Assembly: GCA_021772075.1 (NCBI GenBank)
Contig: JAETNQ010000033.1
Coordinates: forward strand, 1-43,559
DNA: 43,559 nt
Source: Lachnospiraceae bacterium
GTDB taxonomy: Bacteria; Bacillota; Clostridia; Lachnospirales; Lachnospiraceae
Reading direction: 5' to 3'
The number at the start of each line of letters is the position of its first letter. Within the stretch, counting starts at the first letter, position 1. The position numbers were made by a program, and so were the translations under genes. Positions 1-43,559 of the stretch are shown here, piece by piece. Below the pieces are notes generated by a model. It did no database searches and had not been told where the DNA came from. It was given only the letters and a program-made list of their open reading frames with translations.

Positions 1-87
1 CAAACTTAATCCTGCCTAAAACTATTATAAAGCAAGACAGGAAACTAAAACAGTAGCGGAGCCAGTCCCCTATTTTCATTACAGGCT

Positions 88-1053
88 GTGATAACCTTTC
101 ATGATTCGTTGAAAATACAATTCGGAGAAGACCATATAGAAAGCTATTTTGCTATGCGGATTTTTACGGTAGAAGCGGACGAAAAAGGCATGATGCGCTT
201 TTGCCTGAACCATGCCCCTCTCTTTCTCCATGGGGTGCTGGACCAGGGCTACTGGCCGGACGGCCTTTACACCGCCCCTTCCGACCAGGCGCTGGTCTAT
301 GACATCCAAACCATGAAGGAATTGGGGTTTAATATGATACGGAAGCATATCAAAATAGAGGCGGCCCGCTGGTATTACCATTGTGACCGTCTGGGCATGA
401 TCGTATGGCAGGATATGGTCAGCGGAGGCTCCAGCTATTCCCTGCCCTTAGTCTGCTATCTGCCCACCCTCGTCCCGGATATTTCCGGACACTTGAAAGA
501 CAATAAATATAATCTGTTCGGACGTTCTTCCAAAAAAGGGCGGGAAGAATGGACAAAAGAATGTCTGGACACCGTCGATTATTTATACAATGTCCCTTCC
601 ATCGCCGTATGGGTTCCCTTTAATGAAGGCTGGGGGCAGTTCGATGCCAACCGCATCACGCAGCTTATCCGCAAAAGAGACAAGACCCGCCCCATCGACC
701 AGACAAGCGGCTGGTTCGACCAGGGCGGGGGAGATTTCAAAAGCGTGCATAACTATTTCCGAAAGCTGGATGTCGTCAAAGATCCCCGGGCTTTTGTCCT
801 GTCCGAATACGGCGGCTATGCCTGCCGCATCGAGGGGCATTCCAGCGTAGAACGCATTTACGGCTATAAGAAATTCTCCACGACGGAAGAATTCTCAGCG
901 GCTTACCGCAGGCTTCTTGACAAGGACTTAAAGCCGCTGATCCAAAAAGGCCTCTGCGGAGCCGTTTATACACAGCTCTCTGATGTCGAAGAAGAAGTAA
1001 ACGGCCTTCTCACCTATGACCGAAAAGTCTGCAAGCTGACCCCCAAGCCGTAA
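88..1053 (+). pseudogene. GH2 glycoside hydrolase, C-terminal TIM-barrel fragment (5' truncated)
   Basis: The 321-residue product matches the catalytic barrel of glycoside hydrolase family 2 (beta-galactosidase/beta-glucuronidase type). Seen: the block LDQGYWPDGLYTAPSD near residue 51, IRKHIK near 84, the acid/base Glu180 in FNEGWGQFD and the likely nucleophile Glu240 in LSEYGGY. The C-terminus looks natural. Family members are usually about 600 residues or more, with a sugar-binding and an Ig-like domain first; neither is present. The frame is closed by a TAA at 46-48 and bases 1-87 do not encode the missing part in any frame I can see. The GTG at 88 is only the first possible start and has no convincing ribosome binding site. 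It converges with the MATE gene. It is most likely a decayed remnant, though a coordinate-edge effect cannot produce the upstream stop. Confidence 0.75.
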
Positions 1054-1074
1054 GAAACCATCCTCCGCTTATAC

Positions 1075-2427
1075 TCAGCTTTCGTATATCTTATCCAGCT
1101 TCTTGCGTACATGGAAATAAGCCGGAATCAGAAACGCGTCTGCAAAAATCCATGCTAACGGGCTGGCAAAGCAGACGCCGATGAATCCGAAAGCCGGCAC
1201 CAGCAATGTCCCTGCCAGGCTTCTCGCCACCATTTCGCAAACGCCGGCCATAATGGCAAGAACGCCGAATCCCATGCCCTGGATCAGAAAACGCACCACG
1301 TTTACCACCGCCAACGGAATATAGAAAATTGCATTAATGATCAGAAGCATCCTGGCATCGGCCAAAAGCTGCCCGTCGGCTCCATCCACAAACAACGCGG
1401 ACAATTCCGCGCCGAACAGATATAGGATAAGCAGCGCGGCTGCCGAATAAACGGCGGCAATGACCATGCTCGCCTTTATTCCCTGCCCCAGCCGCTCCGG
1501 CTTTTTCGCCCCTACATTCTGCCCGCCATAAGTGGCCATCGTAGATCCAAGGGCATCGTAAGGACAGCAAAAAAACATCCCTACTTTTCCTGCGGCGGTC
1601 ACGGAAGCTACAGCAGACGCTCCCAGCGTATTCACCGCCGTCTGAAGGATCACGCTGCCGATGGCCGTAATGGAATATTGCAGACCCATCGGAACACCCA
1701 TCCCGCACAGTGTCCCCATATAATGTATATTGACTTTCCATTCCCCTTGTTCCATATGTAAAAGGGGAAATTTTTTTATCATATAAACCAAACAGAATAT
1801 GCCGGAAACAGCTTGCGAAACCACTGTCGCTACCGCCGCTCCCGCAACTCCCATATCCAGGCTGATAATGCAGATCAGATCCAGGGCGATATTCAAAAAC
1901 GACGATAAAGTCAAAAACACGAGCGGCGTCTTGCTGTCCCCCATAGCCCGGATGATCCCGGAAAGCATATTATATAGATAAGTAGCCGGAATCCCCAGGA
2001 AAATAATAAAAATATAGCTATAGGCATAAGAAAAAATATCCTCCGGCGTTTTCATTGCCGTCAGCATCTCCCGGCAGAAAACCGCCGTTACAACAGTCAT
2101 TACCGCCGAAAAAAGAATGGACAGCCACATGCCGTTCGCTACGAAGCGCCGCATGCCGGAATAATCCTTCGCGCCAAACTTATGCGCCAAAGGAATGGCG
2201 AATCCGTTGCATACGCCCATACAGAATCCGATGATCAAAAAGTTCAGAGACCCTGTGCTTCCTACCCCCGCCAGCGCATGAACGCCCAAAACCCGTCCCA
2301 CGATAATCGTGTCCATCACATTATAAAACTGCTGGAACAAAAAGCCGAACAGCAGCGGAATGGAAAAGCCTAAAATAAGCTTCATCGGCGAACCCTGCGT
2401 CATATCCCTTGTTGTATCTCCTGCCAT
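1075..2427 (-). CDS. MATE family multidrug/Na+ antiporter
   Basis: A 450-residue, 12-segment membrane protein of the MATE family, which exports drugs or metabolites in exchange for Na+ or H+ across the cytoplasmic membrane. Seen: the N-terminal PMKLILGFSIPLLFGFLFQQ stretch, IIVGRVLGVHALAGVGSTGS in the first helices, and the pseudo-duplicated half beginning with GTLCGMGVPMGLQYSITAIG. Length is normal for the family. The frame is open further upstream to 2502, but the ATG at 2427 (MAGDTTRDMTQG) is preceded by GGAGAGG at a good distance and starts where family members start, so the longer form is rejected. It lies downstream of ptsI but is separated from it by a strong terminator and a 37-bp tandem repeat, so it is probably its own transcript. 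Substrate cannot be told. Confidence 0.93.
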   Translation of the reverse strand: MAGDTTRDMTQGSPMKLILGFSIPLLFGFLFQQFYNVMDTIIVGRVLGVHALAGVGSTGSLNFLIIGFCMGVCNGFAIPLAHKFGAKDYSGMRRFVANGMWLSILFSAVMTVVTAVFCREMLTAMKTPEDIFSYAYSYIFIIFLGIPATYLYNMLSGIIRAMGDSKTPLVFLTLSSFLNIALDLICIISLDMGVAGAAVATVVSQAVSGIFCLVYMIKKFPLLHMEQGEWKVNIHYMGTLCGMGVPMGLQYSITAIGSVILQTAVNTLGASAVASVTAAGKVGMFFCCPYDALGSTMATYGGQNVGAKKPERLGQGIKASMVIAAVYSAAALLILYLFGAELSALFVDGADGQLLADARMLLIINAIFYIPLAVVNVVRFLIQGMGFGVLAIMAGVCEMVARSLAGTLLVPAFGFIGVCFASPLAWIFADAFLIPAYFHVRKKLDKIYES

Positions 2428-2454
2428 AATATTTCCTCTCCTTACATTTTTTAC

Positions 2455-2528
2455 GCAGCAAACACCGCCTCGCTTCGCGGAGCGGCTTATTGCAGCAAAC
2501 ACCGTCTCGCTTCGCGGGCCGGCTTATT
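2455..2528. repeat. Tandem duplication, two 37-bp copies, upstream of the MATE gene
   Basis: Two adjacent copies begin GCAGCAAACACCG and end CGGCTTATT (2455-2491 and 2492-2528), with four differences. A further partial copy GCAACAAA follows. Each copy contains an imperfect inverted repeat around CGCTTCGCG. They sit in the leader of the MATE gene and could be a recent slippage product or a regulatory leader structure; nothing more can be said from sequence. Confidence 0.8.
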
Positions 2529-2532
2529 GCAA

Positions 2533-2570
2533 CAAAAATGTTATCAGCGCCGTCGCCGGCACTGATAACA
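2533..2570 (-). terminator. Rho-independent terminator after ptsI
   Basis: On the minus strand TGTTATCAG and CTGATAACA pair, with a further GCCG/CGGC inner stem, and the hairpin is followed by TTTTTG. It lies about 85 bases after the ptsI stop. Confidence 0.85.
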
Positions 2571-2653
2571 TTATCCCAATCTCTTCCTTTTTCTTTCAAA
2601 ACCGCCCTTTTCCCATTTCCCCTGTAGAGCCTTGCTTATAAGTATAATCCGGC

Positions 2654-4267
2654 TTATTCCATTTCCCGTACAATCTTCCTGACCGGGAGAACGAAAGTCG
2701 GCGTTACAGACAGTTCGTCCACGCCCATTCTTACAAATTCTTCTGTCAACGTAGTATCCGCGCCCAATTCTCCGCAAATACCTGCCCAGATGCCTTCCTT
2801 ATGGGCATTGTCCACGACCATCTTGATCATCCGCAGGATTGCTTCATGGTGGGAATCATAAATATTATCCAGCTTTGCGTTCTGCCTGTCGATTGCCAGC
2901 GTATACTGCGTCAGATCGTTGGTTCCTATACTGAAAAAGTCCACTTCCTTGGCCAGCAGATCGCTGATCATAGCTGCGGCCGGCGTTTCTATCATAATGC
3001 CCTGCTCCACATCTGCAAAAGGAATTTCTTCTGCCGTCAGTTCTTTCTTTACTTCCTCCACGATCTCCTTGATCTGCCTTACTTCTTTTACCGAAATAAT
3101 CATCGGGTACATGATGGAGATCGTTCCGAATATGCTGGCCCTGAACAACGCGCGCAGCTGGGTCTTGAAAATATCCGGCTGGTTCAGGCAGATACGGATC
3201 GCGCGGTAACCCATCGCCGGGTTTTCTTCATGATCCAGCCCGAAATAATCCGCTTGTTTATCTGCGCCGATATCCAGCGTACGGATAATCACTTTCTTTC
3301 CTGCCATTGTCTCAGCCACCTGCTTATATGCCTGATACTGCTCTTCTTCCGTAGGGAAGGTATCCTTCTCCAGATAAAGGAACTCGCTCCGGAACAGGCC
3401 GATGCCGCCGGCATCGTTCTGCAATACGTTCGCCACATCCGAAACTTTTCCGATATTCGCGTAAATATTGATCTTCTTCCCGCTCTTCGTAACGTTTTCT
3501 TTGCCTTTCAGCTCCTGGAGCAGTTTGCGTTTTTCCACTTCCTGCTCATATTTGTTCCGATATGCTTCCAGCATCTCTTCTTCCGGCTCCACGATCAGTT
3601 TTCCTTCGAAACCGTCTACCACCGCCATTTTTCCATCTATCTCATCTTTGTAGTCCACACTGATCAACGCCGGAATATTCATCGTCCTTGCCAGGATCGC
3701 CGTATGGGAATTGGAAGAGCCGAACCTGGTAACAAAAGCAAGCACCTTGCTCTTGTCCATCTGTACCGTCTCGCTGGGCGCAAGGTCATCCGCCACCACG
3801 ATCGTCGCTTCGTCCGTTTCCAGCCCTTCTCCGTCTCCGCCCTGCAGTACGCGGATCAGGCGTTCCGAAATATCCTTTACGTCCGCCGCCCTCGCTTTCA
3901 TATAATCGTCGTCCATCTCGGCAAACATTTTTGCAAAATTATCCCCGGTCACCGCTACCGCATATTCCGCATTAATGTTCTGCGTTTCGATCATATTTGT
4001 AATGGAGTCCAGATAATCCTGGTCATCCAGCATCATCTGATGCACGTCGAAGATCATAGCGCCCGATTCCCCGACTTCCTTTACCGCCTTTTCATACAAA
4101 GCCTTCAGCTGCCCAAGCGCCTTTTTCTTCGCTTCCATTACCCGCGCCAATTCTCCGGCCGTATCGTCTACATGAGTCCTCTTTACGCTTTGGTCGTCTT
4201 TTTTCAATATTGCAATCTTTCCGATGGCAATCCCGGAAAACACCGGTTTCCCTCTAAACTCTGTCAT
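2654..4267 (-). CDS. ptsI: PTS enzyme I (phosphoenolpyruvate-protein phosphotransferase)
   Basis: Cytoplasmic enzyme that takes phosphate from phosphoenolpyruvate and passes it to HPr, the first step of PTS sugar uptake. Seen: 537 residues, slightly short of the usual 570-575; the swivelling domain with the phospho-accepting His188 in SSNSHTAILART; the PEP-binding barrel with GGIGLFRSEFLYLEKD, TLDIGADKQ, the acidic TPAAAMISDLLAKEVDFFSIGTN region split over two motifs, and the C-terminal CGELGAD with the catalytic Cys. Start at 4267 is backed by AAGGAGG eight bases upstream. The gene is alone: no ptsH (HPr) or sugar-specific component is next to it. A promoter lies upstream at 4327-4355 and a terminator follows, so it looks monocistronic. 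Confidence 0.96.
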   Translation of the reverse strand: MTEFRGKPVFSGIAIGKIAILKKDDQSVKRTHVDDTAGELARVMEAKKKALGQLKALYEKAVKEVGESGAMIFDVHQMMLDDQDYLDSITNMIETQNINAEYAVAVTGDNFAKMFAEMDDDYMKARAADVKDISERLIRVLQGGDGEGLETDEATIVVADDLAPSETVQMDKSKVLAFVTRFGSSNSHTAILARTMNIPALISVDYKDEIDGKMAVVDGFEGKLIVEPEEEMLEAYRNKYEQEVEKRKLLQELKGKENVTKSGKKINIYANIGKVSDVANVLQNDAGGIGLFRSEFLYLEKDTFPTEEEQYQAYKQVAETMAGKKVIIRTLDIGADKQADYFGLDHEENPAMGYRAIRICLNQPDIFKTQLRALFRASIFGTISIMYPMIISVKEVRQIKEIVEEVKKELTAEEIPFADVEQGIMIETPAAAMISDLLAKEVDFFSIGTNDLTQYTLAIDRQNAKLDNIYDSHHEAILRMIKMVVDNAHKEGIWAGICGELGADTTLTEEFVRMGVDELSVTPTFVLPVRKIVREME

Positions 4268-4326
4268 GTGAACCTCCTTACCGCGATATTAATCTTTTAA
4301 AAAAGTACGCCGTTATTCTACCTTTT

Positions 4327-4355
4327 AGTTTAATGCATAACGGATAAGAAGTAAA
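4327..4355 (-). promoter_or_regulatory. Putative sigma-A promoter for ptsI
   Basis: On the minus strand TTTACT (-35) is separated by 17 bases from TAAACT (-10), about 60 bases ahead of the ptsI start. The two hexamers are also the arms of an imperfect dyad (AGTTTA/TAAACT), which may be coincidence. Confidence 0.5.
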
Positions 4356-4415
4356 CTAAAAAATTGTTTTTTCTGCCATAAATTGTTACGGCATTCTGTT
4401 CCTATATAATTGCTT

Positions 4416-4856
4416 TCAGATCGAATAATTCATAATTCCTTCCCGCTCCGTCTGCCGTCTGGCCAGTTCTCCGACCGTAACGCCGTCCACGACCCGGTTA
4501 ATGGCTTCGTCCAGTTCCCGCCAGACAGCCAGCGTCTCGCAAGTATCGCAGCGCCTGCACTGGTTCACTTCATCCTCCAGGCATGCCACGGGACAGAGAT
4601 TCCCTTCTGTCAGGCGCAGGATCATGCCTACTGTATAATCTTCGGGATCGCCGGCAATACGGTAGCCCCCCTGGGCTCCCCTCGTGCTTTTTACATATCC
4701 CGCCTTATTCAGCACCGAAATGATCTGCTCCAGATACTTTTCCGATATTTCCTGCCGCTCCGCGATCTGCTTTGCTTTAATATATTCCCCCGTATTATGC
4801 ACTGCCAGATCCAGCATCACCCGGACTGCATACCGTCCCTTTGTCGAAATCTTCAT
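4416..4856 (-). CDS. Rrf2 family transcriptional regulator (CymR/IscR-like)
   Basis: A 146-residue winged-helix regulator. Seen: the family hallmark start MKISTKGRYAVRVMLDLA, the recognition helix region ISEKYLEQIISVLNKAGYVKSTRGAQGGY, and a cysteine cluster C88, C92, C100, C103, C106, which in Rrf2 proteins such as IscR and NsrR usually holds an Fe-S cluster. Bacillus CymR, the cysteine-metabolism repressor, shares the start and helix pattern but as I recall lacks such a cluster. The gene starts 14 bases after the NSS symporter stop and has GGCGGAGGG as ribosome binding site, so the two are probably co-transcribed. A CymR-like palindrome lies at the cysK promoter in this window, making sulfur regulation an attractive but untested role. 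Confidence 0.9.
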   Translation of the reverse strand: MKISTKGRYAVRVMLDLAVHNTGEYIKAKQIAERQEISEKYLEQIISVLNKAGYVKSTRGAQGGYRIAGDPEDYTVGMILRLTEGNLCPVACLEDEVNQCRRCDTCETLAVWRELDEAINRVVDGVTVGELARRQTEREGIMNYSI

Positions 4857-4869
4857 CCCGTCCCTCCGC

Positions 4870-6234
4870 CTAAAACTTATCTATAATGCCTTTTACAAAA
4901 ATAAACAATATCAACGCCGGAAGAATTATCTTCAAATAAATTTTCAAAGCCCTGGCCACCTTCAGCCCGCTCCCCGTGTTCGCTTCTTTCAGGTAGTTGT
5001 CAAATCCCCATCCCTTTTTCGTCACGCAGAACATCAGGTAAACAAAGGAACCGAGCGGCAGCAGCAGATTGCTGACGATAAAATCTTCCAGATCCAGCAC
5101 ATTGCTTCCTTCTCCAAAAGGCATAAACCCGGACCAAAGATTAAAGCCAAGCACGCAGGGCAGGGAAAGCACGGCAAGCAGGATTCCATTGACCAGACAT
5201 GACTTTTTGCGGGTCAGCCCCCACATATCCATGCCGCAGGAAATAATATTTTCAAATACGGCAAGCACTGTGGAAAATGCCGCAAAGGACATAAATACAA
5301 AAAACAACGTCCCCCATATCCTTCCGCCGGCCATATTGTTAAATACATTGGGCAGAGTCACAAATATAAGGGAAGGGCCGCTGTCCGGGCTGATTCCGAA
5401 AGCAAAGCATGCGGGAAAAATGATCAGCCCTGCCACAATAGCGACAAACGTATCCAATACCGCAATATTGACTGACTCTTTTAAAAGAGTATGCTCCTTT
5501 CCGATATAGCTCCCGAAAATCGCCATGGAACCGATGCCGAGGCTCAACGTGAAAAAAGCCTGGTTCATAGCCCCCACCATCGTCTCGCCGATCCCCACCT
5601 CCATCATCCTGTCAAAATCCGGCTTCAAATAAAAAGCAAGCCCTTCCGATCCGCCTTCCATTGTCAGGCTGTGTACGGCAAGCAATACCATGATCCCAAG
5701 AAGGGCTGCCATCATTCCCTTGGTAATGCGTTCCACGCCGCTCTGAAGCCCTGCGGAACAGATGCCGAAGCCCACCGCCACCACCAAAAGCATCAATCCT
5801 GCCATGATCCCCGGCTTCGCCAGCATATTGCCGAACATCTGCCCGACTTCTTCCGCCCCGGCCCCTGCAAAACGGCCCGTCAGCATAAGGTAAAAATAAT
5901 ACAGCATCCAGCCCGCCACGGTCGTATAGAACATCATCAGGCAGTAATTGCCCGCCAGCCCTACGTACCCGTGCCAATGCCATTTCGTCCCCTCCGGCTC
6001 CAGTTCATGGAAACTCTTAATAATACTCTTCCTGCTGGCGCGCCCCACCGCAAATTCCATCGTCATTACGGGCAGCCCCATGATTGCCAGAAAGAACAGG
6101 TAAAAAAGCACGAAAGCCCCGCCGCCATACCTTCCCGCTATATAAGGGAATCTCCATACGTTTCCTATTCCGATCGCGCAGCCCGCTGAAAGGAGTATAA
6201 ACCCCAGGCGGGAACTCAGCTTTTCTCTTTCCAT
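4870..6234 (-). CDS. Neurotransmitter:sodium symporter (NSS/SNF) family transporter
   Basis: A 454-residue integral membrane protein of the LeuT type, which imports amino acids or related amines with Na+. Seen: the N-terminal signature SRLGFILLSAGCAIGIGN with the unwound helix 1 (Na+ and substrate site), RFPYIAGRYGGGAF, and later helices with LGIGSMAIFGSYI. About 11-12 hydrophobic segments are visible, as in prokaryotic members, which are shorter than the animal ones. It lies between the HAD phosphatase gene (24 bases upstream) and the Rrf2 gene (14 bases downstream), on the same strand, so it probably belongs to that run. Substrate is unknown; the nearby methionine and cysteine genes hint at a sulfur amino acid, which is inference only. 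Confidence 0.93.
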   Translation of the reverse strand: MEREKLSSRLGFILLSAGCAIGIGNVWRFPYIAGRYGGGAFVLFYLFFLAIMGLPVMTMEFAVGRASRKSIIKSFHELEPEGTKWHWHGYVGLAGNYCLMMFYTTVAGWMLYYFYLMLTGRFAGAGAEEVGQMFGNMLAKPGIMAGLMLLVVAVGFGICSAGLQSGVERITKGMMAALLGIMVLLAVHSLTMEGGSEGLAFYLKPDFDRMMEVGIGETMVGAMNQAFFTLSLGIGSMAIFGSYIGKEHTLLKESVNIAVLDTFVAIVAGLIIFPACFAFGISPDSGPSLIFVTLPNVFNNMAGGRIWGTLFFVFMSFAAFSTVLAVFENIISCGMDMWGLTRKKSCLVNGILLAVLSLPCVLGFNLWSGFMPFGEGSNVLDLEDFIVSNLLLPLGSFVYLMFCVTKKGWGFDNYLKEANTGSGLKVARALKIYLKIILPALILFIFVKGIIDKF

Positions 6235-6257
6235 TCCAATACCCCTGTCCTTTCTAT

Positions 6258-7073
6258 TTATCCAAGTAATTGATAATGCTCCAACGCCTGGTAAACGCCG
6301 TCCTTATCAATATCAGCCGTCACATAATCCGCATAAGATTTCAGCTGTTCGTTCCCGTTTCCCATCACAATCCCTATGCCGCATTCCCGGATCATTTCCA
6401 GATCGTTCATGCTGTCGCCGACGGCAACCGCATCTTCCATACCTCCGCCATAATATTCCAACATTTTCCGGATACCGCCGGCTTTATTATTTTTTACGGA
6501 AATCACTTCTATGGAATGCATCCGCCCTCTTTCCGGCATACTGCTGACAAACTGATATTTGTCCTTAAATTTCCTTTCCACCTCCTGCAAAGCCTCCGCC
6601 TCCAGGCTGTAAAGGCAGAACTTGTAAATCACTTCCCGCTCCGGATCGTACGCCTCCATGCCATGTACTGCCTTCTGTTGGAAAAACTCATGGCCGGAAG
6701 TTTTTTTCCCTTCCCCCTCCAAGTAATAGTCCCTGATCTCCGAATGCATATAAATTCCTTCTTTTCCTTCCAGAATATAGGAGACCCCTTTGCTTCTTCC
6801 GAATCCCAGAACCAGCTTCAGCTCTTCCTCCGGTATGTTGTCTTCAAAAATAATTTTCCCCTCTGTCTCCGCATAGGCTCCGGCCGCCGCAATGACTCCG
6901 TCAACGGCGATTCCCTCCACATGATCCAGCAGACAGCAGGAACGCCCCGTACAGATAAACACCTTATGCCCCGCCCGGCGCGCCAGTTCCACCGCGCGGC
7001 GCGCGCTTTCCGGTACGGCATATTTTTTATGGTCAAACAACGTTCCATCGATATCCAAAAAAATATATTTCAT
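6258..7073 (-). CDS. HAD-superfamily hydrolase, Cof-type phosphatase
   Basis: A 271-residue cytoplasmic phosphatase of the Cof/HAD-IIB subfamily. Seen: motif I DIDGT with the nucleophile Asp7 and the acid Asp9, motif II FICTGRS, and motif IV AVGDSMNDLEMI near the C-terminus, with the C2-type cap domain between. These enzymes remove phosphate from small sugar phosphates or nucleotides; substrate is not predictable. AAGGAG precedes the ATG. It lies 101 bases after metQ; that gap holds a GAGGGTG/CACCCTC inverted repeat (7094-7100 and 7136-7142) with a wide loop, a weak candidate terminator. Confidence 0.92.
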   Translation of the reverse strand: MKYIFLDIDGTLFDHKKYAVPESARRAVELARRAGHKVFICTGRSCCLLDHVEGIAVDGVIAAAGAYAETEGKIIFEDNIPEEELKLVLGFGRSKGVSYILEGKEGIYMHSEIRDYYLEGEGKKTSGHEFFQQKAVHGMEAYDPEREVIYKFCLYSLEAEALQEVERKFKDKYQFVSSMPERGRMHSIEVISVKNNKAGGIRKMLEYYGGGMEDAVAVGDSMNDLEMIRECGIGIVMGNGNEQLKSYADYVTADIDKDGVYQALEHYQLLG

Positions 7074-7174
7074 TCACAGCTCCTTACTCAAATGAGGGTG
7101 CCGCAAAAACATGCCAAACGGCGCTGCCTTTTACACACCCTCAAACTCCCTGTTTCTTTCAAAAAAGTCTCCGT

Positions 7175-7990
7175 TTATTGAAACGGCACTACAGAACCCT
7201 GATATTTATCGTTGATGAACTTGCCGATCTCCTCCGATTTTAATACCTCTACCAACGCCTTTACTCCTTCGTTTTCTTCATTCCCTTCCTTCACCACGAT
7301 GACATTCACATAAGTCTTCGCCGCTTCGGAATCCGAAGTTTCATAGGCCAGCGCGTCCGTCTGCGCATTCAGGCCTGCCTGCAATGCATAGTTGCCGTTC
7401 AGCACGACAAAGGAAGTCTCATCAATTACCCGCGCCACCTGTGCTGCTTCCAGCTCTATAATTTCCACATTGTGGGGATTTTCTGCAATATCATTTTTCG
7501 TAGCTTCCATTCCCGCGCCTTCTTTTAAGGTAATGATGCCGTTGTCCTGTAAAAGAAGAAGCGCCCTCGCCTCATTCGTCGTATCGTTGGGAACCGCTAT
7601 CGTCGCCCCGTCCGAAATATTCGCAAGATCCGATTCCGTCCCGCCATAGATACCAAGAGGCTCGTAATGAATCTCGCCCACATTCACGAGATGAGTGCCT
7701 TTTTCCGCATTAAACTGATCCAGATAAGGGGTATGCTGGAAATAATTGCAGTCAAAATCACCCGCTTCCACCACCTCGTTCGGCTGTACATAGTCGTTAA
7801 ATACCGTTACTTGCAGATCCCAGCCTTTCTCAGCCAGAATCGGCTTTGCCGCTTCCAGTATTTCCGAATGGGGTACTTCCGTAGCGGCAACCGTAATCGT
7901 CCCCCCGTCTCCGCCCTTGGAACCGCAGCCGGCCAATACCCCTGCCGCAAGAACCGCTGCAACTGCTATCGAAACAATCCTTTTTTTCAT
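7175..7990 (-). CDS. metQ: Methionine ABC transporter substrate-binding lipoprotein
   Basis: A 271-residue NlpA/MetQ family lipoprotein that binds D- or L-methionine outside the membrane and passes it to MetI. Seen: a lipoprotein signal with the lipobox LAGC (Cys22), then TITVAATEVPHSEILEAAKP, the family's first strand, and VEAGDFDCNYFQHTPYLDQF, its second hallmark. Length is typical. It is the third gene of a metN-metI-metQ operon, 43 bases after metI. No S-box (SAM-I) leader is visible anywhere in front of the operon. Confidence 0.95.
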   Translation of the reverse strand: MKKRIVSIAVAAVLAAGVLAGCGSKGGDGGTITVAATEVPHSEILEAAKPILAEKGWDLQVTVFNDYVQPNEVVEAGDFDCNYFQHTPYLDQFNAEKGTHLVNVGEIHYEPLGIYGGTESDLANISDGATIAVPNDTTNEARALLLLQDNGIITLKEGAGMEATKNDIAENPHNVEIIELEAAQVARVIDETSFVVLNGNYALQAGLNAQTDALAYETSDSEAAKTYVNVIVVKEGNEENEGVKALVEVLKSEEIGKFINDKYQGSVVPFQ

Positions 7991-8033
7991 AACTTTTATC
8001 CTCCTCTTAATGAAATAATAATAAAAATATGCC

Positions 8034-8699
8034 CTAATTCGTAATCCGCTTATCCAGCCTTTTGGAAAGCCGGGTTCCGATCAGCTGCAATATCTGTACT
8101 AATATAATGAGCAGAACCACAGTGACGATCATGATATCCGCCTGATAACGGTAATACCCGTAACGGATCGCCACGTCTCCCAGCCCGCCGCCGCCTACCG
8201 CCCCGGCCATGGCGGAATACCCCAATATCGTTCCAAGGGCGATCGTCGCCCCCACGATCAGGGAAGTCCTGGCCTCTGCCAGAAGCACTTTCCAAACAAT
8301 CGTCCCTGTTCCGGCCCCCATGCTCTGCGCCGCCTCGATCACTCCCCTGTCTACCTCCAAAAGAGAGGATTCCACCAGCCTCGCGATAAATGGGGCGGCC
8401 GCTATCGTAAGAGGCACGATCGTCGCCGTAGCCCCGTAACTTTTTCCTACTACAAACCGGGTAAACGGGATCAGCAGCATCAACAAAATCAAGAAAGGAA
8501 TTGATCTCGTCACATTGACGACCACATCCAATATCTTATAAACCGCCGCGATCGGCCTCAGTCCGTCCTTCGCCGTGACCACCAGCAAAATCCCCAGCGG
8601 AAGCCCGATCACATAAGCAAAAAGAGTCGATGTCAGCGTCATATATAGAGTTGTTCCCGTTTCCTTCGCCAGCATCATAATCGTCGCGCTATCCCACAT
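8034..8699 (-). CDS. metI: Methionine ABC transporter permease
   Basis: A 221-residue five-helix permease. Seen: LYMTLTSTLFAYVIGLPLGI at the N-terminus, the region NVTRSIPFLILLMLLIPFTR, the EAA-loop equivalent EAAQSMGAGTGTIVWKVLL that couples to MetN, and SAMAGAVGGGGLGDVAIRYGYYRYQ, all typical of MetI. Its start overlaps the metN stop by 11 bases, so translation is probably coupled. Confidence 0.95.
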   Translation of the reverse strand: MWDSATIMMLAKETGTTLYMTLTSTLFAYVIGLPLGILLVVTAKDGLRPIAAVYKILDVVVNVTRSIPFLILLMLLIPFTRFVVGKSYGATATIVPLTIAAAPFIARLVESSLLEVDRGVIEAAQSMGAGTGTIVWKVLLAEARTSLIVGATIALGTILGYSAMAGAVGGGGLGDVAIRYGYYRYQADIMIVTVVLLIILVQILQLIGTRLSKRLDKRITN

Positions 8700-9714
8700 A
8701 ATTATCCAACTCCTCCACTTCCAGCTTTCTTTCTTTTAAATAACTGATCATCTTGCCCGCCACGATGTCATCCTCCGGAAGCTGCAGGATCATCTGGCCG
8801 TGCGCCACCCCTCCGATATCCTTCGTATCCGCCAGCAGGATATTGGCCGGCGTCTTGCATTCCAGCACCATATTGGCGATTACCGGTTCGAAAGAAGAAT
8901 TCTCTTTAAACACGATACGGATGCAATGTTTTCCTTTCATTTCCTGGTAATTGCCTCCATTCTGGAACACCAGCCTCTTAGCCGCCGAAGTTTTCGGCCT
9001 TGCAAACACTTCCTCCACCGTACCTGTCTCGGCCAGGCTTCCGCCGTCGATAATCGCTACATGGGTGCATATTTCCTGCACAACCGCCATCTCATGCGTG
9101 ATAATGACGATCGTGATCCCATATCTTTCATTGATTTCTTTCAAAAGAGCCAGAATGGACTTCGTCGTCGTAGGGTCTAACGCGCTGGTAGCTTCATCAC
9201 AAAGCAGTATTTTCGGATTGGTGGCAAGCGCCCTGGCGATCGCCACCCGCTGCTTCTGTCCGCCGGAAAGCTGCGCCGGATAAGCTTTCGCTTTTTCTGA
9301 CAGCCCTACGATCTTCAGCAGTTCTTCCGCCCTCCCTCTGGCCTCTTTTTTCTTCTGTCCCACAATCTCCAGCGGGAAACAGATATTATCCAATACCGTA
9401 CGCTGCATCAGCAGATTAAAATGCTGGAAGATCATCGCGATCTGCGTGCGCATCCGGCGCAGTTCCTTCTCCTCCAGCACCGACAGGTCTTTCCCTTCCA
9501 CCAGCACCGTCCCCTTCGTAGGCTTTTCCAAAAAGTTCAGGCAGCGCACAAGCGTGCTCTTTCCCGCCCCGCTCATGCCGATGATCCCATAAATTTCTCC
9601 CTTATGGATATCCAGGTCGATCCCTCTTAAGGCTTCTACCGTATTTTCTTTACCGACAAATGTCTTGCTGACATCCTTGATCTGTATGATCGTTTCCATA
9701 ACCGCCATCCCCAT
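8689..9714 (-). CDS. metN: Methionine ABC transporter ATP-binding protein
   Basis: A 341-residue ABC ATPase powering methionine import. Seen: Walker A GMSGAGKST, Q-loop near MIFQHFNLL, signature LSGGQKQRVAIARAL, Walker B ILLCDEATSALDP, the switch His in ITHEM, and a C-terminal NIL domain (about residues 260-341) that binds methionine and inhibits transport when it is plentiful. The start at 9714 has a moderate GGCGG site; METIIQIKDVS at 9699 is an alternative, since the true domain begins there. It is the first gene of metNIQ, with a good promoter just upstream. Confidence 0.95.
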   Translation of the reverse strand: MGMAVMETIIQIKDVSKTFVGKENTVEALRGIDLDIHKGEIYGIIGMSGAGKSTLVRCLNFLEKPTKGTVLVEGKDLSVLEEKELRRMRTQIAMIFQHFNLLMQRTVLDNICFPLEIVGQKKKEARGRAEELLKIVGLSEKAKAYPAQLSGGQKQRVAIARALATNPKILLCDEATSALDPTTTKSILALLKEINERYGITIVIITHEMAVVQEICTHVAIIDGGSLAETGTVEEVFARPKTSAAKRLVFQNGGNYQEMKGKHCIRIVFKENSSFEPVIANMVLECKTPANILLADTKDIGGVAHGQMILQLPEDDIVAGKMISYLKERKLEVEELDNYVG

Positions 9715-9749
9715 TCTTCCGCCCTTTAGAAATTCTCTTCGCGCTACGT

Positions 9750-9778
9750 ATCATATCACAGACTGACAATTTCTGCAA
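9750..9778 (-). promoter_or_regulatory. Putative sigma-A promoter for metNIQ
   Basis: On the minus strand TTGCAG (-35) and TATGAT (-10) are 17 bases apart, about 35 bases ahead of the metN start. The short leader leaves no room for a riboswitch. Confidence 0.6.
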
Positions 9779-9876
9779 GGCAATGTTCAGGGAAATCATT
9801 CGTCGGGCAGGGGATAGGGGCGGCAGGAGGAGGGCAGGGAAAAACAGCGGGGAAACAGGCCGGGAATGGCTGTCAT

Positions 9877-10815
9877 TTATACGGGGTGGAACATTTCCGT
9901 AGAAAGATACCGGTCGCCGGAATCCGGCAGCAAAGCTACGATTGTCTTTCCGGCGTTTTCCTCCCTTTTCGCCATCTGCACCGCCGCCGCCAGCGCCGCC
10001 CCGGAAGAAATCCCGGCAAGAATCCCTTCCTTTACCGCCAGCTTTCTTCCTGCCTCAAAGGCATCTTCGTTTTTAATCCGGATCACTTCGTCATAAATAT
10101 CGGTGTTTAATACGGAAGGAACGAATCCTGCACCGATCCCCTGGATCTTATGGCTTCCTGCCTTTCCTCCGGAAAGCACCGGAGATGCATCCGGCTCTAC
10201 GGCCACGATCTTTATCTCCGGATTTTTTAATTTCAGGAATTCCCCCACTCCGGTGAGCGTTCCTCCGGTTCCCACACCCGCCACGAAAATATCTATTTTC
10301 CCGTCCGTATCTTCCCATATTTCGGGCCCGGTAGATGCCGCATGGGCGGCCGGGTTGGCCGGATTGTCAAACTGCCCCAGAATCACCGCCCCCGGAATAC
10401 TTTCTTTTAATTCCTCCGCCTTCTCAATGGCCCCTGTCATTCCCTTTGCCCCTTCGGTCAGAACAAGTTCGGCCCCATAAGCTCTGAGAAGGTTTCTCCT
10501 CTCCACGCTCATCGTATCCGGCAGGGTGAGAATCGTGCGATATCCCCTGGCCGCCGCCACAGAGGCAAGTCCGATCCCTGTATTCCCGGAAGTAGGTTCG
10601 ATAATGGCAGCGCCCTTTTTCAGAATCCCTTTTTTCTCCGCATCTTCAATCATGGCAAGCGCCACCCTGTCCTTAACGCTTCCCGCCGGATTCAAATACT
10701 CCAGTTTCGCCAGGATCAGCGCGTGATCCGCCCCCTCCGACCTGGCAAAATTGCCGACCTCCATCAAAGGCGTCCTGCCGATCAGTTCCGTTGCATCTTT
10801 TTTAATATTCGCCAT
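9877..10815 (-). CDS. cysK: Cysteine synthase A (O-acetylserine sulfhydrylase)
   Basis: A 312-residue PLP enzyme making cysteine from O-acetylserine and sulfide. Seen: the PLP lysine K48 in [11 protein letters not shown], the substrate loop [10 protein letters not shown], the glycine-rich phosphate loop [10 protein letters not shown], and [13 protein letters not shown]. Length and motifs fit CysK rather than CysM or cystathionine synthase. AGAGGAG lies before the ATG. Expression is probably controlled by an operator downstream of a near-consensus promoter (10834-10899). In Bacillus, CysK also acts as a partner of the CymR repressor, and an Rrf2 regulator is encoded 5 kb away. Confidence 0.96.
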
Positions 10816-10833
10816 TTTTCCATTCTCCTCTTT

Positions 10834-10869
10834 TAATTCATAGTATCCTACTAGGAATTTTATGAATTA
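10834..10869 (-). promoter_or_regulatory. CymR-like palindromic operator before cysK
   Basis: Nested dyad: outer arms TAATTCAT (10834-10841) and ATGAATTA (10862-10869) are exact inverted copies, and between them, on the minus strand, ATTCCTAGTAGGATA is a near-palindrome. As I recall, Bacillus CymR boxes have the same ATTCC...GGAAT character. It begins one base after the -10 hexamer, where a bound repressor would block transcription. Confidence 0.6.
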
Positions 10870-10870
10870 A

Positions 10871-10899
10871 ATATTATCACCATAGGCAGAATATGTCAA
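10871..10899 (-). promoter_or_regulatory. Strong sigma-A promoter for cysK
   Basis: On the minus strand a perfect TTGACA (-35), a 17-base spacer and TAATAT (-10). The cysK start is about 55 bases downstream, with the operator in between. Confidence 0.8.
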
Positions 10900-10932
10900 C
10901 CCTTAAATTCCGGCAAAAGATTAGAAAACCGG

Positions 10933-10961
10933 TAGAAAAATCCACACCTGTATGCTAGAAT
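10933..10961 (+). promoter_or_regulatory. Putative promoter for carbamate kinase
   Basis: TAGAAA (-35, weak), 17 bases, then TAGAAT with an extended TG two bases before it (ATGCTAGAAT). It faces away from the cysK promoter. Confidence 0.45.
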
Positions 10962-11023
10962 GAATGTCAAAGGAATGGGGATAGTTTCAGGGAAATCCCC
11001 GTTTAGAAAGGAACAATAATAAT

Positions 11024-11956
11024 ATGAAAAAAAGAGTTGTCGTATCTCTCGGCCACCAGGCTTTAGGCTATACTACTCTGGAACAGCGGGATGCCGTACG
11101 GATCACCGCCAAGGCCCTCGCCGATCTGGTGGAAGCCGATTACCAGCTTACGATCACCCATAGCAACGGCCCCCAGGTCAGCATGATCCACAAGGCCATG
11201 ACAGAACTGCGCCGCGTCTATATCGATTATACCCCGGCTCCCATGTGCGTCTGCTCGGCCATGAGCCAGGGCTATGTAGGTTATGATATACAGAATTCCC
11301 TGCGCGCGGAACTCCTAAGCAGGGGAATCTCCAAAACGGTCAGCACCGTTCTGACCCAGGTAACGGTCGATCCTTATGACGAAGCATTTTACGAACCCAC
11401 CAAAATTATCGGGCGTTACATGTCCAAGGACGATGCGGAAACGGAAATCAAAAAAGGAAATTACGTCATAGAGGAACCGGGCAAAGGCTTCCGGCGCGCG
11501 GTTGCCGCCCCCAAGCCCATAGATATCGTGGAGATCGAAGCGATACGCCTCCTTGCCGATGCCGGACAAGTCGTCATCGCATGCGGCGGCGGCGGTATTC
11601 CCGTCATTGAGCAGAATCATGTGTTAAAAGGCGCTTCCGCCGTCATCGAAAAGGATTCCATCGCCGGAAAACTGGCGGGAGACCTGAAAGCAGACCAGCT
11701 GATTATCCTGACCAGCGTTCCCTGCGTATACAAAAATTTCGGCTCCGGCCGCCAGGAAGAAATCCGCTGCCTGACCGTCCCCGAAGCTATCGCCTGCCGG
11801 GAGGAAAAACAATTCGGCGAAGGCAGCATGCTTCCTAAAATAGAAGCCGCCATCGCTTATCTGAATGTCTGCCCGCAAGGCAGCGTGTTAATCACCTCTT
11901 TGGACTGTGTCAAAGAGGCCCTGAAAGGCAAAGCCGGAACCATTATCCGTTCCTAA
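11024..11956 (+). CDS. arcC: Carbamate kinase
   Basis: A 310-residue amino-acid-kinase-fold enzyme that makes ATP and carbamate from carbamoyl phosphate and ADP in fermentative arginine or purine breakdown. Seen: the N-terminal VVSLGHQALG, a Clostridia-type variant of the usual GGNAL loop; ITHSNGPQVSMI; MSQGYVGYDIQNSL; CGGGGIPVIE; and the nucleotide-binding EKDSIAGKLAGDL region near residue 205. Length is normal. It stands without arcA or arcB in view, so the pathway it serves is not shown here. It is divergent from cysK and followed 44 bases later by the YjbR-type gene, possibly co-transcribed. The start has AAAGGA upstream at a long 12-base spacing. Confidence 0.93.
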   Translation: MKKRVVVSLGHQALGYTTLEQRDAVRITAKALADLVEADYQLTITHSNGPQVSMIHKAMTELRRVYIDYTPAPMCVCSAMSQGYVGYDIQNSLRAELLSRGISKTVSTVLTQVTVDPYDEAFYEPTKIIGRYMSKDDAETEIKKGNYVIEEPGKGFRRAVAAPKPIDIVEIEAIRLLADAGQVVIACGGGGIPVIEQNHVLKGASAVIEKDSIAGKLAGDLKADQLIILTSVPCVYKNFGSGRQEEIRCLTVPEAIACREEKQFGEGSMLPKIEAAIAYLNVCPQGSVLITSLDCVKEALKGKAGTIIRS

Positions 11957-11999
11957 GAACTTGCGGCGCGCAAAAAGCCGCGCAGAAATGAGGTGGAAA

Positions 12000-12425
12000 A
12001 TGGGCGACCATATATCCATTCGCCAGGAAATATTAGAATATGCATCCGCAGCATACGGCACGAAGCCGGAATACCTGTGGCGGGATTCACCGAACTGCGC
12101 CGTCCTCCGCCATTCCAGCAACAACAAATGGTACGGCCTCATCATGGACGTGCCGAAAAGCAGACTCGGCTTTCCGGAAAACAACGACAGCGGCAGCCTC
12201 ATCCATCACCGTACCGACGATGCTGTCGTTGATATTTTGAATGTAAAGTGCGACCCGGATCTGAGCGGCTCCCTGCGCATGCAGGACGGTTTTTTTCCTG
12301 CCTATCATATGCACAAAGGACACTGGCTCTCGATCCTTCTGGACGGAACGGTGGAGAAAGAGCGTATTTTCCCCCTCCTCGACATGAGCTTTCTTCTTAC
12401 CGATGCGCGGAAGAAAAACCGATAA
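12000..12425 (+). CDS. MmcQ/YjbR family protein
   Basis: A 141-residue small cytoplasmic protein of the MmcQ/YjbR family, whose fold resembles a DNA-binding CyaY-like domain and whose role is unknown. Seen: the opening helix IRQEILEYASAAYGTKPEYLW, AVLRHSSNNKWYGLIMDVPKSRLG, VDILNVKCDP and the end block GHWLSILLDGTV followed by LLDMSFLLT. The frame is open to 11961, but the ATG at 12000 has GAGGTGG at the right distance and family members start there. It ends three bases before the stop of the convergent lspA-like gene. Confidence 0.85.
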   Translation: MGDHISIRQEILEYASAAYGTKPEYLWRDSPNCAVLRHSSNNKWYGLIMDVPKSRLGFPENNDSGSLIHHRTDDAVVDILNVKCDPDLSGSLRMQDGFFPAYHMHKGHWLSILLDGTVEKERIFPLLDMSFLLTDARKKNR

Positions 12426-12428
12426 CGT

Positions 12429-12878
12429 TTACGACGAAGTTCCTGCCAAAGCGGCCATCAGCGCCCCGATGATAATCCCAAAATCCGACAAATTAAATAC
12501 AATACGGGAAAACCGTTTCCCTCCAAAGCCGAAACTGAAATAATCCACCACATATTTTCTCCTGAGCCTGTCATACGTATTGCTGAATCCCCCTCCCAGC
12601 AACATAGAAAGCCCGGTCTTCAGCATCCTGTTTCCCTGTCCAAGAGACAGAATAAACGCCGCCGTCACCCCGACCATTAAAAATACCGACAATACCGCCA
12701 CTGCCAGCCTGTTCTTCTGACCCGCATTCAATACCGCTCCTTTATTATGATGCAGCCGAAGCAGAATCAAGCCTTTCAGCCTCTTTTTTTCTTCCCCGTC
12801 CGCCAACGACTGTTCCATATGATTTTTGACCCAAAGGTCGCCTATAAAGATGATTGCTGCCATACATAGATAAATCAT
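12429..12878 (-). CDS. lspA: Signal peptidase II-like protein (LspA family)
   Basis: A 149-residue membrane aspartyl protease of the LspA family, which removes signal peptides from prolipoproteins. Seen: four hydrophobic segments; DLWVKNHM near residue 14; HNKGAVLNA near 44, the HNxGAAF-like motif; YDRLRRKYVVDYF with the catalytic Asp112; and FNLSDFGI with the catalytic Asp132. GGGFSNTYDR replaces the usual GGALGNLIDR, and several positions depart from the housekeeping type, so it could be a second, divergent copy. Clients nearby include the lipoproteins encoded at 13139 and 7175. The gene stands alone and is transcribed away from 13139. Confidence 0.8.
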   Translation of the reverse strand: MIYLCMAAIIFIGDLWVKNHMEQSLADGEEKKRLKGLILLRLHHNKGAVLNAGQKNRLAVAVLSVFLMVGVTAAFILSLGQGNRMLKTGLSMLLGGGFSNTYDRLRRKYVVDYFSFGFGGKRFSRIVFNLSDFGIIIGALMAALAGTSS

Positions 12879-13075
12879 TGTTTACTCCATTTTTACGCAC
12901 GCCAAATTTGTGGATGCCGCTCAGACACAAACTTGTATTTATCAATTTTCGATCTTCCAATGCCCAATTCTAATTCCATCTATAGATTTATATTATATAT
13001 GATATACCCGCTATAAGCAAAACTTTTTAGCCGCTGCCATTGATGTTTTTTTCCGCGTCCGCCTGTCCGTCCATA

Positions 13076-13104
13076 TTGCAAATTTTTTCCTGAAATGCTA
13101 TGAT
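13076..13104 (+). promoter_or_regulatory. Sigma-A promoter for the solute-binding protein/chemoreceptor pair
   Basis: TTGCAA (-35), exactly 17 bases, TATGAT (-10). The -10 overlaps an in-frame ATG at 13100, which argues that translation really begins at 13139. Confidence 0.7.
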
Positions 13105-13138
13105 AATCCAAGGAATATTACGATTGATGGAGAAGGTC

Positions 13139-14404
13139 ATGAAAAGAAAAATCAACACATTATTTTCGGCCCTTTTATTGGCCGTATTATTATCTGGATG
13201 CCGACACAAAGACTCCGATCCTGTCCCTTCTGCAACAAACGCGGAACAGGAAACGGAGGGGATTTCCGATTCTGATACAGTCGCTCTGACTGTCTGGGGC
13301 GCGGAGGAGGATGAAGAACTGCTCCGCCAAATCATCGACGGATTTCAAGAAGAATACCGTGACCAAGCAAATTTTCTCATTACTTATATGCCGCAGAGCG
13401 AAAGCAGCTGCACCGATGCCCTTATGGCTGATCTGGAGAACGGCGCCGATGTATTCGCATTTGCCGACGACCAGCTGAATACGCTGGTGGCCGCCGGCGC
13501 GCTGGAACCGGTGGAAAACGGGGAAACCGTCCGGGAATCAAATCTTCCGGAAGCCGTCCGCGCGGCCTGTGTGAACGATACGCTGTACGCCCTGCCTCTC
13601 ACCGCGGATAATGGATATTTCCTTTATTATAATAAACAATATTTTTCTGAAAATGATATTGCATCCTTGGACCGGATGCTCGATATCGCAGCAGAACAGG
13701 GAAAAAAAGTTTCGATGGAATGGTCTTCCGGCTGGTATGTATATTCCCTGTTCGGCAACACCGGACTCACTGTCGGACTGAATGATGACGGGATCACCAA
13801 TTACTGTACCTGGAACAGTGCCGACGGGAATATCAAAGGAACCGACGTGGCACAGGCCATGCTGGCTATCGCGGAACATCCCGGATTTCTCAGCACGGAC
13901 GATGCCGGATTTCTGGAGGGCGTAAAAAACGGCACGATCATCGCCGGGGTCAATGGCGTATGGAATGCAGTTGCTGTAGAAGAAGCATGGGGCAGGGGGT
14001 TCGGAGCCGCAAAACTGCCTTCCTACACATGCGCAGGACAACAGGTACAAATGGCTTCTTTCTCCGGTTATAAACTGATCGGGGTAAACGCCTATTCCGA
14101 TCATCCGCAGTGGGCCGCAAAACTGGCGGAATGGATCACAAAAGAAGAAAACCAGGAACTCCGCTTCCAGCTGCGCGGCCAAGGCCCTTCCAATATCCAT
14201 GCCGCCGCTTCGGCAGAAGTGCAAAGTTCCCCTGCCATCGCCGCATTGCTGGAGCAGTCGGAGTTTTCCTGCCTTCAGCGTATCGGCGGCAATTTCTGGG
14301 AGCCTGTCACTGCCTTTACCGCCGACATCCTGGCAGGAAATATGAAAGGAAAAAATCTTCAAGAGCGGCTCGACATCATGGTGGAAGGAATCGTCGCGCC
14401 ATAA
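13139..14404 (+). CDS. Extracellular solute-binding lipoprotein (sugar ABC type)
   Basis: A 421-residue lipoprotein of the family 1 solute-binding proteins. Seen: signal peptide with lipobox LSGC (Cys21), an acidic Ser/Thr-rich spacer, then VALTVWGAEEDEELLRQIIDGFQEEY, the first lobe, VFAFADDQLNTLVAAGALEPV, and YALPLTADNGYFLYYNKQYF at the hinge. It resembles maltose-type binders. No permease or ATPase gene is adjacent; instead a chemoreceptor gene follows 42 bases downstream. It may serve as a sensor ligand carrier, or use a permease encoded elsewhere. The start at 13139 was chosen for GGAGAAGG upstream and because it gives a clean signal peptide. Confidence 0.88.
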   Translation: MKRKINTLFSALLLAVLLSGCRHKDSDPVPSATNAEQETEGISDSDTVALTVWGAEEDEELLRQIIDGFQEEYRDQANFLITYMPQSESSCTDALMADLENGADVFAFADDQLNTLVAAGALEPVENGETVRESNLPEAVRAACVNDTLYALPLTADNGYFLYYNKQYFSENDIASLDRMLDIAAEQGKKVSMEWSSGWYVYSLFGNTGLTVGLNDDGITNYCTWNSADGNIKGTDVAQAMLAIAEHPGFLSTDDAGFLEGVKNGTIIAGVNGVWNAVAVEEAWGRGFGAAKLPSYTCAGQQVQMASFSGYKLIGVNAYSDHPQWAAKLAEWITKEENQELRFQLRGQGPSNIHAAASAEVQSSPAIAALLEQSEFSCLQRIGGNFWEPVTAFTADILAGNMKGKNLQERLDIMVEGIVAP

Positions 14405-14446
14405 TGTCCCCCCATATCGATATCAGATATCAAAGGAGTACCCGTT

Positions 14447-16033
14447 ATGATGAAAAATATCAGTTTAAAGCATCGCCTAATTATACCGATTGCCCTTCTT
14501 GGCATAGTTGCCCTTTTGTCAAACATTCTTTCCATCATCAATATACACAACGTCAATGCAAATGCCGCCAATATCGCCGATAATTATATGGACGGCAAAA
14601 GCCGGCTGGCAGAGATCTGCCAGTCTTCCATGGATATACATAAAATGGCTCTGAGCCATATTGTCGCCACAGATTACGAAACTATGATCTCTCTTGTCCA
14701 ACAGATCAAGGAACAAGAAGCCCTTCTGGACGATATGCTCGCGGCATACGAAAACTACTTGATTCCTGAAGACCAGGCAAAATACGAAGCCCTTCTGTCG
14801 GACTATGCTTCCTTCAAACACGCTCTTGTCCATCTGGTCTGCGCCAGCGCCAGCCATAAGACGCAGGATGCCTATGCTCTTGCCAACGGCGACGTAGCCT
14901 CTTATGCCGATGCCATGGAAAACGATATCGATGCCCTGGCCGCTTCCATCAGCGACCAGACCGCCGAAGCCAGAAACCGGCTCTCCGCCGTATACCTCCT
15001 GTCCCTGGCTGCGGGCATTACAGCCGTTATCATCTGCACTCTGCTGGTATTCACGGATCTGAAGCTGATTACTAATTATGTAGTGACCCCCATTAAGAAT
15101 ATCCTGAATACCATCCAGGAAAGCTCGGGACGCATCCATCATATGACAAAGGAAGTATTAAAAAGAACACAAGCATCCAAAGGAAGCGCCGCCGGCCTCT
15201 CCGCCCTTGCCGGACAGCTGTCGGCATCCATCCAGGAAGTAGCAAACAATGCGTCTCTGATCAACGACAATACGGGCAGCGTCCGTCTGGATGTCCAGAA
15301 TATCGCCGAAGAATGCGGAGCTATCACGAATTACACAGTTCATATGAACGCCCGTGCAGATGCCATGCAACAGTCTGCCCAGACCAGCGTGGAAGTCACC
15401 AGCGCCAAGGCGGCGGATATCCTCCGCTCCCTGAACGATGCCATCGAAAAAAGCAAAAGCGTCAACCAGATCAAGACGCTGACCGGAGAAATCCTTGCCA
15501 TTTCCCAGCAGACCCGGCTGATCTCTTTGAACGCCTCCGTAGAAGCCGCCAACGCCGGAGAAGCCGGCAGAGGCTTTGCCGTGGTTGCCGGCGAAGTGCG
15601 CGATCTCGCCCACTCCAGCCAGGAAACTGCCAACCGTATCCAAGAGATCAATGACGTGGTCACTGCGGCCGTTTTTAATCTCTCTGAAAATGCCCGGCAC
15701 CTGATCGACTATATGAACCAGTCCGTTCTCACGGAATTCCAGTCATTCGTGCAGTCCGGCAGCCAGTACAAGGAAGATGCCGCTTATATCCGCCATACCA
15801 TGGACGAATTCCACGAACAGACGAAACGCCTGACCAATTCCATGTCTGGTATTGCAGACTCCATTGATGCCATCACAAAAGCTATTGATGAAAGCGCTGT
15901 CGGCATTGCCGGTGTCGCTGACAACACCAGAAACCTTGCCGGCGATATGGAAGATATCGCACAGCGAATGGGAGTCAACCAGGAAGTCGTGGAAGGGCTG
16001 GAGAAAGAAACGGTCGTATTTCATCATCTGTAG
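14447..16033 (+). CDS. Methyl-accepting chemotaxis protein
   Basis: A 528-residue transmembrane receptor. Seen: transmembrane helix at about 11-33, an extracytoplasmic four-helix-bundle-like sensor domain at about 34-180, a second helix at about 181-203, a HAMP-like linker, and the signalling hairpin at about 349-390 ([32 protein letters not shown]), which binds CheA/CheW. Each part is a normal size. AAAGGAG precedes the ATG. It is probably co-transcribed with the solute-binding protein just upstream, suggesting that the loaded binder signals to this receptor. No che genes are in the window. Confidence 0.93.
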
Positions 16034-16044
16034 GTAAAACAGGA

Positions 16045-19000
16045 TTACCGGATTTCTTCTTCCCAAAAATCCTCCATACCGATCTGCGGCATGGATTTGA
16101 TATCCAGGCCATGATGGTTGGACAGGGAATAAAGCTGTTCGCGGATCATACGGTATTCCCGGATCATATCGTGTGCATCTTTTTGGCAGAGGCATTCTAC
16201 CATTTGCCGGAACTGCCGCCGGAAGTACCGGTCCAGCAAGGCCGAATTGTCCAGAAGCCAAGCCGCAAGCGGATGATCCTCTGTAATTCCCCTGCGAAAG
16301 AATACCGTCCTATGGCAGATATATTTCCTGCTCCGGCTGCTGGCTGCCTTACAAAACATCATCGGCGGGAAATGATCATATATGCCTTTGTCCCCCTTCT
16401 CTTCTTTTGGAGCAAACGTAATCACCTGCCCCCTTTCATAGTTGATCGCCATGGAATAGTGGTCTTGCAAATATGCCATGGCATATTTATATAGGATTTG
16501 TTTTTCATTATTGACACGTATCAATAACGACAAACTATATCGATCTTCTTCCGTTCCTGTATATTCCCGATATTTTCTCATAATTTCTTCCGCATAGTCC
16601 CGTTTGTTCCGAACCAGCCATCGCCCTACAGGAGAATTCCGCACCGCCCGCCATTCCCTTAAAGCCAGGTTGTTCCAATCCGCCCATTCCAAAAGAAATC
16701 CCATATCACCCAACATTTCATGCTCATCCGCAACCCCCGCGATTGCCACCAGCGGTTCCAAAGGCAAACCCGTTATTCCCGAACGGCTTATCTCCGCTGC
16801 CGGCTTCCATTTCCCGCCCAACAACAGCAGCATACTATACCCGTCCCTTAAACTCCTGCCCGATATATTTCTATCCGCTATAACGCCTTGATAAACACAT
16901 GCCTCCTTGCCCATATAACGATTATCAAATATAGAGTCCAGGCTCTCATACCCGAATTCATCCAAGTTAAAAATAATACCTCTTCCCTCTTTATCCTTTA
17001 AAAAAGCATTCCAAACTGCCGATAGCTCCACATGGCCTTCAAACGGAACCCAGACTTCTCCCAGTCCTTTTTCCGTTTTCGGGCAGGAGCCAGCCGCAGA
17101 TAATCTATTTTTTAACTTCTCCGTTTCCCTCTGCCCGAATTTTTTCTCTAAATCACACCAGTCCAGCCCGGTTTCCACATAGCCATCCATTCCTTCTGTC
17201 TGCGCAATCACTTCTTGCCTCATCCAACATTCAAATCCACTCTTTTTCCCATCAAACGAAGGCGATATTTCAGCTGCTACCATATAATTCTGCTTTCCGC
17301 TCTTCCACCATAACTTCCGTTCAAAACCTACTTCGTACTTCACCAGCACCCCCGAAAAATCCGGCAAAACCCGGTTTTCCCCTGCATCCAGCGGTATCAC
17401 CGTCTGCACCAGCCTGGGATAATTCCCCCGGACAGCCGGAAAAGTTTCATCCAATTTTTTCTTTCCTTCCGAACTTAACTCATAAACCCTCTCTCCCGCC
17501 AGGCCATGGACGATTTTCATCGCCTCCCCGCAAGTCCTTCCCAGCCTCTTATGATTATAATATACAGGCATTCTGGCCCCGCAGAGATATTTCCTCACCG
17601 TTTCCTGCAGATTCAAAACCCCCAGCTTCCCCGGATCCAGCCGAACCGCGATGGAAGTACCCGGTTTTGCCCTGTAACCATGCCGCTCCAGGAAGCCCTG
17701 GTTTTCTTCCCCGAAAAAATCCGGCCTTGGAAAGGAATCCTCCGTCCTATGCCTCTCCGCCTGGCTCCTGATCGTATAATATCCCTTCAGCCCCGTTACC
17801 TGGAGCCGTATGCCATAGCTTGTCCCCTGCGCATATCCCGCCGATGTTCCCTCGCGGCGGTTTTTCCCGGGGTCAAAATACAAAGTGGAAACTTCCACAA
17901 AATCCCCGCAAAGAAAACAGGACAGAAAACCGATCCCAAAGCGGCTGATCCCGTAGAACTCTTTCCTCTGCCCATGATCCTGCAAATCCCTCTTCATCTC
18001 CTGTGAAGTATAGTAGGAATTACCGACCTTCAAAAAATAACGCTGCAGCATTCCAAGAGTCATCCCGGTTCCATAATCGTCGATACGGAACCAGACATTC
18101 CCCTCCCTGTCGTTCCACTCCCAAAAATCAATACGCGCTTCCTCCGATATAAACGAAGCATCCATCTCGCCGCGCAGCAAAGTGGCATCGATCGCATTCT
18201 GCAGCAGTTCCCGCACGAATACATCCCGGTTATCATATAGGTTTTCCCCCATCAGGAGATGCAGTATCCGCTCCTGGTCCATCGTAAGACAGAAATCGCC
18301 GCTCAAATACCCTTCCGATTCGATCTCTTTGCGCAATACCGCCCTCGGAAACGGAAATTCCTGCCTCCATCCCGGCCTGCAATGCCGCTGCAGGCCGGCG
18401 CACTGATACAATTCCTCATCCACCCAGTCCAGAAAATGCCTGACCGCATGTTCAATCACCGGAGTCTTACAGCGAGCCTTATACGGCAGTTCTTCCCTGG
18501 AAGGGGACAACGGATAAACAAAGCCCGCAGAGGACTGATGCTTCTGCCACTCCTCACGGCTTTTCCCGTGATGCGCGGCATAGCCGTAAAGCACCCTGGG
18601 CGCGCGGGTATCGTCAAAATCCAGCAGATCGGCCAGCCGCAGCAGCAACGTACAGAACAGCGGATCCGCATCGCTGGCCGCCAGATATTCCAGATTCTCA
18701 TGGATGGGGAGTTCCCTCGGTTCCTCCCCATGGGCCTGGCAGACCGCCAGCACACACTTTTGCGGAACCGCCCGCATCGGCCAGCCTTCCACCAGCTCCC
18801 GCCACTCTGTATTTTGCAGGACCTCCGGTATGCGGAAAGGATGAAGCGTGCGAAGATACCACTGCCTCATATCCTCCGGCCACTCTTCCGGCTCGCATCC
18901 CAATAATTCCGGGGCATATTCCCTCAAAAATTCCTGGCAGGCTCTTTCATTGGAAAAGGCAAATTCCTGCTCCTCATCCGTATACACCATTCCAAGGTCA

Positions 19001-19278
19001 TGCATACAGGCCGCCAGAATCAGCAGTTCCATTTCCCCCGCCGACAGCTTCCCGATCCAATCCCCAAGCAGGCCGCCCATGGCATCCAAAACATTTTTTA
19101 CATGGACCCCGTCATGCAACGTGTAATTTTTAAATATCCGGCGCACATCGCCCAAATACGCCACGGATGACTCATATATATTTTTCACCCATGCCATTCT
19201 TCCCTCGTCCGAAGACATTTTCTCCCGGTATACCCGCCATAATGCGGTCGTTTCCAATCCCTGAGACCGTTCCGCCAT
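16045..19278 (-). CDS. Large HD-domain + Hsp90-like (GHKL) ATPase protein
   Basis: A 1077-residue protein with no signal peptide. Seen: an N-terminal HD-type region (H55/H59 in LHDGVHVKNV, H93-D94 in CMHDLGM, and RLADLLDFDDTRAP at 214-227), resembling the HD domains that are found fused to Hsp90-like ATPases; then a GHKL ATP-binding fold with N-box VRELLQNAIDA (355-365), G1 box DDYGTGM (400-406) and G2 box SRFGIGFLSC (445-454). The remaining about 600 residues are unassigned and probably hold the Hsp90-like middle domain. I recognise the architecture but not a proven function; related NTP-dependent proteins are discussed as stress or anti-phage conflict components. GGGGGA precedes the ATG. 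Its start is about 110 bases from the broken peptidase gene. It converges with the chemoreceptor gene. Confidence 0.8.
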   Translation of the reverse strand: MAERSQGLETTALWRVYREKMSSDEGRMAWVKNIYESSVAYLGDVRRIFKNYTLHDGVHVKNVLDAMGGLLGDWIGKLSAGEMELLILAACMHDLGMVYTDEEQEFAFSNERACQEFLREYAPELLGCEPEEWPEDMRQWYLRTLHPFRIPEVLQNTEWRELVEGWPMRAVPQKCVLAVCQAHGEEPRELPIHENLEYLAASDADPLFCTLLLRLADLLDFDDTRAPRVLYGYAAHHGKSREEWQKHQSSAGFVYPLSPSREELPYKARCKTPVIEHAVRHFLDWVDEELYQCAGLQRHCRPGWRQEFPFPRAVLRKEIESEGYLSGDFCLTMDQERILHLLMGENLYDNRDVFVRELLQNAIDATLLRGEMDASFISEEARIDFWEWNDREGNVWFRIDDYGTGMTLGMLQRYFLKVGNSYYTSQEMKRDLQDHGQRKEFYGISRFGIGFLSCFLCGDFVEVSTLYFDPGKNRREGTSAGYAQGTSYGIRLQVTGLKGYYTIRSQAERHRTEDSFPRPDFFGEENQGFLERHGYRAKPGTSIAVRLDPGKLGVLNLQETVRKYLCGARMPVYYNHKRLGRTCGEAMKIVHGLAGERVYELSSEGKKKLDETFPAVRGNYPRLVQTVIPLDAGENRVLPDFSGVLVKYEVGFERKLWWKSGKQNYMVAAEISPSFDGKKSGFECWMRQEVIAQTEGMDGYVETGLDWCDLEKKFGQRETEKLKNRLSAAGSCPKTEKGLGEVWVPFEGHVELSAVWNAFLKDKEGRGIIFNLDEFGYESLDSIFDNRYMGKEACVYQGVIADRNISGRSLRDGYSMLLLLGGKWKPAAEISRSGITGLPLEPLVAIAGVADEHEMLGDMGFLLEWADWNNLALREWRAVRNSPVGRWLVRNKRDYAEEIMRKYREYTGTEEDRYSLSLLIRVNNEKQILYKYAMAYLQDHYSMAINYERGQVITFAPKEEKGDKGIYDHFPPMMFCKAASSRSRKYICHRTVFFRRGITEDHPLAAWLLDNSALLDRYFRRQFRQMVECLCQKDAHDMIREYRMIREQLYSLSNHHGLDIKSMPQIGMEDFWEEEIR

Positions 19279-19387
19279 AATCCCCCGTCCCCTTTATCCT
19301 TGTTGTTTTTTACCAAATCTTTTCCTGTTTTTTATTATAGTCCATGACTTACCAGTCATTCAACCGCTTTTTCCCCGGTATTCTTTC

Positions 19388-19441
19388 CTACCCCTCTGCC
19401 AGCACACGGAAAGTACCCGCAAGATCCAGCCTCCCGAACCC
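19388..19441 (-). pseudogene. C-terminal 17 codons of the interrupted CspABC-like S8 peptidase
   Basis: On the minus strand codons at 19441-19388 read GFGRLDLAGTFRVLAEG then TAG. This is the standard end of CspABC-like S8 peptidases, where NREWGYGRLDLYGTF or similar follows the YPN motif. The main body (31582-32907) stops matching just after YPNRSWG. Joining TGG GGG from there to GGG TTC GGG here (sharing one GGG) gives an uninterrupted WGFGRLDL. The sequence to its right has a TAA immediately in this frame, so the fragment begins at the element boundary. Confidence 0.85.
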
Positions 19442-19447
19442 TTCTTA

Positions 19448-19581
19448 TGTCAAGTTAATGCCACAAAGTTTTTTCACTTTTTTAAGGGAAAATCCCCGGA
19501 AGCCGCATAACTTCGTTGGGGTTATGATAAGTTAATGTCAACTCCGGGGAAAATTAATGGTAAGTTAATGTCAAGTTGTTT
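19448..19581. repeat. Left end of E1: repeated TGTCAAGTT motifs and nested hairpins
   Basis: Three related motifs lie on the plus strand: TGTCAAGTTAATG (19448-19460), AAGTTAATGTCAAC (about 19529-19542) and AAGTTAATGTCAAGTTG (19562-19578). Between them TCCCCGGA/TCCGGGGA (19493-19500, 19543-19550) can enclose CATAAC/GTTATG (19506-19511, 19521-19526). The stretch 19557-19581 is repeated with three mismatches at 31396-31420. Such multiple sites resemble recombinase or transposase binding sites; which enzyme uses them is unknown. Confidence 0.65.
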
Positions 19582-19586
19582 TTGCT

Positions 19587-20492
19587 TTATATTGTCAAAG
19601 GTTCCGCCAGTCTCTCTACCTCTGCAATATCCAGCCCTGAATATTTTGCAATCTTATCAATCGGCAATTCCCCGTCCTGTAGCATTCTGAGGGCAGTTTC
19701 CTTCTTATTTTCATTCTTAATTCTTCTTGCTTCTGTCTCAATCAATGCTCCGCTCATTATTCCACCCACGCCTTTCTGCACATTTTCATACTTCTGTGCA
19801 ATTTCCTTAATTACATCACCAGAAAGTTCTATGATTGTACGTTTATCAAATGCTCCAATAATTCCTTCCTGTTCCAATTTATCAAGCCTATCCAAAATAT
19901 TCTGATATTCTGATTTTAATTCTTCTAATCGCTTCTTATCTGTATTATACACCACAAAATCCTTTTCATGTGAAAAAATATAAAATGGAATCAGCAGCAG
20001 TAAATTTTTTGAAAAAATTTCATCCAGAGAATATTCCTGCACTTTCATAATTGGCACATCATACTCTACCATACCACCGGGCGTCCTTATCACATACCGC
20101 ATTTTGTCAAATGTCTTTTTATATGTACGCAGATATAACACTGCTGTATTCGGGAATGTTATAGTCAGCGTTTCATGGGTAACCTCACCCTCATCCAATG
20201 CGATCTGGGCATCATACTCAAACAATCGGATTGTCCTTCGTCCATCCGGCAGACTGCTCTCACATTCAAGGTGGTATTTCTTCTTTTTCCGTCCGAATAT
20301 TGTAAAGTTAGTGTCTGTGATTCTCTCCTGATTCGGCGCAACTTGTTGGTCAATAAAATGTTCATTGGGATGAAACTCAATTTTTTCATTTCCTTTATAA
20401 TCTTCCCCGAATATTTCATTAATTACTGGTATAATAAATTGCCTGCAATCATTTAAAATTGTTCGGAATACCCCATCATAGATGTTCCCCAT
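19587..20492 (-). CDS. Rpn-family / PD-(D/E)XK nuclease (recombination-promoting nuclease type)
   Basis: A 301-residue protein of the family annotated as PD-(D/E)XK nuclease family transposase or Rpn. Seen: N-terminal helices DGVFRTILNDCRQFIIPVINEIFGED, the presumed metal site Asp60 in ITDTNFTIF followed by YHLECESS with Glu76/Glu78 and a nearby basic run, then YDVPIMKVQEYSLDEIF and a helical C-terminus with EGIIGAFDKRTIIELSG. Rpn proteins in E. coli are endonucleases that stimulate RecA-independent recombination; that this one does so is inference. It sits between the E1 left end and recombinase C1. E2 has no counterpart at this place, so it may be a separate later insertion. Confidence 0.75.
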   Translation of the reverse strand: MGNIYDGVFRTILNDCRQFIIPVINEIFGEDYKGNEKIEFHPNEHFIDQQVAPNQERITDTNFTIFGRKKKKYHLECESSLPDGRRTIRLFEYDAQIALDEGEVTHETLTITFPNTAVLYLRTYKKTFDKMRYVIRTPGGMVEYDVPIMKVQEYSLDEIFSKNLLLLIPFYIFSHEKDFVVYNTDKKRLEELKSEYQNILDRLDKLEQEGIIGAFDKRTIIELSGDVIKEIAQKYENVQKGVGGIMSGALIETEARRIKNENKKETALRMLQDGELPIDKIAKYSGLDIAEVERLAEPLTI

Positions 20493-20566
20493 ACTAAATC
20501 CTCCGTATCTCTTATTTCAACAATACTCTTACCGTTCTTAGAAATAGTTATAAACGTCATAACAAA

Positions 20567-22117
20567 TTATGCTTCCCGAAACTTCCACTTAATCTCCACC
20601 CTCTTATCCTTATAAACATATATCCTTTCAATAAAAGCATCCACTAATTCCTGTGTAAGTTTCTCCATATGGGAATACCGAATGATCTGCTTCATATCTG
20701 CATCCACTCTTTCCAGTTCCTCTTCCAGCACAGAAAGTTCCCCCTGCCATTCATGCAACTGCTCAGATAACAACTCTGCCTGCTGATTCAGTTCATTTGC
20801 TCTTTTGCGGTATTCATCTGGTGTCATGCCGCCTGACACATACTCCTCGTACGCTCCGTCTTTGGAAGCCTGTATCTGTTCTTGCCCTCGCTTCAGATCT
20901 GAAATCTGATTTTTTATGACAGAAAGGCGGCTCTTTCGCAATGCTCTAAATCCTTTCCCCTGACTGCCCGCTTCCCCTCTGAACATTAGTTCTTTATGAA
21001 TCATAGTCAAAACCAGTTCCTCCAGCACACCCACATGGAAATAGGTACAGCACTCCTGAATCTGAAGCAGTGCATGTTTACTGCACTCAAACCGCCTGTA
21101 TTTATTTTTTTCACGCAGCGGCTTGTATACCATAGCATATTTACACCCACCACAGTATAATTTCCCGGTGAGCGGATGTTTTTCCCTTTTTCTGTCCGTC
21201 ACATGGTCTGACCGGAATGACGACACCTGCCCATAGACTTCCGGCGTGATCAGCGCCTCATGATGGTTCGGAATCACCTTCCATTCCTCTTTTGGTATTC
21301 TTACAGAATTTTTGCTCCCCACTGACTTACATACTGTTTTCCCATACGCCATTTCCCCAAGATAAAAACGATTATTCAAGATGTTCCTAACTGCTGAAGT
21401 ACTCCATGTACGAGTTTTCCCCTCCTTTTGATCCTTGTCAGGCTGCCGCATCTTCATAATTGTGGGAATCCCTTCCTTACAAAGCTGCCTTGCTATCTGC
21501 GTACTGCTTTTTTGCTGCATTGCAAGTGAAAATATATGCTGCACAATTTCCGCTTCTTTCTTATTAACAATGACCTTATTTTTTTCTACAGGGCTTTTCA
21601 TATAGCCAAAGGGAACCTGGCCAAAGACATATTCCCCATTCGCACACTTATTTTCAATAGACGCTTTTACCTTGACAGAAATGTCCTTGCTGTACAGGTC
21701 ATACAGAAGCGTTTTGAATGCAGTATCAATCCCTATGGCACTCCCATTATCCTCTCTGCTGTCGTAGTGGTCGCCCAATGCAATAAAACGAATGCCCATG
21801 AAAGGGAAAATCTGATTTAAATAGGTACCCATTTCAATGTAATCCCTTGAAAAGCGGGACATATCCTTCACGATAATACACTGTATTCTGTTTTTCTTTA
21901 CATCGGCTAAAAGCTGGTTCAGCCCCGGCCTGTCCAGCCCTGTGCCGGACCAGCCATCATCACAGAACTCCTTTATCTCATATTCCTTTAATTCTGCATC
22001 CTGTCGGATAAAATCCCTGATCAATAGTCTCTGGCTGGATATGCTGTTGCTCTCATCCCTTTCGAAATCCTTTTTATCCTCCATCGACAGCCTTAAGTAC
22101 ATCCCTATGATATTCAC
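20567..22117 (-). CDS. Large serine recombinase C1 (third of E1 triplet)
   Basis: A 516-residue site-specific recombinase. Seen: resolvase domain with the nucleophile Ser11 in MYLRLSMED, IIVKDMSRFSRDYIEMG; recombinase domain with VPFGYMKSP and NNRFYLGEMAYG; zinc ribbon CGGCKYAMVYKP followed by more cysteines (FECSKHALLQIQECC); and a C-terminal coiled coil rich in Glu/Gln. Starts at GTG 22117, overlapping the B1 stop (GTGA), so it is translationally coupled. Its closest relative in the window is the 516-residue protein at 33030-34580. No frameshift or missing catalytic residue is seen. Confidence 0.93.
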   Translation of the reverse strand: MNIIGMYLRLSMEDKKDFERDESNSISSQRLLIRDFIRQDAELKEYEIKEFCDDGWSGTGLDRPGLNQLLADVKKNRIQCIIVKDMSRFSRDYIEMGTYLNQIFPFMGIRFIALGDHYDSREDNGSAIGIDTAFKTLLYDLYSKDISVKVKASIENKCANGEYVFGQVPFGYMKSPVEKNKVIVNKKEAEIVQHIFSLAMQQKSSTQIARQLCKEGIPTIMKMRQPDKDQKEGKTRTWSTSAVRNILNNRFYLGEMAYGKTVCKSVGSKNSVRIPKEEWKVIPNHHEALITPEVYGQVSSFRSDHVTDRKREKHPLTGKLYCGGCKYAMVYKPLREKNKYRRFECSKHALLQIQECCTYFHVGVLEELVLTMIHKELMFRGEAGSQGKGFRALRKSRLSVIKNQISDLKRGQEQIQASKDGAYEEYVSGGMTPDEYRKRANELNQQAELLSEQLHEWQGELSVLEEELERVDADMKQIIRYSHMEKLTQELVDAFIERIYVYKDKRVEIKWKFREA

Positions 22118-23859
22118 CCGACCACTCCTTCCAACATCTCATTTACATACCGAAACTGCATCTCAACCCGCTTTCCCGGATAGACATAAAGCTTCTCTAT
22201 CAGTGCATCCACAAGTTCTACAGTCAGTTCTTCTCCCTTTTTCTTCAATAAGCCATCCTGCATGGCAGGGCGGTGTTTGATTTTCAGCAAGGAACGCACC
22301 GCCTTCAAATACTTTTCCTGTACTTTTTCCAGACCTTTCCGTTTCTCTTCTAGTTCTTCCGCCAGTTTTTCCAGTTCCCGCCTGCTAGTCTCCTGCTCCG
22401 TTTTAAAACATACATATTCTTTCTGCGGCAGCTTTCCTTCCCGGTAGTTCCTATATACCTCTGCCTCTTTTTCCTCTATTCTCTGCCTTCTGCCATGGAC
22501 AGCCTTCAGTTCCTTTTCCATCTGGAACGCAGCTGTACGCATCTGCTCCTTTCCTGCTTCCATAAAGCGCTCCGGCTTATCCAGATAAATACCAAATTCC
22601 TTATGAAATACAGCCATCAATATACCCGCCAGTTCCTGTTTGGAAATATGGTTTGGCTGCGGGCAGATCTCTACTTTACTGCTGCCTCCATTCAGGCAGT
22701 AATATCCTTCCTGCCTTGCCTTTTTCCCGTCTGCATAAGTTTTTGCATGGCTATATCTTGTCATTTTCTTACCGCAGACGCCACAGTAAAGCACATGATG
22801 AAACACATTTTCCCCAATAGGAATCCCCTCCGCAGGGTGTTTGTGAGATGCGGATTCTTCCTGTTTTTTTCTTCGTACTTCCTGTGCTTTATGATAAAGT
22901 TCCATACTTATCAACGCTTTATGGACATTTTCTTTTACCAGCCATTCCTCTTTTGGCTTATGGATACGGTTTTTTTCATTACGGGCGGTTATTGTACTTT
23001 TTCCCTGCACCAGTTGTCCGACATAAGTACTGCTTTTAATGATCCGTTCCACAGCTCCTCTGTCCCAGCCCCTATATTCCATATCTGGCGGACAGTATAC
23101 TTCCTTTGTCTTTGCATAGACTGCCGGGGGATTGATCCTCCTGCGGTTTAAATCATCCGACACTTCTGTGCAACTTTCCTTTTCCACAAAAATCTTGTAA
23201 ATATGTTCCACAATTCCCGCAGTATTTTCATCCGACACTAACTTCCTTACTTTCCCTTCCCAGACCGCTATATAGCCATAAGGCGGCAACCCGCCTACAT
23301 AGGAGCCTGCTTCCCTGCGCTGCCTAAGTCCAGTCTTTGCTTTTACGGAAAAATCCTTCGCATACATATCATTGACAAGGTTCTTTATTTCTGCCGCCAT
23401 AGCGGTTGACATCTGCCTTGTGTCATTTCCCTTCTCCCCTGTGTCATATCCGTCAGAAACAGCGATGAACCGCACTCCAAGAAATGGGAATATCTTTTCT
23501 ATGTAGTTGCCTGCTTCAAGATAATTCCTGCCGAATCTGGACAAGTCCTTCACAATTACACAGTCAATATCCCCCAGCCGAATATCCTGCAGCAGCCGAT
23601 TAAAACCGTCCCGGTTGAAGTTGCTGCCCGTCTTTCCAAGGTCACAATAATACCCGACTATATCAATTGCTTCCTTATTTTTCTGGTTGAACTCTTTCAC
23701 GAATTTTTCAGCAATTCCTCTCTGCACATCGATGGATTCATTCTTTTCATCTGCATCAGCAGAAAGCCTTGCATATATTCCGGCCTTATATCTTTTCTGC
23801 CCCCTGGCTGCCGCATTCTCTACTCCATTGGACCTGCCTCTCTTTGAAATTCTTCCCAT
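22114..23859 (-). CDS. Large serine recombinase B1 (second of E1 triplet)
   Basis: A 581-residue recombinase from the ATG at 23859 (MGRISKRGRSNG), chosen because GGGGTG precedes it and A1 stops two bases before; the frame is open further to 23976 but that would lie inside A1. Seen: catalytic Ser33 in GIYARLSADA, GKTGSNFNRDGF, IVKDLSRFGRNYLEAGNYIEK, the recombinase domain with GGLPPYGYIAVW, zinc ribbon CGVCGKKMTRY with later YYCLNGG and CPQPNH, and a charged coiled-coil region at about residues 450-530. Most like the B2 protein at 34577-36259. Confidence 0.92.
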   Translation of the reverse strand: MGRISKRGRSNGVENAAARGQKRYKAGIYARLSADADEKNESIDVQRGIAEKFVKEFNQKNKEAIDIVGYYCDLGKTGSNFNRDGFNRLLQDIRLGDIDCVIVKDLSRFGRNYLEAGNYIEKIFPFLGVRFIAVSDGYDTGEKGNDTRQMSTAMAAEIKNLVNDMYAKDFSVKAKTGLRQRREAGSYVGGLPPYGYIAVWEGKVRKLVSDENTAGIVEHIYKIFVEKESCTEVSDDLNRRRINPPAVYAKTKEVYCPPDMEYRGWDRGAVERIIKSSTYVGQLVQGKSTITARNEKNRIHKPKEEWLVKENVHKALISMELYHKAQEVRRKKQEESASHKHPAEGIPIGENVFHHVLYCGVCGKKMTRYSHAKTYADGKKARQEGYYCLNGGSSKVEICPQPNHISKQELAGILMAVFHKEFGIYLDKPERFMEAGKEQMRTAAFQMEKELKAVHGRRQRIEEKEAEVYRNYREGKLPQKEYVCFKTEQETSRRELEKLAEELEEKRKGLEKVQEKYLKAVRSLLKIKHRPAMQDGLLKKKGEELTVELVDALIEKLYVYPGKRVEMQFRYVNEMLEGVVG

Positions 23860-23860
23860 C

Positions 23861-25543
23861 TTATGCACCCCTTTCCGCACCATGCTGGACCGGCTGCCGC
23901 ATACTGATCCCCAGCATGACCTCGTACTGATCCATAAAATAGTATTCAATTTCAATCCGCCTTCCTTCGTATACATAAATGCGCTTCACAAGGCTGCTCA
24001 GGGTATGGCGGTCAATCTCTTTTAACTCCACACAATCCTGAAATGCTTTCAGTCTTCCGGCAGAGAGGATGCCCTTTTTAAACATTTCCCTGATTAAAGT
24101 TTCCTGTCTCTCCTGTGCTTCCCCTAATTCAATAGCTTTCTTTTCAAAACCGGCATGGAGCCGCCCGAACTCTTCCTTCGTCACAACTCCTTTCCTCAGA
24201 TCATCATGCAGTCCCGCGCAGAGGCTGTAGTATCTGTCCTGTTCTTCTTTCAGGCGCCGCAGTTCCCTGTCATATGCTGAAACTTCTGAAAAACTGCCCG
24301 TCTCCTGCTCCTTTGCCTTATCAAAAAGGCGTTTTCCCTCAAAGAATGCGTTGGCATACTTTTTTACCGTATTTTCCACAAGCTCTTTCAGCACCTCTTC
24401 CTCTATACTATGCCTGCTGCATCCGTCTCCCCGGTTCTTTGTGGAACAGATATAATAAATCTTTTTCTTCCCTTTATAACGCACTACCCGGCGCACCATC
24501 TGCTCCCTGCAGTCGCCGCAGAATAAAAGCCCTGAAAACAAACCGGACTTCTCCATTCCCGGCCCCAGCCTGCTGTCTGACTTAAGAAGGTTCTGCACAA
24601 TCTGGAAATCATCCTCCGTAACCAGCGCCTCATGGGTATTCTCCACACATACCCATTCCTCCCTGGGCTTTTCCACGATCTTTTTTACTTTATAATTGAC
24701 CTTCTGTGATTTTCCCTGCTGGAGGTGCCCTAAATAAATCTCGTTAGTCAGTATCCTTTTTACAGAAGCATTTCCCCAGAGGGATTTTCCCGCTCCTTGG
24801 AATCCCCCGTTGTAATTAAGCCCAAGGGATTTCTTATACTCCTTAGGCGAAAGGATACCCAGCTTATTCAGCTTTTCCGCTATGGCTGACACTGCCATGC
24901 CTGCAATCTTCCACTCAAAAATATGTCTCACAATCCCAGCCGCATATTCATCTACTACAAGATGGTTCTTATCTGTTTCATCTTTCCTATACCCATACAC
25001 TGCAAAAGCGGAAATGCACTCCCCATTCCTGCGCTTCACTTCCAGACCGCTCTTTACCTTCGTGGAAATATCCCGGCAGTAAGAATCATTAATAAAGTTC
25101 TTTACCGGCAGTACAATAGATCCGGTTCCCGTATCTGCCGAAAAACTGTCATAGTTATCCGTCAGTGCAATAAAACGCACGCCAAGAGCCGGGAAAGTTT
25201 TCTGGATATATCTTCCGGCCTCAATATAATCACGCCCGAAACGGGACAGGTCTTTTACAATCACGCAATTTACCCTGCCCGCCTCAATATCACTCATCAT
25301 TCTCTTAAATTCCGGTCTGTCGAAATTACTGCCCGAAAATCCATCGTCAACATAGATATCATACAATTCGATATCCTGCTGCTCATGGATATAGGCTCTG
25401 ATCAGCTCGCGCTGGTTCCCGATACTCTCGCTCTCGGTCTTTACAGATGCCTGCCCTCTGCTGTCTTTTGCGCTGCCGCCACTGGCAGTATCATCCCGCG
25501 AAAGACGAAGGTACATAGCCGCATAGAATCTATTTTCTTTCAT
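23861..25543 (-). CDS. Large serine recombinase A1 (first of E1 triplet)
   Basis: A 560-residue recombinase, first gene of the A1-B1-C1 run. Seen: catalytic Ser15 in AMYLRLSRDD, VDDGFSGSNFDRPEFKRMM, IVKDLSRFGRDYIEAGRYIQK, recombinase domain with SAFAVYGYRKDE and EIYLGHLQQGKS, zinc ribbon CGDCREQMVRRV with ICSTKNRGDGCSRHS, and a C-terminal coiled coil. Very similar throughout to A2 at 36260-37912. Serine integrase triplets have been described for some streptococcal ICEs; how the three subunits divide the work is, to my knowledge, unsettled. It begins 115 bases after the DUF6870 gene on the same strand. Confidence 0.93.
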   Translation of the reverse strand: MKENRFYAAMYLRLSRDDTASGGSAKDSRGQASVKTESESIGNQRELIRAYIHEQQDIELYDIYVDDGFSGSNFDRPEFKRMMSDIEAGRVNCVIVKDLSRFGRDYIEAGRYIQKTFPALGVRFIALTDNYDSFSADTGTGSIVLPVKNFINDSYCRDISTKVKSGLEVKRRNGECISAFAVYGYRKDETDKNHLVVDEYAAGIVRHIFEWKIAGMAVSAIAEKLNKLGILSPKEYKKSLGLNYNGGFQGAGKSLWGNASVKRILTNEIYLGHLQQGKSQKVNYKVKKIVEKPREEWVCVENTHEALVTEDDFQIVQNLLKSDSRLGPGMEKSGLFSGLLFCGDCREQMVRRVVRYKGKKKIYYICSTKNRGDGCSRHSIEEEVLKELVENTVKKYANAFFEGKRLFDKAKEQETGSFSEVSAYDRELRRLKEEQDRYYSLCAGLHDDLRKGVVTKEEFGRLHAGFEKKAIELGEAQERQETLIREMFKKGILSAGRLKAFQDCVELKEIDRHTLSSLVKRIYVYEGRRIEIEYYFMDQYEVMLGISMRQPVQHGAERGA

Positions 25544-25658
25544 ATACGCATCACTCCTGACTTTTATGTTTGGCTCGCATAAAAAACCTTAAGCCAGGTG
25601 CAACACTGATTTAGTCCTGACTATATATTATCATAAATTTTCATTTTTTCCAGGCCGG

Positions 25659-25952
25659 TTATACATAAACTTCTGCAAGTCTGCGTATATATTCTTCCAT
25701 CTTCTCATCTATGGTGGAACCTTCTTTCTGGTAACATACTTTCACCACATAATCCCCAATCCTGTTAACATACAGGTTTCTGGTCTGTTTTGCAAAAGAG
25801 GCCAGTTTCTTTTCCACCGGTGCCTTTGTATCTATTACTATATCCCTTAAATCCGTCAATGTACCAATGTCCACTGTCCGCACATCTACCGCTGCCATCT
25901 CCCTTAGTTCCTCTGGTGTAAGCCCTGCCAGTACCCCTGCTGCAAGTCCCAT
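25659..25952 (-). CDS. DUF6870 family small protein (copy 1)
   Basis: A 97-residue protein. Seen: LTPEELREMAAVDVRTVDIGTLTDLRDIVIDTKAPVEKKL pattern (positions 11-50) and RIGDYVVKVCYQKEG near 67, as in DUF6870 proteins. AAAGGAG precedes the ATG. A paralog (38056-38325) precedes the second recombinase triplet at a similar distance, so it belongs to the cassette. Small size and fixed position in front of the integrases suggest a regulator, directionality factor or accessory subunit; that is inference, and no DNA-binding motif is obvious. Confidence 0.75.
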   Translation of the reverse strand: MGLAAGVLAGLTPEELREMAAVDVRTVDIGTLTDLRDIVIDTKAPVEKKLASFAKQTRNLYVNRIGDYVVKVCYQKEGSTIDEKMEEYIRRLAEVYV

Positions 25953-25989
25953 AGCACAATCATCTCCTTTCCCGTATCTCCCAGCTTTG

Positions 25990-26210
25990 TGCGAAGCTTT
26001 AGAATTTCTTGGTCCGCGTATTTTTCGGACTTAGAAATTCTCTTCGCACTTCTATCCTATTCCTTCATCTGATTGTCCTATGCCTGCACCTGTTCTCTTA
26101 TTACTATGAAGCAAAGCAGAAACCCGGTGAAACTGCGCTTTGCTGGGAATTGAACAAAATCGCTATGCCACAGCCTTTACAGGCCATCGCGCAGCGATTT
26201 TGTTCAATTC
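25990..26210. repeat. Cluster of three inverted repeats upstream of DUF6870 copy 1
   Basis: (i) TGCGAAG and AGAATTTCT (25990-26009) pair with AGAAATTCT and CTTCGCA (26033-26048), extended by GTCCG/CGGAC. (ii) GCAAAG and CAG in 26111-26119 pair with CTG and CTTTGC around 26133-26143. (iii) GAATTGAACAAAATCGCT (26147-26164) and its exact 18-base inverse (26193-26210). None is followed by a T-run in the direction of the helical-repeat gene, so they are not typical terminators. Recombinase binding sites or a structured leader are possible. Confidence 0.8.
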
Positions 26211-26257
26211 TAATTTGCTTACGATCCACACAATAAATACGCAGACCTACTAAAGAG

Positions 26258-27724
26258 TTATGCAATAACATACTTTATATCAAATTCAATGCCCTTTCTT
26301 ATGTCTTCCGGTATGGTATCTGTCTTTTCCTGCAATATATCACAAATTTCCTGTGCTTGTTTTGTCGATATTCGTACATACATATTCCGTGTGCTGATTG
26401 CCCCTTGCAAAGCATTTTTTAAGGATTGAGGCAGATTTTCTTTTCCATATAATCGTAAAACAAATGGAAGCCGCTCCCAAGATGGCTCTCTTAATAGCAG
26501 TTTCAGCAAATAATACCCTAATTGTGTATTTTCTTTCTCCAAATAAGCCTGATACAAAGTAGTCGCTCCATAACAGATATTATATTTCTGAATCATCCGA
26601 TAAGCTCTTACTGAAATCATCTGACGACAATCAAATAAATACTTCCAATAAAGTTTTTCGCCTTCCTGCGCTGCCAGCCTTCCATATGCCTGCAAGGCTG
26701 CGGCAACAATATGATCATCATCTGCTCCTAAAAATGTTTTGATAAGCTCTATTTCCTGTCTGTTTCCATACTCACTGATACCAAGAATTGCTATACTGGT
26801 TACTTTTTCTTTGAGTTTTTTCTTATAATAATCAAGAATAGAAAAATCCGAATGCTTTTTCAGCAAATAGCTTACATAGTCCCGTATTCTTCTGGACTTA
26901 TCCATCAGCATAACTTCTATTCCAGACCAAATATTATCCTGTTTTTCATATCGGTAAAGCAAAGCATAATAACGAATAATTGGACTCTTGCTCTGTAGAT
27001 ACTGCTGTATCTGTTTCTCATCACATTCATAATGCTGCAAAATACCACGAATCAATAGCGTCTTACCATAGCCTGTCTTTTCCAGCACAAGCAAATGCTT
27101 CATGCTATGCGCATCCAATATTCTGTTTTTACTAACAATACGATAAATAGCATTCTTTATGTTTACATCATAGGTATGTATCTCATCAATTGGCGTAACA
27201 GATATTTGGGCAGATAGTATTGACTGAACCTTTTTCTCTATCTGCAGCATATAATCATCACTTCGTCTTCTTGAATCTTTTACCTTTGCAAACATGGGTA
27301 ATGCTTCAAATAATTCACATATTCCACATGACTCCAGCTTTTTTTGTACCAACACAAACGCGCTCTCACGAATAGGGCTTACCCAGTCGTTTAATCGCAG
27401 CATAATAAACGAAAGCGTTCCCTCATATGACGCCAATGCTTCCATACATTTCTGTCGATAGTAGCCATTACCATGAAAAGTTCCAAGCTTCAATACGGTC
27501 AAATATTCAATATCATTTAGTCTCGGTAGCTGTTTTCTGCCTATGTTTACCTTCCGCCAATCTATATTCCATGCCATATCAATATCGCCACGCCACCGTT
27601 CTCCCATTCGAATCAGTTGTTTGGGCGTGATATCTGCAAGCTGGCTTGTATAGGTTCCTGCAATTTCATATGCATATATGGTAAAATTCTCTTGATTCTT
27701 TTTAGAGCCTTGATTCCATATCAT
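26258..27724 (-). CDS. Protein of unknown function, helical (HEAT-like) repeats
   Basis: A 488-residue cytoplasmic protein I do not recognise. The sequence is almost wholly alpha-helical, with repeated hydrophobic helix pairs such as SIAILGISEYGNRQEIELIK and HIVAAALQAYGRLAAQEGEK (residues about 330-380 of the protein), resembling HEAT-type protein-interaction repeats. The centre has many Lys/Arg. Start at 27724 is favoured over 27775 because AAAGGTGAT lies just upstream. Codon use and base composition are AT-rich, unlike the left half of the window, suggesting transfer with the element. It is followed by the hairpin cluster and then DUF6870, all on the same strand. Confidence 0.65.
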   Translation of the reverse strand: MIWNQGSKKNQENFTIYAYEIAGTYTSQLADITPKQLIRMGERWRGDIDMAWNIDWRKVNIGRKQLPRLNDIEYLTVLKLGTFHGNGYYRQKCMEALASYEGTLSFIMLRLNDWVSPIRESAFVLVQKKLESCGICELFEALPMFAKVKDSRRRSDDYMLQIEKKVQSILSAQISVTPIDEIHTYDVNIKNAIYRIVSKNRILDAHSMKHLLVLEKTGYGKTLLIRGILQHYECDEKQIQQYLQSKSPIIRYYALLYRYEKQDNIWSGIEVMLMDKSRRIRDYVSYLLKKHSDFSILDYYKKKLKEKVTSIAILGISEYGNRQEIELIKTFLGADDDHIVAAALQAYGRLAAQEGEKLYWKYLFDCRQMISVRAYRMIQKYNICYGATTLYQAYLEKENTQLGYYLLKLLLREPSWERLPFVLRLYGKENLPQSLKNALQGAISTRNMYVRISTKQAQEICDILQEKTDTIPEDIRKGIEFDIKYVIA

Positions 27725-27914
27725 TTTTATCACCTTTATAATTCTTAAATTACCTGATTCTTTCGAGCGAATCATAAAAAAGAAATTTCATGTCTATTAC
27801 CCCTCAAATCCCGACTTGTCACTCCTCAACATAGCACAAAGCAGGCAATAAATATATCGGAATCATTTCAGAAATCGATTCACCTGCCACTGCTTCTTCC
27901 CAAAACAAGCTAAT

Positions 27915-28658
27915 TTAATCGACAAGCATGGACTTAACGATTCTTATGTCTTCTTCCGAAACCGCTGCATCAAGAAGATATTTTTCTGCATCTCCCCATT
28001 TTTTCTTTAAATAGTCGATAGCTGTTTCCATTTGAAAACGTTCCGAAGAAAAAGCACTATCCGGCACATCTATGCCATATTTTTCTTTTATCATAACTTT
28101 TTGTTTTTCAAAAACTGTATGCATATTGCTTTCTGTAACTTCATAATCGACTAAAATTGTTTCACTGTCAACTCCAGCAAGATTCAGAAGCAGCATTGCG
28201 GTCACACCAGTTCTGTCTTTACCGGCTGTGCAATTAAAAAGATTGGTACTATCTTTATGTTGTGCAAAAATATGAAACATCTTACCAAAATCTTTGTGGG
28301 AATGGTTTAATAAATCAATATAAACCGTTCCCATATTATCCGGCATTTTACCATGAAACCCCTGTGAAGTTGTCTGGTCCAGCATCGGAAGTGAATAATA
28401 GTCAATTTCCGGTATGAACCTTAAGGCATTTGGCATGAAATTTACTTCTGCTAAACTTCTTAAATCAACAACACACCGGACTCCATAATCCAATAAAACT
28501 TTTTTGCCGTGATCCGTTATTTGCGCTGGTAAATCAGAACGAAGAAAAGCATGCATTTTCGTTGTTTTACCATCTTTTGTTTTGTATCCGCCCAAATCTC
28601 TCGTATTAAAAGTTGTATCAATTTTAAGCGGCTTTGAAGCCGTAATTTCTGTATCCAT
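27915..28658 (-). CDS. Tyrosine-protein phosphatase (Y_phosphatase3 type)
   Basis: A 247-residue cytoplasmic cysteine phosphatase of the family that includes Listeria LipA-like and mycobacterial PtpB-like enzymes. Seen: NTRDLGGY at residues 18-25, RSDLPAQITDHG, VVDLRS, and the P-loop CTAGKDRT with the nucleophile Cys143 and Arg149. Substrates may be phosphotyrosine proteins or phosphoinositides; unknown here. GGGAGAAG is upstream of the ATG at a slightly long spacing. It stands between the truncated DUF4317 gene and the helical-repeat gene; the 190-base gaps suggest separate transcripts. Confidence 0.88.
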   Translation of the reverse strand: MDTEITASKPLKIDTTFNTRDLGGYKTKDGKTTKMHAFLRSDLPAQITDHGKKVLLDYGVRCVVDLRSLAEVNFMPNALRFIPEIDYYSLPMLDQTTSQGFHGKMPDNMGTVYIDLLNHSHKDFGKMFHIFAQHKDSTNLFNCTAGKDRTGVTAMLLLNLAGVDSETILVDYEVTESNMHTVFEKQKVMIKEKYGIDVPDSAFSSERFQMETAIDYLKKKWGDAEKYLLDAAVSEEDIRIVKSMLVD

Positions 28659-28737
28659 ATGAATGCTTCTCCCTATAAATATCCAATTCCATTGATATAA
28701 TCATCATCTGCTTTCAGCAGGCACGCAACTCCCAAAA

Positions 28738-29385
28738 TCATCTGTATGTTTCATGCTGTGAAAAAAGGATTTTCCTCAAGTCCTCTGCCTGATTTGACTG
28801 CCCGTCTGCCGCATAAATATCAATCCTGTGTATGTCGCTGCTCCTGTCCTTAAATGCCGGGAACAGGAAACCGCACTCCGGCTTCCCTGGTTCATAATCA
28901 CCATTTACCGGACAGACCGCACAGATCAGGAACTGATAAACCTCTTCCGATTCCCACAGGCTTTCCTTATCGCTGGCTTTCAGCGGCACGTCATAACTGC
29001 CATGGAAAAAGTAAATGGCATAACTGCCATCCGTCCGGTATCTCTGCCCAAACTCCTCATAGAATACATCCAGCATTGCATCATTTTTCAGCCCGCATTC
29101 TTTCAGTGCCATAAGCAGCTGCCATATGCTCCCCGGTTTCCTGTCCGCTTCCCCGAGAACATACTCCCTAAGCTGCACATTTGTATCGGAAAAAGGAACT
29201 GCCTTTGCTATATCAAGATTTGCCTGCTGGTCTTTTTGTGACAGTTTCTGGAAATGCTTGTTAAAGGTTCCGTCCACAAACCCCTCTTCGTCCAGATATG
29301 CCCCGGCGATCCTGTCAAAACAGTTCCGCTTCAAAGTCATGCGTCTGGTCAGTTCCAGCATATCTTCACGGTTGATCTTTCCCAT
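28738..29385 (-). pseudogene. DUF4317 protein, C-terminally truncated
   Basis: A 215-residue product whose first part matches DUF4317: MGKINREDMLELTRRMTLKRNCFDRIAGAYLDEEG, with the later YAIYFFHGSYDVP block. Family members are usually about 380-400 residues; this one stops after a normal-looking strand at HETYR, so about 170 residues are missing. The start at 29385 has GGGAG upstream, and homologs begin at this Met rather than at 29433. The function of DUF4317 is unknown. Likely decayed cargo of E1, though a natural short form cannot be excluded. Confidence 0.7.
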
Positions 29386-29815
29386 ATATATCCATGCTCC
29401 CTGTAAAATGCCGCCGCATATCCGATCCGACATGCGGCAGGCCTCTTCATACTGTTTTTTACTATGGAAAAATTATACTGTAATTCCTCTGAAAAGGCAA
29501 TGACCATGAAAAAGGAATTTCCGCTCTTTGTCTGGACGATAAGGAATCGAGTAGGAGGGGGATTTGATAATCATAGCTATCGTGGCACAATCCAAGAGAA
29601 ATCTGCACCACCATAAATGAAACTATGCAAGCGATAGATTATTGAAGAAGAACTTCTTTCTGGCAGCGTTCCGGTGTTTGCGCCCCGCCTTATTCTGACC
29701 GGTTAGAAGTTTCATAAATCAGGCTTCGTATTTTACATACTTTTTACATACAGTTTATCCAATATTGGTAGTGCTTTTATGATTGATTCTGTAAAATCAG
29801 ATTGGAGGTGGAAAA
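29386..29815. other. 430-base gap without a recognisable gene
   Basis: No supported gene on either strand. Near its right end TTTTACATACTTTTTACATAC (two copies of TTTACATAC at about 29734-29752) could hold a plus-strand -35 region, but no good -10 follows. A near-perfect ribosome binding site GGAGGTGG (29803-29810) ends the gap. Confidence 0.6.
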
Positions 29816-29917
29816 ATGGGCAAAAAGAATAAAAAGAAAATTTTAAAACAAAAAAATTTTGTACTGAAGAAAGAAAATAGACAATTCTTCACAGTATCTG
29901 ATTTCGCTTGTAAATGA
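29816..29917 (+). pseudogene. Truncated 33-residue lysine-rich leader ORF fused out of frame to kinase remnant
   Basis: ATG with GGAGGTGG at ideal spacing encodes MGKKNKKKILKQKNFVLKKE and ends at TGA 29917. From about 29870 the DNA encodes a histidine kinase in a different frame. So this is probably the true 5' end of a gene whose middle was deleted, joined out of frame to the kinase. Confidence 0.5.
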
Positions 29918-30506
29918 TATTTTGGATATGAGCCGGATTGAAAGCGGAAAGATGTCTGCAAATTATGAACCGTTTGATATACGGAAGGTTATTGACAGGT
30001 GCGCTCTGATCACAGAAGGACTGCTGACGCAGAAAAATGTGGAGCTTGTTAAAGAATTTGCCGCATTTGAACATCCCCTGCTGATTGGCGACGAACTGCG
30101 CTTGTGCCAGATACTTGTCAATATTTTAGGAAATGCCGTTAAATTCACTCCGAATGGAGGGCGGATTTATTTTCAGGTAAAAGAATATTCTGATAAGTCC
30201 GGTAAATCACTCTGCCATTTTGAGATAGAGGATACCGGAATCGGCATGGAATCTTCTTTTCTAAACAAGATATGGGAACCTTTCATTCAGGGGAACGGCA
30301 GAAGTCATAATGAACCTGTTGGCACAGGTCTTGGGATGGCAATTACCAAAAGGCTGGTTGATCTAATGAACGGCACGATAACAGTGAAAAGCGCGCTGGG
30401 AGTCGGAAGCAAATTTACAAAGGTATATTTCAGTAAAGACACTGATAAAACCTTTAAGGACAGAGTGCAAAAGCTGATTATTAATGATGTTGTCAATATT
30501 AGTTAA
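29868..30506 (+). pseudogene. Histidine kinase remnant (dimerisation helix end + HATPase domain)
   Basis: Open frame 29868-30506, with no proper start (first candidate TTG at 29922). Seen: SSQYLISLVNDILDMSRIESGKM, the second half of a HisKA dimerisation domain without the phospho-accepting His; then a complete HATPase_c domain with N-box VNILGNAVKFTPNGG, G1 IEDTGIGM, F-box WEPFIQ and G2 GTGLGMAITKRLVDLMNG. The product stops shortly after the ATPase domain, where hybrid kinases would continue into a receiver. Missing sensor, phospho-His and receiver mark it as broken. Confidence 0.75.
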
Positions 30507-30654
30507 CACTTTTTTTGCAAGGATATCATGCCTAAGCAGTATCCGAAGATTCATAGCGATATTGTCCGTAATCCATGACAGGAATTAAATCACACTGTTT
30601 CTGTTTACCCGGTATTGCTTGTTTCAGCTCCCAGAAAATGAATTTACTGTTAAT

Positions 30655-30698
30655 TTTTCGTGCAGAATATTGTATTTTCCGTGCAGACAGCATATACT
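30655..30698 (+). promoter_or_regulatory. Promoter and direct repeats before relB/yafQ
   Basis: TTGTAT (30670-30675), 17 bases, TATACT (30693-30698). Overlapping it are two direct copies, TTTTCGTGCAGA (30655-30666) and TTTTCCGTGCAGA (30675-30687), likely sites for autoregulation by the antitoxin-toxin complex. Confidence 0.55.
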
Positions 30699-30728
30699 GT
30701 AATCATCAGCAAGAAAGGAGATGGTTAT

Positions 30729-31007
30729 GTGGCTGGCTCTACTACAAACATCAGCATCCGCATGGATTCAGACCTGAAAGCGCAGGCTGACAGGCTGTTC
30801 GGGGAACTCGGCATGAACCTGACAACGGCATTCAATATTTTTGTCCGTCAATCCCTCCGTGAGGGGCGGATTCCTTTTGACATCTCCCTCAATCAGCCCA
30901 ACAGCGAAACGGTTGCCGCCATGCTGGAGGCAGAAAGGATTGCGAAAGATCCGGCAGTAAAAGGATATACCGATCTGGACGAACTGTTCGCAGACCTGAA
31001 AGCATGA
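30729..31007 (+). CDS. RelB/DinJ family antitoxin
   Basis: A 92-residue antitoxin. Seen: the ribbon-helix-helix start TNISIRMDSDLKAQADRLFGELGMNLTTAFNIFVRQ, which binds the operator, then a C-terminal tail with YTDLDELFADLKA that would wrap the toxin. Start chosen at GTG 30729 because AAGGAG lies eight bases before it and homologs begin here; the frame is open to 30660. It overlaps the toxin gene by four bases (ATGA), the usual coupling of these pairs. Probably stabilises E1 in its host. Confidence 0.9.
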   Translation: MAGSTTNISIRMDSDLKAQADRLFGELGMNLTTAFNIFVRQSLREGRIPFDISLNQPNSETVAAMLEAERIAKDPAVKGYTDLDELFADLKA

Positions 31008-31294
31008 AGAACGCAAAGTATACCGTCAAGCCCACCACACAATTCAAGAAAGATTACAAGCTGGCAATAAGACGCGGGCTAGATATCAGGCTGCTGGAGG
31101 GCGTGATCGCCGACCTTGCCATGGGGATCCCCCTCCCGGAGAAAAACAGGGACCACGCCCTGTCCGGGAACTGGATCGGACACCGTGAGTGCCATGTGCT
31201 GCCCGACTGGCTGCTTATCTACCGTATTGAAGATGATGTTCTGGTGTTAACCTTATCCCGGACCGGATCGCACAGCGATCTGTTTGGGAAGTGA
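31004..31294 (+). CDS. YafQ family mRNA interferase toxin
   Basis: A 96-residue RelE-fold toxin that cuts mRNA on the ribosome. Seen: QFKKDYKLAIRRGLDI, PLPEKNRDHALSGNWIGHRECHVLPDWLLIY and the end LSRTGSHSDLFGK. His51, His64, Asp68 and His90 correspond to the catalytic residues of E. coli YafQ (H50, H63, D67, H87), so it should be active. It is followed by a terminator. Confidence 0.92.
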   Translation: MKNAKYTVKPTTQFKKDYKLAIRRGLDIRLLEGVIADLAMGIPLPEKNRDHALSGNWIGHRECHVLPDWLLIYRIEDDVLVLTLSRTGSHSDLFGK

Positions 31295-31306
31295 TTTTAT
31301 CTGTCT

Positions 31307-31339
31307 CCGTATGGGGTGTTTCCCTGTACGGCGTTTTTT
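31307..31339 (+). terminator. Rho-independent terminator of the toxin-antitoxin operon
   Basis: CCGTATGGGG pairs with CCCTGTACGG (two G-U pairs) around a TGTTT loop and is followed by CGTTTTTT, 12 bases after the yafQ stop. Confidence 0.8.
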
Positions 31340-31395
31340 CTGATTTGTAGTTATCACCCCTTTTTGGCACACGCTTTACAACACCAAACGGCTTG

Positions 31396-31581
31396 ATGGT
31401 ATATTAGTGTCAAGTTGCTTGGTTTTCGGTTTTCTGGTTACAAACAGGCCCGTCCTTATCTAATTTTTCCATTTTCAATATGTCGAAAATATTTGCACGG
31501 CAGTTTTTTCATAGGACTAAATCAGCGGAAGCCCTTGATTTTACTGGCTCCTTGCTAACTTGACACTATATTGCCATACGC
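31396..31581. repeat. Right end of E1: inverted TAGTGTCAAGTT arms and direct repeat of the left end
   Basis: TAGTGTCAAGTTGC (31405-31418, plus strand) and GCTAACTTGACACTA (31554-31568) are inverted copies bounding about 164 bases, like a miniature inverted-repeat element. 31396-31420 matches 19557-19581 at 22 of 25 bases in the same orientation. The outermost 16 bases (31566-31581) lie between the TGTCAAGTTA arm and the GGG of the peptidase gene. No gene is seen in this stretch. Confidence 0.65.
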
Positions 31582-32907
31582 CCCCCAGGAACGGTTTGGA
31601 TATATGATATCCGCGCTGCGGGCCGCCCCCCGCACAAAATATGCTTTCACCTCCATGCTCTGGGCAAGCACATCATTTCCTTCGATCACCGCCCACTGCA
31701 TAAACTGAGCTGCTCCGCCCGCCGTAATAGCGGCGGCCATACAAGAGCCGGTCCGCGCCCCCAGTACCGTCGATACATCGACTCCCGGAGTTGCAATATC
31801 CGGCTTCAGCCTCCCGCCTCTGGCAAACCCTCTGCCCGAATCGATATAAAAGCTATTATTGCCCGCATCATAAGCGGAGACCGTGATCACATTATCCGCC
31901 AGAGACGGTTCCGTCAGCGTCACATACGGCGTGGAATTCAGGAAGTATACGTCGGTCTTCAGAAACGGGGTGATCGGCAGCCACATATTGATATAGCCAT
32001 AGCCAATGCTCCCTTGTATCTCGATACGAAAAGTCCATACTCCCGCAGTCGGCTGCACGATCCGGAAGACCACCAGCTCATCCCCCCCGCCCTGTTCTAC
32101 CAAAATATGATCCACCGCAATCCGCGTTTTTTCATAAATAAAGCTGAAATTCCTTGTTTCCCGGCTCCTGAAATCAATATACGGAATGACTTCCCCGCCC
32201 GGAGAACGAATCGATACACTCATCGTATTCGGGACGGTTCCCCACAGCTCCATCACAAAACCCGGTTCGTCATTCCCCACTCGTATTTCTGCCGTCTGCA
32301 TTACCGCAGCGCCTTCCATGGGAAAAAGCCTTTGGAAATGATGTCCCGCATTTCCCTCGTTCCCTCCCCCCACCACTACTACCCGGTTCCGCTTTCTGGC
32401 AATCCGGTCCAAATATCTTGCCAGCACGGAATTACCGGCATGATCTCCCCAGTTTGTCCCCATGCCGATGCATATGACCACCGGCCTTTCCCTCACTTCC
32501 GCAAACTGATCCAGGTATTTCAATGCCATGCCGATATTCGCATCGCAATAAGCCGGCACGCCGTCCGGTATCAAATAATAATCCCTCAAATATCCCTTTG
32601 CTTCCTTGCATTTTACCATCACGATATCCGCATCCGGCGCTGCTCCCCCAAAATTTATTCCGAACCCGGCACTGCTTCCCGCCGCCACGCTGGCTACAGC
32701 CGTTCCATGGCCGTCCGTATCCGTAGAAGGAACCACCGACAACGGATCATCGCTTCTGACCGCCTCGTTGATCTGCTCATTCGTATATTCCGTCCCAAAG
32801 GAAAAACCATCCGGCGGGGTTCCGTCCTGTATCGTCTGGTCCCAGATCGCCAATATTCTCGACGTACCGTCTTGATTCTTAAAAACATCCAAATTATAAC
32901 GTATCCC
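31582..32907 (-). pseudogene. CspABC-like S8 (subtilisin) peptidase, main body, interrupted at both ends
   Basis: The open frame runs 31555-32952 (465 residues), but peptidase-derived sequence spans 31582-32907, from GIRYNLDVFKNQDGTSRI to YPNRSWG. Seen: catalytic His82 in DTDGHGTAVASVAAG; oxyanion-region VVVGGGNEGNAGH; the large beta insert typical of CspABC-like enzymes; and GARTGSCMAAAITAG, where the canonical GTSMA nucleophile position holds Cys404 instead of Ser. The segment with the catalytic Asp (D-S/T-G-I) and about 100 residues before it are missing; only its Gly remains, at the E2 junction. The C-terminal 17 codons are 12 kb away (19388-19441). Related Csp proteins act in spore germination; some are pseudoproteases. 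As it stands it cannot make an intact enzyme. Confidence 0.85.
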
Positions 32908-32913
32908 CTCTCC

Positions 32914-32954
32914 TGTCAAGTGTCTGCAAGCAAATTTTTTATCTTTTTTCAAGG
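32914..32954. repeat. Left end of E2, homologous to left end of E1
   Basis: Aligned without gaps to 19448-19488: 30 of 41 bases agree, including TGTCAAGT, a TGC, and TTTTTT-N3-TTTTTT. T-runs inflate the score, but the distance to the gene's GGG (six bases) is the same in both. Confidence 0.65.
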
Positions 32955-33029
32955 TTTTTCCAGTCTTACTGCTCCAAAAAGATACCTGCTGTTAAACCAT
33001 TGCTTCAATATCCGATCTTTCTTGTAAAA

Positions 33030-34580
33030 TTACTGCAAAACATTTTTGCTGGCAGGTTTCAATCCTGCACTTTCTTTCCAGTAGATTTCCATATGCTGTT
33101 CATCATAGACTTCAATCTTGTCAAGATACTTCTCTACCATCTCTTCTGACAGCTCCGCAAACCGGCCCCCTGAATACTCCGCTTCCCTGCCACACTTTAT
33201 AGCGGAATGCTCGGCTTCCACTTCCTGGAGCCTGTCATTTATGCCGGCTAATTCTTCCTCCATTGATTTTAACATCAATCCGTCAGATTGAAACCTCCCT
33301 GTTTTCCCACTGGCATACTCCTGATAGGCTTCAAAATGATTCTGTTTCATCCTTTCTATTCCGGAGTGCAGAATCCTTCTTTTCTCTTTCAGCTCCCTGA
33401 TCTTCCCGTCCAGCCTGGCCATTTCCTCCATACGGAGTTTTTCCAGTTCCCCCTCTTCCTCCAGTTTCTCCTGCATCATCAAAAGAACATACTGTTCCAC
33501 AAACATAGCGTTTAGCTTCCGGACACAGTTTTCCATGTTATTTGAATAGCTGTAGTGGCAATTAAAATATGGGTTCATCCCCCTGCGGTAACGTAGATTT
33601 TTCTTGCAGCAGCCGCACACCAGCTTTCCCACAAGCGGATGTGTCTGGTTATGCTTTGGGGTTCTTTTGTTCCCCCTGCTCTCCTGCACCTGATCAAACG
33701 CTGCCTTTTCAATGATCGGTTCATGGTGCCCATAGGAGACCAGCCAGTCTTCTTGGGAATTCAAATGATTTTTTCCGCCCACAAAATCCTTTGTATACTT
33801 TTTCTGCACAATATTCCCGATATAAATTTCATTCCGGAGTATCTGGCATATGGTGCTGCCGCTCCACAAAAATCTGCCCCCTTTTGGTATCCGGTTCGTT
33901 CTTCCCTTATCAATCTTAAATTCAATCGGTGTCTTTACCCTTTCCTTGTTAAAAAGCCTTGCGATCTGCACCGACGTCCACCCATCCAGCGTAAGGGAAA
34001 ATATCCGCCTGACTACCGCCGCTTCATCTTCGGCAACCAGCAGCGCATGCCTGTCCCCCGGGGCCTTTTCATAACCGAATGGGCTGTTTGCGCTTACATA
34101 CTGCCCCTTTTCCTTCCTTATGGAAAGGGAAGAGCGCACCTTGCCCGACAGGTCCCTGCTGTACAAGTCATAAAGCAGGTTCTTAAAATTCATGTCAATA
34201 TCAGCAGCGCCACCCTGCGCTTTGGCGCTGTCATATCCGTCATTGACAGATATAAAACGAACGCCAAGAAATGGGAAAATCTGCTCAAGGTAGGAGCCCA
34301 GCTCAATATAATCCCTGGCAAACCTTGAAAAATCTTTTACGATGATACAGTCAATCTCACCGTTTCTTATCCTTTCAAGCATTTCCTGCATGCCCGGGCG
34401 GTCAAAATTGGTGCCTGTATAACCGTCATCACAGAACTCAATGATCTCATAGTCCGCAAACTTTTCTTCTATGTATCTTCTTAAGAGGATACGCTGCATG
34501 GCGATACTGTTACTTTCTTCTTTCCATTTGTCATCCTCTTTGGACAGGCGGAGGTATATTGCGACCAGGTATCTTTTCAT
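33030..34580 (-). CDS. Large serine recombinase C2 (third of E2 triplet)
   Basis: A 516-residue recombinase, the same length as C1. Seen: catalytic Ser13 in AIYLRLSKED, CDDGYTGTNFDRPGMQEML, IVKDFSRFARDYIELGSYLEQ, recombinase domain with NSPFGYEKAPG and NEIYIGNIVQKK, zinc ribbon CGCCKKNLRYRRG with FNCHYSYSNNMENC, and a C-terminal coiled coil with MARLDGKIRELKEKRRIL. Overlaps the B2 stop by four bases (ATGA). Its stop is 122 bases from the E2 edge, whereas in E1 this gap is over 1.1 kb and holds the Rpn gene. Confidence 0.93.
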   Translation of the reverse strand: MKRYLVAIYLRLSKEDDKWKEESNSIAMQRILLRRYIEEKFADYEIIEFCDDGYTGTNFDRPGMQEMLERIRNGEIDCIIVKDFSRFARDYIELGSYLEQIFPFLGVRFISVNDGYDSAKAQGGAADIDMNFKNLLYDLYSRDLSGKVRSSLSIRKEKGQYVSANSPFGYEKAPGDRHALLVAEDEAAVVRRIFSLTLDGWTSVQIARLFNKERVKTPIEFKIDKGRTNRIPKGGRFLWSGSTICQILRNEIYIGNIVQKKYTKDFVGGKNHLNSQEDWLVSYGHHEPIIEKAAFDQVQESRGNKRTPKHNQTHPLVGKLVCGCCKKNLRYRRGMNPYFNCHYSYSNNMENCVRKLNAMFVEQYVLLMMQEKLEEEGELEKLRMEEMARLDGKIRELKEKRRILHSGIERMKQNHFEAYQEYASGKTGRFQSDGLMLKSMEEELAGINDRLQEVEAEHSAIKCGREAEYSGGRFAELSEEMVEKYLDKIEVYDEQHMEIYWKESAGLKPASKNVLQ

Positions 34581-36259
34581 AAATTAAATTCCTCCTTTCC
34601 TGCCAGCAGCTCACTCTTCTTAAAAGCAAAGGTTACTTTTACCCTGTGTTCCGGATAGACCTCTATCTTTTCAATCAGCGTCCTGACAATCTCTTTTGTT
34701 AATTCACCCTTTCCGCTGCCCTTCATCAATGTACGCAGAAAATGGTTTTTCCTGGCCGTTTCGGAATCTATCTTCCGGAGTTTCTCTGAAACAACCCTGC
34801 TTTCTTCACGAACGGAAGCGGCGTTTTTATCATTCTCTTCCTTTTCCCTTTTAAAGCATGCTTCATCCATCTCTCTCATCCGAAATCTCAAATACTGTTC
34901 ACTTCCAAGTTTCGTAATATCCTCCAGCTTCCTGCCAAGCATGACAAGCTGTGCTTTCCAGCCTTCTTTCAGGGCTTCCATTTCCCTGTTATTCATCTCC
35001 ACAAGGTCTTTCGGACGTACCCCGGACAGTATAAATTCCTGCCGTATGGTTTCTTTTACGATATCCATAAGGGAATATAAAGTAATGCTCTTCCCCTCAC
35101 ATTTAAAGCTGTCTATCCTGTCAGTTCTGGGGCATTTATAGCTGTATGTCCTGATCCTGTCCTTTGAATGGAATTCCCTGACTGCTGAAACCCTCTTCAT
35201 CTTAGAACCGCAGTCACCACAGTAAAGGACGCCAGCAAAAATATCTTCATCTACGGGCACTGTTTTTGAAAACCCATTTCTATTACAATACACGGACGAT
35301 TTTTCAAATTTTCCCGCCGCCTCAAAAAACAGATCTTCGCTGATTATGGCTTCATGGGTACGTTCCTTTACCGACCAGTCCCCGGAATCAATATCATGCC
35401 TCTCCCGCATCATATAGTCCTTCCCACAGGTACGCCCCTGAACAAGGCATCCCATATATACCGGGTTTGTAAGGATCATTTTGACTGTTTCCCTGGACCA
35501 CTGCTCCAATTCCCCTTCTCCCTGCCAGTAAACCAGCCCTGTTTTATGGTACTGCACCGGCCTGGCAACCTTATTTTCATACAGCCATAGGACAATCTCC
35601 TTCCTATTTTTTCCCGAAAGAAATAATTCAAATATCTTCCTAACAATGCCCGCTGCAGCTTCTTCAATAAAAAGACACTTCTTATCTCCAATCCATTCTG
35701 CCCTGTAACCATAAGGCGGTATGCCGCCTGTATAACTCCCCTGCTCCCACTTTGCCTTCCTACTGGCTTTTACCTTCACTGCAATGTCCCTTGCATACAT
35801 CTCATTGACCAGATTCTTCAGAGCCGTTCCCATATCCGCACCCTCATTCTGTCCGGATATATCCATGCTGTCAAAACTGTCAGTGACAGCGACAAAGCGC
35901 ACCCCCATAAATGGAAATATCTTCTCAATATAATTCCCGGTTTCGATATGGTTCCTGCCGAATCTTGACAAATCTTTTACCACAATACAGTTAATCTTCC
36001 GCAGCCTTACGTCACGCATCATGCGCTCAAAACCTTCCCGCTCAAAGTTCGTCCCGGTCTTTCCAATGTCCGTATAAATATCATACAGCTCCATGTCAGC
36101 CTGCCGCCCGACAAAATCCTTTGCGATCTCCACCTGTGTCTCAATGGATTCATTTTTCCTTTCACCGCTGTCCACGGAAAGCCTTGCATAGATACCAGTG
36201 GAATAGATTTTTTCAGGCTGTTCGCCGGTCTCCTGCTTCTTCCTGGATTTCCTTGCCAT
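34577..36259 (-). CDS. Large serine recombinase B2 (second of E2 triplet)
   Basis: A 560-residue recombinase. Seen: catalytic Ser28 in GIYARLSVDS, DIGKTGTNFEREGFERMM, VVKDLSRFGRNHIETGNYIEK, recombinase domain with GGIPPYGYRAEW and NPVYMGCLVQGR, zinc ribbon CGDCGSKMKRVS with YKCPRTDRIDSFKC, and a C-terminal coiled coil. The ATG follows the A2 TAA directly, with no spacing. Pairs with B1. Confidence 0.93.
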   Translation of the reverse strand: MARKSRKKQETGEQPEKIYSTGIYARLSVDSGERKNESIETQVEIAKDFVGRQADMELYDIYTDIGKTGTNFEREGFERMMRDVRLRKINCIVVKDLSRFGRNHIETGNYIEKIFPFMGVRFVAVTDSFDSMDISGQNEGADMGTALKNLVNEMYARDIAVKVKASRKAKWEQGSYTGGIPPYGYRAEWIGDKKCLFIEEAAAGIVRKIFELFLSGKNRKEIVLWLYENKVARPVQYHKTGLVYWQGEGELEQWSRETVKMILTNPVYMGCLVQGRTCGKDYMMRERHDIDSGDWSVKERTHEAIISEDLFFEAAGKFEKSSVYCNRNGFSKTVPVDEDIFAGVLYCGDCGSKMKRVSAVREFHSKDRIRTYSYKCPRTDRIDSFKCEGKSITLYSLMDIVKETIRQEFILSGVRPKDLVEMNNREMEALKEGWKAQLVMLGRKLEDITKLGSEQYLRFRMREMDEACFKREKEENDKNAASVREESRVVSEKLRKIDSETARKNHFLRTLMKGSGKGELTKEIVRTLIEKIEVYPEHRVKVTFAFKKSELLAGKEEFNL

Positions 36260-37912
36260 TTATACCGCCGCCCCCTCTCTGCCTTCCGCCTTCGATGCCA
36301 CATAGTCCTGCAAAATAAGCATCTTATGAAATTCCTCTTTCCCGCGGAATTCCACATAGACCTTTTTATTTTCGAACACTTCAATCCGGCTGATAAAACA
36401 AAGCAGCGTGTCACGGTCAAGCTCCGTCAGCTTCATGGCTTCTTTAAACCGCTCCAGCTTTACGCCGGACGCCACGCCATTGCGGAATAACTTTTTGATC
36501 ATCTCTTCCTGCTTTTTCAGGGCTTCCTTTGCCTCCTCATATTTCTTTTCATAAATAGCACGGAAATTTTTAAAGTCAGTCTCTGTGATCAAACCGGTCT
36601 TTAAATCCTCATGCAGCCCTGCCCGCAGGTCCAGATATTTTTCCTGTTCTTTGCGGAGCCTTTCTATTTCCTTGTCAAACCGGGCAACCTCTTCAAAATC
36701 CACTTCCATTTTCCGGATATGCTCCAGCTGGCTGCACATATCAAGGAATACGGCTATATGTGTCTGCAATGTCTGGAATACGATCTCCTTCAGCTCTTCC
36801 TCCGGGATGCTGTGTCTGGTGCATCCCTGCCCCCTGTTCCTTGTGGGACAGATAAAATACACTTTTGATACGCCTTTATAGCGGTTTACCCTCCGGTACA
36901 TGGACTCTTTGCAGTCCCCGCAGAACAAAAGCCCCGAAAAGAGGTGGGAACAGGTTCCGTCTGCCTTTGCCCTGGTGTCAACCTTCAAAAGTTCCTGCAC
37001 GATCTCAAAATCCTCACGGGCAATAATAGCCTCATGGGTCCCTTCCACCCGTACCCACTCTTCCTTTGGCTTTTCCACCGTCTTCTTTACCTTGTGGTTG
37101 ACCTTCCCGCTTTTCCCCTGCACCATTACCCCGGTATACACTTCGTTCGTCAGTATCCGGTTCACTGCCACCGCCGACCATTTCGCAGTGATATTCGTCC
37201 GGAAACTGGTGGAATAATGCTCCCCAAGGGATTTTTTATACTCCAGTGGAGAAAGCACTCCAAGCCCGTCAAGCCTTAATGCGATTGCCTGTGCGCTCAT
37301 CCCATCCAGCTTCCACGCAAAGATATTCCTGACGATCTGCGCCGCATATTCATCCGGACACAGCTTATTCTTATCCTCCTCTGATTTCCGGTAGCCGTAC
37401 ACCGCAAAAGCCCCGATAAATTTTCCCTGCTCCCTTTTGGTTCTCTGGCTGCTTTTCACTTTCTGTGAAATATCCCGGCAGTAGGAATCGTTGATAAAAT
37501 TTTTCACCGGGACAACAAGGGCTTTCGTACTGTTATCCGCAGTCTGGCTGTCAAAGTTGTCTGTCAGCGCGATAAAACGCACATGAAAAGCCGGGAAGGT
37601 CTTCTGGATCAACCGCCCGGCTTCAATATAATCTCGTCCTAATCTGGACAAATCCTTTACGATCACACAGTTTACATTTCCCGCTTCGATGTCCGCCATC
37701 ATCCGTTTAAACTCCGGCCTGTCAAAGTTGGCTCCGGAATACCCGTCATCCACATAGATGTCGAATAATTCCATATCCTCATGCTCCCTGACATAAGAAC
37801 GGATCATCTCCCTCTGCGAGCTTATGCTGTTGCTCTCCGCTTTCGTGCTGCTGTCAATATCGTCCCTTGACAGGCGGAGATAGACTGCAACATAATAAAT
37901 AGCTTCTCTCAT
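36260..37912 (-). CDS. Large serine recombinase A2 (first of E2 triplet)
   Basis: A 550-residue recombinase closely matching A1. Seen: catalytic Ser15 in AVYLRLSRDD, VDDGYSGANFDRPEFKRMM, IVKDLSRLGRDYIEAGRLIQK, recombinase domain with GAFAVYGYRKSE and NEVYTGVMVQGKSG, zinc ribbon CGDCKESMYRRV with ICPTRNRGQGCTRHS. AGGAG lies nine bases before the ATG. The 143-base gap to DUF6870 copy 2 contains CTAACTT/AAGTTAG (37925-37931, 37943-37949), a small hairpin in the leader. Confidence 0.93.
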   Translation of the reverse strand: MREAIYYVAVYLRLSRDDIDSSTKAESNSISSQREMIRSYVREHEDMELFDIYVDDGYSGANFDRPEFKRMMADIEAGNVNCVIVKDLSRLGRDYIEAGRLIQKTFPAFHVRFIALTDNFDSQTADNSTKALVVPVKNFINDSYCRDISQKVKSSQRTKREQGKFIGAFAVYGYRKSEEDKNKLCPDEYAAQIVRNIFAWKLDGMSAQAIALRLDGLGVLSPLEYKKSLGEHYSTSFRTNITAKWSAVAVNRILTNEVYTGVMVQGKSGKVNHKVKKTVEKPKEEWVRVEGTHEAIIAREDFEIVQELLKVDTRAKADGTCSHLFSGLLFCGDCKESMYRRVNRYKGVSKVYFICPTRNRGQGCTRHSIPEEELKEIVFQTLQTHIAVFLDMCSQLEHIRKMEVDFEEVARFDKEIERLRKEQEKYLDLRAGLHEDLKTGLITETDFKNFRAIYEKKYEEAKEALKKQEEMIKKLFRNGVASGVKLERFKEAMKLTELDRDTLLCFISRIEVFENKKVYVEFRGKEEFHKMLILQDYVASKAEGREGAAV

Positions 37913-38055
37913 TCCACGTATCTCCTAACTTTATTATTTTCCAAGTTAGCAAAACCTGTCCTACGAGGTCTGTATCTTTTCATAAAGTCAGGATTCCGTT
38001 GATTTTTGTCCTTTCTATAGATTACCACAGTTCCTGACGCCTGTAAAGGCTTTTG

Positions 38056-38325
38056 CTAATATTTGATTTCAGCAACTTTTCTGGTATACTGCTTCATCCG
38101 TTCGTTTAGTGTCCCTGCCTGGTCCGAATAGCCAATCTTTACCACATACTCCCCCACCCTCACAAGAAAAGGGTTTCCCACTTTCTGCACATATTCCTCT
38201 ACCCTGGCAGGAACAGGTTTCTTCATGTCAATCTCAATCTCGCTGATATCCACCAGTTCCTCCGCCACAGCGTCCCTTATATCCGCCTGCTCCATCTCCT
38301 GTAACTCTTCCTTTGACAGATGCAT
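38056..38325 (-). CDS. DUF6870 family small protein (copy 2)
   Basis: An 89-residue paralog of the protein at 25659-25952. Seen: LSKEELQEMEQADIRDAVAEELVDISEIEIDMKKPVP at residues 3-39 and VRVGEYVVKIGYSDQAGTLNERMKQYTRKVAE, matching VNRIGDYVVKVCY...IDEKMEEYIRRLAE in copy 1. GGAGGG precedes the ATG and TATAAT (38346-38351, minus strand) could be its -10. Recurrence in front of both triplets is the best evidence that it is a working part of the integration module; role unknown. Confidence 0.75.
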   Translation of the reverse strand: MHLSKEELQEMEQADIRDAVAEELVDISEIEIDMKKPVPARVEEYVQKVGNPFLVRVGEYVVKIGYSDQAGTLNERMKQYTRKVAEIKY

Positions 38326-39049
38326 ATGAAGCCCTCCAATACTACATTATATTTGACACAAAGTATGTCCTATTCCCCAATGTATCTTATCCTGCCTGAT
38401 ATGCACTCTTTATCCGGTATTTCCTGCCATAGTATCTGCAAACACTGTTACAGCAAAGATTATGTATATAGCCATTCCTTCTCAAAAATCTGTAATTTTC
38501 TCTTTCTTTCTCCTCGAAGTAATTTCCCACACGCCATGCCGGATGTCATGCTGCACATACGCACAGCATATCGCCTGGCACGGTTTTTCATTTCCCCTCC
38601 CCCGGCGTGGGCCGGAATATGCAGGACCGCCCGGCAAAGCTGCCTGATACCTTACAGCTCCCTTTCCTGCTGCAACATACCCCGGACGCCGCTCCGGCTG
38701 CCGTGTTCTCCGGCAGAGGTATCATTATCACCCGGATTTTCAAGGCAGAATGCCGCCGCTGCCCCATGCCGGGAATGACGCTCATATTTTTCCTTCTTCT
38801 GTTACGATTCCTTGTTTTACCTGTACAAAAGCACTGCCACCTGCTTTCCACAGACAAATATTTCTCCGCGAAGCTCTCCCCTCATCACCTGAATAAGTGT
38901 TCCGGATGTTTTGTGTCCTTACATACTGATATTCCATTCCGGCAGATATAAAAACTGCCGGGATATTTATTGTCAAGGTTCCACGCCTGCCAATGGCATT
39001 TATCTTCATTGCGGTATCCTTTTCTGCTTATAGCCGCCGTACAGTTATT
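38326..39049. other. 724-base stretch without a recognisable gene
   Basis: Short open frames exist on both strands (for example 38588-38857 minus and 38607-38951 plus) but their products are low-complexity in character, resemble nothing I know and lack good ribosome binding sites. The left 50 bases hold the probable DUF6870 promoter. No remnant of the peptidase 5' end was found here. Confidence 0.6.
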
Positions 39050-39385
39050 TCAGCCCAGCTCCCTCAGGTCATGCGCCATGTATTCCAATACTTTTACCAG
39101 GTACAATGCCTGCGCCTCCGTGCTTTCCAAAAAAACCTTCTGCGCCCTTGCGGTACATTCCCCTTTTACCGTCCCGCCGGCGTTGTTTATGACAATATCC
39201 ACCTCCAGCACTGCTATCATCCTCTGGTACGTCTTTATCCCCGGCTGCCTGATCCCTGCCTCAATCTTTTTCAGGTGTGATTCACTGATTCCCACTGCAG
39301 CCGATAATTCCCCCAGGCTCATGCCCTTTGTCTGCCGCAGCTTTTTGAATGTGATCCCCATATTTGTACCTTCCATACTTATCAT
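39050..39385 (-). CDS. XRE family helix-turn-helix regulator
   Basis: A 111-residue protein. Seen: ITFKKLRQTKGMSLGELSAAVGISESHLKKIEAG, a Cro/C1-type HTH at about residues 10-45, and a small C-terminal region ending in YLVKVLEYMAHDLRELG. The frame is open to 39637, but CAGGAGG lies six bases before the ATG at 39385 and the HTH begins right after it. The upstream 84 codons read as a lysine-rich helical stretch (from Met at 39607) and would overlap a hairpin/T-run that may end the surface-protein transcript; a longer protein remains possible. Probably controls genes of E2; target unknown. Confidence 0.75.
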   Translation of the reverse strand: MISMEGTNMGITFKKLRQTKGMSLGELSAAVGISESHLKKIEAGIRQPGIKTYQRMIAVLEVDIVINNAGGTVKGECTARAQKVFLESTEAQALYLVKVLEYMAHDLRELG

Positions 39386-39680
39386 CCTGTTCCTCCTGAC
39401 CGGTGTATTTATTATAGGTTCATCTCCCTTGTTTGAAAAGTGACTGGTTGTGTCCTTTTTTTCGTAAACGAGACATTTCAGTCCTTTCAACAGTTTCCGC
39501 CATTTTTCGCTTACAAAGTCTCTCCCTTCCCGACACATTTCTTTCATTTTCACCGCTTCTTTGCAGATTGTGTCGAACGTTTTTTTATAATTCTGTCGCC
39601 TGCCCATAAAAAAGCCCCTCTTTGACAGGCCCTTCATTTACCGGACCCGCCAAAAAGGAGCTGGAGCATATCCGTTATTC

Positions 39681-42600
39681 TTATTTTCCTTCTTTTTTCT
39701 TTTTCAAAATGGCAAATACCCCTGCGCCGATTCCGGCAAGGGCAATGATGCCCGCCATAACAAGACCTGTCAAATCCCGGCTCCGGCTCTGCCCCTCTTT
39801 AGAGCTTCCCACGGCCGTTTTGCTGTTCCCGTCTGTTCCCTCCTTTTGCTGTGCGCTGTCAGTGCCTTCCGGCTGCATACTTCCCACATCTTCGTTCCCT
39901 TCCCCAGTTCCTGTATCTATCGCAATCACATAGTCTGACGCATGGGTAAAGGCAAGGGATACGGTGCCGTCCTCTGCGACTTCGTCAGCGCAGATAAATT
40001 CAAGTTCCCCGGTGCTTTCGTTGTAATAATACAGGCTTGCCGTATATCCTGCGTTCTCTTTGCCAAGCCCTATGGAAAGCACAGCCGTAAATCCGAACTC
40101 CCCTTCATATGCAAGGCTTATCTGGATGCTGTAATTCTCCCCGGTGACGTTATTCACGATATCCACCGGCACGGTGTTTACGCCCGTCTTTACAGAAAAA
40201 TCTATATCCTCCGCCTTATCCGTTGTGATGCCCTTTCCGTCAACGCTCCAAATAATGCCGTTCCCCATATCGAAGGTGATGGTGATATCCTTTCCTTTAA
40301 TGCTGTCAAAAATATCTCCCGGAACCACCACGGAGCCGTTCATATCCACGTTGATGGTGCTGCCTTCCTGCGCCTGTTCTTCCTCGGCACGGATCACGTC
40401 CCATCCGATCTTGCCGTCCGCTCCCTTGATGAATGGCTGTTCTGTTCCCTGTGCGGCTGTTCCTGTGCCGCTGCCCGGAGCGGTTCCCGGCTTTACTGTA
40501 TTTCCGCTGCCCGGATTCACCGGCGTTGTCCCTGTCCCCGGTGCGGTTTCATTACCCGGATTGGTATTTGTATCCGTGGGCTGCGTCACGGACGGCTGCG
40601 GCGTGGTGTTTCCATTGCCGGGATTCGTGCTGCCGCCTCCGCCATTATTTCCGTTACCGCCTGAATTTCCACCGCTGTTATCTCCGTTCCCGCCGGAATG
40701 GTCTCCGCTGTCACCGCTGTTTCCGCCGCCGGAGCCTCCCCCGTCTTTCTTCGTGTAGGAAGCTGCTGCAACGGCGCTGTCATTCAGCCCGTCTTTTATG
40801 GCAACCGCTTTTACCGTTGCCGGAACTGTCACCGTAAACGCCCCCGTATATCGTGCGGAGCCGCGGCCGGGCGTGCTGCCGTCCGTGGTGTAATAAATCT
40901 CCGCATCGGTTGAACCGCAGGTAATGGTCACGCTGACGCTGCCAGAGTAACTTCCCCCTGCCGGGGAGATCACGGGCGTCTTTACCGTGAACTTCGGCAT
41001 TGTCTCCTTTGCGGATACCGCACTGCTGGCATTGTAATCATCGGTCTCCTTATACCGCTTATAGCCGGTCACTGTCTCCCCGACACTGATGCCGGTCTTT
41101 ACATTGACTTCCGACCATGTTACGCCGTCAAAGCTGTACTCGCAGCCTTCGGTAGGCGGTATGGTGACGGTATAGTCCGTCTCCCCGTTTGCCTCCACTT
41201 TAAGGCTGAATGCGGGCGGTGCTTCCCTGTCCTCTTTCGCAAGGTTCACCGTCACGGTCTGCGCCGGTGACTGGTTATGGGTGTCCGTCCCTTTCAGCCG
41301 GATGGCAAGAGTCACGGTATCCGATGTGGTAAATCCGCCCTGTTCATTACTCTCCGTCCATGTTTTTCCGCCGTCAAAGCTGTACTCCGCCCCGCTTACC
41401 GGGGTGATGGTGATCTTTACATCCGCCGGATTGGTGCGGTCCGCCTTGTAGGTGAGCGCGGGCGCTGCCGGGGTAAGTTTCGGGAAGTCCACCGTGATGT
41501 ACTTTGGCGTCCCTTCCTTATGGTTTTTGTCCTCCGGCATCATTGCATAAAAGGTCACGCTCGTTCCCGGTGTTATGCCCTCAAATACATTTCCCTCCTG
41601 CCATTTGCCGTCATTTCCCATACGGTAGACTGCACCCTCCGTGGGCGTCACCGTGTAGGTATAGGTCTGCCCGTTATCGGTATAGCTCCCGCTTACGTCA
41701 GACACTTCACGTCCGGGCGCTTTCCCTATGGTAAATGTCCTTGTCACCGAGCCGGTATAATTCCCTTTTCCGGTGATGGTGACGGATGCTGTCCCTGCGT
41801 CCTTATTATTGCTGTATGATACTGTGAAGTCATTTGCGGTAAGGGCTGCCCCGCTGTCAGAAATAGATATCCCTGACGTTGGCGTCCCGGTATCCACTGC
41901 CACAGGCGGCTTGATTTCGGAGCCAGTATAAGTATAATTCCCTGCCACCTCCGATACCGTTACACCTTCCGCATTCAGGTTCCTTTGGCTTACCGTCAAA
42001 GATGCCTGCACCGATACGCTGTCATAATTTGCGTTGCCCGGCGTAAAGATAACGGTTACTTCCGATGTCCCTGCGGATGGTTTTTCGTTTTTGTCTGCAT
42101 CGCTGACAGTCCATGTACCCGCAAGGACGGTGCTTCCGGCCTGCGCCGTGCCGCCTGTGATTGCCATTTCTCCCACGCTCTGCCCGTAGGTTCCGGCCAC
42201 TGCCGGAGTCTTTGTGATGACAGGCAGGGTTTTCTTCGTGGTAAAATCTGCTTTCTGTACAACTGCTATGTTCCCTGCCGGTGTCCCTTGCACCGAATCT
42301 GTAATATCCACCGCCCTGTCAACCGCCGTTACATAAACCGTGTATGCCGTATTAGGCGACAGGTTTTCAGCCTCCACAGACACGCGGGGGGTATCCGCTG
42401 ATACCGCACCGCTGCCCTTTGAGACTGTGCCCGCAATGACGTTTCCTGTTTTGCCCTCCGGCAATGCCCCTCCGCAGGTCTCAATGATGTCCTTTGGGTC
42501 AGGGTCGGTGCTGCCCTGCGGCAGGACCACATAGTAATAGTCTGCCGCCTCGCTTACCGTAAAGGTAACGCCTGCCGTCACATCTTTTTTTGTTTCCTCC

Positions 42601-43559
42601 GGCACGGCAAGCTCGCCTATTGTGGGCGCTGTGCTGTCTAAAAGGATGCCGTCCGTGCTGATGTAGGTTACATTTCCGACGTTGTCCGTCAATCTGGCAT
42701 AGACCACATACTGGCTTGTGTTTGCAGATACAGTAGGCCTATTACTGCTGTCATACTCCTTCCATTCTGATTCCTGCACTGCCGATGTCAGTGCGCCGAC
42801 ATCAGTATACTGGCTGCTTCCTGTCACGATGACATATTCTATTCTGCTGATGTCGCTCCCGTTTTTATCCTCCGCTTTTATGGTCACGGTGTATTCTTTT
42901 GCCGCATAATTCCCAAAGCTTAAGAAATGCAGGACATTCTGCCACCATTTTGCGCCTACGGCAATCTCCCCCGTGGGAGGCGTCAGGTCGAATTTTACCG
43001 TTACCTCCACGCCGTCCGACATATGCCCGGCTTCATCCTTAAAATACAGTGTCTTTGTCACCGTACCCTCCTGTGCGGATATGGTATAGGAAGGCTTATA
43101 ATCTCCGCCCAATGTATCGGAAACCGTATAAGTATGGCCGTCTGCCGAAACTGCCTTAACAGCCACATCCCTGTTGTAATAGTCTTTCTTATCACTGTCA
43201 TTATATTGAAGTCCGGGAGCATCCATATAGGAAATGGTCAGCGTTCCCGGCTGATAGGTGATATTGTAGTTTGCCGTTACATCTTCGCCGCCGCGCTTGA
43301 TGACTGCGGCGGAGGGAGTGATGGTCTTATCCGCCACCGCCACCTGATCGCTGCTGGCCTCCAGGGTGACGCTCTCCAGCGTGTCGCCGCCGACAAGACC
43401 GGTCGGTGTCACCTGATCCGTACCTGTGGCAATGTTCCCGCCGTAGGTGATGACCTGGTCGTTGGCCTTGACGGTTAAATCAGCCCGATTGATGGTAAAG
43501 GTCGAACTGACAGAGCCGGAATAATTACCTGTTTCTGTGGCGGTGACGGTCAGCGTGGC
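39681..43559 (-). CDS. Large MBG/Ig-like repeat surface protein, 5' end outside window
   Basis: The frame stays open to the window edge: codons beyond the GTG at 43412 read NYSGSVSSTFTINRADLTV, an MBG-type repeat, so the gene is partial with at least 1292 residues here. Seen: several MBG/Ig-like modules (for example TYGQSVGEMAITGGTAQ and NYTGSVTRTFTIGKAPG); repeated EYSFDGGKTWTE-type modules; a chitobiase-like C-terminal module with AEIYYTTDGSTPG; a Gly/Asn/Ser then Pro/Thr linker (about 40480-40745); a further beta domain; and a C-terminal membrane helix LTGLVMAGIIALAGIGAG followed by KKKKEGK. No LPxTG or NPxTG motif precedes the helix, so anchoring is probably by the helix alone. Likely an adhesin. 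Confidence 0.85.
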   Translation of the reverse strand, partial: ATLTVTATETGNYSGSVSSTFTINRADLTVKANDQVITYGGNIATGTDQVTPTGLVGGDTLESVTLEASSDQVAVADKTITPSAAVIKRGGEDVTANYNITYQPGTLTISYMDAPGLQYNDSDKKDYYNRDVAVKAVSADGHTYTVSDTLGGDYKPSYTISAQEGTVTKTLYFKDEAGHMSDGVEVTVKFDLTPPTGEIAVGAKWWQNVLHFLSFGNYAAKEYTVTIKAEDKNGSDISRIEYVIVTGSSQYTDVGALTSAVQESEWKEYDSSNRPTVSANTSQYVVYARLTDNVGNVTYISTDGILLDSTAPTIGELAVPEETKKDVTAGVTFTVSEAADYYYVVLPQGSTDPDPKDIIETCGGALPEGKTGNVIAGTVSKGSGAVSADTPRVSVEAENLSPNTAYTVYVTAVDRAVDITDSVQGTPAGNIAVVQKADFTTKKTLPVITKTPAVAGTYGQSVGEMAITGGTAQAGSTVLAGTWTVSDADKNEKPSAGTSEVTVIFTPGNANYDSVSVQASLTVSQRNLNAEGVTVSEVAGNYTYTGSEIKPPVAVDTGTPTSGISISDSGAALTANDFTVSYSNNKDAGTASVTITGKGNYTGSVTRTFTIGKAPGREVSDVSGSYTDNGQTYTYTVTPTEGAVYRMGNDGKWQEGNVFEGITPGTSVTFYAMMPEDKNHKEGTPKYITVDFPKLTPAAPALTYKADRTNPADVKITITPVSGAEYSFDGGKTWTESNEQGGFTTSDTVTLAIRLKGTDTHNQSPAQTVTVNLAKEDREAPPAFSLKVEANGETDYTVTIPPTEGCEYSFDGVTWSEVNVKTGISVGETVTGYKRYKETDDYNASSAVSAKETMPKFTVKTPVISPAGGSYSGSVSVTITCGSTDAEIYYTTDGSTPGRGSARYTGAFTVTVPATVKAVAIKDGLNDSAVAAASYTKKDGGGSGGGNSGDSGDHSGGNGDNSGGNSGGNGNNGGGGSTNPGNGNTTPQPSVTQPTDTNTNPGNETAPGTGTTPVNPGSGNTVKPGTAPGSGTGTAAQGTEQPFIKGADGKIGWDVIRAEEEQAQEGSTINVDMNGSVVVPGDIFDSIKGKDITITFDMGNGIIWSVDGKGITTDKAEDIDFSVKTGVNTVPVDIVNNVTGENYSIQISLAYEGEFGFTAVLSIGLGKENAGYTASLYYYNESTGELEFICADEVAEDGTVSLAFTHASDYVIAIDTGTGEGNEDVGSMQPEGTDSAQQKEGTDGNSKTAVGSSKEGQSRSRDLTGLVMAGIIALAGIGAGVFAILKKKKEGK

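Follow-up and report, generated by a model that had tools for sequence, protein, structure and literature searches.

The stretch of DNA analysed here (the window, 43,559 nucleotides from a Lachnospiraceae bacterium that, to judge by its relatives, is probably a harmless gut dweller) holds the tail and the middle of a gene for a CspABC-like S8 peptidase that lies in three pieces, the N-terminal piece being on another contig, C17. An element of 12,143 bp (the C-site element) separates tail from middle, and part of a second one (the N-site element) adjoins the other end of the middle piece; each carries a triplet of genes for large serine recombinases (LSRs).

19388..19441 (−), S8 gene, 3' piece: stop and the 17 codons before it (GFGRLDLAGTFRVLAEG), residues identical in the intact orthologue of G015
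19439..19458 (−), attR (right attachment site): arm TTAACTTGACA, TAAGAA, core GGG
19442..31584 (−), C-site element of 12,143 bp, its precise limits uncertain inside the run of G
19587..20492 (−), 301-residue ORF, no Pfam/NCBIfam match at E 0.001
20567..22117 (−), LSR, outer position (C) of the C-site triplet: Resolvase, Recombinase, Zn ribbon
22114..23976 (−), LSR, middle position (B) of the C-site triplet (Pfam domains, LSR tree)
23861..25543 (−), LSR, inner position (A) of the C-site triplet (Pfam domains, LSR tree)
25659..25952 (−), triplet-linked DUF6870 small protein (PF21757)
26258..27775 (−), cargo: 505-residue ORF, no Pfam/NCBIfam match at E 0.001
27915..28658 (−), cargo: tyrosine phosphatase family protein (PF13350)
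28738..29433 (−), cargo: DUF4317 fragment (PF14199 positions 2-159 of 370)
29922..30506 (+), cargo: histidine-kinase-type ATPase domain, probably a fragment (PF02518)
30660..31294 (+), cargo: RelB antitoxin and YafQ toxin pair (PF04221, PF15738)
31555..31586 (−), attL (left attachment site): six-G run 31586-31581, arm TGTCAAGTTAG at 31565-31555
31582..32908 (−), S8 gene, middle piece: covers residues ~113-556 of the family, without stop or frameshift
32905..32926 (−), N-site element, right end: ACTTGACA and GGAGA, core GGGG, with ATACGTTAT of the gene following
32905..43559 (−), N-site element, part on this contig; probably runs off the contig end
33030..34580 (−), LSR, outer position (C) of the N-site triplet; Zn-ribbon score below the Pfam cut-off
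34577..36259 (−), LSR, middle position (B) of the N-site triplet (Pfam domains, LSR tree)
36260..37912 (−), LSR, inner position (A) of the N-site triplet (Pfam domains, LSR tree)
38056..38325 (−), DUF6870 protein of the N-site element (PF21757)
Contig C17:5396-5052, N-terminal piece of the S8 gene: first 112 codons, cut at the catalytic-Asp motif (DTG)
Contig C17:1-5060, other end of the N-site element, with RepA/ParB/ParA genes

Anatomy of the split gene

The S8 domain of the window piece scores above the Pfam cut-off. Since its NCBIfam scores are far below both relevant cut-offs (226.5 of 1250 bits for CspBA, 206.1 of 675 bits for CspC), we call the gene CspABC-like, and neither CspB nor CspC. 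Residues ~95-568 of the intact orthologue align to eight distinct solved CspB/CspC-type sequences (E<=1.8e-50; PDB 4i0w, 6mw4 and others).

The first-pass annotation had taken the 17-codon tail and the body as one gene, split near its end by an insert of about 12.1 kb with GGG at both junctions, and had proposed a search of related genomes for an uninterrupted copy. Such a copy was found in G015 (Lachnospiraceae bacterium 28-4), 92% identical and with an empty C-site; it ends YPNRSWGFGRLDLAGTFRVLAEG, carries all 17 tail residues, identical and contiguous, and thus assigns the tail to this gene and not to another peptidase gene. In DNA, positions 11315-11402 of the G015 locus (L033) match window 19352-19441 and positions 11400-12725 match window 31582-32907, the two matches overlapping by exactly three bases, GGG; the repeat period in the window is 12,143 bp. 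The insertion point lies in the last codons, SWG|FGRL, and intact congeners keep the residues expected between SWG and RLDL (WG(F/Y)G(R/Q)L in the protein alignment). The middle piece reads ...YPNRSWG to 31582 and continues into element-derived AYGNIVSS-stop. The lengths of the G run differ, with six at the left junction, three at the right and five at the orthologue's empty site, so that the pieces join with no gain or loss of bases only if the exchange falls inside the run.

The body is not otherwise complete, as had been assumed. The family match of the middle piece starts only at about residue 113, the preceding in-frame residues (MKKDKKFACRHLTGE) being element-derived, and the first 112 codons, split off by the second element, were found on C17, which rules out a single split. 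Removal of the 12.1-kb unit would, as proposed, join the last 17 codons in frame, but on its own it would leave the gene broken, because the second element separates the first 112 codons.

With a host genome of 103 contigs, an assembly chimera could be suspected. Like junctions occur, however, in many independent assemblies and in the named records L077, L089 and L091 as well, and parts of the flank (13070-19441) have matches in the DNA of G015, among them the stretch directly past the tail down to 19352; given this recurrence of junction types, we rejected an artefact of assembly, whose probability we judge to be close to nil.

Two elements with recombinase triplets

Near one end of the C-site element its three LSR genes follow one another in the same orientation, and the triplet adjoins the junction, in agreement with the precise insertion of a site-specific element that the first-pass annotation had envisaged. 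All six window LSRs carry Resolvase and Recombinase domains (Pfam). Among the ORFs of the C-site element given to Pfam, no relaxase, type IV secretion or phage structural genes were matched. The DUF6870 protein is a candidate directionality factor; in the PMC literature we found nothing on DUF6870. For the N-site element, gene content was read from its two ends (window contig and C17), and its left end, beside the N-terminal piece on C17, is of the same type as the C-site left end. Six intact congeners have only the GG of the glycine codon in common at the N-site (GGT, GGT, GGT, GGG, GGA, GGA).

A tree was built of 48 LSRs from these genomes, with no streptococcal LSRs among them; it omits B_G015parC, the G013 LSR at L055, and LSRs that are partial or missing at position A in L077, B in G312, A and B in G010, and C in G004. 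The proteins group by position in the triplet: those of position A form one group (100/99), as do those of position C (100/96), and at the midpoint root those of position B fall together on one side of the fork, with support 92/63. Within each of the three positions, the N-site and the C-site proteins are each set apart by a branch with support 99-100/99-100.

LSR triplets that split genes are already known, from Tn1806-like integrative and conjugative elements (ICEs) and from gin in gerE; the papers on these and on the other sporulation elements compared here are drawn on in excerpt. The streptococcal triplet-integrase ICEs leave repeats of 2-8 bp, which in the Tn1806-like ones are GG-GG (TGGG/GGGA) (PMC4701971, PMC12942858). 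A very short GG-containing direct repeat is thus common to these elements and the window element (GGG), as would fit the GG-containing exchange point proposed in the first pass. Further likenesses are the row of three LSRs at one end, their same orientation to the target, the position groups and the split gene. In contrast to these ICEs as published, the elements here target three separate codons of the CspABC-like S8 family, the one in the window spans 12 kb with no conjugation gene recognized, and two elements occupy one gene. The window elements also have a linked DUF6870 gene. The available part of PMC6907783 holds nothing on LSR triplets.

Another known case is gin, a non-phage element with three serine recombinases that interrupts the sporulation gene gerE of Bacillus cereus ATCC10987 (PMC5595907). 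There girC stands apart from the operon of girA and girB, GirC excises together with GirX in vitro, and excision during sporulation has been shown (PMC5595907). In the skin element of C. difficile, an LSR gene adjoins the 3' piece of sigK, a mother-cell gene rebuilt by excision (PMC5025042, PMC4191935); skin (in sigK of C. difficile and B. subtilis) and SP-beta (in spsM) differ in being of prophage type, with a single recombinase, other target genes and regulated excision that is proven. The yin element lies within a spore protease gene, yabG of Clostridium botulinum (PMC10747680), but by its description it is prophage-like and the protease is a different one.

Recurrence and site specialization

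Related elements occupy three glycine codons of the CspABC-like family (the N, M and C sites), with 29 junctions in 22 numbered genomes, and the type of LSR matches the site in 14 of 15 cases. The exception is a paralogue in G013, where the LSR adjoining the N-site right end is at most 29% identical to the compared LSRs (best 25 listed) and perhaps belongs to a nested element. Both ends lie on one contig in four elements (window, 12.14 kb; G212, ~11.95 kb; G312, ~8.2 kb; G015, ~82 kb); in most other genomes the ends are on different contigs and were paired only by gene identity. The M-site is linked to a triplet only in G014, across two contigs. In the host, LSRs occur also on C31, C64, C73, C76 and C97, and the stretches from C31, C64, C73 and C97, in which a triplet for the M-site was sought, hold none of the S8 type. 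G015 carries a C-site element in its paralogue; the host's paralogue is cut at the M site and apparently at the C site, so that neither of the two S8 genes found in the host is whole.

Considering the two junctions, the orthologue's empty site, the recurrence and the match of triplet to site with its one exception, we conclude that a mobile element of 12,143 bp very probably integrated at WG|FGRL of a CspABC-like gene by means of its own LSR triplet, with a sister element at DTG|. Strand exchange by the C-site triplet would join attB, within the gene, to attP of a circular form of the element at a core that contains GG, and the sister element, with a different triplet, would integrate likewise at the catalytic-Asp motif of the same gene; both triplets very probably stem from a family diverged into at least three site types, each bound to one conserved glycine codon of the CspABC-like family. 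We infer conservative exchange, an ability to excise and the choice of acting recombinases. For the C-site element, anatomy and homology suggest that it may be removable. The CspABC-like target family and the three-site specialization appear to be new; in the PMC literature, we found nothing on point for elements in csp or S8 genes.

Short in-frame tails followed by a stop at several C-site left ends (AYGNIVSS-stop, ADGIIVSS-stop, DYVIIVSSS-stop; the frame continues further in G012 and G303) raise the thought that the C-site was chosen as harmless, the element replacing the last 17 residues by AYGNIVSS in a protein that still works. We consider this improbable: the lost WG(Y/F)GRLD.. segment is conserved as far as a solved Csp protein in the alignment, insertions at the N and M sites break into the core of the protease, and the window's own N-site element takes off the first 112 codons anyway.

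The element family is not confined to S8 genes, an idea that we rejected when 23 of the 45 fetched loci of a left-end model lay elsewhere. All 13 left ends at E<=1e-14 outside the training set are in S8 genes, but the model was trained on S8 insertions and its hit list is therefore biased; the first match beyond that line (G033, 1.4e-14) is outside S8 genes, and the model misses the diverged left ends of G010, G312 and G404. Ten non-S8 tails gave Pfam matches to aldo/keto reductase (two), SecA, flavodoxin and the Gate family (one each, the last below cut-off) and no match for five. One related element end lies in an SpmA-like gene (Pfam score below cut-off).

Possible excision in development or for transfer

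At least one S8 gene is broken in 8 of 16 members of the genus, and the loss therefore seems tolerated. Together with the targeting of non-sporulation genes by related elements, and with the streptococcal triplet LSR elements that disrupt hsdM, traG, mutT and snf2 (excerpts of PMC4701971, PMC12942858), this speaks for selfish elements that use a conserved, dispensable gene as a harbour, inactivate it in carriers and excise for transfer only, a reading to which we give an even chance. It has to contend with the state of the genes: the aligned interrupted copies contain no stop or frameshift within their gene parts (the stops listed for G010:C111, G013:C157 and G014:C3 fall beyond the junctions), and purifying selection acts on the host's middle piece just as on the intact one (nonsynonymous:synonymous 6:30 versus 6:29). 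Recent insertion would explain both the intact frames and the unrelaxed selection.

The same lack of decay would be expected if both elements were cut out in the mother cell at sporulation and the gene were made whole in time for its product to be used, in the manner of skin in sigK or gin in gerE. This developmental reading is an addition to integration by LSR triplets and does not contradict it, and the element would lose nothing, since the mother cell dies. Of 15 congeners, 14 have a sigma-K-type motif, AC-N16/17-CATANNNTA, upstream of the main gene (expected 0.0054 per 150 b), the csp operon and spmA of C. difficile are mother-cell sigma-E genes (PMC3789822, in excerpt), a related element end lies in the SpmA-like gene mentioned above, the host has Spo0A and Gpr matches, and both of its detected S8 genes are broken. 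Against this, the strict motif is missing ahead of the paralogue in each of nine genomes (by eye, a CATATAAT-like box stands there in several), and among 15 more distant loci only 5 have it; neither AC-N16/17-CATANNNTA nor a CATANNNTA box occurs within 250 b upstream of DUF6870 in ten elements; the aldo/keto reductase, flavodoxin and SecA genes are not sporulation genes; and recent insertion could account for the absence of decay. Excision during sporulation is thus plausible but unproven, and we hold the developmental reading only tentatively, at somewhat less than even chances. The fuller proposal is that triplet elements radiated on one protein family at three codons and were built into the sporulation programme, so that in this host, with both of the CspABC-like genes found being cut (the main one at N and C, the paralogue at M and apparently C), working germination would need several programmed mother-cell excisions; this we regard as rather unlikely.

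Integration by LSR triplets ties a three-recombinase module that is known but poorly understood to one protein family, and the near-clean correspondence between recombinase type and target codon provides natural variants with which LSR roles and the evolution of site choice become directly testable. If excision is developmental, germination-protease-like genes would be a further case among the few spore genes that DNA cutting is known to make whole, and there would be several such cuts in a genome. Annotation will label such genes truncated although rebuilding may occur, and carriers may have to excise DNA to rebuild their germination-protease-like genes.

An S8 peptidase gene in three pieces

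The host genome (3.48 Mb in 103 contigs, with the window forming all of contig C98) carries an S8 frame at 31555-32952 on the minus strand that matches the NCBIfam CspBA and CspC models far under their cut-offs. The orthologue in Lachnospiraceae bacterium 28-4 (G015), a 578-residue open frame with 92% identity and the C-terminal end YPNRSWGFGRLDLAGTFRVLAEG, gave eight matches to solved Csp-type sequences (E 1.8e-50 or better), and a protein in record KE159599.1 of the same bacterium is 100% identical to it. Since the NCBIfam scores stay under cut-off and the orthologue matches solved Csp-type sequences, we label the predicted protein CspABC-like, not CspB or CspC. The first-pass annotation had described an S8 gene split by a 12.1 kb element with GGG at the junctions, and had advised a search for a related genome with an uninterrupted gene; G015 is such a genome, and its locus aligns with the window (BLASTN) in two blocks whose 3-base overlap is GGG. 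The last 17 codons, placed by the annotation at 19441-19388, are indeed there, carrying exactly the orthologue's tail, and the repeat period of this C-site element (19442..31584) is 12,143 bp.

Family homology of the window frame starts only at residue 112-113. The orthologue's first 115 residues found a single place in the host genome, C17:5396-5052 (89% identity), where the gene breaks off at GATACTGGGG and continues with AGCGTGTTATTATATTGTCAAGTTAG; in the window, CACTTGACAGGAGAGGGG directly precedes the middle piece. A second element, the N-site element, is thus inserted in the same gene after DTG, the catalytic-Asp motif. Both contigs end inside this element, so that only its ends are seen:

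33030-37912, window: right end, triplet of adjoining large serine recombinase (LSR) genes
C17: left end, RepA_N/DUF6017, ParB and ParA-like genes

Also in the N-site element, a large surface-like protein of 1292 aa at window 39681-43559, open at the contig end, had no NCBIfam match. The main gene reads TGSCMAAA in its Ser motif region (the host's second S8 gene, the paralogue, reads TGTSFAAP), and the G015 Asp motif is ICTG in place of IDTG, a pseudoprotease-like pattern. A 1077-aa HSP90-like ATPase gene (16045-19278) lies between the S8 tail and a chemotaxis gene in the window and elsewhere in G015 (L033 3966-7124), a gene-order change that is not caused by the element.

Two S8 genes of this kind were found in the host with a 465-residue query. 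The main gene is cut at the N- and C-sites and the paralogue (C94) at a third glycine codon, the M-site. The paralogue's C-site also appears to be interrupted, in a tandem arrangement, since last codons of a paralogue on C55 (about 8670) follow a C-site-type right end, and a second, slightly different paralogue tail (about 359) follows another. The segment linking the paralogue's M and C sites did not turn up in the host, nor did any LSR in the 20 kb of C55 read around the tails. The two tandem right ends (about 359-400 and 8670-8717, tails GWGALCVENSLPR and GYGALCVEDSLPG) enclose methyltransferase-like and IS66-like ORFs, identified by eye; the locus looks like an accreted, decayed composite.

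Element ends and the proposed point of exchange

Both host elements have TATA(G/T)TGTCAAGTTAG at the left end and ACTTGACA at the right, with a G run six bases on in the C-site element and five in the N-site element. The C-site G run is six bases long at the left junction, three at the right and five in the empty site of the orthologue; each N-site junction has four Gs. The N-site glycine codon of six intact congeners is GGT, GGT, GGT, GGG, GGA and GGA, and as the third base varies, the core common to them is GG only. The split described by the first-pass annotation is real, and the mechanism it proposed, conservative exchange at GG, is largely right; such exchange would leave an in-frame gene at both sites, judging from relatives rather than the host strain. 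The claim that removal restores the frame holds for the C-site join; removing the 12.1 kb alone would not restore the gene, which the second element splits at DTG.

Past the arm, at window 31480-31560, about 35 bases (CCAGTAAAATCAAGG..TTCCGCTGATTTAGTCCTA) are kept in most of ten aligned S8 ends, and parts of this stretch also occur in element ends with other targets. Near the C-site right end (19442-19620), TTGACATTAACTT and variants recur in several copies in direct order, possible candidates for extra binding sites. In several of ten elements, ATAGGACA stands about 14 bases ahead of a TA(T/G)AAT-like box upstream of DUF6870, a small-protein gene linked to triplets; this spacing, common by eye to several triplet elements, is unusual.

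Recurrence at three codons and recombinase types

Breaks of the same kinds occur in S8 genes of other genomes. A sequence-only model built from ten left ends, all S8 insertions, gave 16 matches spread over 8 of 16 genus members, and matched in 59 of 397 family members. Of the more numerous matches, 45 loci were fetched (L102-L146): 22 fall within S8 genes, the other 23 within different genes or stretches left unassigned. Since every training end came from an S8 insertion, training members were set apart; all 13 remaining matches at E<=1e-14 lie in S8 genes (one, L123, assigned by reading a 40-residue frame at the junction), and the next (1.4e-14) does not. In the case of L123 (G235:C12), that short frame and the N-terminal portion of S8 (query 7-109) lie on opposite strands, which suggests an inversion beside the element.

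Model matches and breaks seen directly total at least 29 junctions in 22 numbered genomes, a lower bound, as some direct breaks come from the best matches listed: the C-site accounts for 12 (WG|, or VG| in paralogues), the N-site for 10 (D(T/S)G|) and the M-site for 7 (EWG| or QWG|). Records L077, L089 and L091, possibly from some of the same genomes, add three N-site right ends. In the genus, 8 of 16 genomes have at least one S8 gene interrupted. The frame runs on into the family's tail after all five further C-site right ends read (G015, G303, G003, G012, G212). Both ends share a contig in four cases (window, 12.14 kb; G212, about 11.95 kb; G312, about 8.2 kb; G015, about 82 kb), the remaining elements being paired across contigs by gene identity alone.

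LSR type matches site in 14 of the 15 cases with an LSR set tied to a site, some of these 14 triplets being incomplete (for G004, a single contig carries just the left end with two LSRs). One type accompanies the N-site (host, L077, L089, L091, G312, and G010 and G004 paralogues), a distinct one the C-site (host, G212, G012, and G015, G303 and G003 paralogues) and a third the M-site (G014). In the exception, the LSR adjoining the N-site right end of the G013 paralogue has <=29% identity to those compared, perhaps coming from a nested element or insertion. This different-kind LSR occupies L055 (G013:C157) 2075-3322, and by eye the stretch separating it from the right end looks like the terminal part of the N-type LSR gene of the host. 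A tree was built from 48 LSRs, without the G013 protein; in it all S8-directed rows form one group per triplet position (100/100, 99/96, 100/98), the N and C groups each being a single branch per position (99-100/99-100); four other triplet sets from the same genomes, with unassigned targets (12 rows), fall outside. The C-site LSRs of G015 and G303 are nearly identical, in hosts of different genera. We consider it very probable that the LSR triplet integrates the element.

Gene splitting by serine-recombinase triplets is already known: as here, LSR triplets split genes in streptococcal ICEs, according to one report (PMC4701971), and work on Tn1806-like ICEs describes GG-GG repeats, assayed transfer and used PCR to look for excised and circular forms (PMC12942858). 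Among the papers listed by searches of the open-licence PMC library, none dealt with such elements inside csp or S8 genes. Apparently new are the target family, the three-codon specialization with matching LSR types, and several insertions among one genome's few S8 genes.

Gene constraint, expression and the developmental reading

Compared with G015, the middle piece has a dN/dS of 0.066 over 442 codons; polarized with four relatives, the host line has 6 nonsynonymous and 30 synonymous changes and the intact G015 line 6 and 29. The piece shows no sign of decay, as would also be the case after a recent insertion. The host has Spo0A and Gpr matches, the latter covering 7-239 of 353.

In 14 of 15 congeners (G010 is the exception), AC-N16/17-CATANNNTA lies 52-91 bases ahead of where the main gene starts; since the congeners are related, these do not represent 14 independent events. 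Of 15 loci that are more distant, 5 carry the motif, and the background is 68 matches in 1.88 Mb of strand, or 0.0054 per 150 bases. In a C. difficile study, AC is reported as the sigma-K and ATA the sigma-E -35 element, the -10 elements are very similar, and csp and spmA are listed as sigma-E genes (PMC3789822). Taken with that study, the sigma-K-type motif suggests that the main gene is expressed in the mother cell.

Related element ends also occur outside S8 genes: with a different core in aldo/keto reductase genes (L109 and L117 by Pfam, L131 and L138 by eye), including one in the host itself (L117, C63:41-110); at CTPAG in a gene resembling the SpmA/nucleoside-recognition (Gate) type (L113 by Pfam, below its cut-off, and L114 by eye); at MKTG| in a SecA gene (L130, Pfam SecA); and at GYAG| in flavodoxin-like genes (L112, Pfam flavodoxin; L136, by eye).

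Mother-cell expression raises the possibility that the elements undergo programmed excision during sporulation, resembling gin, whose three serine recombinases likewise sit inside a sporulation gene, gerE. For gin, excision in sporulation has been demonstrated, with GirC and GirX carrying out the reaction in vitro (PMC5595907), whereas here the anatomy is read from sequence. Against such a programme, the motif is absent before paralogues (0 of 9) and 5' of DUF6870 in ten elements, and related element ends sit in genes unrelated to sporulation; we hold the idea only tentatively and think it somewhat improbable. Excision in the mother cell would, all the same, cost the element nothing.
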